In this document: positions 1 to 64,000 of the stretch, piece by piece
Layout of the letters: each line of letters begins with the position of its first letter
Numbering within the stretch: the stretch's first letter is position 1
Source: Beggiatoa alba B18LD
GTDB taxonomy: Bacteria > Pseudomonadota > Gammaproteobacteria > Beggiatoales > Beggiatoaceae
Length of the DNA stretch: 64,000 nucleotides
Reading direction: 5' to 3'
NCBI RefSeq assembly: GCF_000245015.1
Contig: NZ_JH600070.1
Location: forward strand, 1,351,284 to 1,415,283
Made by a program: the position numbers and the translations under genes
The notes under the pieces: generated by a model
Databases searched by the model: none
What the model saw: only the letters and a program-made list of their open reading frames with translations
What the model was told of the DNA's origin: nothing

Positions 1-68
1 AAAATTCTGTGAATTCTGATTCAGACAAGCTGTTATCCTTTTAAAAGAAATTCGCCGAACTTAGGTTA
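1..68. repeat. Right part of a MITE-like repeat, cut by window edge
   Basis: Positions 12-27 carry the arm ending CTGATTCAGACAA, and 51-68 carry the right terminus TTCGCCGAACTTAGGTTA. Both match the right part of the complete element at 45596-45852. A second, similar terminus (CTTGCAGAACTCAGGTTA, 134-151) lies just beyond in the same orientation, so two ends may be nested here. Only the right part is visible. Confidence 0.7.
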
Positions 69-75
69 GATTAAG

Positions 76-109
76 CAGGCGTGCAATGGCTGAAGTAATT
101 GCACGCCTG
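76..109. repeat. Perfect 12-bp stem-loop
   Basis: The arms CAGGCGTGCAAT (76-87) and ATTGCACGCCTG (98-109) are perfect reverse complements around a 10-base loop. The hairpin lies just downstream of the toxin gene (which reads toward it) but is not followed by a T-run on either strand, so it is not a standard intrinsic terminator. It could stabilise the 3' end of that transcript. Confidence 0.6.
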
Positions 110-161
110 AACTCACTGTTTAATCGATAAAATCTTGCAGAACTCAGGTTAAATAATCTTT

Positions 162-584
162 TTAAGTTGAACGAACGAGAGAACGATAAAAGTTTTTTAT
201 CTTTTCGGGTGTAAATGACGATTCAATAAGCCCTTTACAAATACGTTGAAAGACATCGATATTCATCATTTCTTTAACAATACATTGATTTATTTCTACA
301 CAACGCTTTAATTGCGCTGTTTCCCTTATTTCTGCACGATGATATAAAACATAACTATCATGTTGTATAAAAGGATGTTCTCCCGACTTTAAAACACAAG
401 TTGCATCATATGGTATGCCAGATTTCAGACTTGTAATAGAAACAACTAAAATAAATTCTAGGTTAGTTACTGGGTCTAAAAAAGAATCATTAAGTAATAC
501 AAAAAGATGTTTTCTATCAGGGTCTGAAAGTGAGCCTGACGGAATCAAAAATGTGGTTCGAGCTAAAGGAATAAATAGATTCAT
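162..584 (-). CDS. Putative PemK-like toxin of a Panacea toxin-antitoxin pair
   Basis: A 140-residue protein whose start overlaps the stop of the upstream Panacea-domain gene by 4 bases, so the two are translationally coupled. Strand-like segments (HLFVLLND, ILVVSITS) and the later DATCVLKSGEHPFIQHDSY resemble PemK-like or uncharacterised growth-inhibitor proteins often paired with such antitoxins; this is my recognition of the pattern, not a search. The inferred role is toxin, perhaps an RNase. No signal peptide or membrane segment is visible. The Panacea context is stronger evidence than the sequence itself. Confidence 0.6.
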   Translation of the reverse strand: MNLFIPLARTTFLIPSGSLSDPDRKHLFVLLNDSFLDPVTNLEFILVVSITSLKSGIPYDATCVLKSGEHPFIQHDSYVLYHRAEIRETAQLKRCVEINQCIVKEMMNIDVFQRICKGLIESSFTPEKIKNFYRSLVRST

Positions 585-1153
585 AGCTGATTAAAAAACT
601 GCTCAATTTGTTTTTCCACTTCAACAGCTTGTTTCAACTCCTGCGCAATATTAGCATCAAAACCAACTGCATACGCTAATTTCTCAAAATCAATTGGATA
701 GGATGAGCCATGTGGATCATGCCACTCAGGACAATTATCATGTGTCCAATCACGTATAGTCCATTGATCCATCTCACCAAATTCTGCCCATATATCTGTG
801 AGTACCGCTAATTCAGCTTGACTCAACTCATCCAGCTCGTTGTCATAAGAAAACAATTTATGCAGAGAAACTTCATGATTTTCTTTATCTGAAATCCAAC
901 TTTCCCACTCACTGGATTGGTCATACTCACTGGATTGGTCATAACCGTTTATTAAATCCAAAGTTTGCGAGAGTACGGGACCATGAGGCATAGCGACGAA
1001 CATATCATGAGAAATAGAAAAACCAAACTGTTTAACTGCTTCACGGTCAGCAAGGTAAAGCAATTTCATTAACTTTAAATGAGGCATTCGTTTATCTGAA
1101 CTCTTATTCAGAAAAAAAGCTGCCATTTGTGCAACTTTACGTTTATTAAACAT
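581..1153 (-). CDS. Panacea (DUF4065/SocA-type) antitoxin-domain protein
   Basis: 190 residues. The N-terminal region (KLMKLLYLADREAVKQFG, then MPHGPVLSQTLDLING) is the recognisable core of the Panacea domain (SocA/GepA family), which serves as a promiscuous antitoxin domain in many type II systems. It lies upstream of, and overlaps by 4 bases, the putative toxin gene. An 18-bp perfect tandem duplication (907-942) repeats six residues (YDQSSE) in the middle of the protein, probably in a surface loop. The domain is confident; the antitoxin role rests on family and context. Confidence 0.8.
   Translation of the reverse strand: MFNKRKVAQMAAFFLNKSSDKRMPHLKLMKLLYLADREAVKQFGFSISHDMFVAMPHGPVLSQTLDLINGYDQSSEYDQSSEWESWISDKENHEVSLHKLFSYDNELDELSQAELAVLTDIWAEFGEMDQWTIRDWTHDNCPEWHDPHGSSYPIDFEKLAYAVGFDANIAQELKQAVEVEKQIEQFFNQL
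907..942. repeat. 18-bp perfect tandem duplication inside the Panacea gene
   Basis: ACTCACTGGATTGGTCAT occurs twice back to back (907-924, 925-942). It keeps the reading frame and duplicates a hexapeptide, as expected of a recent slippage event. Confidence 0.9.
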
Positions 1154-1228
1154 ATAATCTGCTCATTTTATAAATAGTAAATTGTTTCATTATATTATTA
1201 ATATAGCCTCAATATTCAACTCATCCAT

Positions 1229-1270
1229 AAAAAAAGCACCTTCCCCCAAACTCCAAAAGAAAGAAGGTGC
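1229..1270 (-). terminator. Intrinsic terminator of the lexA operon
   Basis: GCACCTTC (1236-1243) and GAAGGTGC (1263-1270) form a stem. Read on the minus strand it is followed by a run of seven T (complement of 1229-1235). It lies 17 bases beyond the stop of the last gene of the minus-strand operon. Confidence 0.75.
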
Positions 1271-1286
1271 AAACGGGCTAAACGAA

Positions 1287-2432
1287 TTAATCGGCTAACT
1301 TATACTGACCATTGTCTTTTTTCACTAAATACCCCTGCTCGGCAAGTGTCGATAAATAATCCTTTGCTACCACAGACCCCATGTTGAACCGCTTTTGTAA
1401 TTGCGATAAATTCGGCGCACATTCCCCGCTCAATATCGCTTCTGTCACATCCTTAAAACGACTGTTCATCCCTTCCGCCGTCCCTGTGTCATAACGTCCT
1501 AATCTTGGCTGATTTTCTTCCGCTTCATTGACTTTGACACGGTAAAATCCCTTTTTCTTCTCGTTTTTCTCTCCTTGATTTATCGAGAGAATCGCGACCA
1601 CTAACGCGGCAAATGTGCCTAATACTTCCGTCGCTATTGCGGTAAAGGTGAGAATGGCCCGTTTTACCGCATCCCCTGCCATATTGATTTGTTTTCCTAT
1701 CGCGGTGAATGTTGGGTTTATCGTTTCTATAACCGTGCTTTCTCCTTGTTGAACCGTTGCGAGTTGATTTAATAATTTTTCCCGATGGCTCATTAATCCC
1801 TGATATTGTTCATAGTTCGCCAGTTGTGCAAGATAGGGTTGCATTTCCGCTTCTAAGTTTTTTATCTGATTGCAGTAATCTATGGCGCGACTTTTAAAGC
1901 TTGTGCCGTTTTTATCGCGTTTCGGCGTGCAATCAGGGTCTGCATAAACTGACATTTCTTGTTTTAATTGTGCTAAACGGGGTTCATAGTCTTGGGCTAA
2001 TTGTTGTTGAATCGTGGCTGTATCTATATTTGCGTGTCTTGCTTGGGCTTCAATTTGTTGACTCACTTGGATTAATGATTGTTGAATCGCTTGATATTGT
2101 GGGCTTTCCTTTAAGTTTTGCTTCTCTACTTGCGCTTGAACGGTGGTAAAAAATCCATACGCGGCGATTAATGAAATCACGGTTAAACAGAACCAAATCG
2201 CCACGCTGGCAAATGCCATAAAGGGACGTTGTAAGACCACGAAAAACACAAAAGCGAGGGGCAGTAATAAAATCTTAAAGCCATCAAAGCTTAAGCCTAA
2301 AATCACATAAATCACGCTAGAAAGCGCGTCGCTGGCGAGATGCCAGTAAAAAATGGCATTACACGCCATCCCAATCGCGACAAATAAAGCGGAAAATAAT
2401 AGGGTATTTTGGCGCAAGTGGATGAGATTCAT
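1287..2432 (-). CDS. Membrane protein with coiled coil and C-terminal winged helix, unknown function
   Basis: About 381 residues from the ATG at 2432, which has GGGGGGAC just upstream; an in-frame ATG 14 codons earlier lacks this site and would run back across the preceding stop. Three hydrophobic segments lie in the first ~100 residues, then a long Gln/Glu-rich helical region (~105-240) containing two Cys, then a fourth membrane segment (TEVLGTFAALVVAIL). The last ~60 residues (FKDVTEAILSGE to NGQYKLAD) form a winged-helix-like domain matching the C-terminal part of the protein at 2693-3064. It is the last gene of an operon headed by lexA. I do not recognise the family. Confidence 0.75.
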   Translation of the reverse strand: MNLIHLRQNTLLFSALFVAIGMACNAIFYWHLASDALSSVIYVILGLSFDGFKILLLPLAFVFFVVLQRPFMAFASVAIWFCLTVISLIAAYGFFTTVQAQVEKQNLKESPQYQAIQQSLIQVSQQIEAQARHANIDTATIQQQLAQDYEPRLAQLKQEMSVYADPDCTPKRDKNGTSFKSRAIDYCNQIKNLEAEMQPYLAQLANYEQYQGLMSHREKLLNQLATVQQGESTVIETINPTFTAIGKQINMAGDAVKRAILTFTAIATEVLGTFAALVVAILSINQGEKNEKKKGFYRVKVNEAEENQPRLGRYDTGTAEGMNSRFKDVTEAILSGECAPNLSQLQKRFNMGSVVAKDYLSTLAEQGYLVKKDNGQYKLAD

Positions 2433-2454
2433 TGCAAGTCCCCCCGCAGACAGA

Positions 2455-2682
2455 TTAAGAACTGAGTATTGCAACTAAGGCATATAAACGTTGTCCAACC
2501 TCATGCGTATCATTGAAATGAACATCGATACGCACGAATAGCCATAAACAGAGCGCGAACAAGGGAATAAAAACATATTTCATGAACAACGCCAGCGGGT
2601 GAGAACGGGTAGGCGTTTTCTGTAAGGTTTTCATCCGTCGTTTTTTTGCTCGCTGAGAAATGGGTGTATCGACAAATTGCAT
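2455..2682 (-). CDS. Small basic single-pass membrane protein
   Basis: 75 residues. The N-terminus is strongly basic (RAKKRRMKTLQKTPTR), followed by one membrane segment (FMKYVFIPLFALCLWLFV) and a short hydrophilic tail. GAGGAG lies a few bases before the ATG. The gene starts 10 bases after the winged-helix gene stops and ends 22 bases before the next start, so it belongs to the same operon. No homologue is recognised; a role with the downstream membrane protein is plausible but unproven. Confidence 0.65.
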   Translation of the reverse strand: MQFVDTPISQRAKKRRMKTLQKTPTRSHPLALFMKYVFIPLFALCLWLFVRIDVHFNDTHEVGQRLYALVAILSS

Positions 2683-2692
2683 AGAAAGCTCC

Positions 2693-3064
2693 TCAATTCA
2701 TCTGTTTCAAGCGTTGTGCGAGTTGATTAAAGCCGAGTTGACTGGCGGGATTATCCCGATTGAGGAGATAACGCCCGTTGGTATCGCGGATTAAAAAGCC
2801 TAAATCAACCAATTGATTCAGATAGTTTTTAGCATTGGCATAGCTTAGGTCATATTTCAGTTTTAGTTGTTGGGGAATGGGTAAACAGTGCCGTGAGAGA
2901 ATGGCTTGTTTGATGGTTTCGAACTGCACATGGTCTGCGATGATTTCGGCAGAAGAGATGGGGAGGGTGATTTCTGGCGCGGGCGGGGCGGGGGGTAAGA
3001 CAGCCGCAAGTAGCCGTTTTGCCCATTGGCTTGTCCGTTGGTGTAGGTGTTGGACGCTTAACAT
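2693..3064 (-). CDS. Winged-helix protein of the lexA operon
   Basis: 123 residues with GAGGAA before the start. A Pro-rich linker (PPAPPAPE, ~25-32) separates a basic N-terminus from a domain (~45-105) reading FETIKQAILSRH, then YANAKNYLNQLVDLGFLI, then TNGRYLL. This pattern (helices, an AK-YL-L-G-L core, and a short wing ending NGRYLL) is shared with the C-terminus of the membrane protein at 1287-2432, suggesting duplication of a DNA-binding or plasmid-regulator-like domain. It lies 95 bases downstream of lexA on the same strand. No specific function can be assigned. Confidence 0.65.
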   Translation of the reverse strand: MLSVQHLHQRTSQWAKRLLAAVLPPAPPAPEITLPISSAEIIADHVQFETIKQAILSRHCLPIPQQLKLKYDLSYANAKNYLNQLVDLGFLIRDTNGRYLLNRDNPASQLGFNQLAQRLKQMN

Positions 3065-3159
3065 GGTTTTTCCTCGCTTGCTGGGCGTTATAAATTAAGC
3101 TGTTGTGCTTGATGCCGCTAACATCAGGAGTCACAATGAATTTTATATGTCGTTACGAT

Positions 3160-3765
3160 TTATGAAATTTGATGACTGCGAATAATGCCCACGCCTAATC
3201 CTTCAATAACAAGATGTTGTGTACGCAAATCGACAATAATGGGTTCAAAATCTGTATTTTCGGGTAATAGACGCACTTCATGGGCTTGTTGTTGAAACCG
3301 TTTTACAGTGACTTCATTGCCATCTACACGGGCAACAACAATTTGTCCGTTACTGGCTTTTTCTGTGCGATGTACGGCTAATAAATCACCGTCTAAAATA
3401 CCAACATCGCGCATACTCATCCCTTGAACACGTAACAAGTAATCAGCACGGGGATGAAATAGGGATTCGTCCAGTTGATAACGTCCTTCGACGTGTTGTT
3501 CTGCCATAATGGGCTGACCCGCAGCAACACGCCCGATAACGGGTAAACCGATACCTTTTAAAAGGCGGATGCCACGTGATGACCCCGCAAGCAATTCGAT
3601 GTAGCCTTTTTTTGCAAGGGCTTGTAAATGTTGTTCGGCGGAGTTGGGCGAGTTGAACCCAAAAGCGCGAGTAATTTCCGCACGGGTTGGGGGCATACGG
3701 GTGCTATCTATCTGTTGTACGATAAACTCCCAAACTTGTCTTTGACGGCTGGTTAATTCTTCCAT
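3160..3765 (-). CDS. lexA: LexA repressor (SOS regulator, self-cleaving)
   Basis: 201 residues from the internal ATG at 3765, chosen because [15 protein letters not shown] aligns with the normal LexA N-terminus; an ATG ten codons earlier would put the operator directly at the start codon. The N-terminal winged helix ([25 protein letters not shown]) is followed by the Ala82-Gly83 cleavage site (RVAAGQP), the catalytic Ser117 (GMSMRD) and Lys155 (VTVKRF). All LexA hallmarks are intact. LexA represses DNA-damage genes and is inactivated by RecA-stimulated self-cleavage. A LexA-box-like sequence upstream points to autoregulation. Confidence 0.96.
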
Positions 3766-3796
3766 AGTGGTGGTCTCGATTATGTGTTTATTCACA

Positions 3797-3816
3797 TACT
3801 GTCATTATATACATGT
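3797..3816. promoter_or_regulatory. Probable LexA operator (SOS box)
   Basis: TACTGTCATTATATACATGT matches the gammaproteobacterial CTGT-N8-ACAG box with one change in the right half (ACAT), including the typical TACTGT start and alternating T/A core. It ends 32 bases upstream of the chosen lexA start, where an autoregulatory operator is expected. Confidence 0.75.
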
Positions 3817-4289
3817 TTTATGGTTTGTCGAGGATTTTTTTTAAAGGATTAAAAATCGCTAAACAGGGCGTTTGCATTGTTCAATGCATTTTTTCTCAGT
3901 CTTAAAAACTGTCAATATTGGCATTAAAATTTTTTAAATCAGTTTATTATGGACTGTGGCTTATTTTGCGTAATGGGAACATAGTTTGCAAGAATAAAGA
4001 GTGATGCATCTGTGCGGTAATGGTAGGAAATAGGATAAATTTTTATTTTTGCGTTGTATCTATTGTTTGTTGGTGATAATTGGGGAGAAAGTCCACTTAT
4101 CTGAAATATGGTGGGGATTACGTTATTAAGGTTTTAAGGTCAGTCTCTGTTTATGATAATGAAGCACCTTGAAACCTTGTATTTAGCCCTAGATAGTGAT
4201 GTGATGGATAGGAAAACACAGGATGACTTGTCATCTGATTGTTGGCTAAAGTGTTGTACTATTAGAATTGATAATTTGTTGAGAGACTC
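3817..4289. other. Intergenic region without a recognised gene
   Basis: About 470 AT-rich bases between the divergent lexA operon and the hybrid kinase gene. No convincing open frame, RNA gene or strong hairpin was seen. It must hold the promoters of both flanking units. Confidence 0.5.
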
Positions 4290-6536
4290 ATGATTATGCC
4301 AATTTCTATCAGTGAGCAGTTAAAAACAGTTGTAACGCAATTAATCAATAAATACAAGAATATTGAAGTTGCGGATCAGCAAGTCTTGCGTGCGTTATGT
4401 GAAACTGTTATTGAGGTCGAGCAAGCCAGAGACGATTTAGAAATTTCTTTAGAAACAATGACAGAGCACGCTGATACATTTGAAAAGCAGTTAGTCGCAG
4501 CTCGGAATAATTTAGAAGTACAGGTAATTACACGTACCCGCGAGCTTGCAGAAAAAAATGAACATTTACAGAAAGAAATCCAACAAAGACAACGCATTGA
4601 AGAGGCGCAACGTAATAATTTAATTTTTCTACAAACTTTATTAGATAGCATTCCTAGTCCGATTTTTTTCAAAAATTTAGCAGGGCAATATTTAGGGTGC
4701 AATAATGCTTTTGCAGAAATGGTCGGTACGCCTGAGGAAAATATTGTTGGGCATACAGTACAAGATATTTTTGTTAAAGCCCGCGCGGATAAGGAAGAAG
4801 AAAATGATCGTATTCTATTGGCTACAAAAGTCGGGCAAGCCTATGAAATAGAAACGGAACATTTAGATCATTCTGTGCATGATTATATTGTGCATAAAAC
4901 CCATTTTTGCAGTGTGGATGGTAAGCCTGCGGGTATCGTCGGCATTATGGTGGATATTACAGAGCGTAAACGCTCTGAAGCTGCCTTATTTAAGGCAAAA
5001 GAAGAGGCAGAACAGGCGAACCGTGCAAAAAGTGCTTTTTTAGCCAATATGAGTCATGAACTGCGTACCCCTTTAAATGCGATTATCGGCTATAGCGAGA
5101 TTTTACAAGAAGATTTGGTTGATATGGAGGGTGAGGCACTGATTCCTGATGTGAAGAAAATTCACGCGGCAGGTAAGCATTTATTGGGTTTAATCAATGA
5201 TGTATTAGATTTATCAAAAATTGAAGCGGGTAAAATGGATATTTTTACTGAAACCTTTGATTTAGGTAGTTTAGTACAAGAAGTTGTTTCTACGATTACG
5301 CCTTTAATTCAGAAGAAAGAGAATACGTTAAAAGTAGATGCTTGCGACCCTTTAGGCAATTTACACGCTGATTTAACCAAAGTACGGCAGATGTTATTTA
5401 ACCTATTGAGTAATGCTGCTAAATTTACTGAGCAAGGGCAAATTCGCCTCACGATTCGCCGCGAAAGTCGCGCCGATTTAGATTGGGTTATTTTTAGCGT
5501 CACAGACCAAGGAATTGGGATGACGCATGAGCAAATAGAGAAGTTATTTCAACCATTTACTCAAGCAGATAGTTCAACCACTCGTAAATATGGTGGTACA
5601 GGCTTAGGCTTAACCATCACTAAACGTTTTGCCGAAATGATGGGGGGGGGCGTGATTGTAGAAAGTAATTATGGCAAGGGCAGTACGTTCTCGATTCATT
5701 TGCCCGCTTATGTCATTACCCACGCTAGCGAAAAACTCTTAGGCAAGAATCCTAAAGCCATCAATAGAACACCCAGCAATCAAGTGTTAGTGATTGATGA
5801 TGATGCCGTTGTGCGAGAGTTATTACAGAATTATATTGGTAAGTTAGGGTATCGTGTGACCACTGCGGACAGTGGCGACCAAGGGTTAAAACTTGCCCGA
5901 GAAATCAAACCCGACGCGATAACTTTAGATGTGATGATGCCTGGTATGGATGGCTGGATGGTTTTATCTGCCTTAAAAAACGACCCTGTTTTAGCGGATA
6001 TTCCCGTTATTGTGCTCTCCATGGTAGAAGAAAAAAGTTTAGGCTATTCATTAGGTGCGACGGAGTATATTACCAAGCCCATAGACCGTGACCAATTGGG
6101 ACAAATATTAAGTAAATATTTAAAAGACCAGCGGCAACAATGGCTTTTGCTTGTCGAAGATGACAAAGTCACGCAAGATATGATTAGTAATCAGTTAAAA
6201 AAAGCAGGCTGGCAGGTAGAAACCGCTGATAACGGTAAACTGGCACTAGATTTATTAGCGACCCGTAAACCGAATTTAATCTTATCGGACTTAATGATGC
6301 CTGAAATGGATGGCTTTGAATTGATTCGTCGTATTCGTGAAACGCCAGAAATTGCTGATATTCCCATTATCGTACTCACTGCAAAAGATATTACTCAAGA
6401 AGACCGTCAACAATTGAATAATCGAGTCGAGAAAATTTTTCAAAAAAGCAGTTATCAACGAGAGGATTTACTCAACGAATTACGCGCTTGCTTAATGAAA
6501 GTCACTCATACTGAGACGACAACCAACCCTGCATAA
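4290..6536 (+). CDS. Hybrid histidine kinase, PAS-HisKA-HATPase-REC-REC
   Basis: 748 residues without membrane segments, so probably cytosolic. A helical/coiled N-terminus (~25-110) leads to a PAS domain (~112-230, around [16 protein letters not shown]). HisKA carries His256 in [18 protein letters not shown]; the ATPase domain shows LLSNAAKFT (N box), DQGIGM (G1) and GGTGLGL (G2). Two receiver domains follow, with phospho-acceptors Asp547 ([11 protein letters not shown]) and Asp667 ([11 protein letters not shown]). GAGAG precedes the first ATG. All catalytic residues are present, so it should be an active phosphorelay enzyme. No output domain and no adjacent regulator identify its target. Confidence 0.92.
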
Positions 6537-6634
6537 GTTGCCCTTATGCGTCTGACCTAAATAAAACGGACAACTTTTAAAATGACTTATAACTAATTCA
6601 GTCCGTTATTTTTCCCATCAAGAGAGGATACATA

Positions 6635-8209
6635 ATGATTTATAAAAACTTACAACCAACCAAATTAATTGAATTATCGTTAAAACGCTATGAAACTTCA
6701 TTGTCCAAAGATGGCGCATTAGTCGCTATGTCGGGACGCTTTACAGGACGCGCCGCGAAAGATAAATATATCGTCCGCGATGCAAATAGCGAAAAACTGG
6801 TCGATTGGGGAACAGTCAACCAACCCATCAGTAGCCAACAATTTGCGCAACTAAAAGCCCGTGTTTTAGAAGTCTTAGATGGGAATGACCGTGACAGTTT
6901 CGAAATGGAATTGTCTGTCGGGGCTGACCCACGCTATGCCATGCCTTTAGTAGTACGTACCGAGTTGGCTTATCAAGCCTTGTTTGCGCAAATCATGTTC
7001 CGCGAACCACAACCCCAATATTCAGGCAATCCGCTGTTAGAGCCTTTCTATGTTTATGCAGCACCGTCTGCAAAAGCCTATCCTGAAGCCGATGGTACAA
7101 ATTCAGAAACTTTTATCGGTATCAATTTCACGACTCGAGAAATCGTTATTGGTGGCACAAAATATTGTGGCGAAATCAAAAAATCGATTTTTACCGTCAT
7201 GAATTATTATTTGCCACAATTGAATGTCATGACCATGCACGCATCTGCAAATACGGGCGATGATGGCAAATCTGCAATATTCTTCGGACTTTCAGGCACA
7301 GGAAAAACCACTTTATCCGCTGATGCTAACCGCCATTTAATTGGTGATGACGAACATGGCTGGAGTGATGAGGGCGTTTTTAACTTTGAAGGCGGTTGTT
7401 ACGCTAAAGCCATTAAATTATCGCCAAAAGCCGAGCCTGAAATTTGGGCAGCCTGCCACCAATTCGGCACAATTTTAGAAAATGTTGTGATGGATTCGGA
7501 TACGCACGCGATTGATTTTGACTCAGAAAAAATCACCGAAAATACCCGTGCTGCCTATCCCATTGCCACGATTGCCAATCATCACCCCACTGCTTGCGCG
7601 GGCGAACCGACCGCGATTGTGATGTTAGCCTGTGATGCTTTTGGCGTATTACCCCCTGTTGCTAAATTAACTGCCGAACAAGCGATGTTCTACTTTCTCA
7701 GTGGCTATACGGCTAAAGTTGCAGGCACAGAAGCGGGAATTACCGAACCACAAAGCACTTTTAGTGCTTGCTTTGGTGGACCTTTCATGGTCTTACATCC
7801 TACCCGTTACGCAGAATTATTAGCAGAACGAATTAAACGCGCAAATGCTGCTTGTTATCTTGTCAATACAGGCTGGTGGAAAGGGGCTTATGGCGTTGGT
7901 GAACGGATGCCAATTGCCATGTCACGACGGATTGTCAACGCAGCAATTTCTGGCGAACTAGCAAGCGTTCCTTTTGAAATCGACCCCGTTTTCGGCTTTC
8001 AAGTTCCGACTGCGTTATCAGGCATCGACAGTGCACATTTAAAAATGGTGAACACGTGGCAGGATAAAAATGTTTACAATGCGCAATTATTAAAACTGGC
8101 TAAAATGTTCTTAGATAACTTCAAGAAATATGATGGTAAAGTTAGCGACAGCCTTAAACAAGCTGGACCTAAATTACCTGAAGTAGCACCTGTCGTGGCA
8201 GTAGCTTAG
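6635..8209 (+). CDS. pckA: Phosphoenolpyruvate carboxykinase (ATP)
   Basis: 524 residues, full length for the ATP-dependent family. It converts oxaloacetate and ATP to phosphoenolpyruvate, CO2 and ADP, the first committed step of gluconeogenesis from C4 acids. The kinase-1a (P-loop) motif GLSGTGKTTLS has Lys224; substrate- and metal-site segments such as FFGLSG, LIGDDEHGW and the downstream ENTRAAYP are visible. AGAGG precedes the ATG, and a strong terminator follows. It is monocistronic. With the nearby TRAP organic-acid transporter it fits growth on organic acids. Confidence 0.97.
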   Translation: MIYKNLQPTKLIELSLKRYETSLSKDGALVAMSGRFTGRAAKDKYIVRDANSEKLVDWGTVNQPISSQQFAQLKARVLEVLDGNDRDSFEMELSVGADPRYAMPLVVRTELAYQALFAQIMFREPQPQYSGNPLLEPFYVYAAPSAKAYPEADGTNSETFIGINFTTREIVIGGTKYCGEIKKSIFTVMNYYLPQLNVMTMHASANTGDDGKSAIFFGLSGTGKTTLSADANRHLIGDDEHGWSDEGVFNFEGGCYAKAIKLSPKAEPEIWAACHQFGTILENVVMDSDTHAIDFDSEKITENTRAAYPIATIANHHPTACAGEPTAIVMLACDAFGVLPPVAKLTAEQAMFYFLSGYTAKVAGTEAGITEPQSTFSACFGGPFMVLHPTRYAELLAERIKRANAACYLVNTGWWKGAYGVGERMPIAMSRRIVNAAISGELASVPFEIDPVFGFQVPTALSGIDSAHLKMVNTWQDKNVYNAQLLKLAKMFLDNFKKYDGKVSDSLKQAGPKLPEVAPVVAVA

Positions 8210-8228
8210 TGTTTTAAACACACAGATT

Positions 8229-8266
8229 AAAAAAGGTGTATCAACAAAATGTTGTGCACCTTTTTT
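8229..8266 (+). terminator. Intrinsic terminator after pckA
   Basis: AAAAAAGGTG and CACCTTTTTT, with the inner arms CAACA/TGTTG, form a long hairpin ending in a T-run, 20 bases after the stop codon. The A/T symmetry would also allow function on the other strand. Confidence 0.85.
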
Positions 8267-8353
8267 AATTTTATGATTAACTATAAAAAATGACGATTTA
8301 ATCAGCGTCAGAATTCGTTAAATAAAACTTTTAAAAACGCCTCCATTAATCCC

Positions 8354-9427
8354 ATGCCCGCCAACCCCCCAAAGTCGCCGAAAAAACCACGTGACAAAAG
8401 CGAGAAAAAAAAGCCCGAACACGACCCCAGCTATAAACGCTTTTTCTCCCATCCTGAGATGGTAAAAGACCTGCTAGAAGGCTTTGTCGCAGAAGAATGG
8501 GTTAAAGAACTAGACTTTAAAACCCTAGAAAAAGTCAGCGGACAATTTACCAGCCACGACCTCCGAAGCCGTGACAACGACGTAATATGGCGAATTAACT
8601 GGCGCGACAAATGGCTATACATCTACATCCTGCTAGAATTTCAATCCAGCGTCGACAAATACATGTCGGTACGCTTCATGGTTTATATCGGCTTACTCTA
8701 TCAAGACTTATTAGATGCCAAACTCATTGATGGCAAACTTCCCCCTGTATTGCCTATCGTCCTCTACAATGGACAAGCCAGATGGAATATGCCGTTAAAC
8801 GTTTCCGAATTAATAGAACCTTCACCTCTTCAAAAATATCAACCTCAACTACACTATTTACTCATAGACGAAGGGATATATAACCCCACAGAATTATCGA
8901 ACTTACACAACCTTGTCGCGGCACTCTTTCGCTTAGAAAAAGCCCAAACAGAACAAGAAGTGTCTGAAGTGATTAATTTACTCGTCACATGGCTACAAGA
9001 ACCCGCACAACTAGAAATTAGAAAAGCCTTTGCGACATGGTTAGGGCGTGTTTATCTCCCGCATCATCTCCCAGAGGCAATAGTCCCAGAATTAATAGAC
9101 TTACAGGAGATAAATGTCATGTTAGCGGAACGTGTCGCAAACTGGTATGAATCGGGCATTCAAAAAGGCTTACAACAAGGCAAACTTGAAGGACTTATTG
9201 AAGGAGAAGCAAAAGGAGAAGCAAAAGGGGAAATAAAAGGGGAAATAAAAGGTATCAAAACCGCCTTATTAGCCATCTTAACCATGCGCTTTGGAGAAGT
9301 TTCTCCTGAAACCAAACAAGCCATTGAAGCAATTCAAAAACTAGAACACTTAGAACAACTAATGCGTCAAGCCATTATTGTCGATTCTCTGATAACCTTC
9401 CAACAACTACTTTTTCCTACGCATTAA
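8354..9427 (+). CDS. Rpn family nuclease/putative transposase (PD-(D/E)XK)
   Basis: 357 residues. The N-terminus HDPSYKRFFSHPEMVKDLL and the core RDNDVIWRI and IYILLEFQSS are typical of the Rpn/transposase_31 family, PD-(D/E)XK enzymes linked to RecA-independent recombination in E. coli; the acidic residue of RDND and the E-x-Q of LEFQ are the expected catalytic positions. The C-terminus has four 4-residue repeats (GEAK/GEIK, from 9203-9250), then a Leu-rich helical tail. Such genes are often multicopy in filamentous sulfur bacteria and cyanobacteria. The residues seen are intact. The start lies in a Pro/Lys-rich leader (MPANPPKSPKKPRDK). Confidence 0.85.
   Translation: MPANPPKSPKKPRDKSEKKKPEHDPSYKRFFSHPEMVKDLLEGFVAEEWVKELDFKTLEKVSGQFTSHDLRSRDNDVIWRINWRDKWLYIYILLEFQSSVDKYMSVRFMVYIGLLYQDLLDAKLIDGKLPPVLPIVLYNGQARWNMPLNVSELIEPSPLQKYQPQLHYLLIDEGIYNPTELSNLHNLVAALFRLEKAQTEQEVSEVINLLVTWLQEPAQLEIRKAFATWLGRVYLPHHLPEAIVPELIDLQEINVMLAERVANWYESGIQKGLQQGKLEGLIEGEAKGEAKGEIKGEIKGIKTALLAILTMRFGEVSPETKQAIEAIQKLEHLEQLMRQAIIVDSLITFQQLLFPTH
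9203..9250 (+). repeat. Four 12-bp tandem repeats within the rpn-like gene
   Basis: Two copies of GGAGAAGCAAAA are followed by two of GGGGAAATAAAA, encoding GEAK-GEAK-GEIK-GEIK. The repeat keeps frame and is likely to vary in number between strains. Confidence 0.9.
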
Positions 9428-9448
9428 TCGTGAAACCTTCAATATAAA

Positions 9449-9480
9449 GACCTAACTGATTTTTTAAAATCGGTTAGGTC
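9449..9480. terminator. Bidirectional terminator between rpn-like gene and dctM
   Basis: GACCTAACTGATTTT and AAAATCGGTTAGGTC form a 15-bp stem with one mismatch, followed by a T-rich tract on the plus strand and flanked by A-rich sequence on the other. It separates two convergent genes. Confidence 0.85.
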
Positions 9481-9515
9481 CTTATTTTTATCACACCTCA
9501 CTGAATTTAGAAGGT

Positions 9516-10874
9516 TTACCCATACGCCACACTAGGCAACCATAATACTAAATCTTTCCACATGTAAGTAATCGCAAGTCCTGATATTTGTAGCAGAATA
9601 AAGGGAACTACACCACGATAAACATGCCCTATGCGTATTTCTGGTGGAGCAACCCCTTTTAAATAAAATAAGGCAAAGCCAACAGGGGGCGTTAAAAAAG
9701 AAGTTTGTAAACAGACAGCAAAGACAACCGTAAACCAAACTAAATCAAAGCCTAAATCCTGAATGACGGGCGCAACCAGTGGCAATACAATTAGGGTAAT
9801 TTCCACCCAATCTAAAAAGAATCCTAAGATAAATACGACAACTAAGATGGTGATAACAATGCCATCACCGCTGAAAGGTAGGGCTTTTAAGGCACTAGCA
9901 ACTAATTCATCTCCGCCTAATCCACGTAAGACTAAAGAATAGGCAGTTGCACCGACAAAAATTGCAAAAATAAATGCGGTCGTTTTCGTTGTTTCTATTG
10001 CAACATCTTTTAAGATTGAAAAAGTCAGTCGTCCTTTGAATAAAGCAAGTAACGTTGCTCCAAACGCGCCCACGCCTGATGCTTCTGTTGGGGTTGCTAT
10101 TCCCATAAAAATACTGCCTAAAACCGCTAAAATTAAAAATGCAGGTGGTAAAACTGCTAATAATGCCCGCCCAACCAGTGCCAGCGTGATGGGTTCTATA
10201 TTGTTTGGTAATGGGGCAAGCTCTGGTTTTAGATAGGAAATGATGAGAATGTAAAGGATAAATAAAACACCCAATAGTAGCCCTGGAAAGAGTGCTCCTA
10301 AAAATAAATCTCCTGCAGGTAAAGATAAGCGGTCAGCCATTAACACCAACATGATGCTGGGTGGGATTAAAATCCCTAATGTGCCTACCGCGCAAATTGT
10401 GCCACAGGCTAATTCTTTGCTATAACGCTGTTCTAGCATGGGCGGTAAGGCTAATAAAGCCAATAAGGTGACTGACGCGCCAATAATCCCTGTAGAAGCA
10501 GCGAGCAATAGCCCAATTAAAGCCACCGTAATCGCATAACCGCCACGCACTCGTCCGAACAATTTCACTAAATTACTCATTAATTGTTCTGCCATGCCTG
10601 AACGGTCTAGCATCAAGCCCATAAAAACGAACATGGGTAAGGCGACCAATACCCAATTATTCATGATGTCCCAAATACGCTCGACAATCAGCGACGTTTC
10701 CGCCCAAGTTTCGATAATAAAGACATCAACATCATAATTTGCACTGATAAAAATAGATATCGCGCTAAAAATAACCGCCAAACCACCAAGTATCCACGCA
10801 ACAGGAAAACCCGTAAATAATAAAAGGATAAATGACAAAAACATCGACAAGGCTAGAATCTGATCAAGTTCCAT
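9516..10874 (-). CDS. dctM: TRAP transporter large membrane subunit (DctM)
   Basis: 452 residues, almost entirely hydrophobic with about a dozen membrane segments, as expected of the DctM ion-coupled permease. Recognisable parts include the N-terminal FTGFPVAWILGG, the conserved stretch TPTEASGVGAFGA, and ILVLPLV-type and LQTSFLTPPVGFALFYLKG segments near the C-terminus. It follows dctQ after 6 bases. It moves the substrate bound by DctP across the inner membrane, usually with Na+. Confidence 0.95.
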   Translation of the reverse strand: MELDQILALSMFLSFILLLFTGFPVAWILGGLAVIFSAISIFISANYDVDVFIIETWAETSLIVERIWDIMNNWVLVALPMFVFMGLMLDRSGMAEQLMSNLVKLFGRVRGGYAITVALIGLLLAASTGIIGASVTLLALLALPPMLEQRYSKELACGTICAVGTLGILIPPSIMLVLMADRLSLPAGDLFLGALFPGLLLGVLFILYILIISYLKPELAPLPNNIEPITLALVGRALLAVLPPAFLILAVLGSIFMGIATPTEASGVGAFGATLLALFKGRLTFSILKDVAIETTKTTAFIFAIFVGATAYSLVLRGLGGDELVASALKALPFSGDGIVITILVVVFILGFFLDWVEITLIVLPLVAPVIQDLGFDLVWFTVVFAVCLQTSFLTPPVGFALFYLKGVAPPEIRIGHVYRGVVPFILLQISGLAITYMWKDLVLWLPSVAYG

Positions 10875-10880
10875 AATGGA

Positions 10881-11492
10881 TTATCTCCCAGTCGATGATA
10901 GCGGTTTAGGAAAACGAAATAAAAAACTGCTACAGCGTAAAAAACGCGATATGGTGGCAATGCTTAAGAGGCAAAAGCCAATGAGTAGAACTGATTTAAT
11001 CAACCAGCGATAAGGCAAACCCCCTGGTGCTTGTGAAATCTCATTAATTTTATAAGCGTCATACACAAAGGGGACAGTGTAAATAATCACGAGTGTGATA
11101 AATGGTAAGAGAAAGAAGAGAATACCAAACAATTCTATCCATGCTTGCGCTTTTAAACTAAGACGGTCATGCAAAATGTCTATGCGTACATGTGAATCTG
11201 ATTGATAACAGTAGGAAAGCCCAACAATAAAGCCGATAGAGTACAGATGCCATTGAATTTCCTCTAATTCAATACGTCCCTGTCCCAATGCGTAGCGCAT
11301 CACAACATTGATGATAATGACAAACATCAGCGGAAACCAAACCCATGATGCAATTTCCCCAATTGTACGAATAAATCCATCTAAGCGGGCAGAAATCGCA
11401 TTTGTAGGTAAACCATGGGCAGGGACAATATGAGCAAAGTGAATTTCTTCCGCTGACGGTGTTGTGACGGATGGCTCAACAGGTGGATTCAT
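10881..11492 (-). CDS. dctQ: TRAP transporter small membrane subunit (DctQ)
   Basis: 203 residues with four predicted membrane segments (SWVWFPLMFVIIINVVM; IEEIQWHLYSIGFIVGLSYCY-like region; LFFLLPFITLVIIYT; LLIGFCLLSIATI). The WHLYS and DSHVRIDI motifs are typical of DctQ. It lies between dctP and dctM, 6 bases before dctM. The N-terminal ~40 residues are extended and polar compared with minimal DctQ proteins. Confidence 0.92.
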   Translation of the reverse strand: MNPPVEPSVTTPSAEEIHFAHIVPAHGLPTNAISARLDGFIRTIGEIASWVWFPLMFVIIINVVMRYALGQGRIELEEIQWHLYSIGFIVGLSYCYQSDSHVRIDILHDRLSLKAQAWIELFGILFFLLPFITLVIIYTVPFVYDAYKINEISQAPGGLPYRWLIKSVLLIGFCLLSIATISRFLRCSSFLFRFPKPLSSTGR

Positions 11493-11608
11493 GAAAACCT
11501 CCTTGCAAGCAAACGCAAAAATAGTTGATAAGTCATTGAAACAACGTTATTTTTACCAAAAATCAAAGATAATTAAAATAACATTGTTTCCTGTTTATCA
11601 ACGTCGTT

Positions 11609-12676
11609 TTAGAAATTGCGGGGTAAATAGGCAAGTGCTTTCCAAATTTTATAAGTTTCCATAAAAGCCTTTTGGCTTTCCATGACCTTTTTAAAATCTG
11701 CATCTTTCGCAGCTTCTTCCGCCATGACTTGCTGTGTCACTTTTTGCAACTCACGTAAAATAGGTTCAGGTAAAGAGCTGACAGTAACCCCTTTTTCTTG
11801 CAGGGATTTGATAACTCCCCCTTGAATGCCTTCTCCTTTAGCCGTAGAACGCGCAACAGCAGCAGTACAAGCCATATCAATCATGGCTTTTTGCCCTTCG
11901 CTGAGTTTGCCCCATTCTTCTTTATTAACAAGTAAGTAGCTAGCTGTAAATGCTTGATGCCAACCAGGGAAATAGTTATATTTCACCACTTTATCAAAGC
12001 CTAATTTTTGGTCGATAGCAGGCATAGAAAATTCTGTTGCATCAATCGCCCCTTTTTCCAAAGCTTGGAAAATTTCCCCACCAGGTAACATCGTAACAGA
12101 TGAGCCTAGTTGCTGAATCACACGCCCACCAATGCCTGCAAAACGGATTTTTAAGCCTTTTAAATCGTCTAACCCTTTAATCTCATTTCGAAACCAACCT
12201 GCTGTTTCAGGACCAATAATACTACATAACAAGGGTTGAATATTCTGTTTTCCATACACTTCTTCTCCTAACTGCCGTCCACCGCCTTCATACCACCATG
12301 CCGTATATTCCCACGGCTCCATCCCAAAAGGCACTGCAGCAAATAGCGGTGAGGCAGGGATTTTGCCTTGATCATAACCAATCCATGTATAACCAGCAGG
12401 CACTTTGTTATTTTTGACCGCATCGGTGATTTCAAACGGCGGAACTAACTTACCTGGTTCAGAAACCCGCAACTCAATATCCCCGTTGCTTGCTTTCATT
12501 AAACTATCAGCAACATAAGTAATCGGATCCCCTAAACCTGGTAAATCAGAAGCAAACGCAACAGGCACACGCCAACGCACTTTATCAGCAGCTTGTGTTG
12601 TTGGAACGATGAGGTAACTACTGAGGGTTAAACTAACAAAGGTGGTGGTTAAAAAAGCACGTGCAGTAAAACGCAT
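11609..12676 (-). CDS. dctP: TRAP periplasmic solute-binding protein, TakP-like
   Basis: 355 residues with a clear signal peptide (MRFTARAF, then a hydrophobic stretch ending TTQAADK). The mature part contains signatures of the TakP/2-oxoacid subgroup: WWYEGGG, GPETAGWFRNEIKGLDDL, LPGGEIFQALEKGAIDA and FPGWHQ. TakP-type proteins bind 2-oxo monocarboxylates such as pyruvate, so a 2-oxoacid or lactate-like substrate is inferred, not shown. It heads the dctP-dctQ-dctM unit; a 116-base gap separates it from dctQ. A palindrome upstream may be an operator. Confidence 0.92.
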   Translation of the reverse strand: MRFTARAFLTTTFVSLTLSSYLIVPTTQAADKVRWRVPVAFASDLPGLGDPITYVADSLMKASNGDIELRVSEPGKLVPPFEITDAVKNNKVPAGYTWIGYDQGKIPASPLFAAVPFGMEPWEYTAWWYEGGGRQLGEEVYGKQNIQPLLCSIIGPETAGWFRNEIKGLDDLKGLKIRFAGIGGRVIQQLGSSVTMLPGGEIFQALEKGAIDATEFSMPAIDQKLGFDKVVKYNYFPGWHQAFTASYLLVNKEEWGKLSEGQKAMIDMACTAAVARSTAKGEGIQGGVIKSLQEKGVTVSSLPEPILRELQKVTQQVMAEEAAKDADFKKVMESQKAFMETYKIWKALAYLPRNF

Positions 12677-12702
12677 TTGTTTCTCCTTATGATGGTTGAT
12701 GA

Positions 12703-12719
12703 TTAAAACAACGTTTTAA
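12703..12719. promoter_or_regulatory. Palindrome upstream of dctP, candidate operator
   Basis: TTAAAAC and GTTTTAA are perfect inverted arms around AAC, 27 bases upstream of the dctP start. No regulator gene is adjacent, so the binding protein is unknown. Confidence 0.4.
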
Positions 12720-13055
12720 CAAATAATGCTTGTTTTTATAATGTTTTTTATATATTCAGGCGATAGATTAAACGCTGATGTATCAAGCATAGCATAATCA
12801 CTTGCAAGAAAATGCACGCGGTATGTACACCTTCGGAATTCATACGCATTTATGAATAAAAGATGTAAGAAAAAAACGTTTATACATGGTCTAACGCTGA
12901 CAGATTGATACAATACATAGCATACTTAAGTAAGAAAAAACGCTAAATATTATAGATAAGTCAGTATGATAAGTTATTACCCGTATTGATTTTTTAATTT
13001 TACCTAGAACGACTGTCAGCGTTATCTATTTGCATTAACACAGAGAATTATTGTT
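12720..13055. other. AT-rich divergent intergenic region
   Basis: This stretch separates dctP (minus) from the kinase-cyclase gene (plus). Apart from the palindrome at 12703-12719 no gene, RNA or strong hairpin was seen. Confidence 0.5.
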
Positions 13056-16000
13056 ATGTCATTCATTACTAAATCATTCCAACATATTTATACCAATGAA
13101 ATTATATATATCCCCCTCCGTTATGGGCTGACAGGGGCATTTGTTGGCTTGGTTTCTCTGCTATTACTGATTACGGCATCTATTCATTATTGGGAAACAG
13201 AAGACTATTTAGAGGCGATGTATCATCATATTCAGCAACAAACCGATAGCAATGTCAGCCATGCAATTCGCTTGTTAGCAACGAATCAAAAAATTGTTGA
13301 CGATAGCCTGCGGGAAAAATTAGATAAAACCGTACCTATTGTAAAACGATGGATGGAGCAATCAGTCACGATTGATAATACAACAGACTGGAATATCATT
13401 AAAAAAGACTTAACCTTAGAGGATGAAAGCGATATTTTTTTAATAGACGAGACAGGAATAGTCAGATATAGCAGTAGGTTACGTTGGTTAGGAGCAAATT
13501 ACCAAACATATCCTAAAATGTATAATTTATTAAATAATTCATATAACGCAAAAACTCCATTATATAGCCGTACTATTTATGATTATAACCGTCAACGTGT
13601 CGGAAAATTAGCTTATATTCCTAACCCTTATAAAACTAACCAATTTGTCGTTATTTATGTCAGCACGCAACGCTATCCCCATATTATTGATACATTTGAT
13701 GTTGCTAAATTGGCTAATCAACTACGTTTGATTAATAACACAATTAGTAATATACGAATTTTTAACTTAAATGAATCACTTCTAAATGATGAAACCTTAG
13801 TCGACAGTAAAACTAAAAAAATCATTACAGAAATGAGTAACACCCGCACGCCACCGAATTATCTTACTACAGCTAATTTAAACGCACGTTATCTATATAT
13901 CAATTTAAGCGATGAACAAAATACAGGACTTGCAGACCCCAGTAAAATCATAGAAATCAATTATAACCGTAATATCATCAATGATAGCCTTACACAACTG
14001 AGTAACATCTATTACCTCATTATTGTGACCAGCATTGTGCTCAGTGTTTTATTCACTTACCTTATCGCTGACTACATTACACGCCCATTAAAAGCCATTA
14101 TTCAAAGCATTAATATCATTGCATTGGGTAATTTAGACCATCCAATCACCGTAAAAACCAATAATGAACTGAAAATTCTTAAACACAGTATTAATTTGAT
14201 GGTCAACAGCATGTTGACTTTTATCAATCAAATTAAACAACAAAACCAAGAATTACAAAAGCTTGACCGCATGAAAGATGAATTTCTTTCCAACACCTCC
14301 CATGAACTACGCACCCCGATTAACGGCATTATTGGCATTACAGAATCCATGCTCGATGGCGTTTCAGGTGCATTAGCCGATACACTCAAACAAAATTTAC
14401 AACTGATTGCTCTTAGTGGTAAGCGTCTTTCTAACCTAGTTAATGACTTACTAGACTTCGCCCAACTAAAACACCGCGAACTCATCCTACATCCTAAACC
14501 CGTTGATATTCGCATAGTCAGCGATATTGTGTTGAATATTGCCCATCCCCTGATAGGGAGTAAAAACCTTATCTTAATCAACCATATTGCTGATGACGTT
14601 CTCGTCACAGCGGACGAAGACCGCTTACAACAAATTCTCCTCAACCTCATCAGCAACGCTATTAAATTTACCGAATTTGGACGTATCGAAATCTTCAGTA
14701 GCCAATACAACGAAAAATTTTTAATGATATCCATCACTGATACAGGTATCGGGATTCCCGAAGACAAAATCGACAAAATCTTTAATGCCTTTGAACAAGC
14801 AGATGCCTCTATCTCCCGAGAATACGGTGGTGCGGGGCTTGGACTCTCCATTACCAAAAAACTGGTTGAACTTCATGGGGGCGAAATTCGCCTACAATCC
14901 ACGGTTGGTAAAGGTAGCCGTTTCAGCTTCACCCTACCACTTGCCCAACGCGATAGCCTCTTTTTTGACACTGCCATACTGCCAACCACAGAAGAACAAC
15001 ATACGGCTAAAACAGACAACGAATCTCTCCCCCTTCCCTTTGAACTACTACTCGCAGAAAATCGCGCTCTACATGACAACGCCCCATTACCTGCCATGCT
15101 TGCCGCAGAGCCTAGCCATAACAACACCCACAAACCTTTCCGCATCCTGATTGTGGACGATGACCCCGTCAACCTAAAAGTCTTAGAAAATCAACTATCA
15201 CTAGCAAACTACCAAGCGGTTAAAGCTGTTGACGGACACGAAGCCCTAGACCATCTCTGGGCTGGCGAAGAATTCGCCCTGATTCTCCTAGATATCATGA
15301 TGCCGAAAATGTCTGGCTTTGATGTCTGTCGTATCATTCGCACCCAATATCCTGCAACACAACTGCCCGTCATCCTGCTGACCGCTCGCAGCCAAGAACA
15401 TGATCTAGTTGAAGGCTTAGAAGTCGGCGCGAATGACTACATCACAAAACCCTTTTCCAAAGTAGAACTACTCAGCCGTATCAAAACACACATCAACCTA
15501 TCACGTATCAACATCGCCTACAGCCACTTTGTCCCCTTAGAATTCCTAAAGCTCCTAGAAAAAGACAGCATCATCGATGTCCGTTTAGGCGACCACGTTC
15601 AAAAACGCATGTCAGTCCTCTTTGCAGACATTCGCTCTTTTACCAGCCTCTCTGAAAGCATGAGCCCACAAGACAATTTCAACTTTCTCAATGCCTACCT
15701 ACAACAAGTTAGTCCTGTGATACGCCAATACAACGGCTTTATTGATAAATACATCGGCGATACAGTGATGGCGCTCTTTCCCAATAAAGCCGACGACGCG
15801 CTACAAGCTGCACTGAGCATGTTAAATGCCCTCGCAAAATACAACTTAACACGCGGTCGTCCAGGTCGCCCTATTATTCGTATTGGCATTGGTCTCCATA
15901 TTGGCACACTAATGCTTGGCACTATTGGCGAAGAAAAACGCATGGAAGGCACAGTCATATCGGATGCAGTCAACCTAGCCTCCCGTATGGAAGGACTCAC

Positions 16001-16379
16001 ACGAATGTACAATGTCTCACTCGTTATTAGTCAACAACTCCTAGAAAATTTAGAAAAAGTAGATGCTTATCACTGCCGATTTTTAGGCAATTTACGAGTA
16101 AAAGGCAAACGTGAACCAGTACAAGTGATAGAAGTCCTAGACGCAGAGCCAGACCTCAACACCCGCCAACTGAAAATTGAACATCTCGCTATCTTTAATC
16201 AAGCGATACAAGCGTTCTTTCAAAAATCTTTTACCCCAGCAACCCAACAATTTGCGGAACTCATCGAGAAAAATCCCGCTGATAAAGTTGCTGAATTTTA
16301 TTTAGAACGCTGTCAATACTACGCCGTGCATGGCGTGCCTGATGACTGGGAAGGCGTAGAGGAATTACAAGAGAAGTAA
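13056..16379 (+). CDS. Membrane sensor kinase-receiver fused to class III adenylate cyclase
   Basis: 1107 residues. A membrane segment (~22-46) and a second one (~320-345) flank a periplasmic sensor region of ~270 residues; HAMP follows (~345-395). HisKA has His416 ([15 protein letters not shown]); the ATPase has [18 protein letters not shown] and GGAGLGL. The receiver has Asp746 ([11 protein letters not shown]). The C-terminal class III cyclase shows metal Asp858 (LFADIRSFT) and Asp902 ([12 protein letters not shown]), with Lys (DKYIG) and Asp ([12 protein letters not shown]) expected for adenine selection, so adenylate rather than guanylate cyclase is likely. The architecture resembles CyaC-type cyclases controlled by phosphotransfer. 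All key residues are present. Confidence 0.93.
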
Positions 16380-16388
16380 CAACGGAAA

Positions 16389-16408
16389 TATAGTTACCGT
16401 ACCATAAA
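16389..16408. repeat. Left terminal repeat of an IS630-type element
   Basis: TATAGTTACCGTACCATAAA differs at two positions from the left end of the mini element at 32897-32916 and begins with TA, the target of IS630 elements. It lies 20 bases before the decayed transposase frame. Confidence 0.6.
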
Positions 16409-16427
16409 AAGAGAATAAAAAATAACC

Positions 16428-16710
16428 TATTCAATAGATTTCCGTAAGAAAGTATTAAAAGTGAAACAAGAAGAAAATCTCACCCTAGCAGCGGTAGCGA
16501 AACGCTTTCAAATAGCCATCGCAAGCGTCGTCAGGTAGAGCAAAGTATCGGAAGCCAAACAAACACGTAACAAACCAACCTAAATAGACATGGAAGCCCT
16601 AAAACAAGATGTTGCGTTATATCCCCAATGCTTACCATGATGAACGCGCAACACAGTTTGGAATGACGGAAGGGGGAATTCGCCATGCGTTAAAACGTCT
16701 AGGGATTAGC
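16428..16710 (+). pseudogene. Decayed IS630-type transposase, N-terminal (OrfA) part
   Basis: In one frame the sequence reads YSIDFRKKVLKVKQEENLT, then LAAVAKRFQIAIASVVR, the helix-turn-helix start of IS630-family transposases. It is then broken by an in-frame TAG (16538-16540), a TAA near 16580, and a frameshift near 16622, after which another frame continues PNAYHDERATQFGMTEGG, then IRHALKRLGIS. There is no ATG at the expected start. The catalytic DDE part is missing, because the sequence runs straight into a MITE-like end at 16708. It cannot encode an active enzyme. Confidence 0.85.
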
Positions 16711-16858
16711 CCGAGTTCGGCGAGATTCTTTTAAAAAGACAAGAGATTGTCTGAATCAGGATTTTCAGAATTAACAAAATTTAAACTCCTTAAACCAAGA
16801 AATTAACGCGAATCACGTTTTTTAATTCTGAAAATTCTGTGAATTCTGATTCAGACAA
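16708..16858. repeat. MITE-like left end plus 9-base-step palindromic unit
   Basis: 16708-16724 (AGCCCGAGTTCGGCGAG) is a decayed copy of the terminal repeat of the element at 45596. TTGTCTGAATCAG (16748-16760) and CTGATTCAGACAA (16846-16858) are perfect inverted ends of a 111-bp unit whose arms repeat an AATTCTG/CAGAATT-like motif every 9 bases. It abuts the transposase remnant. Confidence 0.75.
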
Positions 16859-16862
16859 AAAA

Positions 16863-16895
16863 AGACCTGCTAGGCTTTAAAAACCTAGCAGGTCT
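16863..16895. terminator. CCTGCTAGG-type hairpin downstream of aminotransferase gene
   Basis: AGACCTGCTAGGCTTT and AAAACCTAGCAGGTCT form a near-perfect stem. The same hairpin recurs at 45634, 49307 and 52940. Read on the minus strand it lies just after the stop of the aminotransferase gene and is followed by a T-run (complement of 16857-16863). Confidence 0.75.
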
Positions 16896-16904
16896 CGCTC
16901 TGAA

Positions 16905-18074
16905 TCAGGCTTTTTTCAACTTCCCAACCGCATCGCGTATCCGATTTAATCCCTTAATCAACTGTTCACGCGGACAGCCAAAATTTAAGCGGATAAAACC
17001 CGCTCCGCCTTCGCCAAAAGTTGCGCCATCGTTAAAGGCGATTTTTGCTTCAGTTAAAAAATATTGAAATGGGTCAGCAACGGGTAACGCACGACAATCT
17101 AACCAGCCTAAAAAAGTCGCTTCAGGCGCGGTTAAATTCAATTCAGGCAAATACATGGTTGTAAAGTAGCTTATAAAATGGCTGTTATGGCTTAAATAGT
17201 CTAATAAATCTTGTCGCCATGTTTCACAGGATTGATAGGCAGCAATACTCGCCGTTACGCCTAAAATATTGACTTCTGGCACTATCCCTTGCATTGCGCG
17301 TTTGAATTGTTGGCGCAGTTGTGGATTTTGGATAATGGCAAAGCTACAGCCTAAGCCTGCAATATTAAAGGTTTTACTCGCTGCCATGAAAGTAATGCAG
17401 TTGTCTGCAATTTCAGGCGAGAGTGCGGCAAGTGGCGTGTGTGTGCGTCCGTCTAGGAGTAGGTCGCAGTGAATTTCGTCGGAGCAAATGACTAATTGAT
17501 GTTTTAAACAAATCTCTGCAAGTTGTTGTAATTCTTCAGGGGTAAAGAGTCGCCCAACGGGGTTGTGCGGATGGCAGAGTAAAAATAGGCGGGTGCGTGG
17601 TGTAATCGCTTTTTCTAACGCTTCATAGTCCATGCGGTATTTTAAAAATTGTTTGGTTTGTTCATATTGCAGGCTAACGGTTTGAAGTTCGCGTTGTTGG
17701 TTGGTGGGTGCGGAGAGAAAAGGCGGATAAACAGGGGTTTGGGTTAATACGGCATCGCCAACATCACCAATTGCTCGACAAACAATATTTAATCCGCTGA
17801 CTAATCCAGGTAATAGGACGATGTGTTCAGGGCTAACTTGCCAGTTGTAAAAGTGGGCGAGTCGTTCAACCAGTAGATTTAATAGGATTTTAGGTTCTGA
17901 ACCGTAGCCAAAAACACCATGTTCAATCCGTTGTTTTAATGCGGTGAGAATCGGCTCTGGTGAGGGGAAATCCATATCGGCAACCCACATCGGCAATACA
18001 TCCGCGCCATATCGTTGCCATTTTATACTGTCCGTGTCGTGGCGGTTGGTGATTTGGTCAAACGGAGAAGTCAT
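16905..18074 (-). CDS. PLP-dependent aminotransferase, MalY/PatB family (cystathionine beta-lyase-like)
   Basis: 389 residues, the usual length. Family features: the N-terminal RHDTDSIKWQRYG and LPMWVADMDFPSP, substrate-site CHPHNPVGR, the PLP Asp in ICSDEIHCDLLL, and the Schiff-base Lys in MAASKTFNIAGLGCSF. PatB/MalY enzymes cleave C-S bonds of cystathionine, giving homocysteine, pyruvate and ammonia. The start directly follows the TPR-sulfotransferase gene after 5 bases, so the two are probably co-transcribed. Confidence 0.92.
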   Translation of the reverse strand: MTSPFDQITNRHDTDSIKWQRYGADVLPMWVADMDFPSPEPILTALKQRIEHGVFGYGSEPKILLNLLVERLAHFYNWQVSPEHIVLLPGLVSGLNIVCRAIGDVGDAVLTQTPVYPPFLSAPTNQQRELQTVSLQYEQTKQFLKYRMDYEALEKAITPRTRLFLLCHPHNPVGRLFTPEELQQLAEICLKHQLVICSDEIHCDLLLDGRTHTPLAALSPEIADNCITFMAASKTFNIAGLGCSFAIIQNPQLRQQFKRAMQGIVPEVNILGVTASIAAYQSCETWRQDLLDYLSHNSHFISYFTTMYLPELNLTAPEATFLGWLDCRALPVADPFQYFLTEAKIAFNDGATFGEGGAGFIRLNFGCPREQLIKGLNRIRDAVGKLKKA

Positions 18075-18079
18075 TTATT

Positions 18080-19765
18080 TTACTCCAGTATTTCTTTGAG
18101 CGGCTTTAAGTAGGGTTCGTAATGTTTCCAACGGGCTAATGAACTTTTATAAACAGGTTGTCGAACTTGCCAATGGCTTGCGGTGCGCACGGTGCGTGTG
18201 GTTTGATGATAGTTTAAGCAGTGTTCATCCCATTCTAAGCCACAAGCAGCAACGAGTTGACGGCTAACGTTTTCTTGATTGGCGAGTAAGTTTTCATAGT
18301 CAACGGTGTGAATCGGGGCTGGGAAGATAGTTTGCCAGTGTTGCATCAGGCGTTGGTAGTCTTGATAGTAATGGGCGATATTCGTTAAGTCATAGGCGTA
18401 GGGATGATTTTTGCTAAAACGTTGAAAGTAAATAGATAAGCAGGTGTCGAAAGGGTCGCGCTGGCAGTGAATAATGGTTGCGTTGGGAAATAGTAAATAA
18501 ATCAAGCCTAAATAAAGGTAGTTAGCGGGGAGTTTGTCTGTAATTTTTTGCGCTTGGGGTTGATAGGCGTGTAAGCGGTGTAACAGGGTATCGGCAAGTT
18601 GTTGGCAGGTGTTGGCAGAAAGGGCGGCAATACAGGCGGGAAAGGTGTTTGTTGTTTTTAATAGCTGAGGTAGTTGTTGCGCGAGTTGGGGTAAGTAGTT
18701 CAATTCGCCCGCGCCGTAAACTAGCGGATGACTGGCAAGAATTTGTTCTACAAGGCTCGTACCTGAGCGCATCATGCCGATAATAAACACAGGGGCAGTG
18801 CTTGGGTTGCCTGTTTGTGTGTGTTGTTGGAAAAAGTCCGCGTTAAATGTTTGAATAATTTCATCTATCCACGCGCTATGTTGTCGGTAATCGTACTGAA
18901 TTGTTTGCTGTTTCAGTTGATTTGTTTGTTGATAATGATGAAAGGCTTGCGGATATTGGTTTAAGTCGTCGTAAATTTTGCCCAGTGCACTGTGTAGATA
19001 TAAACGTGCATTATTATCTAGTTCTTTATTTTCTAATAAATTTTCTATCGCAATTAAATCGGCTGTGTCGTTTGTGGTGAATTTTTTCGCCCGTGCTAAA
19101 TTTTCATAAGCCCGTGCATATTGTGGGTTACAGCGTAAGGCTTGGCGATAGCAGTCGATTGCCGTTTGACTGTTGCCCGAATCCATATAAGCAATGCCTA
19201 AATTATTCCACGCATCGGCATAATTTGGTTGATATTGCACAGCTTTTTGATAACAGGCGATAGCCTCTGCACTGTGGTTATACCGCCAATCTTCTAATAA
19301 ACAAGAGCCGAGTTGATTCCATGCTTGTGCATCTTGGGGCGCGAGTTTAACAAGATGGCGTAAACATTGAGTTGCGCCGTCATAGTCGCCTTGTTTTTCT
19401 AATAAACAAGCGAGATTGTATAACGCATTTAAATGATTCGGTTTATGTCGCAAGGCAGCTCGATAAGCGGTAATCGCTTGCGCAATATTGCCTTGTTCAT
19501 TCAGTAAATTACCCAGATTATTGTGATAAATTGCCTCGTCCGATTTATTGGCAATGGCTTTTTTTAACAGTTTAATTGCTTCGGCGGTTTGACCTTGTTG
19601 ATGTAAAACAAGCCCTAATGCGTGCAGAATTTCAGGATGTTGTGGCGCGTGTTTTAAGGCTTGGCGGAGCGATTTTTCTGCTAAGGCAAATTGCCCTTTT
19701 TGCTGATAGTGGATGGCTTCGTTAAATAGTTGAGCTAATTGAGCTTGTGAGTTAGCAGGTTTCAT
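18080..19765 (-). CDS. TPR-repeat sulfotransferase family protein
   Basis: 561 residues. The first ~250 consist of 34-residue TPR repeats (e.g. HPEILHALGLVLHQQG, AIYHNNLGNLLNEQG, YADAWNNLGIAYMDSG). The C-terminal ~290 are a sulfotransferase domain with the PAPS 5'-phosphosulfate loop (FIIGMMRSGTSLVEQIL) and the 3'-phosphate motif (HCQRDPFDTCLSIYFQRF). It probably transfers sulfate from PAPS to a protein or surface sugar. Substrate unknown. It is followed by patB-like and preceded by a metallo-hydrolase, each within 6 bases, suggesting one operon. Confidence 0.9.
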   Translation of the reverse strand: MKPANSQAQLAQLFNEAIHYQQKGQFALAEKSLRQALKHAPQHPEILHALGLVLHQQGQTAEAIKLLKKAIANKSDEAIYHNNLGNLLNEQGNIAQAITAYRAALRHKPNHLNALYNLACLLEKQGDYDGATQCLRHLVKLAPQDAQAWNQLGSCLLEDWRYNHSAEAIACYQKAVQYQPNYADAWNNLGIAYMDSGNSQTAIDCYRQALRCNPQYARAYENLARAKKFTTNDTADLIAIENLLENKELDNNARLYLHSALGKIYDDLNQYPQAFHHYQQTNQLKQQTIQYDYRQHSAWIDEIIQTFNADFFQQHTQTGNPSTAPVFIIGMMRSGTSLVEQILASHPLVYGAGELNYLPQLAQQLPQLLKTTNTFPACIAALSANTCQQLADTLLHRLHAYQPQAQKITDKLPANYLYLGLIYLLFPNATIIHCQRDPFDTCLSIYFQRFSKNHPYAYDLTNIAHYYQDYQRLMQHWQTIFPAPIHTVDYENLLANQENVSRQLVAACGLEWDEHCLNYHQTTRTVRTASHWQVRQPVYKSSLARWKHYEPYLKPLKEILE

Positions 19766-19768
19766 GGT

Positions 19769-20413
19769 TTAAAGTAGATGTCCATCAACAAAAGGATTTG
19801 TGTCGCGTTCTTCACCAATCGTTGAACTTTCCCCATGCCCAGAAATAAAGGTGACTTCATCGCCTAATGTCCACAACTGCGATTTAATGGAGTGGATTAA
19901 GGTTTTATGATTTCCTTGTGGAAAATCTGTCCGACCAATAGAGCCTTTAAATAACACATCGCCGACAAACGCTATTCTTTTATTTTTATTAAAAAAAATC
20001 ACATGACCTGGTGTATGTCCAGGACAATGACGTACTTCAAGAGACTCATTACCAAACTCAACATAATCCCCATGATTGAGCCAGCGTTGTGGGATAAAAG
20101 GCTCGTGCGGTGGAAAACCAAAAGCGCGGCTTTGCTCTTGTAGTGCGTCTAACCAAAACTTATCTGCTTGATGAGGGCCTAAAATGGGGGCTTTGACGTG
20201 ATGTGATAATTCAACCGCACCGCCTACATGGTCTAAATGTCCATGCGTTAATAAAATGCTTTTGATAGCAATTTGTTGCTTATTAATAACACTTAAAATA
20301 CGTGCAACATCGCCACCAGGGTCGACAACCATGCCCTCTTTGGTTTTTTCACACCAAAGCAAGGAACAATTTTGTAAATAAGGGGTTACTGAAACTGTTG
20401 TATATTGCATCAT
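19769..20413 (-). CDS. MBL-fold metallo-hydrolase, glyoxalase II-like (YcbL type)
   Basis: 214 residues. The metal-binding motif LTHGHLDHVGG (HxHxDH) is followed by the further metal ligands in CPGHTPGHVIFF, FVGDVLF and ISGHGESS. It matches the short glyoxalase II-like YcbL group, which hydrolyses S-lactoylglutathione or other thioesters. It lies 3 bases upstream of the TPR-sulfotransferase gene. Two adjacent ATG codons could serve as the start. Confidence 0.9.
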   Translation of the reverse strand: MMQYTTVSVTPYLQNCSLLWCEKTKEGMVVDPGGDVARILSVINKQQIAIKSILLTHGHLDHVGGAVELSHHVKAPILGPHQADKFWLDALQEQSRAFGFPPHEPFIPQRWLNHGDYVEFGNESLEVRHCPGHTPGHVIFFNKNKRIAFVGDVLFKGSIGRTDFPQGNHKTLIHSIKSQLWTLGDEVTFISGHGESSTIGEERDTNPFVDGHLL

Positions 20414-20727
20414 TAAGCTCTTTCGATAAATTCAAGAAAGCAGATATTACTGAAAATTTTGAAGAACGACACATTTTTTTCTCAATGTTCAAACTGCCTT
20501 AGCGATTTTAACGGTTTATCTTATCTTTATAACAAATCACCTTTTCAAGTTGATAACAGCTTGTTTCCTTGACCCTATTAAATCCACGTGCTATGTAATG
20601 TAACTGCATTGTCAGTTTTTTCTAAACTGCTTTGGTAAGGCATTATTTATATTTATTAATTATTCAACGCTTAAAAGGAGTCGGTTTAGTGATAAATCGA
20701 AGATGAACCGTGACAAGTTCTATTGAA

Positions 20728-21225
20728 ATGTTAAGTCAGTCCATTGTTGTGTTTTCAAAAAACTATCTGCCGATTAGCCAGATTAATATTAAGCGTGCCA
20801 TTACGCTTTTGATTACGGGTAAGGCAGAGCCATTGGATTTTAATCAAGGTAAGGGAATTGCCGTGCATTCACCCACAATGATTCTGATTGTGCCTTACCA
20901 AATTCGTTTAACTGTTACTCCTGTAGAACGCGCATGGCGTGCACCGACATTAAATCGTCGGGAAATCTTACGGCGTGACAAGCATACGTGTCAGTATTGC
21001 GGTAGTACGAAAAACTTGACGATTGACCATGTGATTCCGCGCTCTAAAGGTGGGAAACATGTTTGGGATAACGTTGTTACCGCTTGCGAACGTTGCAATA
21101 ACCGTAAAGGAGATAGAACCCCGTTACAAGCCAATATGATTTTGCAAACCATCCCCCAACAACCCAGTCACCCAGCCCTAAACTTTGCCGCCCAATTTTG
21201 GCGCGAGCATCATCTTGATAATTGA
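20728..21225 (+). CDS. HNH endonuclease
   Basis: About 165 residues. The C-terminal half is a zinc-stabilised HNH domain: CQYCG, then TIDHVIPRSKGG with catalytic His, WDNVVTACERCNNRKG. The N-terminal part (VVFSKNYLPISQINIKRAI, LLITGKAEPLDF) is the usual leader of the small chromosomal HNH group. ATG 20728 is chosen; an in-frame GTG at 20710 is possible, and neither has a clear ribosome site. It is not next to other phage or restriction genes, so its role is uncertain. Confidence 0.88.
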   Translation: MLSQSIVVFSKNYLPISQINIKRAITLLITGKAEPLDFNQGKGIAVHSPTMILIVPYQIRLTVTPVERAWRAPTLNRREILRRDKHTCQYCGSTKNLTIDHVIPRSKGGKHVWDNVVTACERCNNRKGDRTPLQANMILQTIPQQPSHPALNFAAQFWREHHLDN

Positions 21226-21381
21226 TGAACAATTTCTTTAATCGTCTGTTTAGTCTTGTGGGCGAATTTATTCGCCCTATTTTGATATAAATTCAATAAA
21301 AAAAATTGCATGGCAAATGCTTAGTTTTACCTCTAAACTTAGTGAAATGTCTATAAGATATGCCCCCAAGGAGAAGATTTA

Positions 21382-21447
21382 ATGGTTGCAGAGGGCGATA
21401 AATCCGCTTACCCTAACCCTCCGCTAATAATTCGCGTTAAATCATGA
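21382..21447 (+). CDS. Possible 21-residue leader peptide before the globin gene
   Basis: ATG at 21382 is preceded by AAGGAG at a suitable spacing. The frame reads MVAEGDKSAYPNPPLIIRVKS and ends at TGA 21445-21447, 16 bases before the globin start. Good initiation and position suggest a translated leader, but a 21-codon frame can occur by chance and no homologue is known to me. Confidence 0.3.
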   Translation: MVAEGDKSAYPNPPLIIRVKS

Positions 21448-21463
21448 GAGAGGTAAAAATACC

Positions 21464-21937
21464 ATGATAATCAATGATACTTTATCCACCGATGTTAAAG
21501 CCGTTATTAAAAGCAGCGCACCTTTACTGCGTGAATATGGGGAAGCCATTGCCAAACGGACTTACGAAATTTTGTTTGAAAAGTATCCTCAAGTTAAACC
21601 CTTATTTGCTAAAGCCCCGCCTAACCAGCCTCATTTACTTGCCCGTTCCATTATGGCGTTTTGTGAAAATGTGGATAATTTAGTTTTTATTGCGAGTGAC
21701 TTAGAAACGATTAGCCAGCGTCATGTTATTGCTGATGTTCATCCAGGGCATTACACCATGTTTGGACAATCTTTATTGCAGGCTGTGCAAGAAATTTTAG
21801 GCAAAAAAGCGAGTGAAGAAATTATTAGTGCATGGAAAGAGGCTTATTTTTTCTTTGCTGATTTATTAATCGAACGTGAACGTGAGTTATCGACCCGTTG
21901 TTGTAATAAAGAACATGCGAACGTTGTAATGGCATAA
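21464..21937 (+). CDS. Single-domain globin, Vitreoscilla hemoglobin-like
   Basis: 157 residues. The globin fold is recognisable: LREYGEAIAKRTYEILFEKYP, then QVKPLFAKAPPNQP, then the helix F segment ISQRHVIADVHPGHYTMFGQ with the likely proximal His, and helix H ISAWKEAYFFFADLLI. No FAD/NAD reductase domain follows, so it is a single-domain haemoglobin rather than flavohaemoglobin. Related VHb supports respiration at low oxygen or detoxifies NO. The C-terminus ends in an unusual polar tail with two Cys (TRCCNKEH). GAGAGG precedes the ATG. Confidence 0.88.
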   Translation: MIINDTLSTDVKAVIKSSAPLLREYGEAIAKRTYEILFEKYPQVKPLFAKAPPNQPHLLARSIMAFCENVDNLVFIASDLETISQRHVIADVHPGHYTMFGQSLLQAVQEILGKKASEEIISAWKEAYFFFADLLIERERELSTRCCNKEHANVVMA

Positions 21938-22055
21938 GTTTTTACCTAAAATTTTTTACGACTAATCATGTATGTTGTGGAAAACAGGGTGATAGTTTTC
22001 CACATTATATTTTTATAATCTCCGTTGTATTCTCTATTTTTTAATTTGTTAATCC

Positions 22056-23042
22056 ATGTCTCTTCCCCTGCCAGAAACTGAAAAACTCCGCCAATTAGGG
22101 CTTGCCGTGATTCAAACTGAAATGCAAGCCGTCGCCAGTTTAACCACACGAATTAATCAAGCCTTTGTCCAAGCCTGCGAACACTTTTTAAGCTGCCAAG
22201 GGCGTATTGTTGTCATTGGTATGGGTAAATCGGGACATATTGGTAATAAAATTGCGGCAACCTTAGCCAGTACGGGTAGCCCTGCGTTCTTTGTTCATCC
22301 TGGTGAAGCGAGCCATGGCGATTTAGGGATGATTACCGCTAAAGATGTGGTGTTAGCTTTGTCTAATTCGGGGGAAACGGATGAGATTTTAACGATTTTG
22401 CCGTTAATTAAACGCTTAGGTGTGCCACTCATCACGCTAACAGGCAACCCACAGTCGACGTTAGCGAAAAATGCAACGGTTAATATTGATGTTAGTGTTG
22501 AAAAAGAAGCGTGTCCATTGGGACTTGCGCCAACTGCCAGCACAACCGCCGCACTGGTTATGGGTGATGCCTTAGCTGTTGCTTTATTAGAGGCGAAAGG
22601 CTTTACTGCTGAAGATTTTGCTCGCTCGCATCCTGCGGGACGCTTAGGACGGCGTTTATTACTCTTAGTCAGTGATATTATGCACACAGGGGCAGACATT
22701 CCGCGCACCTTGGGAACAGCGAGCATTCGTGATGCATTAGTTGAAATGAGCCGTAAAGGCTTAGGCATGACTGTTGTTTTAGACAATGTGGATAAAGTAT
22801 TAGGCGTATTTACGGATGGGGATTTGCGTCGTGCCTTAGATACACAAATCAATGTCCACACAACCGACGTGCAAACCGTGATGACACGGGGTGGAAAAAC
22901 GGTGAACGCGAACTATTTGGCTGTAGATGCTTTAAATCTGATGCAACAGCATAAAATCACAACATTATTAGTCCTAGACGATGCCAGCAATTTAGTGGGG
23001 GTTTTACACCTTCATGATTTATTAAGAGCAGGCGTTATTTAA
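22056..23042 (+). CDS. kdsD: D-arabinose-5-phosphate isomerase (KdsD/KpsF)
   Basis: 328 residues. The SIS domain (~40-175) contains VVIGMGKSGHIGNKIAATLASTG and ALSNSGETDEI; a pair of CBS domains fills ~205-325 (SDIMHTGADIP, VFTDGDLRRALD, LVGVLHLHDLLRAG). The enzyme makes arabinose-5-phosphate from ribulose-5-phosphate for KDO synthesis of lipopolysaccharide. It ends at a palindromic repeat. waaF, another LPS gene, lies 1.3 kb downstream. Confidence 0.95.
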   Translation: MSLPLPETEKLRQLGLAVIQTEMQAVASLTTRINQAFVQACEHFLSCQGRIVVIGMGKSGHIGNKIAATLASTGSPAFFVHPGEASHGDLGMITAKDVVLALSNSGETDEILTILPLIKRLGVPLITLTGNPQSTLAKNATVNIDVSVEKEACPLGLAPTASTTAALVMGDALAVALLEAKGFTAEDFARSHPAGRLGRRLLLLVSDIMHTGADIPRTLGTASIRDALVEMSRKGLGMTVVLDNVDKVLGVFTDGDLRRALDTQINVHTTDVQTVMTRGGKTVNANYLAVDALNLMQQHKITTLLVLDDASNLVGVLHLHDLLRAGVI

Positions 23043-23106
23043 CCACGAAAGGCACGAAAAACACGAACGAACTTAGTTTTTTTCGTGCTTTTCGTGTTTT
23101 TCGTGG
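23043..23106. repeat. Palindrome of 9-base steps (CCACGAAA family)
   Basis: The left arm steps through CCACGAAAG, GCACGAAAA and ACACGAACG; the right arm TTTCGTGCTTTTCGTG, then TTTTTCGTGG is its approximate reverse complement. It immediately follows the kdsD stop and could act as a terminator-like or mRNA-end structure. The motif is unlike the CTGAATCAG family but shares the 9-base period. Confidence 0.75.
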
Positions 23107-23165
23107 ACATAGAAAAGCGTAAAATAGTCTCATTTTATCCCAAAAATTAACGAGGAGAATTACTC

Positions 23166-24089
23166 ATGTCGATGGCTGACCGTGATGGAGTCATCTGGTT
23201 TGATGGTCAATTAGTACCGTGGCGTGATGCACAAGTTCATGTATTAACACATACTTTACATTATGGTATGGGCGTATTTGAAGGCATTCGTGCGTATAAT
23301 ACCACTGTAGGAACTGCCGTTTTTCGCTTAAAAGAGCATACCCGTCGTTTGTTCGAATCTGCGCATATTTTGGCAATGCCCATGCAGCACGACCAAGAGA
23401 CGATTAATCAAGCTATTTTAGAGGTCGTGCGCGAAAATAAACTCGAATCCGCTTATATCCGTCCTTTATGCTTCTACGGCTCTGAAGGTATGGGCTTACG
23501 GGCAGATAATTTAAAAGTTCACGTTGCCATCGCGGCATGGACATGGGGCGCGTATTTGGGGAAAGATGGCATGGAAAAAGGCATTCGGATTCGTACCTCT
23601 TCCTATACCCGCCATCATATCAATGTCACCATGTGCCGTGCTAAAGCCGTCGGTAACTACATGAATTCTATGCTGGCGTTACAAGAAGCCTTAAGCTGTG
23701 GCTATGATGAAGCACTACTGCTAGATGCACAAGGTTATGTTGCAGAAGGCAGCGGGGAAAATATATTCGTCGTCCGCGATGGTATTATTTACACGCCAGA
23801 TTTAACCTCCGCGCTGAACGGCATTACCCGCGACACCATTTTTACCCTCGCCAGCGAATTGGGTTTAACCATTAAAGAAAAACCCATTACCCGCGATGAA
23901 ATCTATATTGCCGATGAAGCCTTTTTCACAGGCACAGCCGCCGAAGTTACCCCGATTCGTGAACTCGATAACCGTGCGATTGGAGCAGGCAAACGCGGAC
24001 CGATTACCGAAAAATTACAAACCTTATTCTTTGATGTCGTGCATGGTCGTCATGGACAACATAAAGAATGGTTAACCCCTGTTAAATAA
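23166..24089 (+). CDS. ilvE: Branched-chain amino-acid aminotransferase (IlvE)
   Basis: 307 residues, class IV PLP fold. Typical segments: IWFDGQLVPWRDA, HTLHYGMGVFEGIRAY, RPLCFYGSEGMG, the Lys of CRAKAVGNYMNSML, DEALLLDAQGYVAEGSGENIF and FFTGTAAEVTPIRE. It catalyses the last step of valine, isoleucine and leucine synthesis. GAGGAG precedes the ATG. A small zinc-finger gene and waaF follow closely on the same strand. Confidence 0.96.
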   Translation: MSMADRDGVIWFDGQLVPWRDAQVHVLTHTLHYGMGVFEGIRAYNTTVGTAVFRLKEHTRRLFESAHILAMPMQHDQETINQAILEVVRENKLESAYIRPLCFYGSEGMGLRADNLKVHVAIAAWTWGAYLGKDGMEKGIRIRTSSYTRHHINVTMCRAKAVGNYMNSMLALQEALSCGYDEALLLDAQGYVAEGSGENIFVVRDGIIYTPDLTSALNGITRDTIFTLASELGLTIKEKPITRDEIYIADEAFFTGTAAEVTPIRELDNRAIGAGKRGPITEKLQTLFFDVVHGRHGQHKEWLTPVK

Positions 24090-24121
24090 CCTTATTTCAG
24101 ATTTTGACAAAAAAGGATTGT

Positions 24122-24334
24122 ATGATGAGCCGTCATGCGAATGCGACCCCTAACGAAAAAAATGAATATCAAGTAACTGAAAAAGATTTACCCCTACACT
24201 GTCCTACCCCTGAAATGAGTTTGTGGAATTCTCACCCTCGCGTCTTCCTACCCGTTACAGAAACAGGGTCAGCAAAATGTCCCTACTGCGGTGCTGTGTT
24301 TAACTATGTTGGGGAAAAACACGGGCATCACTAA
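24122..24334 (+). CDS. Small zinc-finger (zf-CHCC) protein
   Basis: 70 residues from ATG 24122, which has AAGGA upstream; a longer TTG-initiated frame is less likely. The C-terminus has the CHCC-type zinc motif: HCPTPEM, then HPRVFLPV, then AKCPYCGAVF. Proteins of this short family are often found beside ilvE and LPS heptosyltransferase genes in gammaproteobacteria and resemble the NDUFS6-type zinc fold. Function unknown. It lies 32 bases after ilvE and 12 before waaF. Confidence 0.88.
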   Translation: MMSRHANATPNEKNEYQVTEKDLPLHCPTPEMSLWNSHPRVFLPVTETGSAKCPYCGAVFNYVGEKHGHH

Positions 24335-24346
24335 ACATAATACATA

Positions 24347-25366
24347 ATGCTCGACACCCAAACCGCTTGCCTACTTGTCGCCCCCTCATGGGTTGGCGAC
24401 ATGGTCATGGCACACAGTTTAATACAGGTTTTACAAACCCAAGCCCCTGAACGCGCTATCGATGTGCTTGCGCCACGCTGGAGTGCAGGACTGTTGCAAC
24501 GAATGCCCGAAGTGCGTCAAGTCATCGACTACGATATTGCCCACGGACAATGGGCTTGGCATAGCCGTCAACAAATTGGGCGTAACCTACGCGGACATTA
24601 TCAACAAGCGTTTATTTTGCCAAACTCTTGGAAATCCGCCTTAATTCCTGCTTGGGCAAAAATTCCACAACGCATAGGCTTTTTAGGTGAATGGCGTTAT
24701 GGTTTATTAACCGATGCCCGCCGTAAAGATAAACAACGCTATCCCAAAACGGTTGAACAATTCGTTGCCCTCGCCTTACCCGCAAACACCCCCGCAACAG
24801 ATTACCCCCTGCCACGACTCACCCCACAATCAGCCAGCCCTACATTAACACGTTTAAAGCTCACGCTAGAAAAACCGCTATTAATTCTCTGTGCAGGGGC
24901 TGAATATGGCATTGCTAAACGTTGGTTGCCTGCCTATTTTTCTACAGTGGCTCAGTATTTTATTCAACAAGGGGGACAGGTTTGGCTGTTAGGGTCACAA
25001 AAAGATGCCCCAGTCGGCGCGGAAATTGTAGAAATGACGCAATCAACTGACTGCGTTAATTTATGTGGATTAACAAATTTAGCGGAAGCGGTGGATTTAA
25101 TGGCAGTTGCGCAACAAGTGATTAGTAACGACTCAGGGCTGATGCATGTCGCCGCTGCCTTAGATAAACCCTTAATTGCGCTTTATGGCTCATCCAGTCC
25201 TACCATGACCCCGCCTTTACAGCCACAGGCACAAATTTTATACCTTGCATTACCCTGTAGCCCCTGTTTTAAACGAGTTTGTCCCTTAGGTCACACACAT
25301 TGTTTACAAGATTTAAAGCCAGATATGGTCATTGCCGCGTTGCGCAACACTAACAAAACGCGGTAA
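24347..25366 (+). CDS. waaF: ADP-heptose:LPS heptosyltransferase II
   Basis: 339 residues, GT9 family. It transfers heptose to the inner core of lipopolysaccharide. Recognisable: LLVAPSWVGDMVMAHSLIQVL, ILPNSWKSALIPAWAKIPQRIGF, ICAGAEYGIAKRWLP, and the donor-site DSGLMHVAAALDKPLIALYGSSSP. A C-terminal Cys-rich stretch (LPCSPCFKRVCPLGHTHC) is normal for WaaF. Its last 17 bases overlap the 3' end of the convergent FixJ-type regulator gene. Confidence 0.95.
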   Translation: MLDTQTACLLVAPSWVGDMVMAHSLIQVLQTQAPERAIDVLAPRWSAGLLQRMPEVRQVIDYDIAHGQWAWHSRQQIGRNLRGHYQQAFILPNSWKSALIPAWAKIPQRIGFLGEWRYGLLTDARRKDKQRYPKTVEQFVALALPANTPATDYPLPRLTPQSASPTLTRLKLTLEKPLLILCAGAEYGIAKRWLPAYFSTVAQYFIQQGGQVWLLGSQKDAPVGAEIVEMTQSTDCVNLCGLTNLAEAVDLMAVAQQVISNDSGLMHVAAALDKPLIALYGSSSPTMTPPLQPQAQILYLALPCSPCFKRVCPLGHTHCLQDLKPDMVIAALRNTNKTR

Positions 25367-25970
25367 ACAATTTTAAATCGGTTGTTAAACTCGTTAATGA
25401 ATGCGCTTGCATCTTACGCAAAATATTGGCGCGATGGCGTTCAACTGTTCGACTGCTAATATCCAAAGAATTTGCGACTTCTTTACTGGTGTAGCCTTTG
25501 CACAAATATGGCAAAATTTCGGTTTCACGATGTGTGAGCGTATTTAATAAACGCTCAAGTTGTTGCCGTTTAACAATTTTTTCACGATTAGCAACACAAT
25601 ATTTAAAACACTCATTAACGACAAACAGCAATTTATTTTTATCAACAGGTTTTTCAATAAAATCCATTGCACCTGCACGGATTGCAGAAACAGCAGAAGG
25701 AATATCCCCATGGGCACTCATAATAACGACTGGAATATCAATAGATTTCTCTTTTAGCGTTTTTTGAAAAGCAAGCCCATTACTATTGCTACTTGGCATA
25801 TGAATATCGAGTAACAAACAGCCCATTTTTTCTGTCGCATAACTATTGAGAAAATCATCGGGAGACTCAAGTAATTCCGTCTCAAAACCTGCTTTATTTA
25901 AAAAAAACTTTACTGCTTTACGGATAGGTTTCTCATCGTCAACGACATAAACCACAAAATTAGAAGGCAT
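25350..25970 (-). CDS. FixJ/LuxR-type response regulator
   Basis: 206 residues from ATG 25970, preferred because GAGG precedes it; an ATG six codons upstream is possible. Receiver domain: VVDDEKPIRK, phospho-Asp in LLLDIHMP, VIMSAHGDIPSAVSAIRAG, and Lys in IEKPVDK. The C-terminal LuxR helix-turn-helix reads LTHRETEILPYLCKGYTSKE, then VANSLDISSRTVERHRANI. It belongs to the FixJ/TtrR group. The loop MPSSNSNGLAFQ has a short insertion compared with FixJ. No cognate kinase is adjacent. It overlaps waaF tail to tail. Confidence 0.92.
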   Translation of the reverse strand: MPSNFVVYVVDDEKPIRKAVKFFLNKAGFETELLESPDDFLNSYATEKMGCLLLDIHMPSSNSNGLAFQKTLKEKSIDIPVVIMSAHGDIPSAVSAIRAGAMDFIEKPVDKNKLLFVVNECFKYCVANREKIVKRQQLERLLNTLTHRETEILPYLCKGYTSKEVANSLDISSRTVERHRANILRKMQAHSLTSLTTDLKLFTAFC

Positions 25971-25988
25971 GATGAAAACCTCAAACAA

Positions 25989-26450
25989 TGTTTTCTTTAT
26001 TTAATCCTTACTGCTAGTTATGTGTTTTTATGCTTTTTACGCTTCCTATCATCGCATATTTATTGCCAGTTAAGCTGAATAAACCCCACCTGTTTTAGGG
26101 GTGTATTAGGCTATTTTCCAGTCAATTTCCAGCAAACTAAAAATGCGTTTTCTTCCTGTTTTGTTCAAGTGTTTTTAAAAATATAAATAGCCCACCGTTT
26201 TCATAAGAAAACGAAGCATCGCTAATCAATTTAAACTATTTGAAAAATTGCATGGTATCTATTGCAAATGCTGCTAGGGAAGAACAGGCAAGAACGCCTG
26301 TCAGGTATGAAGTAAAACGGAATAAAAGGCATAAAGTATGCCCAAAAAACCCAAATGTCGGATGAAAAATTTTCCACCATCCTTTCCAAGAGATACGTTA
26401 AAACGTATCTCTATACACAATAAAGGGAAAGTGAAAGAAAGATAACTACA
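25989..26450. other. Intergenic region with three perfect stem-loops
   Basis: No gene was seen in this 462-base gap between two minus-strand genes. Three perfect short hairpins lie close together: ACAGGC/GCCTGT (26284-26301), GGCATA/TATGCC (26328-26342) and an 11-bp arm AGAGATACGTT/AACGTATCTCT with a 2-base loop (26389-26412). None is followed by a clear T-run. The cluster could be a structured transcript end or a small RNA. Confidence 0.45.
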
Positions 26451-27095
26451 TTAAAAGCGGAGAATAACAGACGTAATATTACTAGCAGATAACTGACTAC
26501 GGACTTGATTTAACGTTGCGAGGTCAGTAAAAGGACCCAAACGCACACGATACCAAACCCCTGTATTATCTAGGGTTGCCTCTTCAATGCTGGCAATTAA
26601 TCCTAAATTTGCAAGATGCACCTTTAAGCCCTCCGCCTCGCGTCGGTCTCTAAATGCCCCTGCTTGTAATAAATACGTTCCCGGTGTTTGCACGGCTAAT
26701 GGTGCGCTATCTTCTATTGGAGGCATTTCTGCCTCCGCCACAGGATTATGAGGACTGGGTTGCAGGACAGAAGGCTGTTTTAACACATCATAAAACTCAA
26801 AATGTGTGGGCATGGTTGCCTTATCTGCGGGTTTTTCTGCCGTTTTTGGTTTTTTCTCTTCTGTCTTCTCAGCGATTTTTGCAGTTTCTGTAGATGCCGT
26901 TGCAACAGTTGCATTGCCATCGACGGGCGTTTCTGTTGCATGGGTTGGTGCAGCTTGTGTTAAATAAGGCGCGATTTCCCGTAAATAAACGAGAAAGGAT
27001 AGGAAAATGCCGAGAAGAACGCCCCCTAAAAACCATGCCCAAGGGGGACAAGATTGCACATCCTCACGGCGCAAGCGGCGTTGATTTCCTGCCAC
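26451..27095 (-). CDS. SPOR-domain membrane protein (FtsN-like)
   Basis: 214 residues. A basic cytoplasmic N-terminus (RRLRREDVQSCPPW) precedes one membrane segment (FLGGVLLGIFLSFLVYL), then a low-complexity Thr/Glu/Lys linker (~55-130) and a C-terminal SPOR domain (LLQAGAFRDRREAEGLKVHL, GVWYRVRLGPFTDLATLNQV). SPOR domains bind denuded peptidoglycan at the septum. It sits 1 base after argS, the usual place of FtsN-like genes in gammaproteobacteria. The essential FtsN N-terminal motif cannot be confirmed by eye. Confidence 0.9.
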   Translation of the reverse strand: MAGNQRRLRREDVQSCPPWAWFLGGVLLGIFLSFLVYLREIAPYLTQAAPTHATETPVDGNATVATASTETAKIAEKTEEKKPKTAEKPADKATMPTHFEFYDVLKQPSVLQPSPHNPVAEAEMPPIEDSAPLAVQTPGTYLLQAGAFRDRREAEGLKVHLANLGLIASIEEATLDNTGVWYRVRLGPFTDLATLNQVRSQLSASNITSVILRF

Positions 27096-27096
27096 G

Positions 27097-28857
27097 TTAC
27101 ATTACCTCTGGCGCAGATACGCCAATAATTGCGAGACCATTTTGTAACACTTGTTGTACCGCTTTAACCAAACTTAAACGCGCATTGCGTAAAGCGGTAT
27201 CATCTTCCACGATAAAAATACTCGTGTTGTAATAAGCATGAAACGCCTGTGCCAACTCGCGCAAATAATAAGTAATTTGATGCGGTTCATAATTACGCGC
27301 AGCACTTTCAATCATTTCAGGATAGCGCGATAAACTCGTTAATAAGGCTTGCTCATGCTCCGTTTCTAAACGGCTTAAATCTGCCTCAGCCACTGACCAA
27401 GTCAAATTTTTCTCTGCTAACTGACGCAATACACTACAAATCCGTGCATGGGCATATTGAATATAATACACAGGATTTTCATTAGAATGAGACTTAGCTA
27501 ATTCTAGGTCAAAATCTAAATGTTGCTCAGATTTACGTTGAATATAAAAGAAACGTGCCGCATCTTTGCCCACTTCATCGCGTAACTCGCGTAACGTCAC
27601 AAATTCGCCACTGCGCGTCGACATCTGCACACGCTCTGTGCCCCGATATAAAGTTGCAAACTGCACCAATAACACCGTTAAACACTCAGGGTTTAGCCCC
27701 AATGCTGACATTGCCGCTTTAACACGAGGAATATAGCCATGATGGTCAGCCCCCCAAATATTGATAATTTGCTGAAAACCACGCTCGACTTTATTAAAGT
27801 GATACGCCACATCAGAAGCGAAATAAGTCGCTTGCCCATTATCACGGACTAAAACACGGTCTTTCTCATCGCCAAAATCACTAGAGCGAAACCATAACGC
27901 CCCTTCTTTTTCATACGTAAAACCATTCGCAACCAGCTTTTCGAGACCGCGTTTAACCGTCTCATTTTCAACCAAACTATATTCCGAAAACCAATTATTA
28001 TAAGTCACGCCAAACTCGGCTAAATCATCACGAATATCGTCTAAAATCACCTCGAGACCACGTTTAAACACCGTCCGATAATCGTCCGCACCTAATAATT
28101 TTTTTGCCCGCTCGACCAAGGCATCAATATGCAATTCTTTATCGCCGCCTTGTGGCTCATCGGCAGGAATATCCACAAAGACCGCACTGGCAGAACGTTG
28201 GAAAGCCGTTTGATGATCACGGTATAAATCGCGGGCAATATCCCGAATATAATCACCTTTATAACCATTAGAGGGAAATGTAAAAGACTCGCCACATTCT
28301 TCTAAATAGCGCAACCAGACACTAGTCCCTAAAATATCCATTTGTCGCCCCGCGTCATTCACATAATACTCACGGGTAACTTGATAACCAGCAACACTTA
28401 ATAATTCGGACAACGCCGCGCCATAAGCCGCCCCGCGACCATGTCCGACATGTAAAGGACCTGTCGGATTCGCAGAGACAAACTCCACCATAACCGACTG
28501 ACCTGCGCCTAACTGCGAACGTCCATACTGTTCTTTTGCATTCAGAATGGTTTTAACCACATTCAAATACGCATCGCTGGTCAAAAAGAAATTAATAAAC
28601 CCTGCACCAGCTATTTCAACTTTTTGAATCCATTCTACTTTAGGTAAAGCATTCAACACTTGAATAGCAATATCACGGGGGCGACTTTTGAGGGGTTTGG
28701 CTAACATCAGCGCAATATTCGACGCAAAATCCCCATGTGAAGCGTCGCGGGCGCGTTCAACTTGCACGGCAGGCAATACCGCATCATTGGGAATAAGCCC
28801 TTGCGTTTTTAAAGTTGTTAAGGCTTGATTAATTAATTGTTGTAGCTGAACTTTCAA
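27097..28857 (-). CDS. argS: Arginyl-tRNA synthetase
   Basis: 586 residues, class I synthetase. N-terminal ArgS additional domain ([25 protein letters not shown]), the HIGH-like ATP site in [16 protein letters not shown], the central [15 protein letters not shown], the MSTRSG segment in the KMSKS position, and the C-terminal anticodon-binding DALR domain. It charges tRNA-Arg with arginine. It precedes the SPOR gene by one base. Confidence 0.97.
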
Positions 28858-29031
28858 GGTATTCCTCGTTTACTAATTAGGTCAAAATATCCAGAATCGT
28901 CGCCACTCACCATGAGAGACAAGCACATTATCAAAGACGACGACAAAATGTCGTATAGTTTGCCATAAATCAACTATTTTTCACCCCAACAAAGTACATG
29001 AAAACCATGAAAGATGAAAAAAAGCTTTTAA

Positions 29032-29065
29032 AATCCTAGTAACTCTGTTAATTCTGTCGACAGAC
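29032..29065. repeat. Possible degenerate 9-base-step repeat
   Basis: AATCCTAGT, AACTCTGTT, AATTCTGTC, GACAGAC follow each other in 9-base steps and resemble the right arm of the CTGATTCAGACAA family. It lies in the 28858-29090 gap, which otherwise shows nothing clear. Confidence 0.35.
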
Positions 29066-29090
29066 TCACCCTAACAACTTGTTTACAATC

Positions 29091-31475
29091 ATGATGCACG
29101 ATGTAAATTTTTTAGTCATTGATACTGAAGGTAAATCTACTTTAAATGAAATTGCGATTTTAAACGCAGACGGTAAGTTGATTTACGAAGCCTTTAACCA
29201 AGACACACAACAGGAAATACAGTTTAATAACAAACCATTAAAAACGATTTTACAAGACATCTTACAACTCAGCGTCGATAAAACCCTCGTTTTTCACTAT
29301 GCCGAACATGATATAAGACTCTTGAAAAGAAGTTTTAAAAGCGCAAGTTTAACTTTTCCACCATTAAAAACGGCTTGCACGTTTTTAATGGCTAAACAAG
29401 CCTTACCACAAGCAACATCTTATTCATTAGCCTATTTAAGCAAGTATTTAGGCTTAAAAGTAGATCACCAATTTTTTAATCAAAATGCAGCTCATTCAGC
29501 CCGTTATGATGCCGCTTTTACCCATCAACTTTATTGCCATTTGACCCAAACCGCCAATTTTTCAATAAAACCACAGATTATGAATCCATTTAGCGATAGT
29601 CGCGTCGACAACCCATTTCAACAACACTTAGACTTAAAAAGCGTTTATCAACATGAATTTGCAACTCTAAAATCTATCTTAAACGAAATCAAGCAAGACC
29701 CAAATCATCAGAGTAAAGGCGCGGTAGTCATCGGAGAAGCAGGAAGCGGAAAAACCCATTTAATGATGCGGTTAGCACAAGAAGTTTTAAAAAATAATCG
29801 CTTATTATTCATCCGTCAACCGAATAACCCTGACGCGATTTTGCATCATGTTTATAGCCGTATTTTAGAATCGTTTATCGAAAAAGTACCCGATACCCCA
29901 TTTTCCCAACTAGAATACCTCTTAGCCCACAGTTTTTCTAAAATTGCGATTGAACATTATCAGCAAAAACAAACGAAAAAAGATGAACCAATTTTAGACG
30001 CATTAACAACAGACCATTTAAATATTTACGCGAAACTCGGCGCAGAAGGCACGGAAATAAAAAGAAATAACTGGGCGAGTTTAGAACGCATGACCCGACG
30101 CTGGTGGGAAAGTCGTTACAGTTTTGCAGGCATTGCGACTGCCATTATTCAAGGCTTGATTAAATACTGCGCTTACCGTGACCCACATCGCCGTGACTTG
30201 GTTAAACGTTGGCTTGCAGGCGCAAGTTTAGAGACAGAAGAACTACAACTCGTCGGCTTGCCTGATTGGGAAGAAGAGTTGAATTTAGAAGATTTTTCTC
30301 TACAAGCCATGATTGTATTTGGACGTTTATCCTTGATTGATGAACCCTTAATTATCGTTTTTGACCAGTTAGAGGGTTTAAAAGACAATGAAACCTTGCT
30401 TACTCAGTTTGGCAATGGGTTAAAGGAAATTTTCACAGCTGTTCCAAATAGTTTGATTATCCTAAATTTATTTCCTGACCGCTGGATGACTTTTCAAACG
30501 ATTTTTGATAGCTCTATCGTTGACCGTATTTCTCAATATCGAATTACCTTAAACCGTCCTGATACAGAAATATTAAAGGAAATTCTCTATTTAAAGGCTA
30601 GTACCCAAGGCGTTGATTTAGAAAAATTGTTTAACGACAACGATTTCAGGGAAATTTTGAGTTTCTACTCAATTCGCACCGTTTTAAACCGTGCGGCTGA
30701 ATATTTCCGCTATCGCGCTGAGGGTATTAGCTTACCGCATTTAGACACCGACAAATTAGTATTTGAGGCACAAATTTGGCATGTTATTGGTGAATTAAAA
30801 AAAGAAATCCAACAATTAAAACAACAGATTGGGATTACAGAACCAACACCGCCCGCCAGTTCCCAAAATAACCCCGCAGAAACGGCGAATACCCCTGCTA
30901 CTGTAGAACAAACCTTACTAGACTACTTAGCCAGAATCGAACAACAATTAATTGCTGATTACAGTAAAAAACAAATTATCACGGAACATGATGATGTAGG
31001 AAAATTACAAACCATCATGAGAGCTTTTCAAAGCGTTAAATACGCTGATATTGAACTAGATTGTTTACATTATGGCAAAAAACGCCTACCTGATAATTTA
31101 CAAATTAAGACAAAGAAAAATACCTTTGTTGTGGGTTTTTTATACCTAGTTGGTAACTCTTTTACCGCTCGGCTAAAAAATTTTAATGAACTCGTATTAC
31201 AGCACAAAAATTACCGTTTTCGTATCTGTCGTGACAGCCGCGAACCTGCGATAAAGGGGAAAGTGGGCATGGATGAGATTGAAAAATTGATGAATGCCCA
31301 AAATGGCAATTATTACGTCATGGAACAAGATGACCGTATTCGCTATGAATTACTGTATCAATTGATTATTGATATTCAAAATAAAGATTTAGAAGTTGAT
31401 TTACAACAGGCTTTAAACTTCGTTGAAATGGAATATTTGCGCGATTTTTGGATAATGGCATTATTGCGTCATTAA
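29091..31475 (+). CDS. DEDDh exonuclease fused to P-loop ATPase, unknown function
   Basis: 794 residues from ATG 29091; no clear ribosome site. Residues ~5-155 form a DnaQ-type 3'-5' exonuclease with a complete DEDDh set: Asp11 and Glu13 (VIDTEG), Asp74 (YAEHD), His135 and Asp140 (AHSARYDAAF). Residues ~185-560 are a P-loop NTPase: Walker A GEAGSGKT (215-222), Walker B IIVFDQLEG (Asp425), and an ORC/AAA_16-like stretch with Arg480-Arg485 (DRISQYRI). A short helix (~563-580) and a Pro/Ala/Asn-rich linker lead to a C-terminal domain (~605-794) with FVVGFLYLVGNSF and RICRDSREP that I do not recognise. It is a single gene between argS and an FMN protein. Nucleic-acid surveillance or defence is an inference. 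Confidence 0.8.
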   Translation: MMHDVNFLVIDTEGKSTLNEIAILNADGKLIYEAFNQDTQQEIQFNNKPLKTILQDILQLSVDKTLVFHYAEHDIRLLKRSFKSASLTFPPLKTACTFLMAKQALPQATSYSLAYLSKYLGLKVDHQFFNQNAAHSARYDAAFTHQLYCHLTQTANFSIKPQIMNPFSDSRVDNPFQQHLDLKSVYQHEFATLKSILNEIKQDPNHQSKGAVVIGEAGSGKTHLMMRLAQEVLKNNRLLFIRQPNNPDAILHHVYSRILESFIEKVPDTPFSQLEYLLAHSFSKIAIEHYQQKQTKKDEPILDALTTDHLNIYAKLGAEGTEIKRNNWASLERMTRRWWESRYSFAGIATAIIQGLIKYCAYRDPHRRDLVKRWLAGASLETEELQLVGLPDWEEELNLEDFSLQAMIVFGRLSLIDEPLIIVFDQLEGLKDNETLLTQFGNGLKEIFTAVPNSLIILNLFPDRWMTFQTIFDSSIVDRISQYRITLNRPDTEILKEILYLKASTQGVDLEKLFNDNDFREILSFYSIRTVLNRAAEYFRYRAEGISLPHLDTDKLVFEAQIWHVIGELKKEIQQLKQQIGITEPTPPASSQNNPAETANTPATVEQTLLDYLARIEQQLIADYSKKQIITEHDDVGKLQTIMRAFQSVKYADIELDCLHYGKKRLPDNLQIKTKKNTFVVGFLYLVGNSFTARLKNFNELVLQHKNYRFRICRDSREPAIKGKVGMDEIEKLMNAQNGNYYVMEQDDRIRYELLYQLIIDIQNKDLEVDLQQALNFVEMEYLRDFWIMALLRH

Positions 31476-31532
31476 CTCATAAACCGCTATAGACTGCTTG
31501 ATACGCCTTTGATTAACTGAGATAACTTCATT

Positions 31533-32846
31533 ATGACTGTCAATCCCCGCTATTTACATGAATCGGCTACTTTTTCACAAACAGCTATCGCCGATATACA
31601 CCGTGCAGCAGAACAAGGGATTTTTCACATTCGCGGATTAGGGGCACAACGACAGCTACCCTCATTTGATGACCTCGTTTTTTTAGGCGCGTCTATGTCT
31701 CGTTACCCTTTAGAAGCCTATCGAGAACGTTGTGATACAAACATTATTTTAGGCACACGCTTTGCGCAAAAACCGATAGAGCTTGCTATTCCAATTACCT
31801 TTTCTGCTATGGGTTTTGGCGCGTTAGGGGTGAATGCGAAACAAGCGATAGGTTTAGCCGCGCGGGCGATGGGGACAAGTACGACGACGGGGGACGGGGG
31901 GATGATTCCTGAAGAGCGTCAAACTTCTCGCACGGTTGTTTATCAAATTACGCCCTCTCGCTATGGTATTAATCCTGATGATTTGCGCCAAGCCGATGCG
32001 ATTGAAATTCTTGTCGACCAAGGGTCGAAACCGGGGGGCGGTGGTATTTTACTCGGTGAAAAAAATACGGCACGGGTTGCACAATTGCGTGATTTGCCCG
32101 AAGGCATAGACCAACATAGCGCGTGCCGTCATCCTGATTGGACAGGCGCGGATGATTTAGAAATTAAAATTTTGGAATTACGCGAGATTACCGACTGGGA
32201 AAAGCCAATTTATATCAAAATTGGGGCAACACGGGTGAAATATGATGTTGCTTTAGCCGTTAAAGCGGGCGCGGATGTGATTGTATTAGATGGTATGCAA
32301 GGCGGAACGGCTGCCACACAACAGGTTTTTTTAGAAAATGTGGGTATTCCGACCTTGCCTGCTGTGCGTCAAGCGGTGGAAACCTTGCAAGCCTTGGATA
32401 TGCATCGCAAAGTACAGTTAATCGTCTCTGGAGGTATTCGGAGCGGGGCTGATGTTGCAAAAGCAATCGCGTTAGGTGCGGATGCGGTGGCGATTGGGAC
32501 AGGGGCGTTAATTGCGTTAGGTTGTAATAAAGCGCAATATCTTGAGGATTATCAAGTATTAGGGACGGTCGCAGGATATTGTCACCATTGCCATACAGGT
32601 TTATGTCCTGCGGGGATTACGACCCATCGCCCAGAATTACAAGCACGTTTAGACCCACAGACAGGGGCAAAGTATTTAGAGAATTATTTAAAAACCATGG
32701 TATTAGACATGCAAACGCTGGCTCGTGCTTGTGGTAAAACGCATGTTTTGAATTTAGAACCTGAGGATATGGTGGCGTTGACAGTTGAAGCGGCGGCAAT
32801 GGCGAAAGTGCCGTTAGCGGGGACGGATTGGATTCCGAATAGTTGA
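31533..32846 (+). CDS. FMN-binding glutamate synthase family protein (GlxD/MgsC-like)
   Basis: 437 residues. Unlike full GltB it lacks the amidotransferase domain. It closely matches the stand-alone FMN-barrel subgroup (GlxD, MgsC): FDDLVFLGASMSRYPLEAYR, MGTSTTTGDGGMIPEERQ, DQGSKPGGGG, DVIVLDGMQGGTAATQ and GGIRSGADVAKAIALGADAV. A Cys cluster CHHCHTGLCPAG could hold an Fe-S centre. MgsC belongs to N-methylglutamate synthase, used in methylamine oxidation; its partner subunits and gmaS are not in the window. The enzyme family is confident, the substrate is not. Confidence 0.85.
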   Translation: MTVNPRYLHESATFSQTAIADIHRAAEQGIFHIRGLGAQRQLPSFDDLVFLGASMSRYPLEAYRERCDTNIILGTRFAQKPIELAIPITFSAMGFGALGVNAKQAIGLAARAMGTSTTTGDGGMIPEERQTSRTVVYQITPSRYGINPDDLRQADAIEILVDQGSKPGGGGILLGEKNTARVAQLRDLPEGIDQHSACRHPDWTGADDLEIKILELREITDWEKPIYIKIGATRVKYDVALAVKAGADVIVLDGMQGGTAATQQVFLENVGIPTLPAVRQAVETLQALDMHRKVQLIVSGGIRSGADVAKAIALGADAVAIGTGALIALGCNKAQYLEDYQVLGTVAGYCHHCHTGLCPAGITTHRPELQARLDPQTGAKYLENYLKTMVLDMQTLARACGKTHVLNLEPEDMVALTVEAAAMAKVPLAGTDWIPNS

Positions 32847-32865
32847 TATTGGGCTTAATTCTTTC

Positions 32866-32896
32866 CTGAATATCCTGATTCAGATAAAAAAAGACC
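32866..32896. repeat. Fragment of CTGATTCAGA repeat and hairpin start
   Basis: ATCCTGATTCAGATAAAAAAAGACCT (in pieces from 32872) looks like a repeat right end followed by the first half of the GACCTGCTAGG hairpin seen elsewhere. The second half is missing because the mini element at 32897 begins there. Confidence 0.5.
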
Positions 32897-32973
32897 TATA
32901 GTAATCGTACCATAAAGTGATTTAAATTTAGGACTGCCAGTCATCCGCATCGTTTTATAGTACGTTTACTATA
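32897..32973. mobile_element. 77-bp mini insertion element with 20-bp inverted ends
   Basis: Left end TATAGTAATCGTACCATAAA (32897-32916) and the reverse complement of the right end, TATAGTAAACGTACTATAAA (32954-32973), match at 18 of 20 positions. Both ends carry TA. The same terminal repeat precedes the IS630-type transposase remnant at 16389, so this looks like an internal-deletion derivative (MITE) of that IS. It has no coding capacity. Confidence 0.8.
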
Positions 32974-32987
32974 ACAAGATTAAAACA

Positions 32988-33148
32988 TTGTCTGAATCAG
33001 GATTTTCAGGATTAACAGGATTTAAAACCCTCAAATCAAAAAGTTAGGTGAATCACGCTTTTTAATTCTGCTAATTCTGAAAATTCTGTGAATTCTGATT
33101 CAGACAAGCTGTTGTCTTTTTAAAAGAAACTTGCCGAACTCAGGTTAT
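32988..33148. repeat. 9-base-step palindromic unit plus MITE right end
   Basis: TTGTCTGAATCAG (32988-33000) and CTGATTCAGACAA (33095-33107) are the inverted ends of a 120-bp unit with GGATT/AATTC steps every 9 bases. It continues into TTGCCGAACTCAGGTT (33131-33146) followed by TA, the right terminus of the element complete at 45596-45852. Confidence 0.8.
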
Positions 33149-33174
33149 AAAGGTTTATTCAGCGAGATAGTCTG

Positions 33175-33558
33175 ATGAAAAGTAATAAACAGCGACGTTT
33201 AGAAATTAAGGCTAAACGATTGAAAAAAAGCATGAATCAGTTAAAGGTTACACCGACTATTATCATTCCTAAAGGGGCGGTTTTAGCAAATCCCCTGCAA
33301 TTAGTGCATAACCATACTTACAGCTTATTACCGCATTATTATGTGGATTATCCATTTACCTGTCGGGATTGTGGCGCGGAAGCGGTTTGGACGGCAGAAA
33401 GACAACGGTGGTGGTATGAAGTGGTTAAAGCGCATATTCACTCGACCGCCGTGCGTTGTGCAAGCTGTCGCCATAAACTGCGTGAGCAAAAACGCTTGCA
33501 ACAGGCACATATGCAAGCAATGGCTGAGAAGCATAAAGCTAGCACACCATCTTGCTAA
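33175..33558 (+). CDS. Zinc-ribbon domain protein
   Basis: 127 residues. A Lys/Arg-rich N-terminus (SNKQRRLEIKAKRLKKSMNQ) is followed by a treble-clef or zinc-ribbon region: FTCRDCGAEAVWTAERQRWW, then HSTAVRCASCRHKLRE, giving two CxxC pairs about 40 residues apart. This matches the probable zinc-ribbon family often found in proteobacteria. Function unknown. It starts 27 bases after the end of a MITE-like repeat and stands alone on the plus strand. Confidence 0.8.
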   Translation: MKSNKQRRLEIKAKRLKKSMNQLKVTPTIIIPKGAVLANPLQLVHNHTYSLLPHYYVDYPFTCRDCGAEAVWTAERQRWWYEVVKAHIHSTAVRCASCRHKLREQKRLQQAHMQAMAEKHKASTPSC

Positions 33559-33573
33559 AAATAAAATATCAGG

Positions 33574-34227
33574 CTATCTGTAAAGCTGATATTGTTCAAT
33601 GATTTCAAAAACAGGCGCGGGAATTAAATAGCTGGGATTACGTTGTTGTGCAATCAAAGTACGGATTTGGGTTGCGGAAATGGTTAAGGCAGGAATTTCT
33701 TCAACTAAAATTTTTCCCGCGAGTCGGTTATTCATTTCTGCAATGTTATTTACTTGATGAGTCACTAAAAAGTCGTGCATACGGTGCGACATTGGTAATA
33801 AAGTACCAGGGCGACGCACAACAACTAAGTGGGCAAGTTCAATAATTGATTCCCATGCGTGCCATGTCGGTAGCCCAATAAAGGCATCCATCCCGAGAAT
33901 TAAACAGAGTGGGTGTTGTGGGTAATCATTTCTTAAACTGCGGAGGGTGTCGATGGTGTAGGAATAGCCTTGACGCTTTAATTCGCGGTCATCGGCAATC
34001 AGTCCATTCACCCCAGCAACCGCTGCTTGTACCATGGCAAAACGCAATTCTGCATTCACAGTCGGTTTTTCTCGATGCGGAGGACTAGCCGCAGGGATTA
34101 AATGGACTTGGGCAAAAGATAAGCGTTCATAGAGTTCTAGGGCAAGGCGTAAATGTCCATGGTGAATGGGGTTAAACGTACCGCCTAACATGCCTATAGG
34201 TTTATACAACGGTGCTGGGTCTGTCAT
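33574..34227 (-). CDS. nadD: Nicotinate-nucleotide adenylyltransferase
   Basis: 217 residues. The nucleotidyltransferase start GMLGGTFNPIHHGHLRLA contains the (H/T)xGH motif; later SATQIRTLI is the ISSTxxR equivalent. It adenylates nicotinate mononucleotide in NAD synthesis. It is preceded by proA (22-base gap) on the same strand, with holA further upstream, the common holA-nadD grouping. Confidence 0.95.
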   Translation of the reverse strand: MTDPAPLYKPIGMLGGTFNPIHHGHLRLALELYERLSFAQVHLIPAASPPHREKPTVNAELRFAMVQAAVAGVNGLIADDRELKRQGYSYTIDTLRSLRNDYPQHPLCLILGMDAFIGLPTWHAWESIIELAHLVVVRRPGTLLPMSHRMHDFLVTHQVNNIAEMNNRLAGKILVEEIPALTISATQIRTLIAQQRNPSYLIPAPVFEIIEQYQLYR

Positions 34228-34248
34228 TTTTTAATTTAATTTCAGAAG

Positions 34249-35505
34249 TTATACACGCACATGTCCATCGCCAAGGACGATGTATTTTTGTGAGGTTAGC
34301 CCTTCTAAGCCGACGGGACCGCGTGCGTGAAATTTATCGGTACTGATGCCAATTTCTGCACCTAAGCCATATTCAAAGCCATCAGCAAAACGGGTAGAGG
34401 CGTTAATCATCACGGAGCTAGAGTCGACTTCACGAAGGAAACGTTGCGCTTTGCTCCAGTTTTCGGTGACGATAGCGTCTGTATGTTGTGAGCTGTATTG
34501 GCGGATATGTTCCAGCGCGCTGTCTAAATCAGGCACAATGCGGATGGAGAGAATTGGGGCAAGATATTCTGTACGCCAATCTTCTTCTGTCGCAGGTTTA
34601 ATGCCGTTGATGAGAATTTGTGTGGCAGGACAGCCGCGCAATTCTACGCCTGCGGTTTGGTACATGTCGGCTAAATGGGGCAGAACATGTGGCGCAATTG
34701 CTTGGGCAATCAATAGGGTTTCCATGGTGTTACATGTGCCATAACGGTGAGTTTTGGCGTTGTAAGCGATGGCGATGGCTTTGTCGAGATTGGCTTCGTC
34801 ATCTATGTAAACGTGGCAAATGCCATCTAGGTGTTTAATCACAGGCACGCGAGCCTCTTGGCTGATACGTTCAATTAAACTTTTACCTCCACGCGGAATG
34901 ATGACATCGACGTATTCATTCATTTTAATCAGTTCACCAACTGCCGCGCGGTCTGTGGTTTCAATTACTTGTACGGCTGTGCTGGGAAGTCCTGCACAGA
35001 CTAATCCTGTGTGGATACACTGGGCAATGGCTTGATTGGAGTGCACCGCTTCAGAGCCACCGCGTAGAATCGTGGCATTACCTGATTTGAGACATAAAGC
35101 GGCGGCATCAATGGTGACATTAGGACGGGATTCGTAAATCATGCCGACAACGCCCAAAGGCACGCGCATTTTACCAACTTGAATGCCTGTAGGTCGGTAT
35201 TGTAATTGGCTAATTTCGCCAATAGGGTCGGGGAGGGCAATGATTTGTTGAACACCTTCAATCATAGAAGCAACCCGTTGGGGGTTGATGGTTAAGCGTT
35301 CTAACAATGCGCTGTCTAAGCCTTTAGCTTGACCGTTTGCCACGTCTTGCGCGTTGGCAGCGAGTAACCGTTCTTGGTGTTTTTCTATTTGTTCCGCAAT
35401 AATGGCTAAGGCTTGATTTTTAACGGCTGTGCTTGCTTTTGCGAGCAGTACGGATGCACTTCTTGCCTGTTTTCCAATGCGTAACATTTCCGCTTGTAAG
35501 CTCAT
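34249..35505 (-). CDS. proA: Gamma-glutamyl phosphate reductase
   Basis: 418 residues of the aldehyde dehydrogenase fold, full length. The catalytic Cys lies in [32 protein letters not shown] and [16 protein letters not shown] are typical. It reduces glutamyl-5-phosphate with NADPH in proline synthesis. It lies between holA and nadD on the minus strand. Confidence 0.96.
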
Positions 35506-35601
35506 ACGATGTCCTCAAACAACCCTTTTATGACTTTAAAATAACGCCCTTCAATCAGTTAGTGGGCAAAAAAAAATAGTGGGGGGATGGTGTTCTTTTA
35601 T

Positions 35602-36618
35602 TTACAGTTTAACGCCTGAGATTTGTACACTGAGGCGTAGGAGTTCGTCCCAGACATTACCGCTTGCAGCCCCTTTTATCATGCGGTCAATGATAACGGT
35701 TTGTTGTAGAAACGTTTGCCATTTTGTCGGTGGGTAACGTTTGGCGGCTTTTTGGATAATGGCTTGACGTTGTTGCCAAATACGTAGATTACGAAAAACT
35801 TGGTCGGCGCGTTGTCCGCTTTGTAAGGCGTAAGTGACTTGGCAAAGAAGGCGAATATCTTTTGTTAATGCCCAGAGAATTAAAACAGGGTCGTATCCTT
35901 CGGCTTTTAGCCCTTGTAGTTGACGCACACAACGGGCTGTTTCGCCATTTAAAAGTGTATCGACCCAGTCAAAAATCTCAAAGCGGGCACTGTCTGCAAC
36001 TGCGTCCATCACTTGTTCTATATCAATCGTTTGTGTTGTGCCGTAAAGCAGTTTTAACTTTTCTATTTCTTGCGCACAAGCGAGTAAATGCCCTTCAGAG
36101 CGTTCGGCAATCATTTGAATTGCATCAGGTGTTGCTTTAAGTCCTTGCACATGTAAGCGATGTTGTATCCATGCGGGCAATTCTGCGAGTTCTAAGGGGA
36201 ATACGGGAACAATCACGCCTTTTTCTTCAATGGTGGTAAACCATTTGGTTTTTTGCTTTTGACTATCTAACTTGTCCGCAGTCATCAATAACAGCGTGTC
36301 AGGTGGTGGATTATTTAAATAAGCCGTTAATACTTTAGTGCCCGCATCGTTAGGTGTTTTACTGCCTAGTTGAATTTCTAATAATCGCCGTGTTGCGAAT
36401 AAAGAAAGGCTATTCGCCTCTTGCTCTACACTTTTCCAATCAAAACTGGTATCTACAACCATGATAATTCTTTCGCTAAATCCTTGCTGGCGGGCAGATT
36501 GGCGTAATAAATCGCTACATTCCATCAGTTGCAAGGGTTCTTCGCCCGTTATTAAATAAACCGGTGCGTAGGTTTGTTTTTGTAGATGGTTTAAAAATTG
36601 AGCGGGTTTAATACGCAT
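35602..36618 (-). CDS. holA: DNA polymerase III subunit delta
   Basis: 338 residues, normal size. It begins MRIKPAQFLNHLQKQTYAPVYLITGEEPL, typical of HolA, followed by the AAA-like region without a functional P-loop and a C-terminal collar domain. Delta opens the beta clamp within the clamp loader. It is first of a holA-proA-nadD series, 96 bases upstream of proA. Confidence 0.92.
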   Translation of the reverse strand: MRIKPAQFLNHLQKQTYAPVYLITGEEPLQLMECSDLLRQSARQQGFSERIIMVVDTSFDWKSVEQEANSLSLFATRRLLEIQLGSKTPNDAGTKVLTAYLNNPPPDTLLLMTADKLDSQKQKTKWFTTIEEKGVIVPVFPLELAELPAWIQHRLHVQGLKATPDAIQMIAERSEGHLLACAQEIEKLKLLYGTTQTIDIEQVMDAVADSARFEIFDWVDTLLNGETARCVRQLQGLKAEGYDPVLILWALTKDIRLLCQVTYALQSGQRADQVFRNLRIWQQRQAIIQKAAKRYPPTKWQTFLQQTVIIDRMIKGAASGNVWDELLRLSVQISGVKL

Positions 36619-36658
36619 AGCGAAGAATAATAAAGAAAATCATCATATAATAAAAAAT

Positions 36659-36940
36659 TTAGGGCGTGTCTTTTTCTTTTTTCTCCTGTTTATCTTTATC
36701 GTGATTATTTGACATGCCCATCATGGCTTGCCAAAAGGTTTTTTGTAAGGTGCTTAATGATTGTAAATGCTCAGGTAAAAATGGTTTCATCAATGTTGCA
36801 GGGTCAAAACCTTCAATCCCTGTGGACATGTTTTTGCGGATGATTTCTAACATTTCATCTTGTAAAGGTTCAAGATTAGGTAATCCAAAAAAGCTTCTCA
36901 ACTCTTGTGGCGTTGCTTCAACATCAACTTTTATTTTCAT
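36659..36940 (-). CDS. DUF6489 family small protein
   Basis: 93 residues from ATG 36940. The longer upstream frame has no family resemblance and passes through likely promoter sequence. The N-terminus MKIKVDVEATPQELRSFFGL is typical of DUF6489-type proteins, with amphipathic helices and a charged C-terminal tail (NNHDKDKQEKKEKDTP). Such proteins resemble short phasin-like or membrane-associated helices but have no assigned role. Confidence 0.75.
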   Translation of the reverse strand: MKIKVDVEATPQELRSFFGLPNLEPLQDEMLEIIRKNMSTGIEGFDPATLMKPFLPEHLQSLSTLQKTFWQAMMGMSNNHDKDKQEKKEKDTP

Positions 36941-37434
36941 AATCATGCACTCGATGAGGTAGTCCTGCCTAATGATTAGGTAGGAGTCAGCTTGAAACAG
37001 TGAGCAGTGTACCGTTTTAGGGGAAAATATGTAATGGCAGATATCTTGCCTGACAACGCCCCGCCTATGATTTACTGATATGGTGTGAAACTTGCCTTTC
37101 TCTATGACACCAGCATAGACAATACAATCGCTTTTTGTCATACACATAAATTATGTTGAAGCGATAAAAATCAAAGTATCATCATTATTTTATGCTTAAT
37201 TTATTCATTAAGTTAATGATGCGGTGCATAAACCCTTAAACTAAATAATGCATAGACCACCCATCTTTAACAAAGATGAAACATGTTATTTATAACGTGA
37301 TATTACTATTATTTTCAATACAATAAACAGATTATTTCTAATTTCTATCATCTACGAGTTATTGCTTATTGACAAATATCGTTTTATGCTTAGTAGCACA
37401 ACGCTTTTAATCAACTAACCCATTGAATATACAG
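36941..37434. other. Intergenic region, one hairpin seen
   Basis: About 490 AT-rich bases between divergent genes. TCCTGCCTAA/TTAGGTAGGA (36963-36985) forms a hairpin with one G-T pair directly upstream of the DUF6489 gene. A frame continuing upstream from that gene is not supported. Nothing else recognised. Confidence 0.45.
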
Positions 37435-40122
37435 ATGCATAAACATCCATCAACGGTATTACATGATAAATGGAATAACGGGCTAGCTTACTTATTTCAA
37501 GTTTTTTTATTGGCAACTGTTTATTTTGCAGCTGCACATGTCGGTTTTTTTCTAGGCATTTCTACACGCGGCGTGATGCCTGTTTTTTTGCCTGCAGGGG
37601 TTGCTTTATCTGCCTTGTGGTTATTTGGAATTCGTTTGTGGCCAGGCATTATTTTAGGATTATTACTGACCAAGTTTGATGGATTATGGGCACATGACCT
37701 TTCAATTTTTACAATTCTATTTTTTCAATCTATTGGGGCAGCAACACAAGCCATTTTAAGCGTTCTCTTACTCAAATATTTAAATTTTAAAGATAAATTT
37801 AATCGTGTTCGTGATGTGTTTAGTTTTGGCGTTGTTACTTTTTTTGTCGCGCCACTGATTGGCTCTACGATTTATGCCATTGCATTTTATATTCAAGAGT
37901 TTCCTTTAATTGGTACATTTTTTCAAACCACGTTGAATAATTCACAGTTTGAAGGATATCGTGAGCAAATTTTTATTACGACGGTTTTAAACGATGGGAT
38001 AGGCATGTTTGTCATGACAGCAACCTTGCTAGTTTGGCGACAACTACCTGAAAATATAAATATTTACATGAGTTTAAAACGCCGTTTTGAGGCTTTAGTC
38101 TTATTAACGACGTTAGTTAGTGTCTGTGTATTAAGTTTAGACATAGAGCAGGCACAACAACGGCAATTGTTTTTATATATGATTTTGCCGTTTGTCATTT
38201 GGGCAGCAACACGTTTTGAACAACATGGCGCGACGTTAACGGCTTCGCTGGTTGCCTCTTTATTATTAGTAGGTAGCCTTGAGTTAGAAAAAGCGCCCAG
38301 TCACCGCGATATTATTTATTTATTTTCTGAAATCAGTTTTATTGGTATTACCGCATTTACAGGGTTTATTGTCGCGGTTGCTTTTAGTGAACGCCGTTTA
38401 GCCATTGAAAATGCACAGCGTGAGCGGGATTGGGCAATTATTACTTTGCACTCCATCGGTGATGCCGTGATTACGACTGATCAATTTGCCCGTGTCACGT
38501 TTATCAATCCACAAGCGGAAGAATTATTGGGTTGGACACAGCGGCAAGTTTTAAATCGTCCAATTTCTGAAGTTTTTCAAGTCCGTGCCTTAGATGAATT
38601 AGGGGGGAAACAAGAAAATCCCGTTGAACGGTGTCTGCGTGGTATTCATACCCCGCCTCATCGTAGTTTTTTAACTAATCGCTTGAATGAAGAAATTATT
38701 ATTGAAAATTCAGTGTCGCCAATTCGTGACCAACAAGGGCGTAACATTGATGGTGTTGTTATTGTTTTTCATGATGTTTCTAAAGAGCGACATTTGCGTG
38801 AATTGTCAACGATTGCCAGTAATCAGGATGTTGTGACGGGTTTATTTAATCGACAAGAGTTTGAATATCGGCTTAGTGCCTTGGTTACACAGGCAAAAAC
38901 GGAAAGTTCCTCACATACCTTTTTATATTTAGATATTGATCAATTTTCTGTCATCGTTGAACGATATGGCGAACATGAAGCGGATAAACTGTTGCAGCAA
39001 TTGGCGGCGACATTGCAAAAACGGATTCGTAGTGGAGATATCTTTGCGCGTTTAGCACGCGATCAATTTGCCATTTTGTTAAAAAATTGTCCGTTGGAAT
39101 GGGCGGAAAACGTCGCCAATTCGTTCTTAAAAGAAGTGCGTGAACAGCGATTTATGATTGATGAAAAACCGCTCAGTATTACTGCCAGTATTGGCGCAAT
39201 TACAATTAACGCACAGACGGAGAAAAATTCTACTGTATTAATTGAACGGGCTGAATTAGCGTGTTATGCCGCAAAAGAAGAAGGGGCAGATCATGTGTAT
39301 GTGCATATAGGCAATGATCAGAAATTGCGCAATTTACGCCATCATGAAACACAATGGTCAAATCGTATTCGTCGTGCTATTACCGAAAATCAATTACAGC
39401 TTTATAGCCAACCTTTAATTGCGGTTGACCCTAGTCAAAATGGGGTTTGTTATGAAATTTTAGTTCGCTTACGTACCGATAAAAACGAGCTGTTACTGCC
39501 GTCTGCTTTTTTACCCGTTGCAGAACGCTATAGCTTTATGGGGCAAATTGACCGTTGGGTAATACAACAAGTCTTTGCACAGTTGGCAGAGCGTCCGTTA
39601 GACAAGGTTAATGATGAATATATCGGCATTAACTTGTCATTGCTGACTTTACACGACAATAGCTTTATTCATTTTATGGAAGAGCAATTAAGTCATTTAA
39701 CCGTCTCGCCCGATAAAATCAGTTTTGAATTAAATGAACAAGATGTTTTAAATACCTTAGAGAAAAGCAGTTATTTTATTCAAGCATTAGAGCAATTAGG
39801 CTTTAGCTTTACGTTGCAACAGTTTGGCAGTGGTGTTGCGTCCTTTGAATACTTAAAACAACGTTTGCCTATTCAGTATTTAAAAATTGATGCACATCTC
39901 ATTAAGCAAATGGAAAACGATATGTTATCGCGTCATATTGTAAAAGCGATTACACAAATCGCCCGCCCGATGGGGATTAAAACCATTGCAACTGCGGTGG
40001 AGTATGAGACGCTTATCCCGCTGATTAGCGCGATAGATATTGATTATATGCAAGGTTTTGCTATCGCAACGCCTGAGCCGTTTAAGCCCAGTATTTATAC
40101 ATTCGCAAGTAGCAAGGTGTAA
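37435..40122 (+). CDS. MASE1-PAS-GGDEF-EAL protein with degenerate catalytic motifs
   Basis: 895 residues from ATG 37435. The N-terminal ~310 form a MASE1-type membrane sensor with about eight segments (GVMPVFLPAGVALSALWLFG). A PAS domain (~330-450; AVITTDQFARVTFINPQAEELLG) leads to a GGDEF-like domain where the signature is ARDQF (541-545) and an EAL-like domain where it is EIL (Glu674). The paired metal Asp of the EAL domain (DDFGTG) are Gln795-Gln796 (LQQFGSG). Both enzyme activities are therefore probably lost, leaving a signalling or c-di-GMP-binding scaffold, reminiscent of CsrD in logic though not in sensor domains. Confidence 0.88.
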   Translation: MHKHPSTVLHDKWNNGLAYLFQVFLLATVYFAAAHVGFFLGISTRGVMPVFLPAGVALSALWLFGIRLWPGIILGLLLTKFDGLWAHDLSIFTILFFQSIGAATQAILSVLLLKYLNFKDKFNRVRDVFSFGVVTFFVAPLIGSTIYAIAFYIQEFPLIGTFFQTTLNNSQFEGYREQIFITTVLNDGIGMFVMTATLLVWRQLPENINIYMSLKRRFEALVLLTTLVSVCVLSLDIEQAQQRQLFLYMILPFVIWAATRFEQHGATLTASLVASLLLVGSLELEKAPSHRDIIYLFSEISFIGITAFTGFIVAVAFSERRLAIENAQRERDWAIITLHSIGDAVITTDQFARVTFINPQAEELLGWTQRQVLNRPISEVFQVRALDELGGKQENPVERCLRGIHTPPHRSFLTNRLNEEIIIENSVSPIRDQQGRNIDGVVIVFHDVSKERHLRELSTIASNQDVVTGLFNRQEFEYRLSALVTQAKTESSSHTFLYLDIDQFSVIVERYGEHEADKLLQQLAATLQKRIRSGDIFARLARDQFAILLKNCPLEWAENVANSFLKEVREQRFMIDEKPLSITASIGAITINAQTEKNSTVLIERAELACYAAKEEGADHVYVHIGNDQKLRNLRHHETQWSNRIRRAITENQLQLYSQPLIAVDPSQNGVCYEILVRLRTDKNELLLPSAFLPVAERYSFMGQIDRWVIQQVFAQLAERPLDKVNDEYIGINLSLLTLHDNSFIHFMEEQLSHLTVSPDKISFELNEQDVLNTLEKSSYFIQALEQLGFSFTLQQFGSGVASFEYLKQRLPIQYLKIDAHLIKQMENDMLSRHIVKAITQIARPMGIKTIATAVEYETLIPLISAIDIDYMQGFAIATPEPFKPSIYTFASSKV

Positions 40123-40147
40123 GTTTTAGGGGTTAATTGATTCAATG

Positions 40148-40180
40148 AGGTCTGCCAGCCCTTTAAGGACTAGCAGACCT
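40148..40180. terminator. Intrinsic terminator between sensor gene and dnaN
   Basis: AGGTCTGCCAGCCCTT and AAGGACTAGCAGACCT form an imperfect stem followed by TTTTT. It resembles the CCTGCTAGG hairpin family. It can serve the sensor gene (plus) and possibly dnaN (minus). Confidence 0.75.
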
Positions 40181-40234
40181 TTTTGCATGTTTACAGAAAA
40201 TGACGATCAATCAAGATTAAGTGCTGAACCCGCT

Positions 40235-41368
40235 TTATAAACGCATGGGCATAATGACGTACTTCGTTTGATCAATTTCTTTCGGACGAATGAGACAACT
40301 CGCATTTGTATCACCAAAGCAGAATTCAACTTCTTTTGTCGTAATCGCATTTAATACGTCTAATAAATAGGTAACGTTAAAGCCAATTTCAAAGGCTTCT
40401 CCCGTATATTCAACTTCTAACTCTTCCTCAGCCTCTTCTTGCTCAGGATTTCGAGCGGTAATAATCAAGCGTTGTGGATTAAAACTTAAGCGTACCCCTT
40501 TATATTTTTCATTAGAAAGAATAGAGGCACGAGATAATGCTTGTTTTAACAGGTCGCAATGCGCCAACATGAATTTATCAGGGTATGCAGGGATGACACC
40601 ACGATAATCAGGAAAGCGTCCATCGATTAATTTGCTACTTAATACAAGACGGTCCGCAAAGGCGAATTTAATGTAGTTTTCGTAAACAGAGACGGTTATT
40701 TGAGTGTCTGCATTGTCACCTAACATCCGTGCTAGTTCATTGACGGCTTTACGAGGGATAATGACTTGTGTCGGTTCTACGCCTTCTAAGTTGAAACTTT
40801 CCTTTGCCATCGCTAGGCGATGCCCATCGGTCGCAACAACGGCTAATTCTCCAGGCGTTAAATCAAACAATAAACCGTTTAAATAATAACGGACATCCTG
40901 TTGTGCCATAGAAAATTGTGTTTGTGCTAATAAATCGCGGAGGGTGCGCTGAGCAATTTCAAAGGTAAAACGCAATGTTGTTTCAGATTGTTTATCAGCA
41001 GAAAGGGTCGGAAATTCGTCTGCATTTAACGTTGATAGGGTAAAACGACTGCGTCCTGATTTAATCACCGCCCGATTATCTGGCTCTGCTTGAATTTCAA
41101 TCAGCGAGTTATCCCCTAAAGAGCGACAAATATCTAAGAATTTACGGGCAGGTATGGTTGTACGCCCTTCGACTACATCACTTTCTGCTTCTAATGGAAT
41201 ACAGCAAGAAATCTCTATTTCTGCATCTGTTGCCGTTAAATGCAAGGTTTGTCCTTTTACCTCAACAAGGGTATTACCTAAAATTGGCAAGGTTTGACGA
41301 GGCTCAACTGCCCCATTGACCATTTTTAAAGGATTTATTAGGTCTTTACGAATTATTGCTAATTTCAT
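40235..41368 (-). CDS. dnaN: DNA polymerase III beta sliding clamp
   Basis: 377 residues of three similar domains. N-terminus MKLAIIRKDLINPLKMVNGA and the C-terminal DQTKYVIMPMRL are diagnostic. The clamp tethers polymerase III to DNA. It follows dnaA after 136 bases; recF and gyrB, often next, are not present here, and a terminator follows. Confidence 0.97.
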   Translation of the reverse strand: MKLAIIRKDLINPLKMVNGAVEPRQTLPILGNTLVEVKGQTLHLTATDAEIEISCCIPLEAESDVVEGRTTIPARKFLDICRSLGDNSLIEIQAEPDNRAVIKSGRSRFTLSTLNADEFPTLSADKQSETTLRFTFEIAQRTLRDLLAQTQFSMAQQDVRYYLNGLLFDLTPGELAVVATDGHRLAMAKESFNLEGVEPTQVIIPRKAVNELARMLGDNADTQITVSVYENYIKFAFADRLVLSSKLIDGRFPDYRGVIPAYPDKFMLAHCDLLKQALSRASILSNEKYKGVRLSFNPQRLIITARNPEQEEAEEELEVEYTGEAFEIGFNVTYLLDVLNAITTKEVEFCFGDTNASCLIRPKEIDQTKYVIMPMRL

Positions 41369-41504
41369 AAATTCTTCCTGATATTGAGGGCTAAGTAATT
41401 AATACTAATGTAAATGAGTCAAGCTCATTATAAAAGATTCGGGTGGAATTCTAAATAGGGGGTTGTTGCGATGTGATACACACCGCAGACAACTGGATTC
41501 TGGA

Positions 41505-42872
41505 TTAATGTGTCAGTCGTTCTAATAAATGGCTGTAATCACGTTGCACTTGTGAATCAGCGGTTTTTAGTTTAGCAACCGTGCGATAGCTATATAGGAC
41601 GGTGCTGTGGTCACGCCCACCAAAAGCATCACCGATTTCGGGCAAACTGTGTTGTGTGAGTTCTTTTGCTAAACTCATGGCAATTTGACGCGGACGAGCA
41701 ATTTGTCGACTGCGTTGCCGAGAACGCATGGTCGAAACTGGTACACGGAAATAATCCGCGACGATTTTTTGAATAGCTGCTAAGGTTATTAAGTGTGATT
41801 GTGTTTGATTAATCAGGTCTTTTAAGGTTTCTTGGGCACTCGTTAGCGTAATAGGGGAATTTGTAAAACGTGCGGTCGCAATAATACGGTGCAAAGCCCC
41901 TTCTAGCTCTCTAACATTAGATTGAATATGTTGTGCCATGAAATAAGCCACTTCTTCAGGTAAGCGCGTTTGTGCAATTTGCGCTTTACTATGCAGTATC
42001 GCAACCCGTGTTTCTAAGTCAGGTTGTTCTACAGCAACCGCTAATCCACAGCTAAAACGTGATTTTAATCTTTCTTCAATGCCTTGTAAGTTTTGCGGGG
42101 GGCGGTCACTGGTAAAAATGATTTGTTTTTGATTATCAAATAAATAATTAAAGGTATGAAATAGCTCTTCTTGGGATTGTGCTTTATTCATAAAAAACTG
42201 TACATCATCAATGAGTAAAGTATCCACTGATCGATAATGACGTTTAAATTCATTCATTTTCTTTTCATGCAAGGCTTTTACCATTTCACTGACAAAACGT
42301 TCAGAGGGAACGTAAAGCACTCGTGATTGGGGTTGTTTTTGTAAAATTTGATTGCCAACCGCATGAATCAGATGTGTTTTACCTAAGCCTACACCACCAT
42401 AAATAAACAAAGGGTTATAAATCCCTTGTTCTTGTGCCACTTGTTTTGCGGCAGATAACGCAATACGGTTTGAATTTCCCGAGACGAAATGACTAAACAG
42501 TAATTTTGCATTGAGATGGGTTGTAAAAGTCTCTTGAGCGACTGGGATTGCTTGACTGGTAACAGCGTGGTTTAGCAATGAACTTTTTGATACAGCTGTG
42601 GCTGGTGAACTATTCACGGAGACACGGCTATTCCCAACTTGAAGCGTTAACTGTGGTGTACCACTAGGGCGCAAACGCATCAGCAGTGCATTGATTTGTT
42701 CAGCATAATTTTGCTTAACATAATCCATGACAAACCGATTCGGAGCAAGGAGTCGTAGAGTTTGAGTATCTTCGAGGGCTTGCAACGGGCGTATCCAAAC
42801 ATTAAAGTCTTGCCCTGACAGCTCTCGCTCTAAGGTTTTTAGACACTCATTCCACAGTTTTGTGGATACCAA
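41505..42872 (-). CDS. dnaA: Chromosomal replication initiator DnaA
   Basis: 455 residues. Domain I at the N-terminus (LWNECLKTLERELSGQDFNVW), linker, AAA+ domain with Walker A (GGVGLGKTHLIHAVGNQI, ~158-175) and Walker B (TLLIDDVQFF), arginine-finger region, and the domain IV DNA-binding motif GGRDHSTVLYSYRTV. It unwinds the origin. The gene is divergent from rpmH across 303 bases. Confidence 0.98.
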   Translation of the reverse strand: MVSTKLWNECLKTLERELSGQDFNVWIRPLQALEDTQTLRLLAPNRFVMDYVKQNYAEQINALLMRLRPSGTPQLTLQVGNSRVSVNSSPATAVSKSSLLNHAVTSQAIPVAQETFTTHLNAKLLFSHFVSGNSNRIALSAAKQVAQEQGIYNPLFIYGGVGLGKTHLIHAVGNQILQKQPQSRVLYVPSERFVSEMVKALHEKKMNEFKRHYRSVDTLLIDDVQFFMNKAQSQEELFHTFNYLFDNQKQIIFTSDRPPQNLQGIEERLKSRFSCGLAVAVEQPDLETRVAILHSKAQIAQTRLPEEVAYFMAQHIQSNVRELEGALHRIIATARFTNSPITLTSAQETLKDLINQTQSHLITLAAIQKIVADYFRVPVSTMRSRQRSRQIARPRQIAMSLAKELTQHSLPEIGDAFGGRDHSTVLYSYRTVAKLKTADSQVQRDYSHLLERLTH

Positions 42873-43175
42873 TTTAAACCTCCAATGAAAGATAATTCAG
42901 GAAACAAGCAAAATGGGGTTAATGAGTTTATACTGCTTACCTTGTATATGCTAGCTTTCAAATTTTTCCTAAATCGCCACTTAATTTAATGATTTTTAAA
43001 AAGAAATATTTTTTTAGATCATGAAAAGTTGTTTAAGTTTTATTTTTAATATCAAATTGATAAAGAAAGAAATGCAAGCATAAGAAATTTTTTTCAGGTC
43101 TATACTCTTGACAACATTTTTTCAGAAAAAATACAATAGTCTGTTTACCTACCTGCATATTAGAGGAGAAATCCC
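42873..43175. other. dnaA-rpmH intergenic region, possible origin neighbourhood
   Basis: A very AT-rich 303 bases between divergent dnaA and rpmH, where oriC lies in some bacteria. I see no cluster of TTATCCACA-type DnaA boxes here; one related sequence (TGTGGATAC) falls in the first codons of dnaA. The origin is therefore not located with confidence. Confidence 0.35.
43108..43137 (+). promoter_or_regulatory. Sigma-70 promoter of rpmH operon
   Basis: TTGACA (43108-43113) and TACAAT (43132-43137) are separated by 18 bases. The pair lies 38 bases before the rpmH start, with AGAGGAGA as ribosome site between. Confidence 0.75.
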
Positions 43176-43310
43176 ATGAAAAGAACCTTCCAACCCAGCG
43201 TATTAGTGCGTAAACGTCGCCATGGCTTCCGTGCACGGATGCAAACTCGTGGCGGTCGTTTAGTATTAAAATCCCGTCGTGAAAAAGGTCGGCATCGTTT
43301 AAGTGCTTAA
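43176..43310 (+). CDS. rpmH: Ribosomal protein L34
   Basis: 44 residues ([20 protein letters not shown] start, then [20 protein letters not shown], ending RLSA), exactly the L34 consensus. It is part of the large ribosomal subunit. AGAGGAGA lies just upstream. Its stop codon shares a base with the rnpA start. It heads the rpmH-rnpA-yidD-yidC operon. Confidence 0.98.
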
Positions 43311-43678
43311 TGGACGATTCAACGCGCTATGTGTTTAGCCGTCAGCAACGTTTGTTAAAAGCCGCTGACTTTAAGAAAGTTTTTGAGAAATCTTATAAAT
43401 CGGGTGATCGCTATTTTACAGTGCTTGCCCGCGCTAATGGTCTTTCTCAGGCTCGTTTAGGGTTAGCGATTGCCAAAAAGCAGATGAAATTGGCGGTTAT
43501 GCGTAATCGGGTGAAACGGTTAGCGCGTGAAAGTTTCCGCCTTCATCAACATACTTTGGCAGGATTAGATTGTGTTGTATTAGCCCGCCAAAATTTAGCC
43601 GACATAGAAAATGCTACGCTGTTATGTTCATTAATAAGGCATTGGCGGTTTTTAGCCGCGCAATGCAAAAAGTCCTGA
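43310..43678 (+). CDS. rnpA: Ribonuclease P protein component
   Basis: 122 residues. It contains the RnpA signature [20 protein letters not shown]-type region (ending KRLARESFR). With the catalytic RNA it removes tRNA 5' leaders. The start overlaps the rpmH stop by one base and its end overlaps yidD. Confidence 0.96.
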
Positions 43679-43899
43679 TTCTTCTCATTCAAGGCTATCG
43701 TCTTTTCATTAGCCCTTATCTGGGGCAACATTGTCGATTCCACCCAAGCTGTTCTGAATATGCCCAAATAGCCATCCGTGAACACGGGGTGCTGTCTGGT
43801 TTGTGGCTGGCTATTAGACGCTTGCTCCGTTGTAACCCTTGGCATGAGGGTGGTTATGACCCTGTGCCTGAGCGAAGGAAACCTGATCAACATGGATAA
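43663..43899 (+). CDS. yidD: Membrane protein insertion efficiency factor YidD
   Basis: 78 residues from ATG 43663; a start at 43624 would also be in frame. Family signature: [48 protein letters not shown], with three conserved Cys. It assists membrane insertion with YidC. It overlaps rnpA by 16 bases and yidC by 8. Confidence 0.93.
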
Positions 43900-45577
43900 T
43901 ATCAGACTCATCCTGATTTTTACCCTGCTATTCATTCTGTTACTGATTTATCAACAATGGCAAATTGATTACGGACAAAAACCCGTTAATCCTGCACCTG
44001 TTGCAACAACGCCTTTACCCGCTGATGGGAATCCTGTCACCAGTCAAGCAAATGGCTTGCCTACGGTGATGGATAAAACGCATCAAGCAACTGCGTTGCC
44101 AGATGTGCCTTCTAGCCAGACTCTTTTGCCACATCAAGCAATAGTTTCTGTGGAAACAGATGTTTTAAAAGTAGCGATTAATACAGTTGGTGGTGACATT
44201 CGTCAAATGGCATTGCCAAAGTATCCCGTCAGTTTAGAAGAACCTGATAGACCTTTTCAGTTATTAAATGACAGCTTGCCGAATGTTTTTGTCGCACAAT
44301 CAGGGTTATTACCTGCCGAATATGCCCCCACGCATCAAGCGATTTATCAAGTCAATGCGACTCAATATCGTTTAGCCGATGGGGAAAAAACGTTAGAAGT
44401 TGTCTTAACTTGGCGTAATGAACAAGGGATTCAAGTCGATAAAATCTACACCTTTACACGGGGTAGTTATGTCGTCAATGTTAAACACCGTGTCCACAAT
44501 AACGGCGAAACGCCTTGGCAAGTTCGGCAATATGCGCAATTTCAACGCACCCAAGTTGCAGAGCAAGGACAATCAAGTTTTATTCATACCTATATGGGCG
44601 GTGCAATTGCAAGTCCCAGCAGTTTGTACGAAAAACTGTCTTTTTCTGACATCAGCGATGACAAATTAAATCAAGAGAAACGCCAAGGCTGGGCAAATGG
44701 TTGGGCTGCCATGATTCAGCATTATTTTGTCAGTGCGTGGGTTCCGAATAAAGAAGAAGTCTTTAATTACTATACCAATGTCATTAAACAAGGTCAGCGT
44801 TATGTCTTAGGGTTTTATGGGCAACTTGAGACTATCGAGCCAAAAGCAACGCATGAGTTTAATTTGCAATTCTACGCAGGGCCTAAGATTCAAGATGACC
44901 TTGCCGCATTAGCTTCAGGATTAGAATTAACCGTTGATTACGGTTGGTTCTGGTTTATTTCTCAACCTTTATTCTGGTTACTGTCTTTATTACATGGCAT
45001 GTTTGGTAATTGGGGTTGGGCGATTATTGTTTTAACGCTCATGATTAAATTGGCATTTTTCCATCTTTCTGCAACCAGCTATAAATCGATGGCGAATATG
45101 CGTCGGGTGCAACCGCGTTTAATGTCCATTAAAGAACGTTATGGCGATGACCGCGCAAAGATGAATCAAGCCTTGATGGATTTGTACAAAAAGGAAAAAA
45201 TTAACCCATTAGGCGGTTGTTTGCCCATTCTGGTACAAATTCCTGTCTTTATCGCGCTTTACTGGGTACTGTTAGAAAGTGTCGAATTACGTCAAGCCAG
45301 TTTTATTTTATGGCTGGATGACTTATCCCGCCCCGACCCTTTCTTTGTATTGCCGTTAATTATGGGTGCGACCATGTTATTGCAACATAAATTAAACCCC
45401 GCACCGTTAGACCCTGTGCAACAAAAAGTAATGATGGCATTACCGCTCGTCTTTACCGTCTTTTTTGCCTTCTTCCCGTCTGGTTTAGTGTTATATTGGG
45501 TTGTGAATAACAGCTTATCTATTGCACAACAATGGGTTATCACTAAAAAAGTGGTTGGTGAAGTCAAACTCGACTGA
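43892..45577 (+). CDS. yidC: Membrane protein insertase YidC/Oxa1
   Basis: 561 residues from ATG 43892, giving the normal N-terminal membrane anchor ([21 protein letters not shown]). A large periplasmic beta-rich domain follows, then the five-segment Oxa1-like core with [35 protein letters not shown] and [19 protein letters not shown]. It inserts membrane proteins alone or with SecYEG. mnmE, the usual next gene, is absent; a MITE follows. Confidence 0.97.
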
Positions 45578-45595
45578 TTAAGCTGATACTATCCA

Positions 45596-45852
45596 TAACC
45601 TGAGTTCGGCGAGATTTATAAAATAAAACAGATACCTGCTAGGTTTTTAAAACCTAGCAGGTCTTTTTTTGTCTGAATCAGAATTCACAGAATTTTCAGA
45701 ATTAGCAGAATTAAAAACATAATTTTTTATTCTTTTAATTTTCTTGTCTTTTTAATTCTGAAAATTCTGATTCAGACAATCTTTTAATCCTGAAAATCCT
45801 GATTCAGACAAACTGTTGTCTTTTTTAAAAGAAACTCGCCGAACTCAGGTTA
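45596..45852. mobile_element. Complete 257-bp MITE-like element with perfect 18-bp ends
   Basis: TAACCTGAGTTCGGCGAG (45596-45613) and CTCGCCGAACTCAGGTTA (45835-45852) are exact inverted repeats with outermost TA, consistent with an IS630/Tc1-type TA target. Inside are the CCTGCTAGG hairpin (45634-45662) with a T7 run, a palindromic unit bounded by TTGTCTGAATCAG (45669) and CTGATTCAGACAA (45779), and a second right-arm copy ending at 45811. There is no open frame. The hairpin may terminate yidC transcription. Confidence 0.85.
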
Positions 45853-45870
45853 TCCATAAAAAAAATAAAT

Positions 45871-45894
45871 AAAGGGTGATTTTTTTCACCCTTT
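45871..45894 (+). terminator. Intrinsic terminator before mtdB-like gene
   Basis: AAAGGGTGA and TCACCCTTT form a perfect stem with a T-rich loop, followed by more T. It insulates the H4MPT genes from upstream transcription. Confidence 0.8.
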
Positions 45895-46111
45895 TTTTTA
45901 TGAATAATTTTTCTAAGCATGACCTACAATTAGCGCAAAACATGCCGATTTACCCCTGATTTATCCGTTTTCGCTTTTTAACTAACTGTACTAGAATATC
46001 AACGTGCCACGGTTATTCCCAAAATTCCTGCGGGCATCATCCCAATAAATAGAAAAGCTACCTATGACATAAGCTTTCATGTAATTCACACCAAACGGAG
46101 AGATATTTAAT

Positions 46112-47008
46112 ATGGAAAAGGCTGCTATCCTTCACGTTTTCACCCCCGAAAAAAATGTAAGTCCTTTCGATGTCAACATGGCAATTGATGCGGGATTTGA
46201 ACATATCATTCCCTATACTTCCGTTGAAGTCAGCGAAATAGCAGGACTAGTTCAAGACGCGATTTTTTCCAGAGGACCTAAAGGGGTAAAACGGACGGGT
46301 ATCTTTATCGGCGGACGCGATATCGCTGTTGCAGACGACATGCTAAGACAAGCAAAGCAAGCAATGGTTCCCCCTTTTGAAGCCTCTGTTATGTTAGACC
46401 CCAGCGGTTCAGCCACCACTGCTGCAGGTCTTGTTGCCCTCGTTATCAAATCGCTAAAAACCTATCAAAAAACCTTAGAAGGCGCACAAGTCGCTATTTT
46501 TGGCGGGACAGGCCCCGTCGGACTCTGTGCAGGCGTAATTGCTGCCCGTTGTGGGGCGCAAGTGCATATTGTCAGCCATCGCGGTATGGAAGGCGCACTT
46601 AAACTCGTCGATGCCTACAGTACCCGCTACACCGTCAAACTACTACCCGCAGACGGTAGCACCCCGAAAAAACGCCTTGAACTACTCGAACAAGTCAACG
46701 TCGTCATGAGTACCGCAAAAGCAGGCGTACAAGTGCTGACTGCGGACGATTTATTACAAGCTAAACATTTACTCGTTGCCGCCGATGTCAATGCTGTACC
46801 ACCCGAAGGCATTGCAGGCGTTGGCGTGATGGACAACGGTAAACCCCTCAACACCCCACTACAAGCCAAAGCCATCGGCGCGCTTGCCATTGGTAACGTA
46901 AAATATCAAGTACAGCATAATTTATTAAAACAAATGCTGGCAACCGATAAACCCGTTTACCTAGAACTGCCTAGTGCATTCGAATTAGCCTGTCAGCTAT
47001 CCGCTTAG
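46112..47008 (+). CDS. mtdB: NAD(P)-dependent methylene-tetrahydromethanopterin dehydrogenase (MtdB-like)
   Basis: 298 residues. Matches the MtdA/MtdB family: FSRGPKGVKRTGIFIGGRD, MLDPSGSATTAAGLVALV, the Rossmann loop AIFGGTGPVGLCAGVIA, and LLVAADVNAVPPEGIAGV. It oxidises methylene-H4MPT to methenyl-H4MPT during formaldehyde oxidation. MtdB rather than MtdA is chosen because mch is in the same operon; cofactor preference cannot be read by eye. GGAGAG precedes the ATG. Confidence 0.88.
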   Translation: MEKAAILHVFTPEKNVSPFDVNMAIDAGFEHIIPYTSVEVSEIAGLVQDAIFSRGPKGVKRTGIFIGGRDIAVADDMLRQAKQAMVPPFEASVMLDPSGSATTAAGLVALVIKSLKTYQKTLEGAQVAIFGGTGPVGLCAGVIAARCGAQVHIVSHRGMEGALKLVDAYSTRYTVKLLPADGSTPKKRLELLEQVNVVMSTAKAGVQVLTADDLLQAKHLLVAADVNAVPPEGIAGVGVMDNGKPLNTPLQAKAIGALAIGNVKYQVQHNLLKQMLATDKPVYLELPSAFELACQLSA

Positions 47009-47011
47009 ACG

Positions 47012-48124
47012 ATGAATTGCACTCCCCTCTTAATTGTGGCGGTTTCTGCCCGTGCGCTGGCAGTTTCTGCTCACAAAGCGGGGCTTGCAACCTATGTACT
47101 AGACCTTTTTGCAGACACCGATACGCAACGAGTCGCCTTAGCCTATCAGCAAGTACAAGCCCAGACTTACAACTTTGACGACACCGATTTACTTGAACAA
47201 GTTCATCGCCTATGTCCTACAAATACCGCACTCGTCTATGGCTCAGGGTTTGAACACAACCCTGCACTACTTGCCAAACTCGCACAAGGGCGATACCTAT
47301 ACGGCAATACACCCGACATCTTACAATTTATCAAAGACCCACAAGCCTTTTTCGGATTATTACACCGCCAAGGGATTCCACACCCAGAAACCCGCTTAAC
47401 CCCACCAACCGACACATCAACAGGCTGGCTAGTGAAACATATCGGCGGAACAGGTGGCTACCATGTGCAACCGTTAAAAACAGTAATAACAGAAAAAAAA
47501 TCAGCTTGTTATTATCAACGGCAATTAGCAGGCAATCCCCACTCCGTACTATTTCTTGCCAATGGGAAAACGGCTGAAATCATAGGCTATAACGAACAAT
47601 GGATAAATGAAGACTTTGCCAGCACCCCATATTTATACGCAGGCGCAATGCGTGTGGACGACATGCCATTTCAACCCGAAATCACCGAAGTTGTTAATTG
47701 CATTGTCAAAGAAACAGGCTTAAAAGGCTTATGCGGCATGGACATGATACTCAATGCAACAGGATTTCATGTCCTAGAAATCAACCCACGCCCGCCCGCC
47801 AGTTTTGAACTACACCAAATAAAAGGCAATCTATTTTACTGGCACTTACAAGCCACAATGGGCAAATTACCCACAAGCCCACTGGCACACCCGCGTTATA
47901 ACCGCGCAAAACGCATTTTATACGCGCTAAAAACCCTAAATATCCCACGTTACCCCCAATGGTCAGCGTGGACAGCCGACCAACCACGCCCCAACAGCGT
48001 GATACAACGTGGCGAACCCATTTGCACTATTTTTGCCCAAGGCAGAAATTGCAAAGCATTAATTCTTAAACGTGAACAACAACTACAAACACTTTTAAAA
48101 CGATGGCAGGAGAACACGGCATGA
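47012..48124 (+). CDS. ATP-grasp protein of the H4MPT gene cluster
   Basis: 370 residues. The ATP-grasp fold is suggested by GWLVKHIGGTGGYHVQPL (ATP-binding loop) and the metal-binding end GLCGMDMILNATGFHVLEIN with PRPPASFE. A related ATP-grasp gene (orf17 in methylotrophs) accompanies mch and is needed for H4MPT-dependent metabolism, probably in cofactor synthesis. It starts 3 bases after mtdB and its stop overlaps the mch start by 4 bases. Confidence 0.85.
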   Translation: MNCTPLLIVAVSARALAVSAHKAGLATYVLDLFADTDTQRVALAYQQVQAQTYNFDDTDLLEQVHRLCPTNTALVYGSGFEHNPALLAKLAQGRYLYGNTPDILQFIKDPQAFFGLLHRQGIPHPETRLTPPTDTSTGWLVKHIGGTGGYHVQPLKTVITEKKSACYYQRQLAGNPHSVLFLANGKTAEIIGYNEQWINEDFASTPYLYAGAMRVDDMPFQPEITEVVNCIVKETGLKGLCGMDMILNATGFHVLEINPRPPASFELHQIKGNLFYWHLQATMGKLPTSPLAHPRYNRAKRILYALKTLNIPRYPQWSAWTADQPRPNSVIQRGEPICTIFAQGRNCKALILKREQQLQTLLKRWQENTA

Positions 48125-49071
48125 ACAGCCGCATCAGCATCAACGCACTTACACAACCGCTAGTTACCCAACTGCTCAAAGATGCAGAAAAATTACATTT
48201 AATCGTCGAAAAACCCCACTGCACCATCATCGATGCAGGCATTAATGCTATTGGTGGCATACAAGCAGGTTTACGCATTGCCGAAATTTGCCTAGGCGGA
48301 CTCGGTCACGTCAACCTCAGCAACTCAGGACAAGGGACATGGTCATGGCAAATACAAGTCAACACCAGTAACCCTGTTCTTGCCTGCTTAGGTAGCCAAT
48401 ACGCGGGCTGGAGCTTAAGCCACGAAAAATTTTACGCGCTCGGCTCAGGTGCAGGACGTATTCTTGCCCAAAAAGAACCCCTATTCAATGAATTGGGACT
48501 AACTGATAACGCAACCAATACAACTCTTGTACTTGAAGTTGATAAAATTCCCCCGCAAGAAATTATCGACAAAATTGTACAAGACTGCCATTTACCCTCT
48601 GCCGAAGCCCTCACCCTCATTCTAACTCCGACTCGTAGCCTTGCAGGCTGTGTACAAATTGTTGCCCGTGTCCTAGAAGTCGCTATGCATAAAGTCCATA
48701 CCCTCCATTTTCCCTTAGAACGGGTTATTGACGGCATGGGTAGTGCTCCCCTTCCACCGCCCGCAAAAGACTTTGTCACCGCAATGGGACGCACAAACGA
48801 CGCAATTCTATTCGGTGGACAGGTACAACTATTCGTGACAGGTGACGACAGCGACGCAAAACAACTTGCCGAACAACTGCCAAGCAGTGCCTCCCGCGAC
48901 TACGGCAGACCCTTTGCGGAAATTTTCAAAGATTACAAATACGATTTTTTCCAAATAGACCCCCTGTTATTCAGCCCTGCAAAAGTCACAATTACCGCCT
49001 TAGAAAGCGGTCGCAGTTTCCATGCAGGACAAATTGATTTACAAGGGTTAGCGAAATCATTTGGAGAGTAG
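48121..49071 (+). CDS. mch: Methenyl-tetrahydromethanopterin cyclohydrolase
   Basis: 316 residues from ATG 48121, with AGGAGA upstream and a 4-base overlap with the ATP-grasp gene. Recognisable Mch segments: IDAGINAIGGIQAGLRIAEI, CLGSQYAGWSL, GSGAGRILA, VIDGMGSAPLPPPAKDFVTA and MGRTNDAILFGGQV. It hydrolyses methenyl-H4MPT to formyl-H4MPT. With mtdB it forms the middle of the formaldehyde-to-formate pathway; fae and fhc genes are not in this window. Confidence 0.93.
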   Translation: MNSRISINALTQPLVTQLLKDAEKLHLIVEKPHCTIIDAGINAIGGIQAGLRIAEICLGGLGHVNLSNSGQGTWSWQIQVNTSNPVLACLGSQYAGWSLSHEKFYALGSGAGRILAQKEPLFNELGLTDNATNTTLVLEVDKIPPQEIIDKIVQDCHLPSAEALTLILTPTRSLAGCVQIVARVLEVAMHKVHTLHFPLERVIDGMGSAPLPPPAKDFVTAMGRTNDAILFGGQVQLFVTGDDSDAKQLAEQLPSSASRDYGRPFAEIFKDYKYDFFQIDPLLFSPAKVTITALESGRSFHAGQIDLQGLAKSFGE

Positions 49072-49095
49072 AAAACTAGCGGGATGAATATATAG

Positions 49096-49463
49096 TAACT
49101 TGAATTCGGAGAGTTTTTTAAAAAGGCAACGGCTTGTCTGAATCAGAATTCACAGAATTTTCAGAATTAGCAGAATTAAAAAGCATGATTCACCTGACTT
49201 TTTGGTTTAAGGGTTTTAAATCCTGTTAATCCTGAAAATCCTGATTCAGACAATGTTTTAATCTTGCCGATTAAAAAAAGCTCAGACTTTTTCGCGTGTT
49301 CCGACAGACCTGCTAGGTTTTGAAAACCTAGCAGGTCTTTTTTCGTCTGAATCAGAATTCACAGAATTTTCAGAATTAGCAGAATTAAAAAGCATGATTC
49401 ACCTTAATTTTTTGGTTTAAGGGTTTTAAATCCTGCTAATCCTGAAAATCCTGATTCAGACAA
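49096..49463. repeat. Compound repeat: MITE-like end and two palindromic units around a hairpin
   Basis: TAACTTGAATTCGGAGAG (49096-49113) is a variant MITE end. Two nearly identical 119-120-bp palindromic units follow (49134-49253 and 49345-49463), each running from TCTGAATCAGAATTCACAG to CTGATTCAGACAA. They flank the terminator hairpin GACCTGCTAGGTTTT/AAAACCTAGCAGGTC (49307-49337, with TTTTTT). The block fills the gap between convergent mch and mnmG and probably ends both transcripts. Confidence 0.85.
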
Positions 49464-49486
49464 ATTGTTGTTTCAGATTGCTGTAA

Positions 49487-51361
49487 CTAAGCCGACCACT
49501 TCACAGGCTGGCGTTTTAAATGAACAAGCAATAAAGAAATTGCTGCAGGAGTAACACCCGCGATGCGCGAGGCTTGACCGACGCTTGTCGGACGGTGTTG
49601 TGTCAGTTTTTGCCGAACTTCTGCAGATAAGCCTAACACCTTGCTATAGTCCAAATCAGGCGATAATTGCGCTTCCTCATAACGACGTGAACGGGCTATC
49701 TCGGTTTCTTGACGTTCAATATAACCGCTATATTTCGCTTGAATTTCCACCTGCTCCGCTACTTTAGGGTCTGCAACAGCGGGCGCAAGTTGAGGCAGTT
49801 GGCGCAGTTTGTCGTAAGTCATTTCAGGACGACGCAATAAATCCATACAATTCACTTCTCGACGTAATTCCGTCCCCAATTGTTCGGCTAATTGAGGGTC
49901 AGGACGTACCCAAATGCCTGCTAAACGTTGTTGTTCCTTAATAATCGCCTCTTGTTTTTCTTCAAAGGCTTGCCACTGTACGTCATCGATTAAGCCTAAT
50001 TCACGTCCTTTTGCGGTTAAGCGTAAATCCGCGTTATCTTCGCGTAATAGCAAGCGATATTCAGCGCGACTGGTAAACATCCGATAAGGTTCATTAGTCC
50101 CACGAGTAATTAAGTCATCCACTAACACGCCCATGTAGGCTTCATCGCGGCGCGGTGTCCATGCAGGTTTATCCTGTACAAATAAGCCTGCATTTAAACC
50201 CGCAATTAAACCTTGTGCGGCGGCTTCTTCATAGCCTGTTGTGCCGTTAATTTGTCCTGCAAAGAATAAACCTTCTATCGCTTTGGTTTCTAAGCTGGGT
50301 TTTAAATCACGCGGGTCAAAAAAGTCGTATTCAATCGCATAGCCTGCGCGGGTGATGTGGGCGTTTTCACAGCCTTTCATTGAGCGCACAAGTCCGAGCT
50401 GAATATCAAACGGTAAACTGGTAGAAATTCCATTCGGATAAATTTCAAAGGTATCTAAGCCTTCAGGTTCTAAGAAAATTTGATGTGAAGATTTATCCGC
50501 AAAACGCATAATTTTGTCTTCAATCGACGGGCAATAGCGCGGGCCTACGCCTTCAATCACGCCTGTGTAAAGCGGTGAACGGTCTAGCCCTGAACGAATA
50601 ATCTCATGGGTTCTTTCATTCGTGTGCGTGATGTAACAAGGCACTTGGCGCGGATGGTGGCTGATGTCACCCATAAAGGAAAAAACAGGGGTTGGCGTGT
50701 CGCCGTGTTGCGGGACGAGTTCGGTAAAGTTGATGCTACGGCTGTCGATACGTGGGGGCGTGCCTGTTTTTAAGCGGTCAACGCGCAAGGGTAATTCCCG
50801 TAAACGATGAGCGAGCGCGATAGCGGGTGGGTCGCCTGCACGTCCTGCTTGGTAATTGCTTAAACCGATGTGGATTAAGCCTGCTAAGAATGTGCCTGCG
50901 GTGAGGATGACGCTGTGCGCGTAAAATTGAATGCCTGATTGGGTGACTGCGCCGATGACGCGGTTGTCTTCGACAATTAAGTCGTCAACGGCTTGTTGAA
51001 ACAGTTGTAAGTTGGCTTGGCTTTCGATGGCGCGGCGCACGGCGACTTTATACAGTTGGCGGTCGATTTGGGCGCGGGTGGCGCGGACGGCGGGGCCTTT
51101 GCTGGCGTTCAGGGTGCGGAATTGAATCCCGCTGACATCGGCGGCGCGTCCCATGATGCCCCCAAGTGCGTCGATTTCTTTGACGAGGTGTCCTTTGCCG
51201 ATGCCGCCGATGGCGGGGTTGCAGGACATTGCGCCGAGGGTTTCTACATTGTGGGTGAGCAGGAGGGTTTTTGTGCCCATACGTGCTGCTGCGAGTGCGG
51301 CTTCTGTGCCTGCGTGTCCGCCACCAATTACGATGACATCAAAGTGCTCGGGATATTTCAT
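49487..51361 (-). CDS. mnmG: tRNA uridine-5-carboxymethylaminomethyl modification enzyme MnmG
   Basis: 624 residues, full length. FAD-binding N-terminus [20 protein letters not shown], then [45 protein letters not shown] and [18 protein letters not shown]. With MnmE it modifies wobble uridines of tRNAs. mnmE is not adjacent. Its 3' end borders a compound repeat. Confidence 0.98.
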
Positions 51362-51475
51362 AGTGCTTAATCATCAGGGATAAAACGCGGGTAATTTTCG
51401 GTGTTTTTTAGTATTTTAGCGTTTTGTTCTGGATTTGTCACAGGGGGAGGGGGTTGGGGAGCGGGGAGAGTGTCA

Positions 51476-51525
51476 TTCTCGTAGTTTGGGTTAGTTGTTG
51501 CTAACCCAAGCTACAAAAACGAGAA
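51476..51525. repeat. Long imperfect palindrome upstream of mnmG
   Basis: TTCTCGTAGTTTGGGTTAG (51476-51494) and CTAACCCAAGCTAC plus AAAAACGAGAA (51501-51525) pair around TTGTTG. A comparable TTGGGTTAG-loop-CTAACCCAA palindrome is common in filamentous bacterial genomes to my knowledge. It lies between mnmG and a small orphan gene. Confidence 0.75.
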
Positions 51526-51559
51526 CACTAAACAGATTATGTACAATCACATTGCTACA

Positions 51560-51862
51560 TCAAAAATTCATCGAATTTAATGCCCAATTATTTCCAACCG
51601 CTATAAATACCTGACCACGGATATCATTACCAGTAAAAATTCCCTCAATCTTTTTAAGAAAATAATCTCTAACATCAACATTTTTATCAGAATCCTGACC
51701 AGCCTCACCCATAAAAGTAGTTTCTGGTAGAGTAACTCTATAATTAGTACCACTGATATAATATTTCTCTAACCCAAATTTTTCAAACTCTGTGGTTATC
51801 GTATCATAATCCTCCGATGTCGCATTAGATAAATCTAAACTGACAACAACAATATATCCCAT
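51560..51862 (-). CDS. Small hypothetical protein
   Basis: 100 residues. Begins MGYIVVVSLDLSNATSEDYD and has alternating strand and helix patterns (TTEFEKFGLEKYYISGTNYR, FLKKIEGIFTG, QVFIAVGNNW) suggesting a ferredoxin-like or Cas2/VapD-like alpha-beta fold. No catalytic motif is evident. The start has GAGGAG upstream (complement of 51872-51877), so translation is likely. It stands between palindromic repeats near vapBC, in a region typical of accessory genes. Not recognised. Confidence 0.6.
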   Translation of the reverse strand: MGYIVVVSLDLSNATSEDYDTITTEFEKFGLEKYYISGTNYRVTLPETTFMGEAGQDSDKNVDVRDYFLKKIEGIFTGNDIRGQVFIAVGNNWALNSMNF

Positions 51863-51901
51863 CGTAAAAACTCCTCAAGTTAAGTTATGTCTTCCGCGCT
51901 A

Positions 51902-51987
51902 CTGGTCGGGGTTTGTAACCCCGACTAGAACATTTGAGAACGTCAAAACAAGCTGAAATGTTACGGTGCAGGTTACAAACCTGCACC
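51902..51987. repeat. Two hairpin repeats in 51863-52176 gap
   Basis: CTGGTCGGGGTT/AACCCCGACTAG (51902-51928, 11 of 12 paired) and GGTGCAGGTT/AACCTGCACC (51965-51987, perfect). Both centre on a G-rich run joined to TT and separated by three bases, so they look like members of related repeat families. The rest of the gap holds the palindrome at 52074. Confidence 0.8.
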
Positions 51988-52073
51988 AGCTCAATTACCA
52001 AAAACTGCTCGGTAATGAGGTTTATTAAATCATGAAATACTTTAGGTTAGAAGAGGAATTTAAGACTTTTTTG

Positions 52074-52169
52074 TCTGAACCGCAATTCACATAATTGCCA
52101 TGATTAACACAATTACTAAAGATAATTATTTTGTGGTCATTGTGTAAATTGCGTGAATTGTGGTTCAGA
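52074..52169. repeat. 9-base-step palindromic unit, CTGAACC family (intact)
   Basis: TCTGAACCGCAATTCAC and GTGAATTGTGGTTCAGA are inverted ends matching at 16 of 17 positions. The inner arm steps through GCAATTCAC, ATAATTGCC, ATGATTAAC, ACAATTACT. The end TCTGAACC resembles TCTGAATC of the other family and the 9-base AATT period is the same, so the two families may share an origin. Confidence 0.8.
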
Positions 52170-52176
52170 GCATGAA

Positions 52177-52572
52177 TTAGGGATGTTTAACTTTTAAAGG
52201 AAGATACTTTTCTATCATGTCAAAATCGCGGTCAGCATGTAACAACTCATGTTCATTCACAATACAAAAGGTCGCAATGAGAACATCAATTGTTTTACGT
52301 ACCGTAACACCTTGCTGACGCAAATAGCGGAAATAATCTACAGATTGGAGAGCTATTTGTTGTCCTACCATATTTTGATAAGCAAAACTTAATAATAATT
52401 CACGCGCCGCTTTATGGTCTTTCTCGTTTTTAAAACCTTGTAAAACCTCGCACAAAATCAAATCGCCCAATAAAATTTGGTCGCGCTCCGCATCGTCTCG
52501 TAAATATAAAGTTTGTGTAGTCGGCTTGCCATTGAAGAAATCTATCCATACCGAGCTATCAATCAATAGCAT
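52177..52572 (-). CDS. vapC: VapC toxin (PIN-domain RNase)
   Basis: 131 residues from the ATG at 52572, giving the usual start MLLIDSSVWIDFF; an ATG three codons earlier is possible. PIN-domain acidic residues: Asp5 in LLIDSSVW, Glu in LILCEVLQG, Asp in KTIDVLIATF and Asp in LLHADRDFDMI. Such toxins cleave tRNA or rRNA. It overlaps vapB by 14 bases, typical of translational coupling. All four acidic positions are present. Confidence 0.93.
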   Translation of the reverse strand: MLLIDSSVWIDFFNGKPTTQTLYLRDDAERDQILLGDLILCEVLQGFKNEKDHKAARELLLSFAYQNMVGQQIALQSVDYFRYLRQQGVTVRKTIDVLIATFCIVNEHELLHADRDFDMIEKYLPLKVKHP

Positions 52573-52771
52573 GACTATCATTCCGCATCATTTCTAAATC
52601 GCCATCCCAGCAATATTGCCCAAAGGCTTGGCTTAATTTATCCGTTTTTCTACGTGTCACCAATTCTTTCAAAGCCATTTCAACAACCGATTGCGGATTA
52701 TGCAAACCCGTCAATTGCAAAGCCTGCTGTATCAATTGCTCATCTATATGCAAAAGTGTGTTCATTGCCAT
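52559..52771 (-). CDS. vapB: VapB antitoxin
   Basis: 70 residues. MAMNTLLHIDEQLIQQALQL and NPQSVVEMALKELVTRRKTD form the ribbon-helix-helix-like N-terminal DNA-binding part of the VapB (DUF2191-type) family; the C-terminal FGQYCWDGDLEMMRNDS, with Trp and acidic residues, matches the segment that blocks the VapC active site. It precedes and overlaps vapC. Confidence 0.9.
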   Translation of the reverse strand: MAMNTLLHIDEQLIQQALQLTGLHNPQSVVEMALKELVTRRKTDKLSQAFGQYCWDGDLEMMRNDSHAID

Positions 52772-52853
52772 TTTTCCCGTTATCTCTTAGTTCATGTTAA
52801 TTTTAGCATAATGGCAACTTCATACTGGAATGAGTCATTTTTGAGATTTTTAT

Positions 52854-52968
52854 CTGAACCGCAATTCACATAATTGCCATGATTAATACAATTACTAAAG
52901 ATAACTTGAGTTCGGCGAGTTTTATAAAACAAAATAGAAACCTGCTAGGTTTTCAAAACCTAGCAGGT
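52854..52968. repeat. Half CTGAACC palindrome interrupted at TA by a MITE left end
   Basis: 52854-52900 repeats the left arm of the unit at 52074-52169 almost base for base up to ACTAAAGATAA. There the sequence changes to TAACTTGAGTTCGGCGAG (52902-52919), the MITE left end, and then the CCTGCTAGG hairpin (52940-52968). The right part of both repeats is missing. The hairpin lies downstream of tatC and may terminate it. Confidence 0.8.
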
Positions 52969-53028
52969 CTTTTTGTCAGCGTCAGGATTTAAAAGCATTC
53001 AACGGAGATAAAACAATACAAAACAGTA

Positions 53029-53895
53029 TTATTTATCATCTTTTAAGCGTTTGTCTGTGGCTTCTGCTTCTTTGAAAGCAGCATCCATTTGTTCAGGGGT
53101 TAAGGGATGATATTTATTATCTTCCATTTCTTCGGCTTCGGTTTCACGTTGTTGTTTCTTCTTCAACACGTAACGAGAAATAAATAAACCAATTTCAAAT
53201 AAAATGAGCATTGGCACGGCTAACAGGGTTTGTGAAATCACATCAGGCGGGGTGAGTACTGCGCCGATAACAAACGCACCAACAATGATATAAGGACGTT
53301 TTGCCGCTAAATCGTCAGGATGTAAAAGTCCTATCCAAACAAGCACAATGGTGACAACAGGAACTTGAAAGGCAACGCCAAAGGCAAAAAAGACGGTTAA
53401 CACGAAATCTAAATAGCGACCAATGTCAGTCATCATCGCCACGCCATCAGGTGTCGTCGACACCATAAAACCAAAGACCATCGGGAAAACAATGTAATAC
53501 GCAAATACAGCTCCTAAGTAAAATAGGAGCGTGCTAGAAACCAGCAGGGGAAAAATTAATTCTTGTTCATGTTCGTACAATCCAGGGGCAACAAATGCCC
53601 AGAAGTGATAGAGAATGACAGGAATAGATAAGAAAATAGCCAGTACAAGTACTAGTTTCATGGGGGTAAAGAATGGCGACGCGACATCAATCGCTATCAT
53701 TTGCGTGCCTGCGGGCAGTAAGCTGACTAAGGGCTTGGCAAAATAGGCATAAATGCTGTTAGAAAATGGCAGCAAAATCCCGACAATAACACCCACACTT
53801 AATACAATTTTTAACAGGCGATCACGCAATTCGACCAGATGTTCTATAAAAGGCATTTCTCCTTGTGGAGAGGGAGGCGAGGTATTATTGCTCAT
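53029..53895 (-). CDS. tatC: Sec-independent translocase TatC
   Basis: 288 residues with six membrane segments. Typical: MPFIEHLVELRDRLLKIVLS, FAKPLVSLLPAGTQMIAIDV, SPFFTPMKLVLVLAIFLS, VIVFPMVFGFM-type and GAVLTPPDVISQTLLAVPM. It is the receptor for twin-arginine signal peptides. The start overlaps tatB by 4 bases. The C-terminus has a longer charged tail (AEEMEDNKYHPLTPEQMDAA) than in E. coli. Confidence 0.96.
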   Translation of the reverse strand: MSNNTSPPSPQGEMPFIEHLVELRDRLLKIVLSVGVIVGILLPFSNSIYAYFAKPLVSLLPAGTQMIAIDVASPFFTPMKLVLVLAIFLSIPVILYHFWAFVAPGLYEHEQELIFPLLVSSTLLFYLGAVFAYYIVFPMVFGFMVSTTPDGVAMMTDIGRYLDFVLTVFFAFGVAFQVPVVTIVLVWIGLLHPDDLAAKRPYIIVGAFVIGAVLTPPDVISQTLLAVPMLILFEIGLFISRYVLKKKQQRETEAEEMEDNKYHPLTPEQMDAAFKEAEATDKRLKDDK

Positions 53896-54278
53896 GACGG
53901 TGTCTGTTGTCTTTCAGTGGGTTTCGTAGCATCGCTACTGGTGAGAACAGGCGTAGGTGAAGGGACTTCTGGCGTGTTATTCGTTGGTTGGGTATCTGTC
54001 GCAACTTGGTTGAGCGTATTTTGCACGTCTAACGCTGTTTTACGGGTTTCATCGACTAAGGGTTGCAAGTTGTTTTTTTCAACTTCTTTTAACTGTTGTT
54101 GTAACTCTTGCAAACGCAATTCTCGGTCAACTTCATCTTTAATCGAGGTGACAAAACGGCGCATCTTGCCTATCCATAAGCCTGCTGTTCGCGCCGCGCT
54201 CGGTAATTTATCAGGCCCTATGACGAGTAGGGCAATCACCCCAATTAAAACTAATTCCCAGAAACCAATCTCAAACAT
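53892..54278 (-). CDS. tatB: Twin-arginine translocase subunit TatB
   Basis: 128 residues. MFEIGFWELVLIGVIALLVI with the conserved Glu in the membrane helix, then GPDKLP and an amphipathic helix, then a Thr/Pro-rich tail. It assists substrate binding with TatC. It lies between tatA and tatC. Confidence 0.94.
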   Translation of the reverse strand: MFEIGFWELVLIGVIALLVIGPDKLPSAARTAGLWIGKMRRFVTSIKDEVDRELRLQELQQQLKEVEKNNLQPLVDETRKTALDVQNTLNQVATDTQPTNNTPEVPSPTPVLTSSDATKPTERQQTPS

Positions 54279-54284
54279 AGTGTT

Positions 54285-54521
54285 TTAGACCTTGTTTTGT
54301 TCTTTGGTTTGTTGGGTGTCTTTGTTGCTGACTTGTCCTTCAATCACGCGCCCTTTATCATCTGTATCAGTGGTTTCTTCCTTTTCACCTTCTTGCATAG
54401 ATGAGCGGAAATTTTTAATAGCAGCCCCTAAATCGCCACCAATATTCCGTAGTTTTTTTGTGCCGAACAGCACAACAATGATGGCAAGAATAATTAAAAG
54501 TTGCCAAATGCTAATACCCAT
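54285..54521 (-). CDS. tatA: Twin-arginine translocase subunit TatA
   Basis: 78 residues. [20 protein letters not shown], then [20 protein letters not shown], the standard TatA membrane helix and amphipathic helix, followed by an acidic tail. It forms the transport pore. It lies 6 bases before tatB and 38 after hinT. Confidence 0.95.
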
Positions 54522-54559
54522 TGTAGAACCTCATTAATTTAGTGTAAGTCTTTACGTCA

Positions 54560-54907
54560 TTAAAACAGTTGCGGGCTATTTTTCCAACCGCCCAATAAGT
54601 GTACGTGTAGATGAAAAACTTCTTGTCCGCCTGATTTTCCCGTGTTAATGATTGTACGAAAACCATCTAAGCCTAGTTGTTTTGCTAAGGTTGGCAAGAG
54701 TCGCATGATATGCGCCATCAAGTTGTCATGTTGTGTTTCAACCGTAAATAAGCTGTCGACGTGTTCGTGCGGAACAATCAGTAAATGTACAGGTGCTTTG
54801 GGGTTAATATCTTTAAAGACAATTACTTGTTCGTCACGATGTACGATGTCTGCGGGAATTTGTCCTGCAACGATTTTACAAAAAATACAAGATGGCTCTG
54901 TTTTCAT
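54560..54907 (-). CDS. hinT: HIT family protein (HinT-like purine nucleoside phosphoramidase)
   Basis: 115 residues from ATG 54907; an upstream TTG frame is less likely. CIFCKIVAGQIPADIVHRDE and the catalytic histidine triad EVFHLHVHLLGGW are clear. HinT hydrolyses adenosine phosphoramidates. It lies between hisE and tatA, a common place in gammaproteobacteria. Confidence 0.95.
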   Translation of the reverse strand: MKTEPSCIFCKIVAGQIPADIVHRDEQVIVFKDINPKAPVHLLIVPHEHVDSLFTVETQHDNLMAHIMRLLPTLAKQLGLDGFRTIINTGKSGGQEVFHLHVHLLGGWKNSPQLF

Positions 54908-54918
54908 TGCAAACGCTC

Positions 54919-55242
54919 TCAATGTTGGTTACGGCTGGCTTTTTCTTCAATCCCTGATAGTCCAAAACGGCGATCTAATTCATCTAATACCGCTTGTGGA
55001 TGTAAATCTTGATGCACAAGTACGACAAGCGTGTGAAACCATAAGTCGGCTATTTCGTAAATTAGTTGTGCTGAATCTGCATTTTTTGCAGCAATTACGG
55101 TTTCTGTCGCTTCTTCGCCCACTTTTTTAAGAATTGCATCTAAGCCTTTCGCATATAAACTGGCGACATAAGAACTTTGCGGGTCCGCTTGTTTGCGTTC
55201 ATTCAGCACAGCGGCTAAACGGTCTAATAAGTCATTATTCAT
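54919..55242 (-). CDS. hisE: Phosphoribosyl-ATP pyrophosphatase
   Basis: 107 residues from ATG 55242; a TTG 15 codons upstream is possible. [43 protein letters not shown] and [11 protein letters not shown] contain the metal-binding Glu residues of the MazG-like fold. It performs the second step of histidine synthesis. It is separated from hisI by the SYLF gene. Confidence 0.94.
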
Positions 55243-55283
55243 ATTTAAATCATACTCATGATGAAAGGCGAACAAGGGGTAAT

Positions 55284-55997
55284 TCAAGGATGTTGTTCGT
55301 AGCGAAAGAGAATATTTTTCAACCGTTGTACAGTGGTTGCGTTGGTTTGTACACGTCCTGAAAAGATAGCACGTGCATTGTAAGGTGAACCGTATAATCC
55401 TTGATTACCTGCGGGGTCTATATCTAAAAAAGCACCTTCTAATGAAACCCCTGCAAAAATGCCTTGACTCCGTGAGTAAGCATAACTGGCGGCTCGGAAA
55501 TCAGTGCCTGCATTGATACCCGCGCCCACAACCCCCGCAGACATGCCAATATCAGCCCCTAATTTAAATTTGCCTTGTTCAATCTGTTGAATGCTATCAC
55601 GTTGCATAAAAACGATAACGATATCGCTGGCATTTGCACCAATTTGCAAACCTACGCTACCGCTAGCAAGGGTAATAAATGAGGGGTTTGTCCAAATGCC
55701 ATTTTTATCCCGAATCAGCATAATGCCCGTACCACCACTACCGCCTACAATAAAGGCAACGCGCAGTAAATTAGGAATAATCACAATGGCTTCAGCTTCG
55801 CGTAATAAGGCAGGCGGGAGGCTGATTTGTATCTGTCTATAGGATTCTTCTAGCACTGCCGCTGATTTTAAGACGACACTATTTGCTTCCGCAGCACTGA
55901 CCGTGCGACTGTAGAAGTTACGATTAAAATCATCTGCCCACGCTTGAAGTGTTATGCATAAGCTGATTGATAGCGCAAAAACAGAAGCAAGTTTCAT
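55284..55997 (-). CDS. Secreted SYLF (YSC84/Ysc84-type) lipid-binding domain protein
   Basis: 237 residues from ATG 55997, which gives a signal peptide ([21 protein letters not shown], cut after Ala); longer frames do not. The SYLF core reads [66 protein letters not shown] and [22 protein letters not shown] domains bind phospholipids; the bacterial periplasmic role is unknown. It is inserted between hisI and hisE on the same strand, 10 bases after hisI. Confidence 0.9.
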
Positions 55998-56007
55998 AAA
56001 TTTGCCT

Positions 56008-56400
56008 TTAACGATAAATCGTTTGCGGGTCTTTTTTGACAGGTTCAACAGTGACCCATTGGCTATCTTGTAATTGTTGGAAAAAGCAATGATGTCGCCC
56101 TGTATGGCAAGCAATCCCGCCTAGTTGTTCAACTTGTAATAAAATCACATCATTATCGCAATCAAGGCGAATATCTTTGACTTGTTGCACATGTCCAGAC
56201 TCTTCACCTTTAAACCAGAGTTTTTGACGTGAACGTGACCAATAAACCGCACGTTTTTCTGTTACTGTCAGTTGTAAGGCTTCGCGATTCATCCATGCAA
56301 ACATTAATACTTGTCCTGTACTGGCTTCTTGTGCAATTACAGGGATTAAGCCTTGCTCATTCCATGCAATTTGTTCTAACCACGATAGTGTTGTATTCAT
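56008..56400 (-). CDS. hisI: Phosphoribosyl-AMP cyclohydrolase
   Basis: 130 residues. [60 protein letters not shown] and [10 protein letters not shown] include the Zn and Mg ligands. Third step of histidine synthesis; a stand-alone enzyme not fused to HisE. 136 bases downstream of hisF. Confidence 0.95.
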
Positions 56401-56536
56401 TTTAGCTGTTGTAATAGTGTTATCCCCAGAAAATCTTTTACTAAATCTTTGAATACTTCTACATCACAGAAGGCTTTTTTAAAGATTACACTGTAACGTA
56501 AGGAGGCAACTTGTTTTTCATGGTAAGTATTTATGT

Positions 56537-57310
56537 TTATAACCTGACTTCAATCCCTTGCGCTTGCATGGCTTGTTTGGCTTGGGCAATGGTGTATTCC
56601 CCAAAGTGAAAAATGCTTGCAGCTAATACGGCACTGGCTTTGCCAAGACTTACGCCATCAACGAGATGTTGTAGATTGCCAACCCCCCCTGAGGCAATGA
56701 CGGGTACATTGACCGCATCACTGACCGCACGGGTTAAGGCTAAATCGAACCCGTTTTTCGTGCCGTCTTTGTCCATACTGGTGAGGAGAATTTCTCCTGC
56801 GCCAAAATTGGTCATTTTTTTTGCCCATTCTAAAACGTCTAAGCCCGTCGCTTTGCGTCCGCCATGGGTGAAAACTTCCCAACGCGGGGCTTCGCCTGCT
56901 TGATTAACTTGACGGGCATCAATTGCGACAACAATACATTGTGAGCCGAAGTGTTCACTGGCTTCTTTAACAAATTCGGGACGGCTGACTGCAGCCGTAT
57001 TAATGCTGACTTTATCCGCACCTGCATTGAGCATACGGCGAATGTCTTCCAACTTTCGAATACCCCCGCCAACGGTGAGCGGGATAAATACTTGACTGGC
57101 TACTGCCGAAACGACATGTTCTATCGTATCTCGTGCGTCAGAGCTGGCAGTAATGTCTAAAAAAGTGATTTCGTCCGCACCTTGTTCATCGTAACGGCGG
57201 GCAATTTCGACAGGGTCGCCTGCATCACGAATATTGATAAAGTTGACCCCTTTTACAACTCGTCCTGCATCAACGTCTAAACAGGGAATAATCCGTTTTG
57301 CTAAACCCAT
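56537..57310 (-). CDS. hisF: Imidazole glycerol phosphate synthase cyclase subunit
   Basis: 257 residues, TIM barrel. [60 protein letters not shown] and [18 protein letters not shown] are typical, with catalytic Asp11-equivalent in CLDVD. It makes imidazole glycerol phosphate with HisH. hisH and hisB are not seen upstream of hisA here. Confidence 0.97.
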
Positions 57311-57346
57311 AATGATTAACTCAATTAAATTCAGTAAGTAACGTTA

Positions 57347-58084
57347 TCATGCAACATAGCTGTCAGCGAGGCGTTGACCTTCGGCAAAATCTAATGTGCC
57401 TTCATAAATCGCACGTCCTGTGATTGCACCCATAATGCCTTCTTTTTCTACCGCACAGAGGTTACGAATATCTTCAATATTGGTAATTCCCCCTGAGGCA
57501 ATCACGGGAATTGTCATTGCGCGTGCAAGTGCCACCGTGGCGGAAATATTAACACCTTGCAACATGCCATCGCGGTTGATGTCGGTGTAAACAATGGCAC
57601 TCACGCCATCTTGTTCGAATTGTTTGGCTAAATCGATAACGTCATGATGAGAGAGTTTAGACCATCCTTCCGTAGCCACTTTGCCATCTTTAGCATCTAA
57701 ACCAACAATGATGTGATTGGGGAATTCTAAACACATATCAGAGACAAAATGCGGCGCAGTCACGGCTTTTGTGCCTATAATCACGTATTGCACACCAACA
57801 TCTAAATACGTTTGAATGGTTTCTGCATCACGAATACCGCCACCAACTTGAATAGGTAAATCAGGGTAGGCTTGGGCAATTTGATGCACAACATCTGCAT
57901 TGACTGGGCGACCTGCAAACGCGCCATTTAAATCAACAATATGTAAGCGTCTTGCGCCTGCTTTCACCCAACGCCCTGCGACTTCAACAGGGTCATTAGA
58001 AAATACAGTATCATCCTCCATTCGCCCTTGTCGTAAACGCACGCATTGACCATCTTTTAAGTCAATGGCTGGTATGATTAACAT
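57347..58084 (-). CDS. hisA: ProFAR isomerase HisA
   Basis: 245 residues, TIM barrel. [58 protein letters not shown] and [15 protein letters not shown] are diagnostic. It isomerises ProFAR to PRFAR. First gene of the local his cluster, 36 bases before hisF. Confidence 0.97.
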
Positions 58085-58200
58085 AATAAATTCCTCAACA
58101 ACACAATAATTTTTTGGTTTTTAGTTGTAACATGAAGGTTGAATTTAGACAGATTCCAGCTCTTTGAATCATTTCAACCTAAGCATAAATAGGGGCTGAT

Positions 58201-58216
58201 TATACCTTAAGGTATA
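58201..58216. promoter_or_regulatory. 16-bp perfect palindrome upstream of hisA
   Basis: TATACCTTAAGGTATA is fully symmetrical and lies about 117 bases upstream of the hisA start in an otherwise featureless gap. It could be a regulator site or just AT-rich symmetry. Confidence 0.35.
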
Positions 58217-58268
58217 TGATTTTTTAAAATGACAGGATTAAGTTGTTTTCTCACAAAATTTTAGGATA

Positions 58269-58925
58269 TTAAATTGTAGCTGGGTTTTCTGAATCTTTAA
58301 GCTGACAAAATGCTTGGATAATTTGCCAAATCGTATCGAGTTGATTCATTAAACTATGGTCGCTTTCTAATTCAATTAACTGAATCCATGCCCGCCCTTG
58401 AATAAAATCCCGTGAGGCTTGTATAGGAATCGTTTCATCCTGTTGCCCATGTAAAATTAACGTTGGTAAAACTCGTTGCAATTGTTTATCAGGATAGCGT
58501 AGGCAATCTGCAACAAATTCATAGCTTAATGACATTTCCCTTTCCCACGAATAATGAAAAATGGGCATTTCACCATCTGCTTGCCATTTTTGTAAGTTTT
58601 CTGTGCCAATAATGCGTTGGCATTGAGTGGGAAAGTCTAACGCAGGTGCAAGCAAAATCAGGCGTTGAATTTGGGGATAACGCTGTGCTAACCAGAGTGA
58701 AGCAAGTCCACCAAGGCTTGAGCCTATAACGGTGCAAGGTCGATTTGGCAACAGCTTACCAACTTGCTGGAGTTGACGAGTCAGGGTTAAATGATAAAAA
58801 TCGGGTTCATTTAAATCAGGCGTGTGCAATGTTAAGCCCAATTCTTGAAAGCGTTCTTTGAAAAACAATGCTTTGCTGGATTTAGGACTAGATGCCCACC
58901 CATGCAAATAAAAAAAAGATATCAT
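58269..58925 (-). CDS. Alpha/beta hydrolase, YqiA-like esterase
   Basis: 218 residues. MISFFYLHGWASSPKSSKAL, nucleophile elbow VIGSSLGGLASL with Ser, LILHGQQDETIP carrying the likely acid, and His in LESDHSLMNQ complete a catalytic triad. It resembles the UPF0227/YqiA esterases; substrate unknown. It lies 18 bases after the upstream hypothetical gene on the same strand. Confidence 0.9.
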   Translation of the reverse strand: MISFFYLHGWASSPKSSKALFFKERFQELGLTLHTPDLNEPDFYHLTLTRQLQQVGKLLPNRPCTVIGSSLGGLASLWLAQRYPQIQRLILLAPALDFPTQCQRIIGTENLQKWQADGEMPIFHYSWEREMSLSYEFVADCLRYPDKQLQRVLPTLILHGQQDETIPIQASRDFIQGRAWIQLIELESDHSLMNQLDTIWQIIQAFCQLKDSENPATI

Positions 58926-58943
58926 GGCGTTTTCAATGGTTAA

Positions 58944-59330
58944 TTAAATAGTCAGTGATTGGTACTCTTCTAACTTTTGAGTAATAAATTGACGTACAGT
59001 CACATCAATTCCTTGACTGGCAAGATGAAAGCGAGAGAGTAAGGCAGCGGGTAATGATAATGAGATACCCGTAAAAACGGGGGTCATATTTTTGTGTGGG
59101 GAAGTTTCGCCATCATCAATCCGTTGATGTTCAAAACCGCGATGACGTTCCCAACTGATGACTCGCTCTGTGCCTGTTCTGTCATAACAAAGTTGGAAGG
59201 AAGTCATTTCCCCTGTATTGATATCTTGCCAAACAAATAAATCGAAATAGGTATCCTCAAACCAACGTTTGCGCTTATCAACTGTATCTTGTTGCGTAAG
59301 TAACATTTCTTTTAACATTTTATTTCGCAA
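58944..59330 (-). CDS. Conserved-looking hypothetical protein
   Basis: 128 residues, no membrane segment. Hydrophilic with aromatic-rich strands (WFEDTYFDLFVWQDI, TSFQLCYDRTGTERVISWER, HRGFEHQRIDDGETSPHKNM) and a C-terminal helix (RQFITQKLEEYQSL). Good reading frame within a compact four-gene minus-strand group (58269-60605). Family not recognised. Confidence 0.6.
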   Translation of the reverse strand: MRNKMLKEMLLTQQDTVDKRKRWFEDTYFDLFVWQDINTGEMTSFQLCYDRTGTERVISWERHRGFEHQRIDDGETSPHKNMTPVFTGISLSLPAALLSRFHLASQGIDVTVRQFITQKLEEYQSLTI

Positions 59331-59345
59331 ATGTTTAGATTCATT

Positions 59346-59714
59346 CTACAACACAAGTTTAGCAATAAACTTTAAGACATTACCTGCATAACGAGCGACT
59401 TGCTGTCCTCGTGAAGCGGCAGTAATTGCTTCGTTGAGATTACGCACAGCAAATTCAATTTGTGCAGGCGTTAAATTATTGCTAACTGCACCCATCCCGT
59501 TTGCAGTTCGTTGTAACGCGCTAATCAGTGCGGCGGTGCTTGCCGTGTTTGCGCGGGTCATGACATCTAATTGTGACTGTAAAATAATTAACTGTTTTGA
59601 TTGTATGGTCACAATTTTTAATAACTGCTCAGTAATTGCCCAATTGGGGTCATGAGAAGGGGCGGGCCCTTTCATCGCCTCTTCGAAGCGTCTAATTTGT
59701 TCATCTGTCAGCAT
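59346..59714 (-). CDS. Small helical hypothetical protein
   Basis: 122 residues, predicted all-helical. The N-terminus is MLTDEQIRRFEEAMKG; the middle is Ala-rich (TANTASTAALISALQRTANG) and the C-terminus amphipathic (ARYAGNVLKFIAKLVL). It starts 12 bases after the lipoprotein gene, so co-transcription is likely. Not recognised. Confidence 0.55.
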   Translation of the reverse strand: MLTDEQIRRFEEAMKGPAPSHDPNWAITEQLLKIVTIQSKQLIILQSQLDVMTRANTASTAALISALQRTANGMGAVSNNLTPAQIEFAVRNLNEAITAASRGQQVARYAGNVLKFIAKLVL

Positions 59715-59726
59715 CGGTTTAATTCC

Positions 59727-60605
59727 TTAGAGTTTTTTAATAAAAGTGGCTAGTTTTCCAGTTAAAAATTCAACCGCTGCTTCTTTAACCGTTGGATGTT
59801 GCAAATATTTCGAGCTGACTGTATCTAAAAGAGTGACAAGTTGATCACTATTCATCTCGCCTAATAGTAAATTGGCGGTCGTTTCAGAATTGATTTTACT
59901 TTCTCCAACGCTAATAAAGGCGCGTCCATGTATATCTGCTGTCATCAACTCGCTCAATATTTCCTGCTTAAAGCCATTGATAACTTTCTGCGCACCATTA
60001 ATTGCCTCTCGCTTGAGTTGTAAGGAGGGGTCATAAGGACTGAGTTGTAATTCAACTTGAGTGTAATATAGGGCATCATCTTCGGTTGAGTTTTCACGTA
60101 GCGTATTCAATGCAATAACCAAATTATGTGCACGCTGTGGTGTAAAATTCGCGTCGACAACGGTTTGATAAATCCAACCTTCCCGATATTTTAAACGGGC
60201 TAAATCGCTTTCTGAGTTGACTTCATAAGCAGAACGGACAAAACGATAACGTTCAAGAAACTTATCTCTTTTTCCCATCGGGGTATTTGCCGCACGTTCA
60301 AATAATACTTGCCATGTTTCTTCTTCTGTCGGTGCGGCTAAATAAGCCGAGCCAACGACAGCAATTAACTCCTGCTCTGTTTTTGCCAGACTTTGATACA
60401 TTAAAGCATTGCCTGATGCTGCTAATAGCGGTTCATACAAGGCAAATAACGCAGAGACATTTTTATTTAATGCTTGGATATTTTGTTGATTTTGCTGTGC
60501 TAAGGGCTTAATCGCCTCTGTCGGAACGGTACATGCTTGCAATAAGCCCAAGCAAGATAAACTGACACTGATATAAAACGTATTAAGCCAAGAAAAACGT
60601 TTCAT
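59727..60605 (-). CDS. Putative outer-membrane lipoprotein, unknown function
   Basis: 292 residues. A signal peptide ends in the lipobox LLQAC with lipid Cys25; the next residue is Thr, so outer-membrane sorting is expected. The mature part is mostly helical with Gln/Asn-rich start (KPLAQQNQQNIQALNKNVSA). No catalytic motif. First gene of the 60605-58269 group. Not recognised. Confidence 0.65.
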   Translation of the reverse strand: MKRFSWLNTFYISVSLSCLGLLQACTVPTEAIKPLAQQNQQNIQALNKNVSALFALYEPLLAASGNALMYQSLAKTEQELIAVVGSAYLAAPTEEETWQVLFERAANTPMGKRDKFLERYRFVRSAYEVNSESDLARLKYREGWIYQTVVDANFTPQRAHNLVIALNTLRENSTEDDALYYTQVELQLSPYDPSLQLKREAINGAQKVINGFKQEILSELMTADIHGRAFISVGESKINSETTANLLLGEMNSDQLVTLLDTVSSKYLQHPTVKEAAVEFLTGKLATFIKKL

Positions 60606-61052
60606 TTCTAATCCTCATCTTTAGTCGTATCACTATTTTAATAGAGAAGTCGATTGTATTACATCTGCAAAGATTCCCCCATGACAGCACGTTGTAAAAA
60701 TACAAATATCTTTACCTTTATTATTTAATACCGCTTTGTTCTAAATTGACACATTCTGTCATCATCATCGTTAATCACCATATTTTTTACTAACCTCTCC
60801 TAATTAATAGAAAAAAACAAAGAAGATGCTTGTAACAAATTGTTACAGGCTAACTCATTTATATTCCCCAATAAAATTTCAGGGAAATGATATTTTTTGA
60901 AAGTTTACTTTTCAAAATCATTCCCTTAAAAATAAAAAATGTATATTGGCATGTAATTTGATATGTTACACTGTTGCTAATAACGGTTAGCACAATTTAA
61001 CCTATTTGATTTACTAATAAAAATACTTGATAATATAAGTGAGGTAATAGCG
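60606..61052. other. Regulatory gap upstream of aldehyde dehydrogenase
   Basis: 447 bases between divergent genes. No open frame. It holds TGTAACA/TGTTACA arms (60831-60847), a long imperfect hairpin (60881-60926), a second TGTTACA at 60964-60970, and a weak sigma-54-like TGGCATGTAATTTGAT (60947-60962; GG-N10-GA instead of GC). Confidence 0.45.
60831..60847. promoter_or_regulatory. TGTAACA-AAT-TGTTACA palindrome, candidate activator site
   Basis: Perfect 7-bp inverted arms around 3 bases, about 100 bases upstream of a weak -24/-12-like sequence and 206 before the aldehyde dehydrogenase start. This spacing suits an enhancer-binding activator, but no such regulator is adjacent. Confidence 0.45.
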
Positions 61053-62573
61053 ATGCTGTACGCACAACCGAACCAACCATCCGCCAAAGTGAGCCTAAAA
61101 AACCGTTATGCCAATTACATCAATGGTGAGTGGGTTGCTCCAATTAAGGGGGATTATTTTGAAAATACCTCCCCTGTGACTGGAAAAGTTTTTTGCGAAA
61201 TTGCTCGTTCACAAGCTGATGATATTGAATTAGCACTGGATGCCGCTCACGCCGCAAAAACGGCATGGGGTAAAACTGCACCAGCGCAACGTGCTTTAAT
61301 CCTAAATCGCATTGCTGACCGCATGGAAGCCAATTTAGAAACATTGGCAGTTGCAGAATCTTGGGACAACGGCAAGCCTGTTCGTGAAACCTTAGCCGCT
61401 GATATTCCCTTAGCCATTGACCACTTCCGCTACTTTGCCGCTTGCATCCGTTCACAAGAAGGGGCGATTAGTGAAATTAATCACGATTTAGTGGCGTACC
61501 ACTTTCACGAACCCTTAGGCGTGGTTGGGCAAATTATTCCGTGGAATTTCCCCATTTTAATGGCAGCATGGAAAATCGCGCCCGCGTTAGCAGCAGGTAA
61601 CTGCATCGTTTTAAAACCCGCAGAACAAACACCATTTTCAATACTGATTTTAATGGAAGTTATTGGCGATTTACTCCCCAAAGGGGTTTTAAACATTGTC
61701 AATGGTTTCGGGGTAGAAGCAGGTAAACCCTTAGCTTCTAACAAGCGCATTGCAAAAATTGCCTTTACAGGTGAAACCACTACAGGGCGTTTAATCATGC
61801 AATACGCCTCACAAAACATTATTCCTGTGACCTTAGAATTAGGTGGCAAATCACCCAATATCTTCTTTGAAGATGTGATGGCGAAAGATGATGCGTTCTT
61901 AGATAAAGCCTTAGAAGGTTTTGTCATGTTCGCTTTAAATCAAGGCGAAGTATGTACATGTCCTTCTCGTGCCTTAATTCACGAATCTATTTATGACCGC
62001 TTTATTGAAAAAGCCGTTGAGCGGGTGAAAAAAATTCGTCAAGGCAATCCCTTAGACACTGAAACCATGATGGGTGCGCAAGCCTCTTCTGAGCAAATGG
62101 AAAAAATCCTGAGCTACATCGATATTGGTAAGCAAGAAGGGGCGCAACTGCTGACAGGTGGTGCTCGTAAAGCCCTAAATTCTGGTTTAGAAGAGGGTTA
62201 CTACATTGAACCGACCGTGTTCAAAGGCAACAATAAAATGCGGATTTTCCAAGAAGAAATTTTCGGACCCGTCTTATCCGTTGCAACCTTCAAAGATGAA
62301 GAAGAAGTTTTACACATTGCCAACGATACCTTATACGGTTTAGGTGCTGGCGTGTGGTCACGCGACGGCAATCGTGCTTATCGGATGGGGCGTGAAATTC
62401 AAGCGGGTCGTGTATGGACAAACTGCTATCACATTTACCCAGCTCATGCCGCTTTCGGGGGTTACAAACAATCTGGTATTGGTCGTGAAAACCACAAAAT
62501 GATGTTAGACCACTATCAACAAACGAAAAACTTATTAGTGAGCTACAACCCTAATGCATTAGGGTTCTTCTAA
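61053..62573 (+). CDS. Aldehyde dehydrogenase, ExaC/AldB type
   Basis: 506 residues. [40 protein letters not shown] (cofactor loop), general-base Glu in LELGGKSPN, and catalytic Cys301 in [13 protein letters not shown], with the second Cys303 typical of the acetaldehyde-dehydrogenase subgroup. It oxidises acetaldehyde or related aldehydes with NAD(P). A DUF779 gene follows, as usual for this subgroup. GAGG precedes the start. Confidence 0.95.
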
Positions 62574-62592
62574 GCCACTAAAAAAGATTGAA

Positions 62593-62677
62593 CTAAGGTT
62601 ACTCCCATAACCTTAGCCCATTGATTAATAGGTGATATTAAAACATCACCGTATCGAATGCCTCCTTGAAAAGAGGT
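62593..62677 (+). promoter_or_regulatory. Run of three short hairpins after aldehyde dehydrogenase gene
   Basis: CTAAGGTTA/TAACCTTAG (62593-62616), GGTGAT/ATCACC (62631-62650) and CCTC/GAGG (62661-62676) follow one another before the terminator at 62689. Possibly an mRNA-stabilising or attenuating 3' region. Confidence 0.45.
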
Positions 62678-62688
62678 GTCCACTGTTA

Positions 62689-62740
62689 GGAGAGTAAAGT
62701 GAACCATGTCCATGCCTTCGCTTCTACTCTCCCTTTTTTT
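62689..62740 (+). terminator. Intrinsic terminator between aldehyde dehydrogenase and DUF779 genes
   Basis: GGAGAGTAAAGTGAA pairs with TTCGCTTCTACTCTCC around a short loop and is followed by eight T. Termination may be partial, since the DUF779 gene downstream usually belongs with the dehydrogenase. Confidence 0.8.
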
Positions 62741-62792
62741 TATAAAACCTGTTCTATCTTAGTCTAGTTGAGCATTTTTGGAGTGCATCGCT

Positions 62793-63182
62793 ATGTTAGA
62801 GATAAACATCCCGCCCAGAGTTACCGCCACCCCAGCGACCCTAGACCTTATTCAACGTCTTAAACAGAAACACGGTGAGCTAATGTTTCACCAATCGGGC
62901 GGTTGCTGTGATGGTAGTGCACCGATGTGTTATAGCTTAGGTGAATTATTAATTGGTGACCAAGATGTTTTATTAGGGACTATTGGCGACAGCCCATTTT
63001 ATATCAGTGCGTCACAATATGAATATTGGAAACATACCCAACTGATTATCGATGTTGTTGCTGGTCGGGGCGGCATGTTTTCATTAGAAGGCGTGGAAGG
63101 CGTACGATTTTTAACCCGTTCGCGCCTTTTCACGGATGAGGAATGGAAAGTATTAATTGACAATCAGATTGTTACGGATTAA
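62793..63182 (+). CDS. DUF779 protein, aldehyde dehydrogenase partner
   Basis: 129 residues from ATG 62793, with GGAG upstream; a TTG five codons earlier is weaker. MFHQSGGCCDGSAPMCYSLG (vicinal Cys pair and third Cys), LLGTIGDSPFYISASQYEYW and LDVVAGRGGMFSLEGVEGVRF-like segments are the family hallmarks. DUF779 genes nearly always neighbour ExaC-type dehydrogenases; exact role unknown. Confidence 0.92.
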   Translation: MLEINIPPRVTATPATLDLIQRLKQKHGELMFHQSGGCCDGSAPMCYSLGELLIGDQDVLLGTIGDSPFYISASQYEYWKHTQLIIDVVAGRGGMFSLEGVEGVRFLTRSRLFTDEEWKVLIDNQIVTD

Positions 63183-63251
63183 TCACAGTGGTGCGAAATT
63201 CTTCGCACCTTTAGTTTTGTGCATTAAAAAAATGCAAAACATCCTGTTATT

Positions 63252-63836
63252 TTAAACAAACAATGTTTCGATTTTAGACGCAACCCGATTTTTAGACGAC
63301 GCGGCCTTCATAAAAATAACGACGGATTCTAATTCCCCAATCGCCGCACGTGGTTCTATGCCACGCTCTAATAAAATTTTCTTGACCATATCCCCACAAA
63401 ATTGAATTAAAAAACTATCATCCCGCGCAATACCAACGGCTAAACCAATTAAATATGGGATATTTTCATCACCGCGTTTCATCCCAATTTTCAGAGCATA
63501 CTCTTGCCATGCCTGTATCCAACGGTTGCGTTCAGTGTCGCTAATCCGTTCAATATCTGTGCGCAGAAACAGAACCAACGAATTCATGTTTCTATTTAAC
63601 GTGTCCTCATCGACATGCCCCAGTTTCTGAATGACCTTTGTATGATGTTCAATACAATGTTCGCACTGATAATATTTGGCTAAACCCAGCGCAACGCATT
63701 CTTTCTCTTCTAAAGTTAAATACGTCGTCCAACGTTCTTCCCCATCCGTGCCCTCAAAAACAACCATGTGCATCAAGCTCATTAAATCAGATACATGCGG
63801 TGGAAAAACTTTATCCCTAAACACTTTACTACTCAT
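63252..63836 (-). CDS. AhpD-like/carboxymuconolactone decarboxylase family protein
   Basis: 194 residues, all-helical. The motif YQCEHCIEHHTKVIQKLG (CxxCxxxH) matches the AhpD/CMD active site, which in AhpD works as a peroxidase-linked disulfide reductase. The context VALGLAKYYQCEHCIEHH and a preceding helix support this. The ~80-residue C-terminal extension is unusual for AhpD. Substrate unknown. Stands alone, convergent with DUF779. Confidence 0.75.
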   Translation of the reverse strand: MSSKVFRDKVFPPHVSDLMSLMHMVVFEGTDGEERWTTYLTLEEKECVALGLAKYYQCEHCIEHHTKVIQKLGHVDEDTLNRNMNSLVLFLRTDIERISDTERNRWIQAWQEYALKIGMKRGDENIPYLIGLAVGIARDDSFLIQFCGDMVKKILLERGIEPRAAIGELESVVIFMKAASSKNRVASKIETLFV

Positions 63837-64000
63837 TATTTGCTGTCTCCGTTATAAAAATAAGTGATGAAATTCTTATATAGTATTTTAGATTATTCTA
63901 AAATATTAATGTTACTAATTTGACTATTTAGATGATTTATCAAGGTTTCAGCGAATAACTTAATCAGAATAAGCGTGTCAGGCATTGGCATAAAACAGCT
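63837..64000. other. Window end, no feature seen
   Basis: 164 AT-rich bases upstream of the AhpD-like gene, presumably holding its promoter. Confidence 0.4.

Follow-up and report, generated by a model that had tools for sequence, protein, structure and literature searches.

ATPases of the ORC/CDC6 clade, some of them carrying a C-terminal restriction endonuclease (REase), are a mainstay of conflict systems (PMC10853773). The CR-effector relatives and HerA-ORC capture systems couple an ORC/STAND-clade AAA+ ATPase to a domain of REase fold, which may be active or inactive, and some HerA-ORC-type operons also have a 3'-5' exonuclease domain, which is fused to the HerA component (PMC10853773). 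Avs-type STAND anti-phage proteins follow an effector-NTPase-C-terminal domain order. Hna, an SF2 helicase joined to a PD-(D/E)XK nuclease, shows that one protein with both an ATPase and a 3'-5' exonuclease can by itself form an anti-phage system that ATP holds in check (PMC13381803). In DnaQ-DinG fusions and in MrfAB, a DEDDh (DinG) or 3'-5' exonuclease (MrfB) is combined with a DNA-dependent ATPase that is likewise an SF2 helicase.

We analyzed a 64,000-nucleotide stretch of the Beggiatoa alba B18LD genome (the window), in which one reading frame joins a DEDDh exonuclease, an AAA+ ATPase of the ORC/STAND clade and a putative REase-like domain. The last two are coupled as in the CR-effector relatives and HerA-ORC systems, but the exonuclease is attached to the N-terminus of the ORC-like ATPase in the present protein, whose REase-like domain sits at the C-terminus and shows no evident wHTH. 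The gene also stands by itself, with no HerA or FtsK beside it apart from one plasmid neighbor pair. The domain order is that of Avs and the NTPase is of the same clade (weak Avs2 matches in PADLOC); however, the protein is about half the size, has no repeat sensor region, and carries as its N-terminal effector a DEDDh exonuclease that is optional. Hna, as one protein with an ATPase and a 3'-5' exonuclease, provides a model for ATP-gated exonuclease defense (PMC13381803), the likeness being one of design. The AAA+ ATPase also sets the protein apart from DnaQ-DinG fusions and MrfAB, and similarity to the PADLOC candidate PDC-S48 and to Cas2-DEDDh is essentially confined to the exonuclease domain. 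A first-pass annotation of the window knew of no described system with this architecture; we likewise found no matching description in the open-access literature and no curated full-length model of the family in Pfam, NCBIfam or PADLOC.

The reading frame comprises 794 codons from an ATG at 29091, or 798 from a TTG at 29079, and ends at 31475. Its features, in window coordinates, are as follows.

29091..31475, + strand: whole gene, DEDDh exonuclease, AAA+ ATPase (ORC/STAND clade) and putative REase-like C-terminal domain, 794 aa
29091..29564, + strand: DEDDh 3'-5' exonuclease domain, residues 1-158 (D11, E13, D74, H135, D140), from Pfam RNase_T, PADLOC DEDDh, residue conservation and Foldseek
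29580..29630, + strand: junction motif NPFSDSRVDNPFQQHLD, residues 165-181 region, just ahead of which the short forms begin
29649..30722, + strand: AAA+ ATPase and C-terminal helical bundle, residues 187-544
29733..29756, + strand: Walker A GEAGSGKT, residues 215-222 (K221 and T222 in 66/66)
30348..30374, + strand: Walker B LIIVFDQLE, residues 420-428, D..E at +3 (F424-E428 in 66/66)
30465..30467, + strand: sensor 1 candidate N459, end of strand 454-460 (65/66; strand from the predicted structure)
30525..30527, + strand: arginine-finger candidate R479, shortly ahead of the final core strand (62/66)
30675..30677, + strand: sensor 2 arginine R529 in SIRxVLNRA (66/66)
30747..30899, + strand: long helix and low-confidence linker, residues 553-603 (pLDDT <50 at 583-602)
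30900..31472, + strand: C-terminal domain, residues 604-794, putative REase-like fold with a non-canonical conserved site, from the model, Foldseek and conservation

Domains of the fusion protein

The N-terminal region exceeded the gathering cutoff of Pfam RNase_T (E=5e-6, residues 1-170) and matched the PADLOC DEDDh model (E 2e-13). Foldseek on the predicted model matched it to the DnaQ/RNase T/PolC exonucleases, indicating an RNase H-like exonuclease fold, with DnaQ, RNase T, PolC and DinG as the nearest solved relatives. The five catalytic residues named in the first-pass annotation lie at the positions it gave, and among the 50 homologs with an exonuclease domain D11, D74 and H135 are present in 50/50 and E13 and D140 in 49/50, so that the catalytic set is kept wherever the domain exists. 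These relatives also lend support to the strongest rival reading, a host DNA-repair or end-processing factor whose AAA+ core would load on damaged or stalled DNA while the exonuclease trims 3' ends. Proofreading and repair commonly use DEDDh exonucleases. A 3'-5' exonuclease serves repair in MrfAB, a helicase (MrfA) and exonuclease (MrfB) of excision repair related to the DISARM/Dpd helicases (PMC12458937); the DnaQ-DinG fusions offer a similar comparison. We consider this reading rather unlikely, mainly on grounds of distribution and gene context given below.

The middle region of the window protein falls just under the Pfam cutoffs for nSTAND_NTPase5 and AAA_16, and relatives exceed the AAA_16 cutoff. 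Positions of the AAA+ motifs were assigned from predicted secondary structure and conservation was counted over 66 family members. K221, T222, D425 and E428 were invariant (66/66), and the Walker A and B motifs, sensor 1, the arginine finger and sensor 2 were each found in 62-66/66, in agreement with the initial assignment as a P-loop ATPase of ORC/STAND-like type. In the full-length model (pLDDT 88.4), ORC/Cdc6 chains were among the weaker Foldseek matches and whole-chain superpositions were poor. Predicted secondary structure places a large helical region (approximately residues 250-414) after the second core strand, bigger than a simple HEH insert, and no winged helix is evident in it after the helical bundle, where a long helix and linker are found instead. 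Cyanobacteria also encode a broader group of AAA proteins, 620-715 aa long, whose sequences are related to that of the ATPase core (E about 1e-11 to 1e-19) and which have neither the exonuclease nor the C-terminal domain (L138, L139, L142, L144-L148).

The last 190 residues, which could not be placed at first, matched no model in Pfam, NCBIfam or PADLOC and no PDB sequence by profile; nor was any known replication or repair family matched by sequence. A profile of the domain found it nowhere outside the fusion family in 369 gammaproteobacterial genomes, and the full-length profile gave no separate match to it in 292 cyanobacterial genomes. Modeled alone, the region forms a single compact 190-residue domain (pLDDT 96.7), which takes the place of the C-terminal superstructure-forming repeats of Avs/STAND receptors. 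Its modeled order of elements, alpha-beta-beta-beta-alpha-beta-alpha-beta, fits the PD-(D/E)XK core (alpha-beta-beta-beta-alpha-beta) in order. Many of the Foldseek matches are PD-(D/E)XK nucleases, among them EcoT38I, Bax1, Nt.BspD6I, Shedu, Cap4, Can2 and XisH and, from the viral library, restriction endonucleases of phages; TM-scores are low in PDB and BFVD (PDB TMq at most 0.43 among the matches listed), and non-nuclease folds (Rab GTPases, APOBEC) also appear. Nearly invariant residues are D632 (E here), D635, K638, E668 (D here), R694, R714, D715, R749 and E753, position 668 being acidic in 62/66 members. The (D/E)xK strand motif is absent across the 66 members, the strand reading V-[IV]-[GA]-F-L and containing neither an acidic residue nor Lys, and therefore the canonical PD-(D/E)XK site is missing. 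We tentatively place the domain, from its model, in the REase-like fold, with non-canonical or no catalytic activity.

Short and split forms

The unit of ATPase and C-terminal domain is present in every member of the family. Sixteen members begin with the NPFSxSRVDTPFQ motif or a short way ahead of it; these have no exonuclease, with every ATPase residue kept in 16/16. They comprise a Thiotrichaceae clade of 12, a cyanobacterial pair, one Campylobacteraceae copy and L110, possibly a truncated copy, as it lies close to the end of its contig. No stand-alone ORF resembling the exonuclease was found in the fetched flanks of the short forms, outside one split case, genome G007, where exonuclease and ATPase are encoded by two ORFs in different frames that overlap by ~11 nt (L053 8906-9373 and 9363-11327); the split may be natural, or else the draft genome contains a frameshift. 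Since several lineages either have no exonuclease or encode it separately, the core of the family is the ATPase with the C-terminal domain. The first-pass description of an ATP switch controlling a nuclease thus does not fit the conserved core, in which the exonuclease is the dispensable part, and its loss also speaks against the repair reading. Two Xenococcaceae short forms (L118 2929-5148, L126 7721-9937) lie 22 bp after a cation-chloride-cotransporter-like gene on the same strand.

RNase T and oligoribonuclease-type DEDDh enzymes have RNA or short oligonucleotides as substrates. The protein could accordingly be a nucleic-acid-dependent regulator, with the REase-like domain and ATPase as sensor or scaffold and an exonuclease that degrades RNA or signaling nucleotides rather than DNA. 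The persistence of exonuclease-less short forms, in genomes that also have a long form in 8/14 cases, is in keeping with such a role. Both the REase-like fold and the ORC-like ATPase point to DNA, and RNA-linked neighbors are not recurrent, and we regard this reading as the most improbable of those considered here.

Distribution and gene neighborhoods

The family was traced to Beggiatoaceae, Cyanobacteria, a few Campylobacterota and one Desulfobulbaceae. Protein and profile searches gave matches in 31 of 144 relatives, the strong ones all within the window's own family, whose genomes include Thioploca, Thiomargarita and Parabeggiatoa records; this was also the only family matched by the C-terminal domain search among 369 gammaproteobacterial genomes. 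An alignment scan of the species collection found 115 loci, compared to zero matches for a single-sequence scan of genome contigs, and 80 were kept (45 Cyanobacteria, 28 Pseudomonadota, 6 Campylobacterota and 1 Desulfobulbaceae). Full-length copies occur in 24/292 cyanobacterial genomes (~8%). In the tree, Beggiatoaceae and cyanobacterial copies form mostly separate groups, and the gammaproteobacterial part also holds the Desulfobulbaceae copy and one short form from Campylobacterota. Gene exchange has been described between filamentous gliding bacteria, Thiotrichales and cyanobacteria among them, and spread of the fusion family thus has a precedent (PMC6390638).

Nine plasmid records contain all or part of the fusion gene, some of the plasmids being conjugative or mobilizable; searches of phage records and viral contigs gave no member of the family. 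Split frames mark broken copies in two cyanobacterial contigs (L109, L135), and a Nostoc plasmid (L037 8001-8279) has a 92-aa remnant of the gene followed by an ISH3 transposase gene. The patchy presence, the disrupted copies and the plasmid carriage all count against a host repair factor.

The gene is present once in its own genome (4.27 Mb, 3 contigs), and its closest homolog, in the same genus, is 74% identical. The dN/dS ratio against this homolog is ~0.11 overall (exonuclease 0.26, ATPase 0.06, C-terminal domain 0.12; dS high and near saturation), which argues that the gene is under constraint. It is a lone gene, as first annotated, flanked by argS, upstream and on the opposite strand, and by an FMN-family gene that follows after 58 bp; the repeat-rich DNA thought to adjoin it begins 1.4 kb downstream (32864-33107). 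Synteny was uninformative as a sign of recent insertion, since argS and the FMN-family gene do not lie together in the same-genus genome.

The window also contains an interspersed palindromic repeat, CTGAATCAGGATT and near copies of it, at 16751-16912, 32871-33103, 45673-45807 and 49138-49459. Copies are often in opposite orientation and ~100 nt apart, and 14 matches with <=1 mismatch were found against 0.03 expected. Just after a gene end, a 323-bp stretch (16389-16711) is 90.7% identical to a non-syntenic segment of the same-genus genome (L038 1561-1882), more than the DNA identity of compared genes of the two genomes (73-79%); it is possibly a mobile intergenic element.

Among 132 immediate neighbors at 74 loci, most have metabolic or general functions (glycogen debranching, transporters, NUDIX, FtsH), and defense genes are a minority (GmrSD 4, TIR 2). 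Many copies, including that of the window, are chromosomal and lie among metabolic genes, and a photolyase gene stands 424 bp upstream, on the opposite strand, of all four Planktothrix-type copies (L077, L078, L079, L085); both observations would suit a role in repair. The neighbors vary, so that a fixed operon partner was rejected, and this weighs against repair.

Some homologs do lie in defense-rich plasmid regions, and the family is not uniformly associated with core housekeeping genes. On Nostocales plasmids and contigs, a GmrSD-type gene lies 31-34 bp downstream of the fusion gene (L031, L033, L095) or its ORF overlaps with it (L101), and NucS-like, methyltransferase, DpdE-like and DrmMI-like genes are found on the opposite side (L101, L037 and partly L031). 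Other copies of this group are downstream of DISARM drmA and drmB (L032) or beside HerA and NurA (L034). On Synechococcus plasmids it adjoins parA and a type IIG RM gene (L035) or TIR and macro genes (L036). Defense-rich loci come mainly from one Nostocales clade and the Synechococcus plasmids, thus from few lineages, and enrichment in defense islands is clear there and weak overall. PADLOC tallies differed only modestly from those of random regions of related genomes and, because they count models and not genes, were abandoned as a clean enrichment test.

The adjoining parA on Synechococcus elongatus plasmids, together with the carriage on conjugative and mobilizable plasmids, could also indicate a protein for plasmid or mobile-element maintenance or for competition between elements, its ORC-like ATPase serving element stability or replicon exclusion. 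We hold this to be improbable, if slightly less so than the regulator: chromosomes or large contigs hold most of the copies found, beyond these plasmids no par family is recurrent among the neighbors, and no association with replication origins was seen.

Proposed role and significance

The explanation we favor, at somewhat short of an even chance, is that one protein acts as an ATP-gated, DNA-directed nuclease, akin to the conflict proteins that combine ORC/STAND and REase domains but supplemented by a 3'-5' exonuclease, and probably serves against invading DNA. In this mechanism the AAA+ ATPase would assemble in an ATP-dependent manner, probably as an oligomer on DNA, the C-terminal domain would contact DNA or cut it by a non-canonical site, and the DEDDh exonuclease would trim 3' ends. 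We infer both a trigger and a defense role, the target presumably being incoming DNA (phage, plasmid or transposon).

Conservation of the catalytic and AAA+ motifs, the nuclease matches of the C-terminal domain, the patchy spread and the plasmid copies beside defense genes support this explanation. Against it stand the mostly metabolic neighbors across the 74 loci, including those in the window, the modest PADLOC difference with defense-rich examples mainly in one Nostocales clade and Synechococcus plasmids, an ATPase that lacks repeat sensors at its C-terminal side like those of Avs-type STAND proteins, the low TM-scores and missing canonical strand motif of the C-terminal domain, and the absence from phage and viral contigs. 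The first-pass reading of the domains holds; the defense role it proposed is plausible, with some homologs in defense-rich plasmid regions and most beside unrelated genes.

With more reserve, we suggest that sulfur bacteria and cyanobacteria may share a so far undescribed immune machine encoded by one gene. Its sensing core would consist of the ORC/STAND-type AAA+ ATPase and a REase-derived domain with a non-canonical site, and the DEDDh exonuclease would be a detachable effector. The fused, split and exonuclease-less variants constitute a ready natural experiment on the role of each domain, and some members reside on Synechococcus elongatus and Nostoc plasmids, genetic tools being available for both genera. 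If the proposed role is true, a compact one-gene ATP-gated exonuclease family would be added to bacterial conflict systems.

Follow-up and report, generated by a model that had tools for sequence, protein, structure and literature searches.

The 64,000-nucleotide stretch of Beggiatoa alba B18LD analysed here (the window) carries on its plus strand, at 37435..40122 including the stop codon, an open reading frame for a protein of 895 amino acid residues. Pfam searches identified four domains in this protein, all above their gathering thresholds and in the order proposed by the first-pass annotation: the membrane domain MASE1 (residues 25-321, 37507..38397; PF05231, 81.5 bits), a PAS domain (residues 338-448, 38446..38778; PF00989, 44.8 bits), a degenerate GGDEF domain (residues 463-619, 38821..39291; PF00990, 118.7 bits) and a degenerate EAL domain (residues 643-880, 39361..40074; PF00563, 174.8 bits). 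No output domain was seen in the Pfam search of the protein. The AlphaFold2 model (mean pLDDT 84.3, pTM 0.52), in which MASE1 is helical, shows confidently folded individual domains, whereas their relative placement is not confident. In the GGDEF and EAL domains, 35 of the 40 ten-residue blocks have a pLDDT of 88 or more.

The immediate neighbours of this gene lie on the opposite strand. On one side are a small open reading frame and what we take to be a holA-like gene; the other side adjoins a region (40235-45577) presumably holding dnaN-like, dnaA-like, rnpA-like and yidC-like genes. No Rfam match was found within 30000-48000. Phage origin was considered and set aside: partial matches to the protein occur in 75 phage records, none with 80% coverage and with identity under 60% in the best places; viral contigs yielded no confirmed close relative. 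Elsewhere in the window, a SocA/Panacea antitoxin-like gene (162-1153, PF13274) overlaps a 140-residue open reading frame without a Pfam match, a possible toxin-antitoxin pair, and 13056-16379 encodes a fusion of histidine kinase, receiver and class III nucleotide cyclase of 1107 residues.

The first-pass annotation considered both enzyme domains inactive on the basis of three motifs, two of which were confirmed as losses. ARDQF replaces GGDEF at residues 541-545 (39055..39069), and QQ replaces the metal pair DD of the EAL domain at residues 795-796 (39817..39822). The third, EIL at the EAL position (residues 674-676, 39454..39462), is harmless, because the key catalytic glutamate (E674) is present and the motif varies among intact orthologs: EIL in four and ETL in one of five intact reference orthologs, and ELL in ortholog L072. 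The solved relative RbdA also has ELL. A residue table of the active sites, read beside the PleD and RocR residues listed in PMC7911125, revealed additional losses. The GTP site has changed within the motif (G541A, G542R, E544Q) and beyond it (K505S, N508V, R618A), leaving D500, D517, D543 and K614, and the catalytic base of the EAL domain is replaced by threonine (E853T, 39991..39993; ATAVE versus AEWVE).

By the same list (PMC7911125), equivalents of PleD D327, D344 and E370 are retained (D500, D517, D543), those of N335, G368, G369 and E371 are V508, A541, R542 and Q544, and the spacing matches PleD exactly. Of the RocR positions, the substrate residues Q161 and R179 are retained as Q659 and R678, and the metal ligands E175, N233 and E265 as E674, N733 and E765, whereas D295, D296 and E352 correspond to Q795, Q796 and T853; the spacing is exact except that the Q161-E175, E175-N233 and D296-E352 gaps are each one residue longer (PMC7911125). 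EAL domains lacking the EGVE base are predicted in PMC12900916 to be inactive. With the GTP site lost, and in the EAL domain both the metal pair and the base, inactivity of both enzyme domains is a well supported prediction from these residues. The protein also carries an RxxD motif (RSGD, residues 532-535, 39028..39039) at the inhibitory-site position, and its R and D are kept in all four degenerate sequences described below. They are, however, also present in 37 of 42 wider relatives, so this motif is not diagnostic of a receptor site.

Orthologs were collected with a profile of the MASE1-PAS half, run against 42 genomes from the order (E <= 1e-70). Ten genomes gave one match each, and therefore intact and degenerate copies do not occur together in any genome at this threshold. 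One more ortholog, L077, was added from a separate search listing the best 80 of 574 confirmed relatives; the five named full-length orthologs among those best 80 come from metagenome-assembled genomes of Thiotrichaceae (two), Thiomargarita (two) and Beggiatoa (one). The full-length alignment, including MASE1 and PAS, places the B. alba protein among the MASE1-PAS-GGDEF-EAL orthologs of this family. Outside the genus there are nine orthologs; GGDEF is kept in seven, six of which also keep DD (L072 has DN); AEWVE is kept in six of the seven, the other being L070, which is not covered there and was used only up to a frame change near query residue 804. The degenerate members among these orthologs are those of the two species of the genus and of two further genera (L073 and L074). 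The sister species, 74% identical over the GGDEF-EAL half, reads TRDQF, DR and APYVE and thus has the same kind of losses, so ARDQF and QQ are not a sequencing slip. In place of GGDEF, DD and AEWVE, L073 has SGQSF, DN and GAWVE, and L074 has NHQHV, DE and ATHVE.

We measured conservation against 42 relatives (best 80 of 574, of which 63 passed the filter and 42, with L077, were aligned), from which the B. alba protein and L080 were excluded; L073 was scored as L080, which is on the same contig. GGDEF is present in 41 of these relatives and GGDEL in one; the key EAL sites read E, DD and E in 39, two have K, and one has DN with K. Fifty-eight EAL columns are conserved in at least 90% of relatives, and we divided them, after the site table had been seen, into three catalytic, ten pocket and 45 other columns; this order of work counts against a receptor reading. 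The same ten pocket residues survive in all four degenerate sequences, and two or three of the three catalytic residues are gone: B. alba keeps 0/3 catalytic, 10/10 pocket and 35/45 other columns, the sister species 1/3, 10/10 and 35/45, L073 1/3, 10/10 and 27/45, and L074 1/3, 10/10 and 23/45. In B. alba the difference between catalytic and pocket columns is significant (p 0.0035), as is that between the GTP site (4/10 kept) and conserved GGDEF columns elsewhere (26/31; p 0.013), and at 95% conservation or more the p values are 0.018 and 0.038, respectively. GTP-site residues are eroded similarly or further in the other degenerate sequences (4 of 10 kept in the sister species, 2 in L073 and 1 in L074). 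Pocket columns are kept significantly better than other conserved EAL columns in L073 (p 0.021) and L074 (p 0.004), and not in B. alba or its sister (p 0.18 each), which also counts against a receptor. In the PAS region (residues 338-455), 18 of 19 columns conserved in at least 95% of the 42 relatives are retained.

No neighbour is common to most orthologs across nine loci, L077 and the window. The sister species retains 33574-37147, including the small open reading frame beside the gene (36659-37147); a homolog of this frame, with 66% over 83 residues, is found some 6.4 kb away from the ortholog in L072. Two small open reading frames are common to the close pair L067 and L070, and both L070 and L071 show matches of 28-35% to a large one at the sister locus. 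The yidC match of the sister species lies roughly 1 Mb from its ortholog, and the 18 kb of that locus examined contain no dnaN match, which points to a rearrangement near the replication genes.

Two independent conversions from enzyme to receptor within one family, each with the EAL base and second metal aspartate lost, the GTP site eroded and the pocket whole, are a tentative reading that we regard as doubtful. The marker tree sets two degenerate groups apart and the gene tree joins them, and long branches may mislead. The four degenerate sequences are joined weakly in the N-half gene tree (58/14) and firmly in the C-half tree, both as a whole (99/98) and without 21 columns of the active-site region (97/97). 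Under the masked C-half alignment, holding the B. alba pair and the intact rows together without L073 and L074 gave p-AU 0.066, and holding L073, L074 and the intact rows together without the B. alba pair gave p-AU 0.0097. One row, og_L047 (end branch 7.77, probably a wrong frame), was in the N- and C-half trees and was dropped from the masked tree. In the mnmG+argS+yidC tree the L073 and L074 hosts fall outside the rest (92/92) and Beggiatoa groups with G025 (73/69). Union of the degenerate hosts is rejected by mnmG alone (p 0.018) and not by the three markers together (p 0.22). For G008 the search at the chosen threshold gave no mnmG match, and the mnmG and argS of G027, both split in two, were excluded from the three-marker tree.

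Codon models comparing B. alba with its sister gave dN/dS of 0.036 for MASE1, 0.014 for PAS, 0.017 for GGDEF and 0.063 for EAL, rough ratios because dS is saturated (2.35-5.37); omega=1 fits far worse in every segment. In three control pairs, two with intact EAL sites and one (383274) with DN, omega was 0.025-0.059 before the EAL (PAS included in two) and 0.004-0.035 for the EAL half. EAL dN between the two Beggiatoa species (0.185) exceeds that of all three control pairs (0.026-0.077), a further point against a receptor. Low omega in all domains means that constraint persists in the degenerate ones, with the EAL somewhat relaxed; the GGDEF and EAL domains are under purifying selection, a rough estimate given the saturation of dS.

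In the single genome of the sister species, the gene is split at the start of the GGDEF domain by an insert that we take, from a transposase type recognised by eye, to be an insertion sequence. A query of 791 bases from it gave 42 matches in that genome, four of them at 100% including the copy in the gene, and in B. alba the only trace is a 59-base piece at 88%; the break therefore looks recent. The repeat (L066, about 9231-10080) is thus present in high copy in the sister genome, having expanded recently in only one of these two closely related species. The insertion demonstrates that loss of the gene can occur in the sister species, and it counts against a receptor.

Degenerate sites are not unique to this protein in the B. 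alba genome (4.27 Mb in three contigs), where 9 of 29 GGDEF domains lack GG[DE]EF, 4 of 15 EAL domains miss at least one of eight chosen residues, and three proteins, the 895-residue one included, fail both motifs. One of the others (L173:1082-3268, C2 near 1680620-1681837) has 729 residues, GDNVF and EH for DD; its best solved relative is Pseudomonas aeruginosa FimX (E 2e-72), making it the probable FimX of B. alba. The third protein degenerate in both domains (L174:1210-3684, C2 near 2946915-2948153) has 825 residues, apparent receiver domains, SESVF, and an EAL domain with DVL, QD and VPFIE.

With catalytic residues lost and the binding pocket and shape kept, the B. alba protein probably senses c-di-GMP rather than changing its level. 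We consider it a pseudoenzyme derived from a membrane-bound bifunctional cyclase/phosphodiesterase, which same-family orthologs with both active-site motifs suggest as the ancestor, and predict with a probability of about 55% that it is now a membrane c-di-GMP receptor or scaffold. The first-pass annotation had named a c-di-GMP sensor or RNA turnover as possible roles; the sensor fits best, given the ten pocket residues in all four degenerate sequences and the FimX-like glutamine. Three further observations count against a receptor: the weakest part of the EAL model is block 801-810, just after QQ (pLDDT 65); only three of six metal ligands are kept by the published list (PMC7911125); and the four degenerate proteins have Q, R, N or E as their second metal residue, so that a FimX-like glutamine is not common to them.

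As a receptor, the EAL domain would bind c-di-GMP without hydrolysis, as FimX and LapD do, and the degenerate GGDEF domain would be its structural or regulatory partner. Entry of c-di-GMP into the pocket may alter the GGDEF-EAL arrangement, by analogy with LapD (PMC3032553), and MASE1-PAS may add a second input, comparable to MASE1 in DgcE (PMC6510439). Since no output domain is seen, a change in shape or dimerisation would act on a putative partner protein. Conversion of enzymes to receptors has often been inferred from single dead proteins; intact and degenerate orthologs in close genera make the order of losses and the residual constraint readable and testable. In sulfur-oxidising Beggiatoa, such a receptor, if real, could speculatively link the surroundings to gliding or matrix formation.

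A scaffold independent of c-di-GMP, which would pair with a further GGDEF or EAL protein so as to block or steer it, is unlikely. The missing output domain, the folding of the domains in the model and the many possible partners (the genome has 29 GGDEF and 15 EAL domains, the protein's own included) are in line with it, and CsrD, which is reported to act without c-di-GMP turnover, is a precedent. So is DgcE, whose degenerate EAL domain restrains the oligomers of its own protein; the degenerate EAL is reported to inhibit there and MASE1 to activate (PMC6510439). However, Q659, E674, R678, K817 and Q873 are kept in all four degenerate lines, which is unexpected for a pure scaffold, and the NCBIfam CsrD model scores far under its cut-off (144.8 versus 663 bits) on a protein with a MASE1-PAS N-terminus, a result that also leaves the suggested role in RNA turnover without support; CsrD works through RNase E on the turnover of Csr small RNAs, and the presence of CsrA in the genome alone says nothing.

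We think it rather improbable that the gene is on its way out, with activity lost, selection weakening and a pseudogene soon to follow. The insertion in the sole other genome of the genus examined and the raised EAL dN would agree with decay, but the 895-residue frame is open, dN/dS stays at 0.014-0.063 in all four domains despite degenerate sites in both species, the pocket is complete, and the sister break looks recent, the queried 791 bases being 100% identical to three other copies. Retention of one of the two enzyme activities, to which the remaining E674, N733, E765, D500 and D543 and the weak activity reported for FimX despite lost residues (PMC3527489) might point, is highly improbable with the base glutamate and both metal-pair aspartates absent and with E544Q, N508V and an arginine at the second glycine of the GTP site.

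The nearest folds to the predicted pseudoenzyme are, in order, RbdA, DosP, MorA, PA0575 and LapD. RbdA of P. aeruginosa (PA0861, 5xgb) is the best match over PAS-GGDEF-EAL (sequence E 8.5e-105, fold E 3.8e-42), the part that the comparison covers; it differs in carrying GGDEF, DD and the base glutamate, and is described as acting mainly as a phosphodiesterase (PMC10874727). DgcE (YegE) of Escherichia coli likewise combines MASE1, PAS, GGDEF and a degenerate EAL (MASE1-PAS3-GGDEF-degenerate EAL), but has three PAS domains rather than one and an intact GGDEF motif, and the corresponding NCBIfam model (PRK09776) scores 430.2 bits against a cut-off of 1135. YfgF shares MASE1 and an inactive GGDEF domain, and differs in that its EAL domain is reported to be active (PMC3718329).

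The EAL domain alone matches those of RbdA and FimX at TM 0.84-0.90 on target, the FimX EAL with c-di-GMP (3hv8) at 0.90. FimX is also degenerate in both domains, with glutamine at the second metal position: aligned through the paralog L173, the metal pair is SQ in P. aeruginosa FimX (4j40) and EQ in X. citri FimX (7lkq). By the same alignment FimX shows further pocket losses, and it has H or R and Q where the B. alba protein keeps N733 and E765. FimX has the order REC-PAS-GGDEF-EAL, whereas this protein has MASE1 and no Pfam receiver match, and a separate FimX-like protein exists in the genome. In our mapping Q796 falls on FimX Gln596, which is reported to bond to the ribose of pGpG (PMC3527489).

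LapD is also a membrane protein with degenerate GGDEF-EAL domains, the GGDEF domain capping the EAL pocket, and differs in having KVL in place of EIL according to PMC3032553. Its NCBIfam model scores 163.4 bits against a cut-off of 1020, and a LapD route is unlikely because the B. alba genome has no match to the LapG protease family (Peptidase_C93), which matches one of 14 control genomes. Degenerate dual proteins such as LapD, FimX and Xylella PD1671 (PMC4374697) are already on record. Titles and abstract openings in the literature searched, which leaves out most subscription journals, describe no protein that combines MASE1 with degenerate forms of both domains. With both folds kept and the catalytic residues of both lost, the B. 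alba protein belongs to this known kind, of which MASE1-PAS-degenerate GGDEF-degenerate EAL is a variant.
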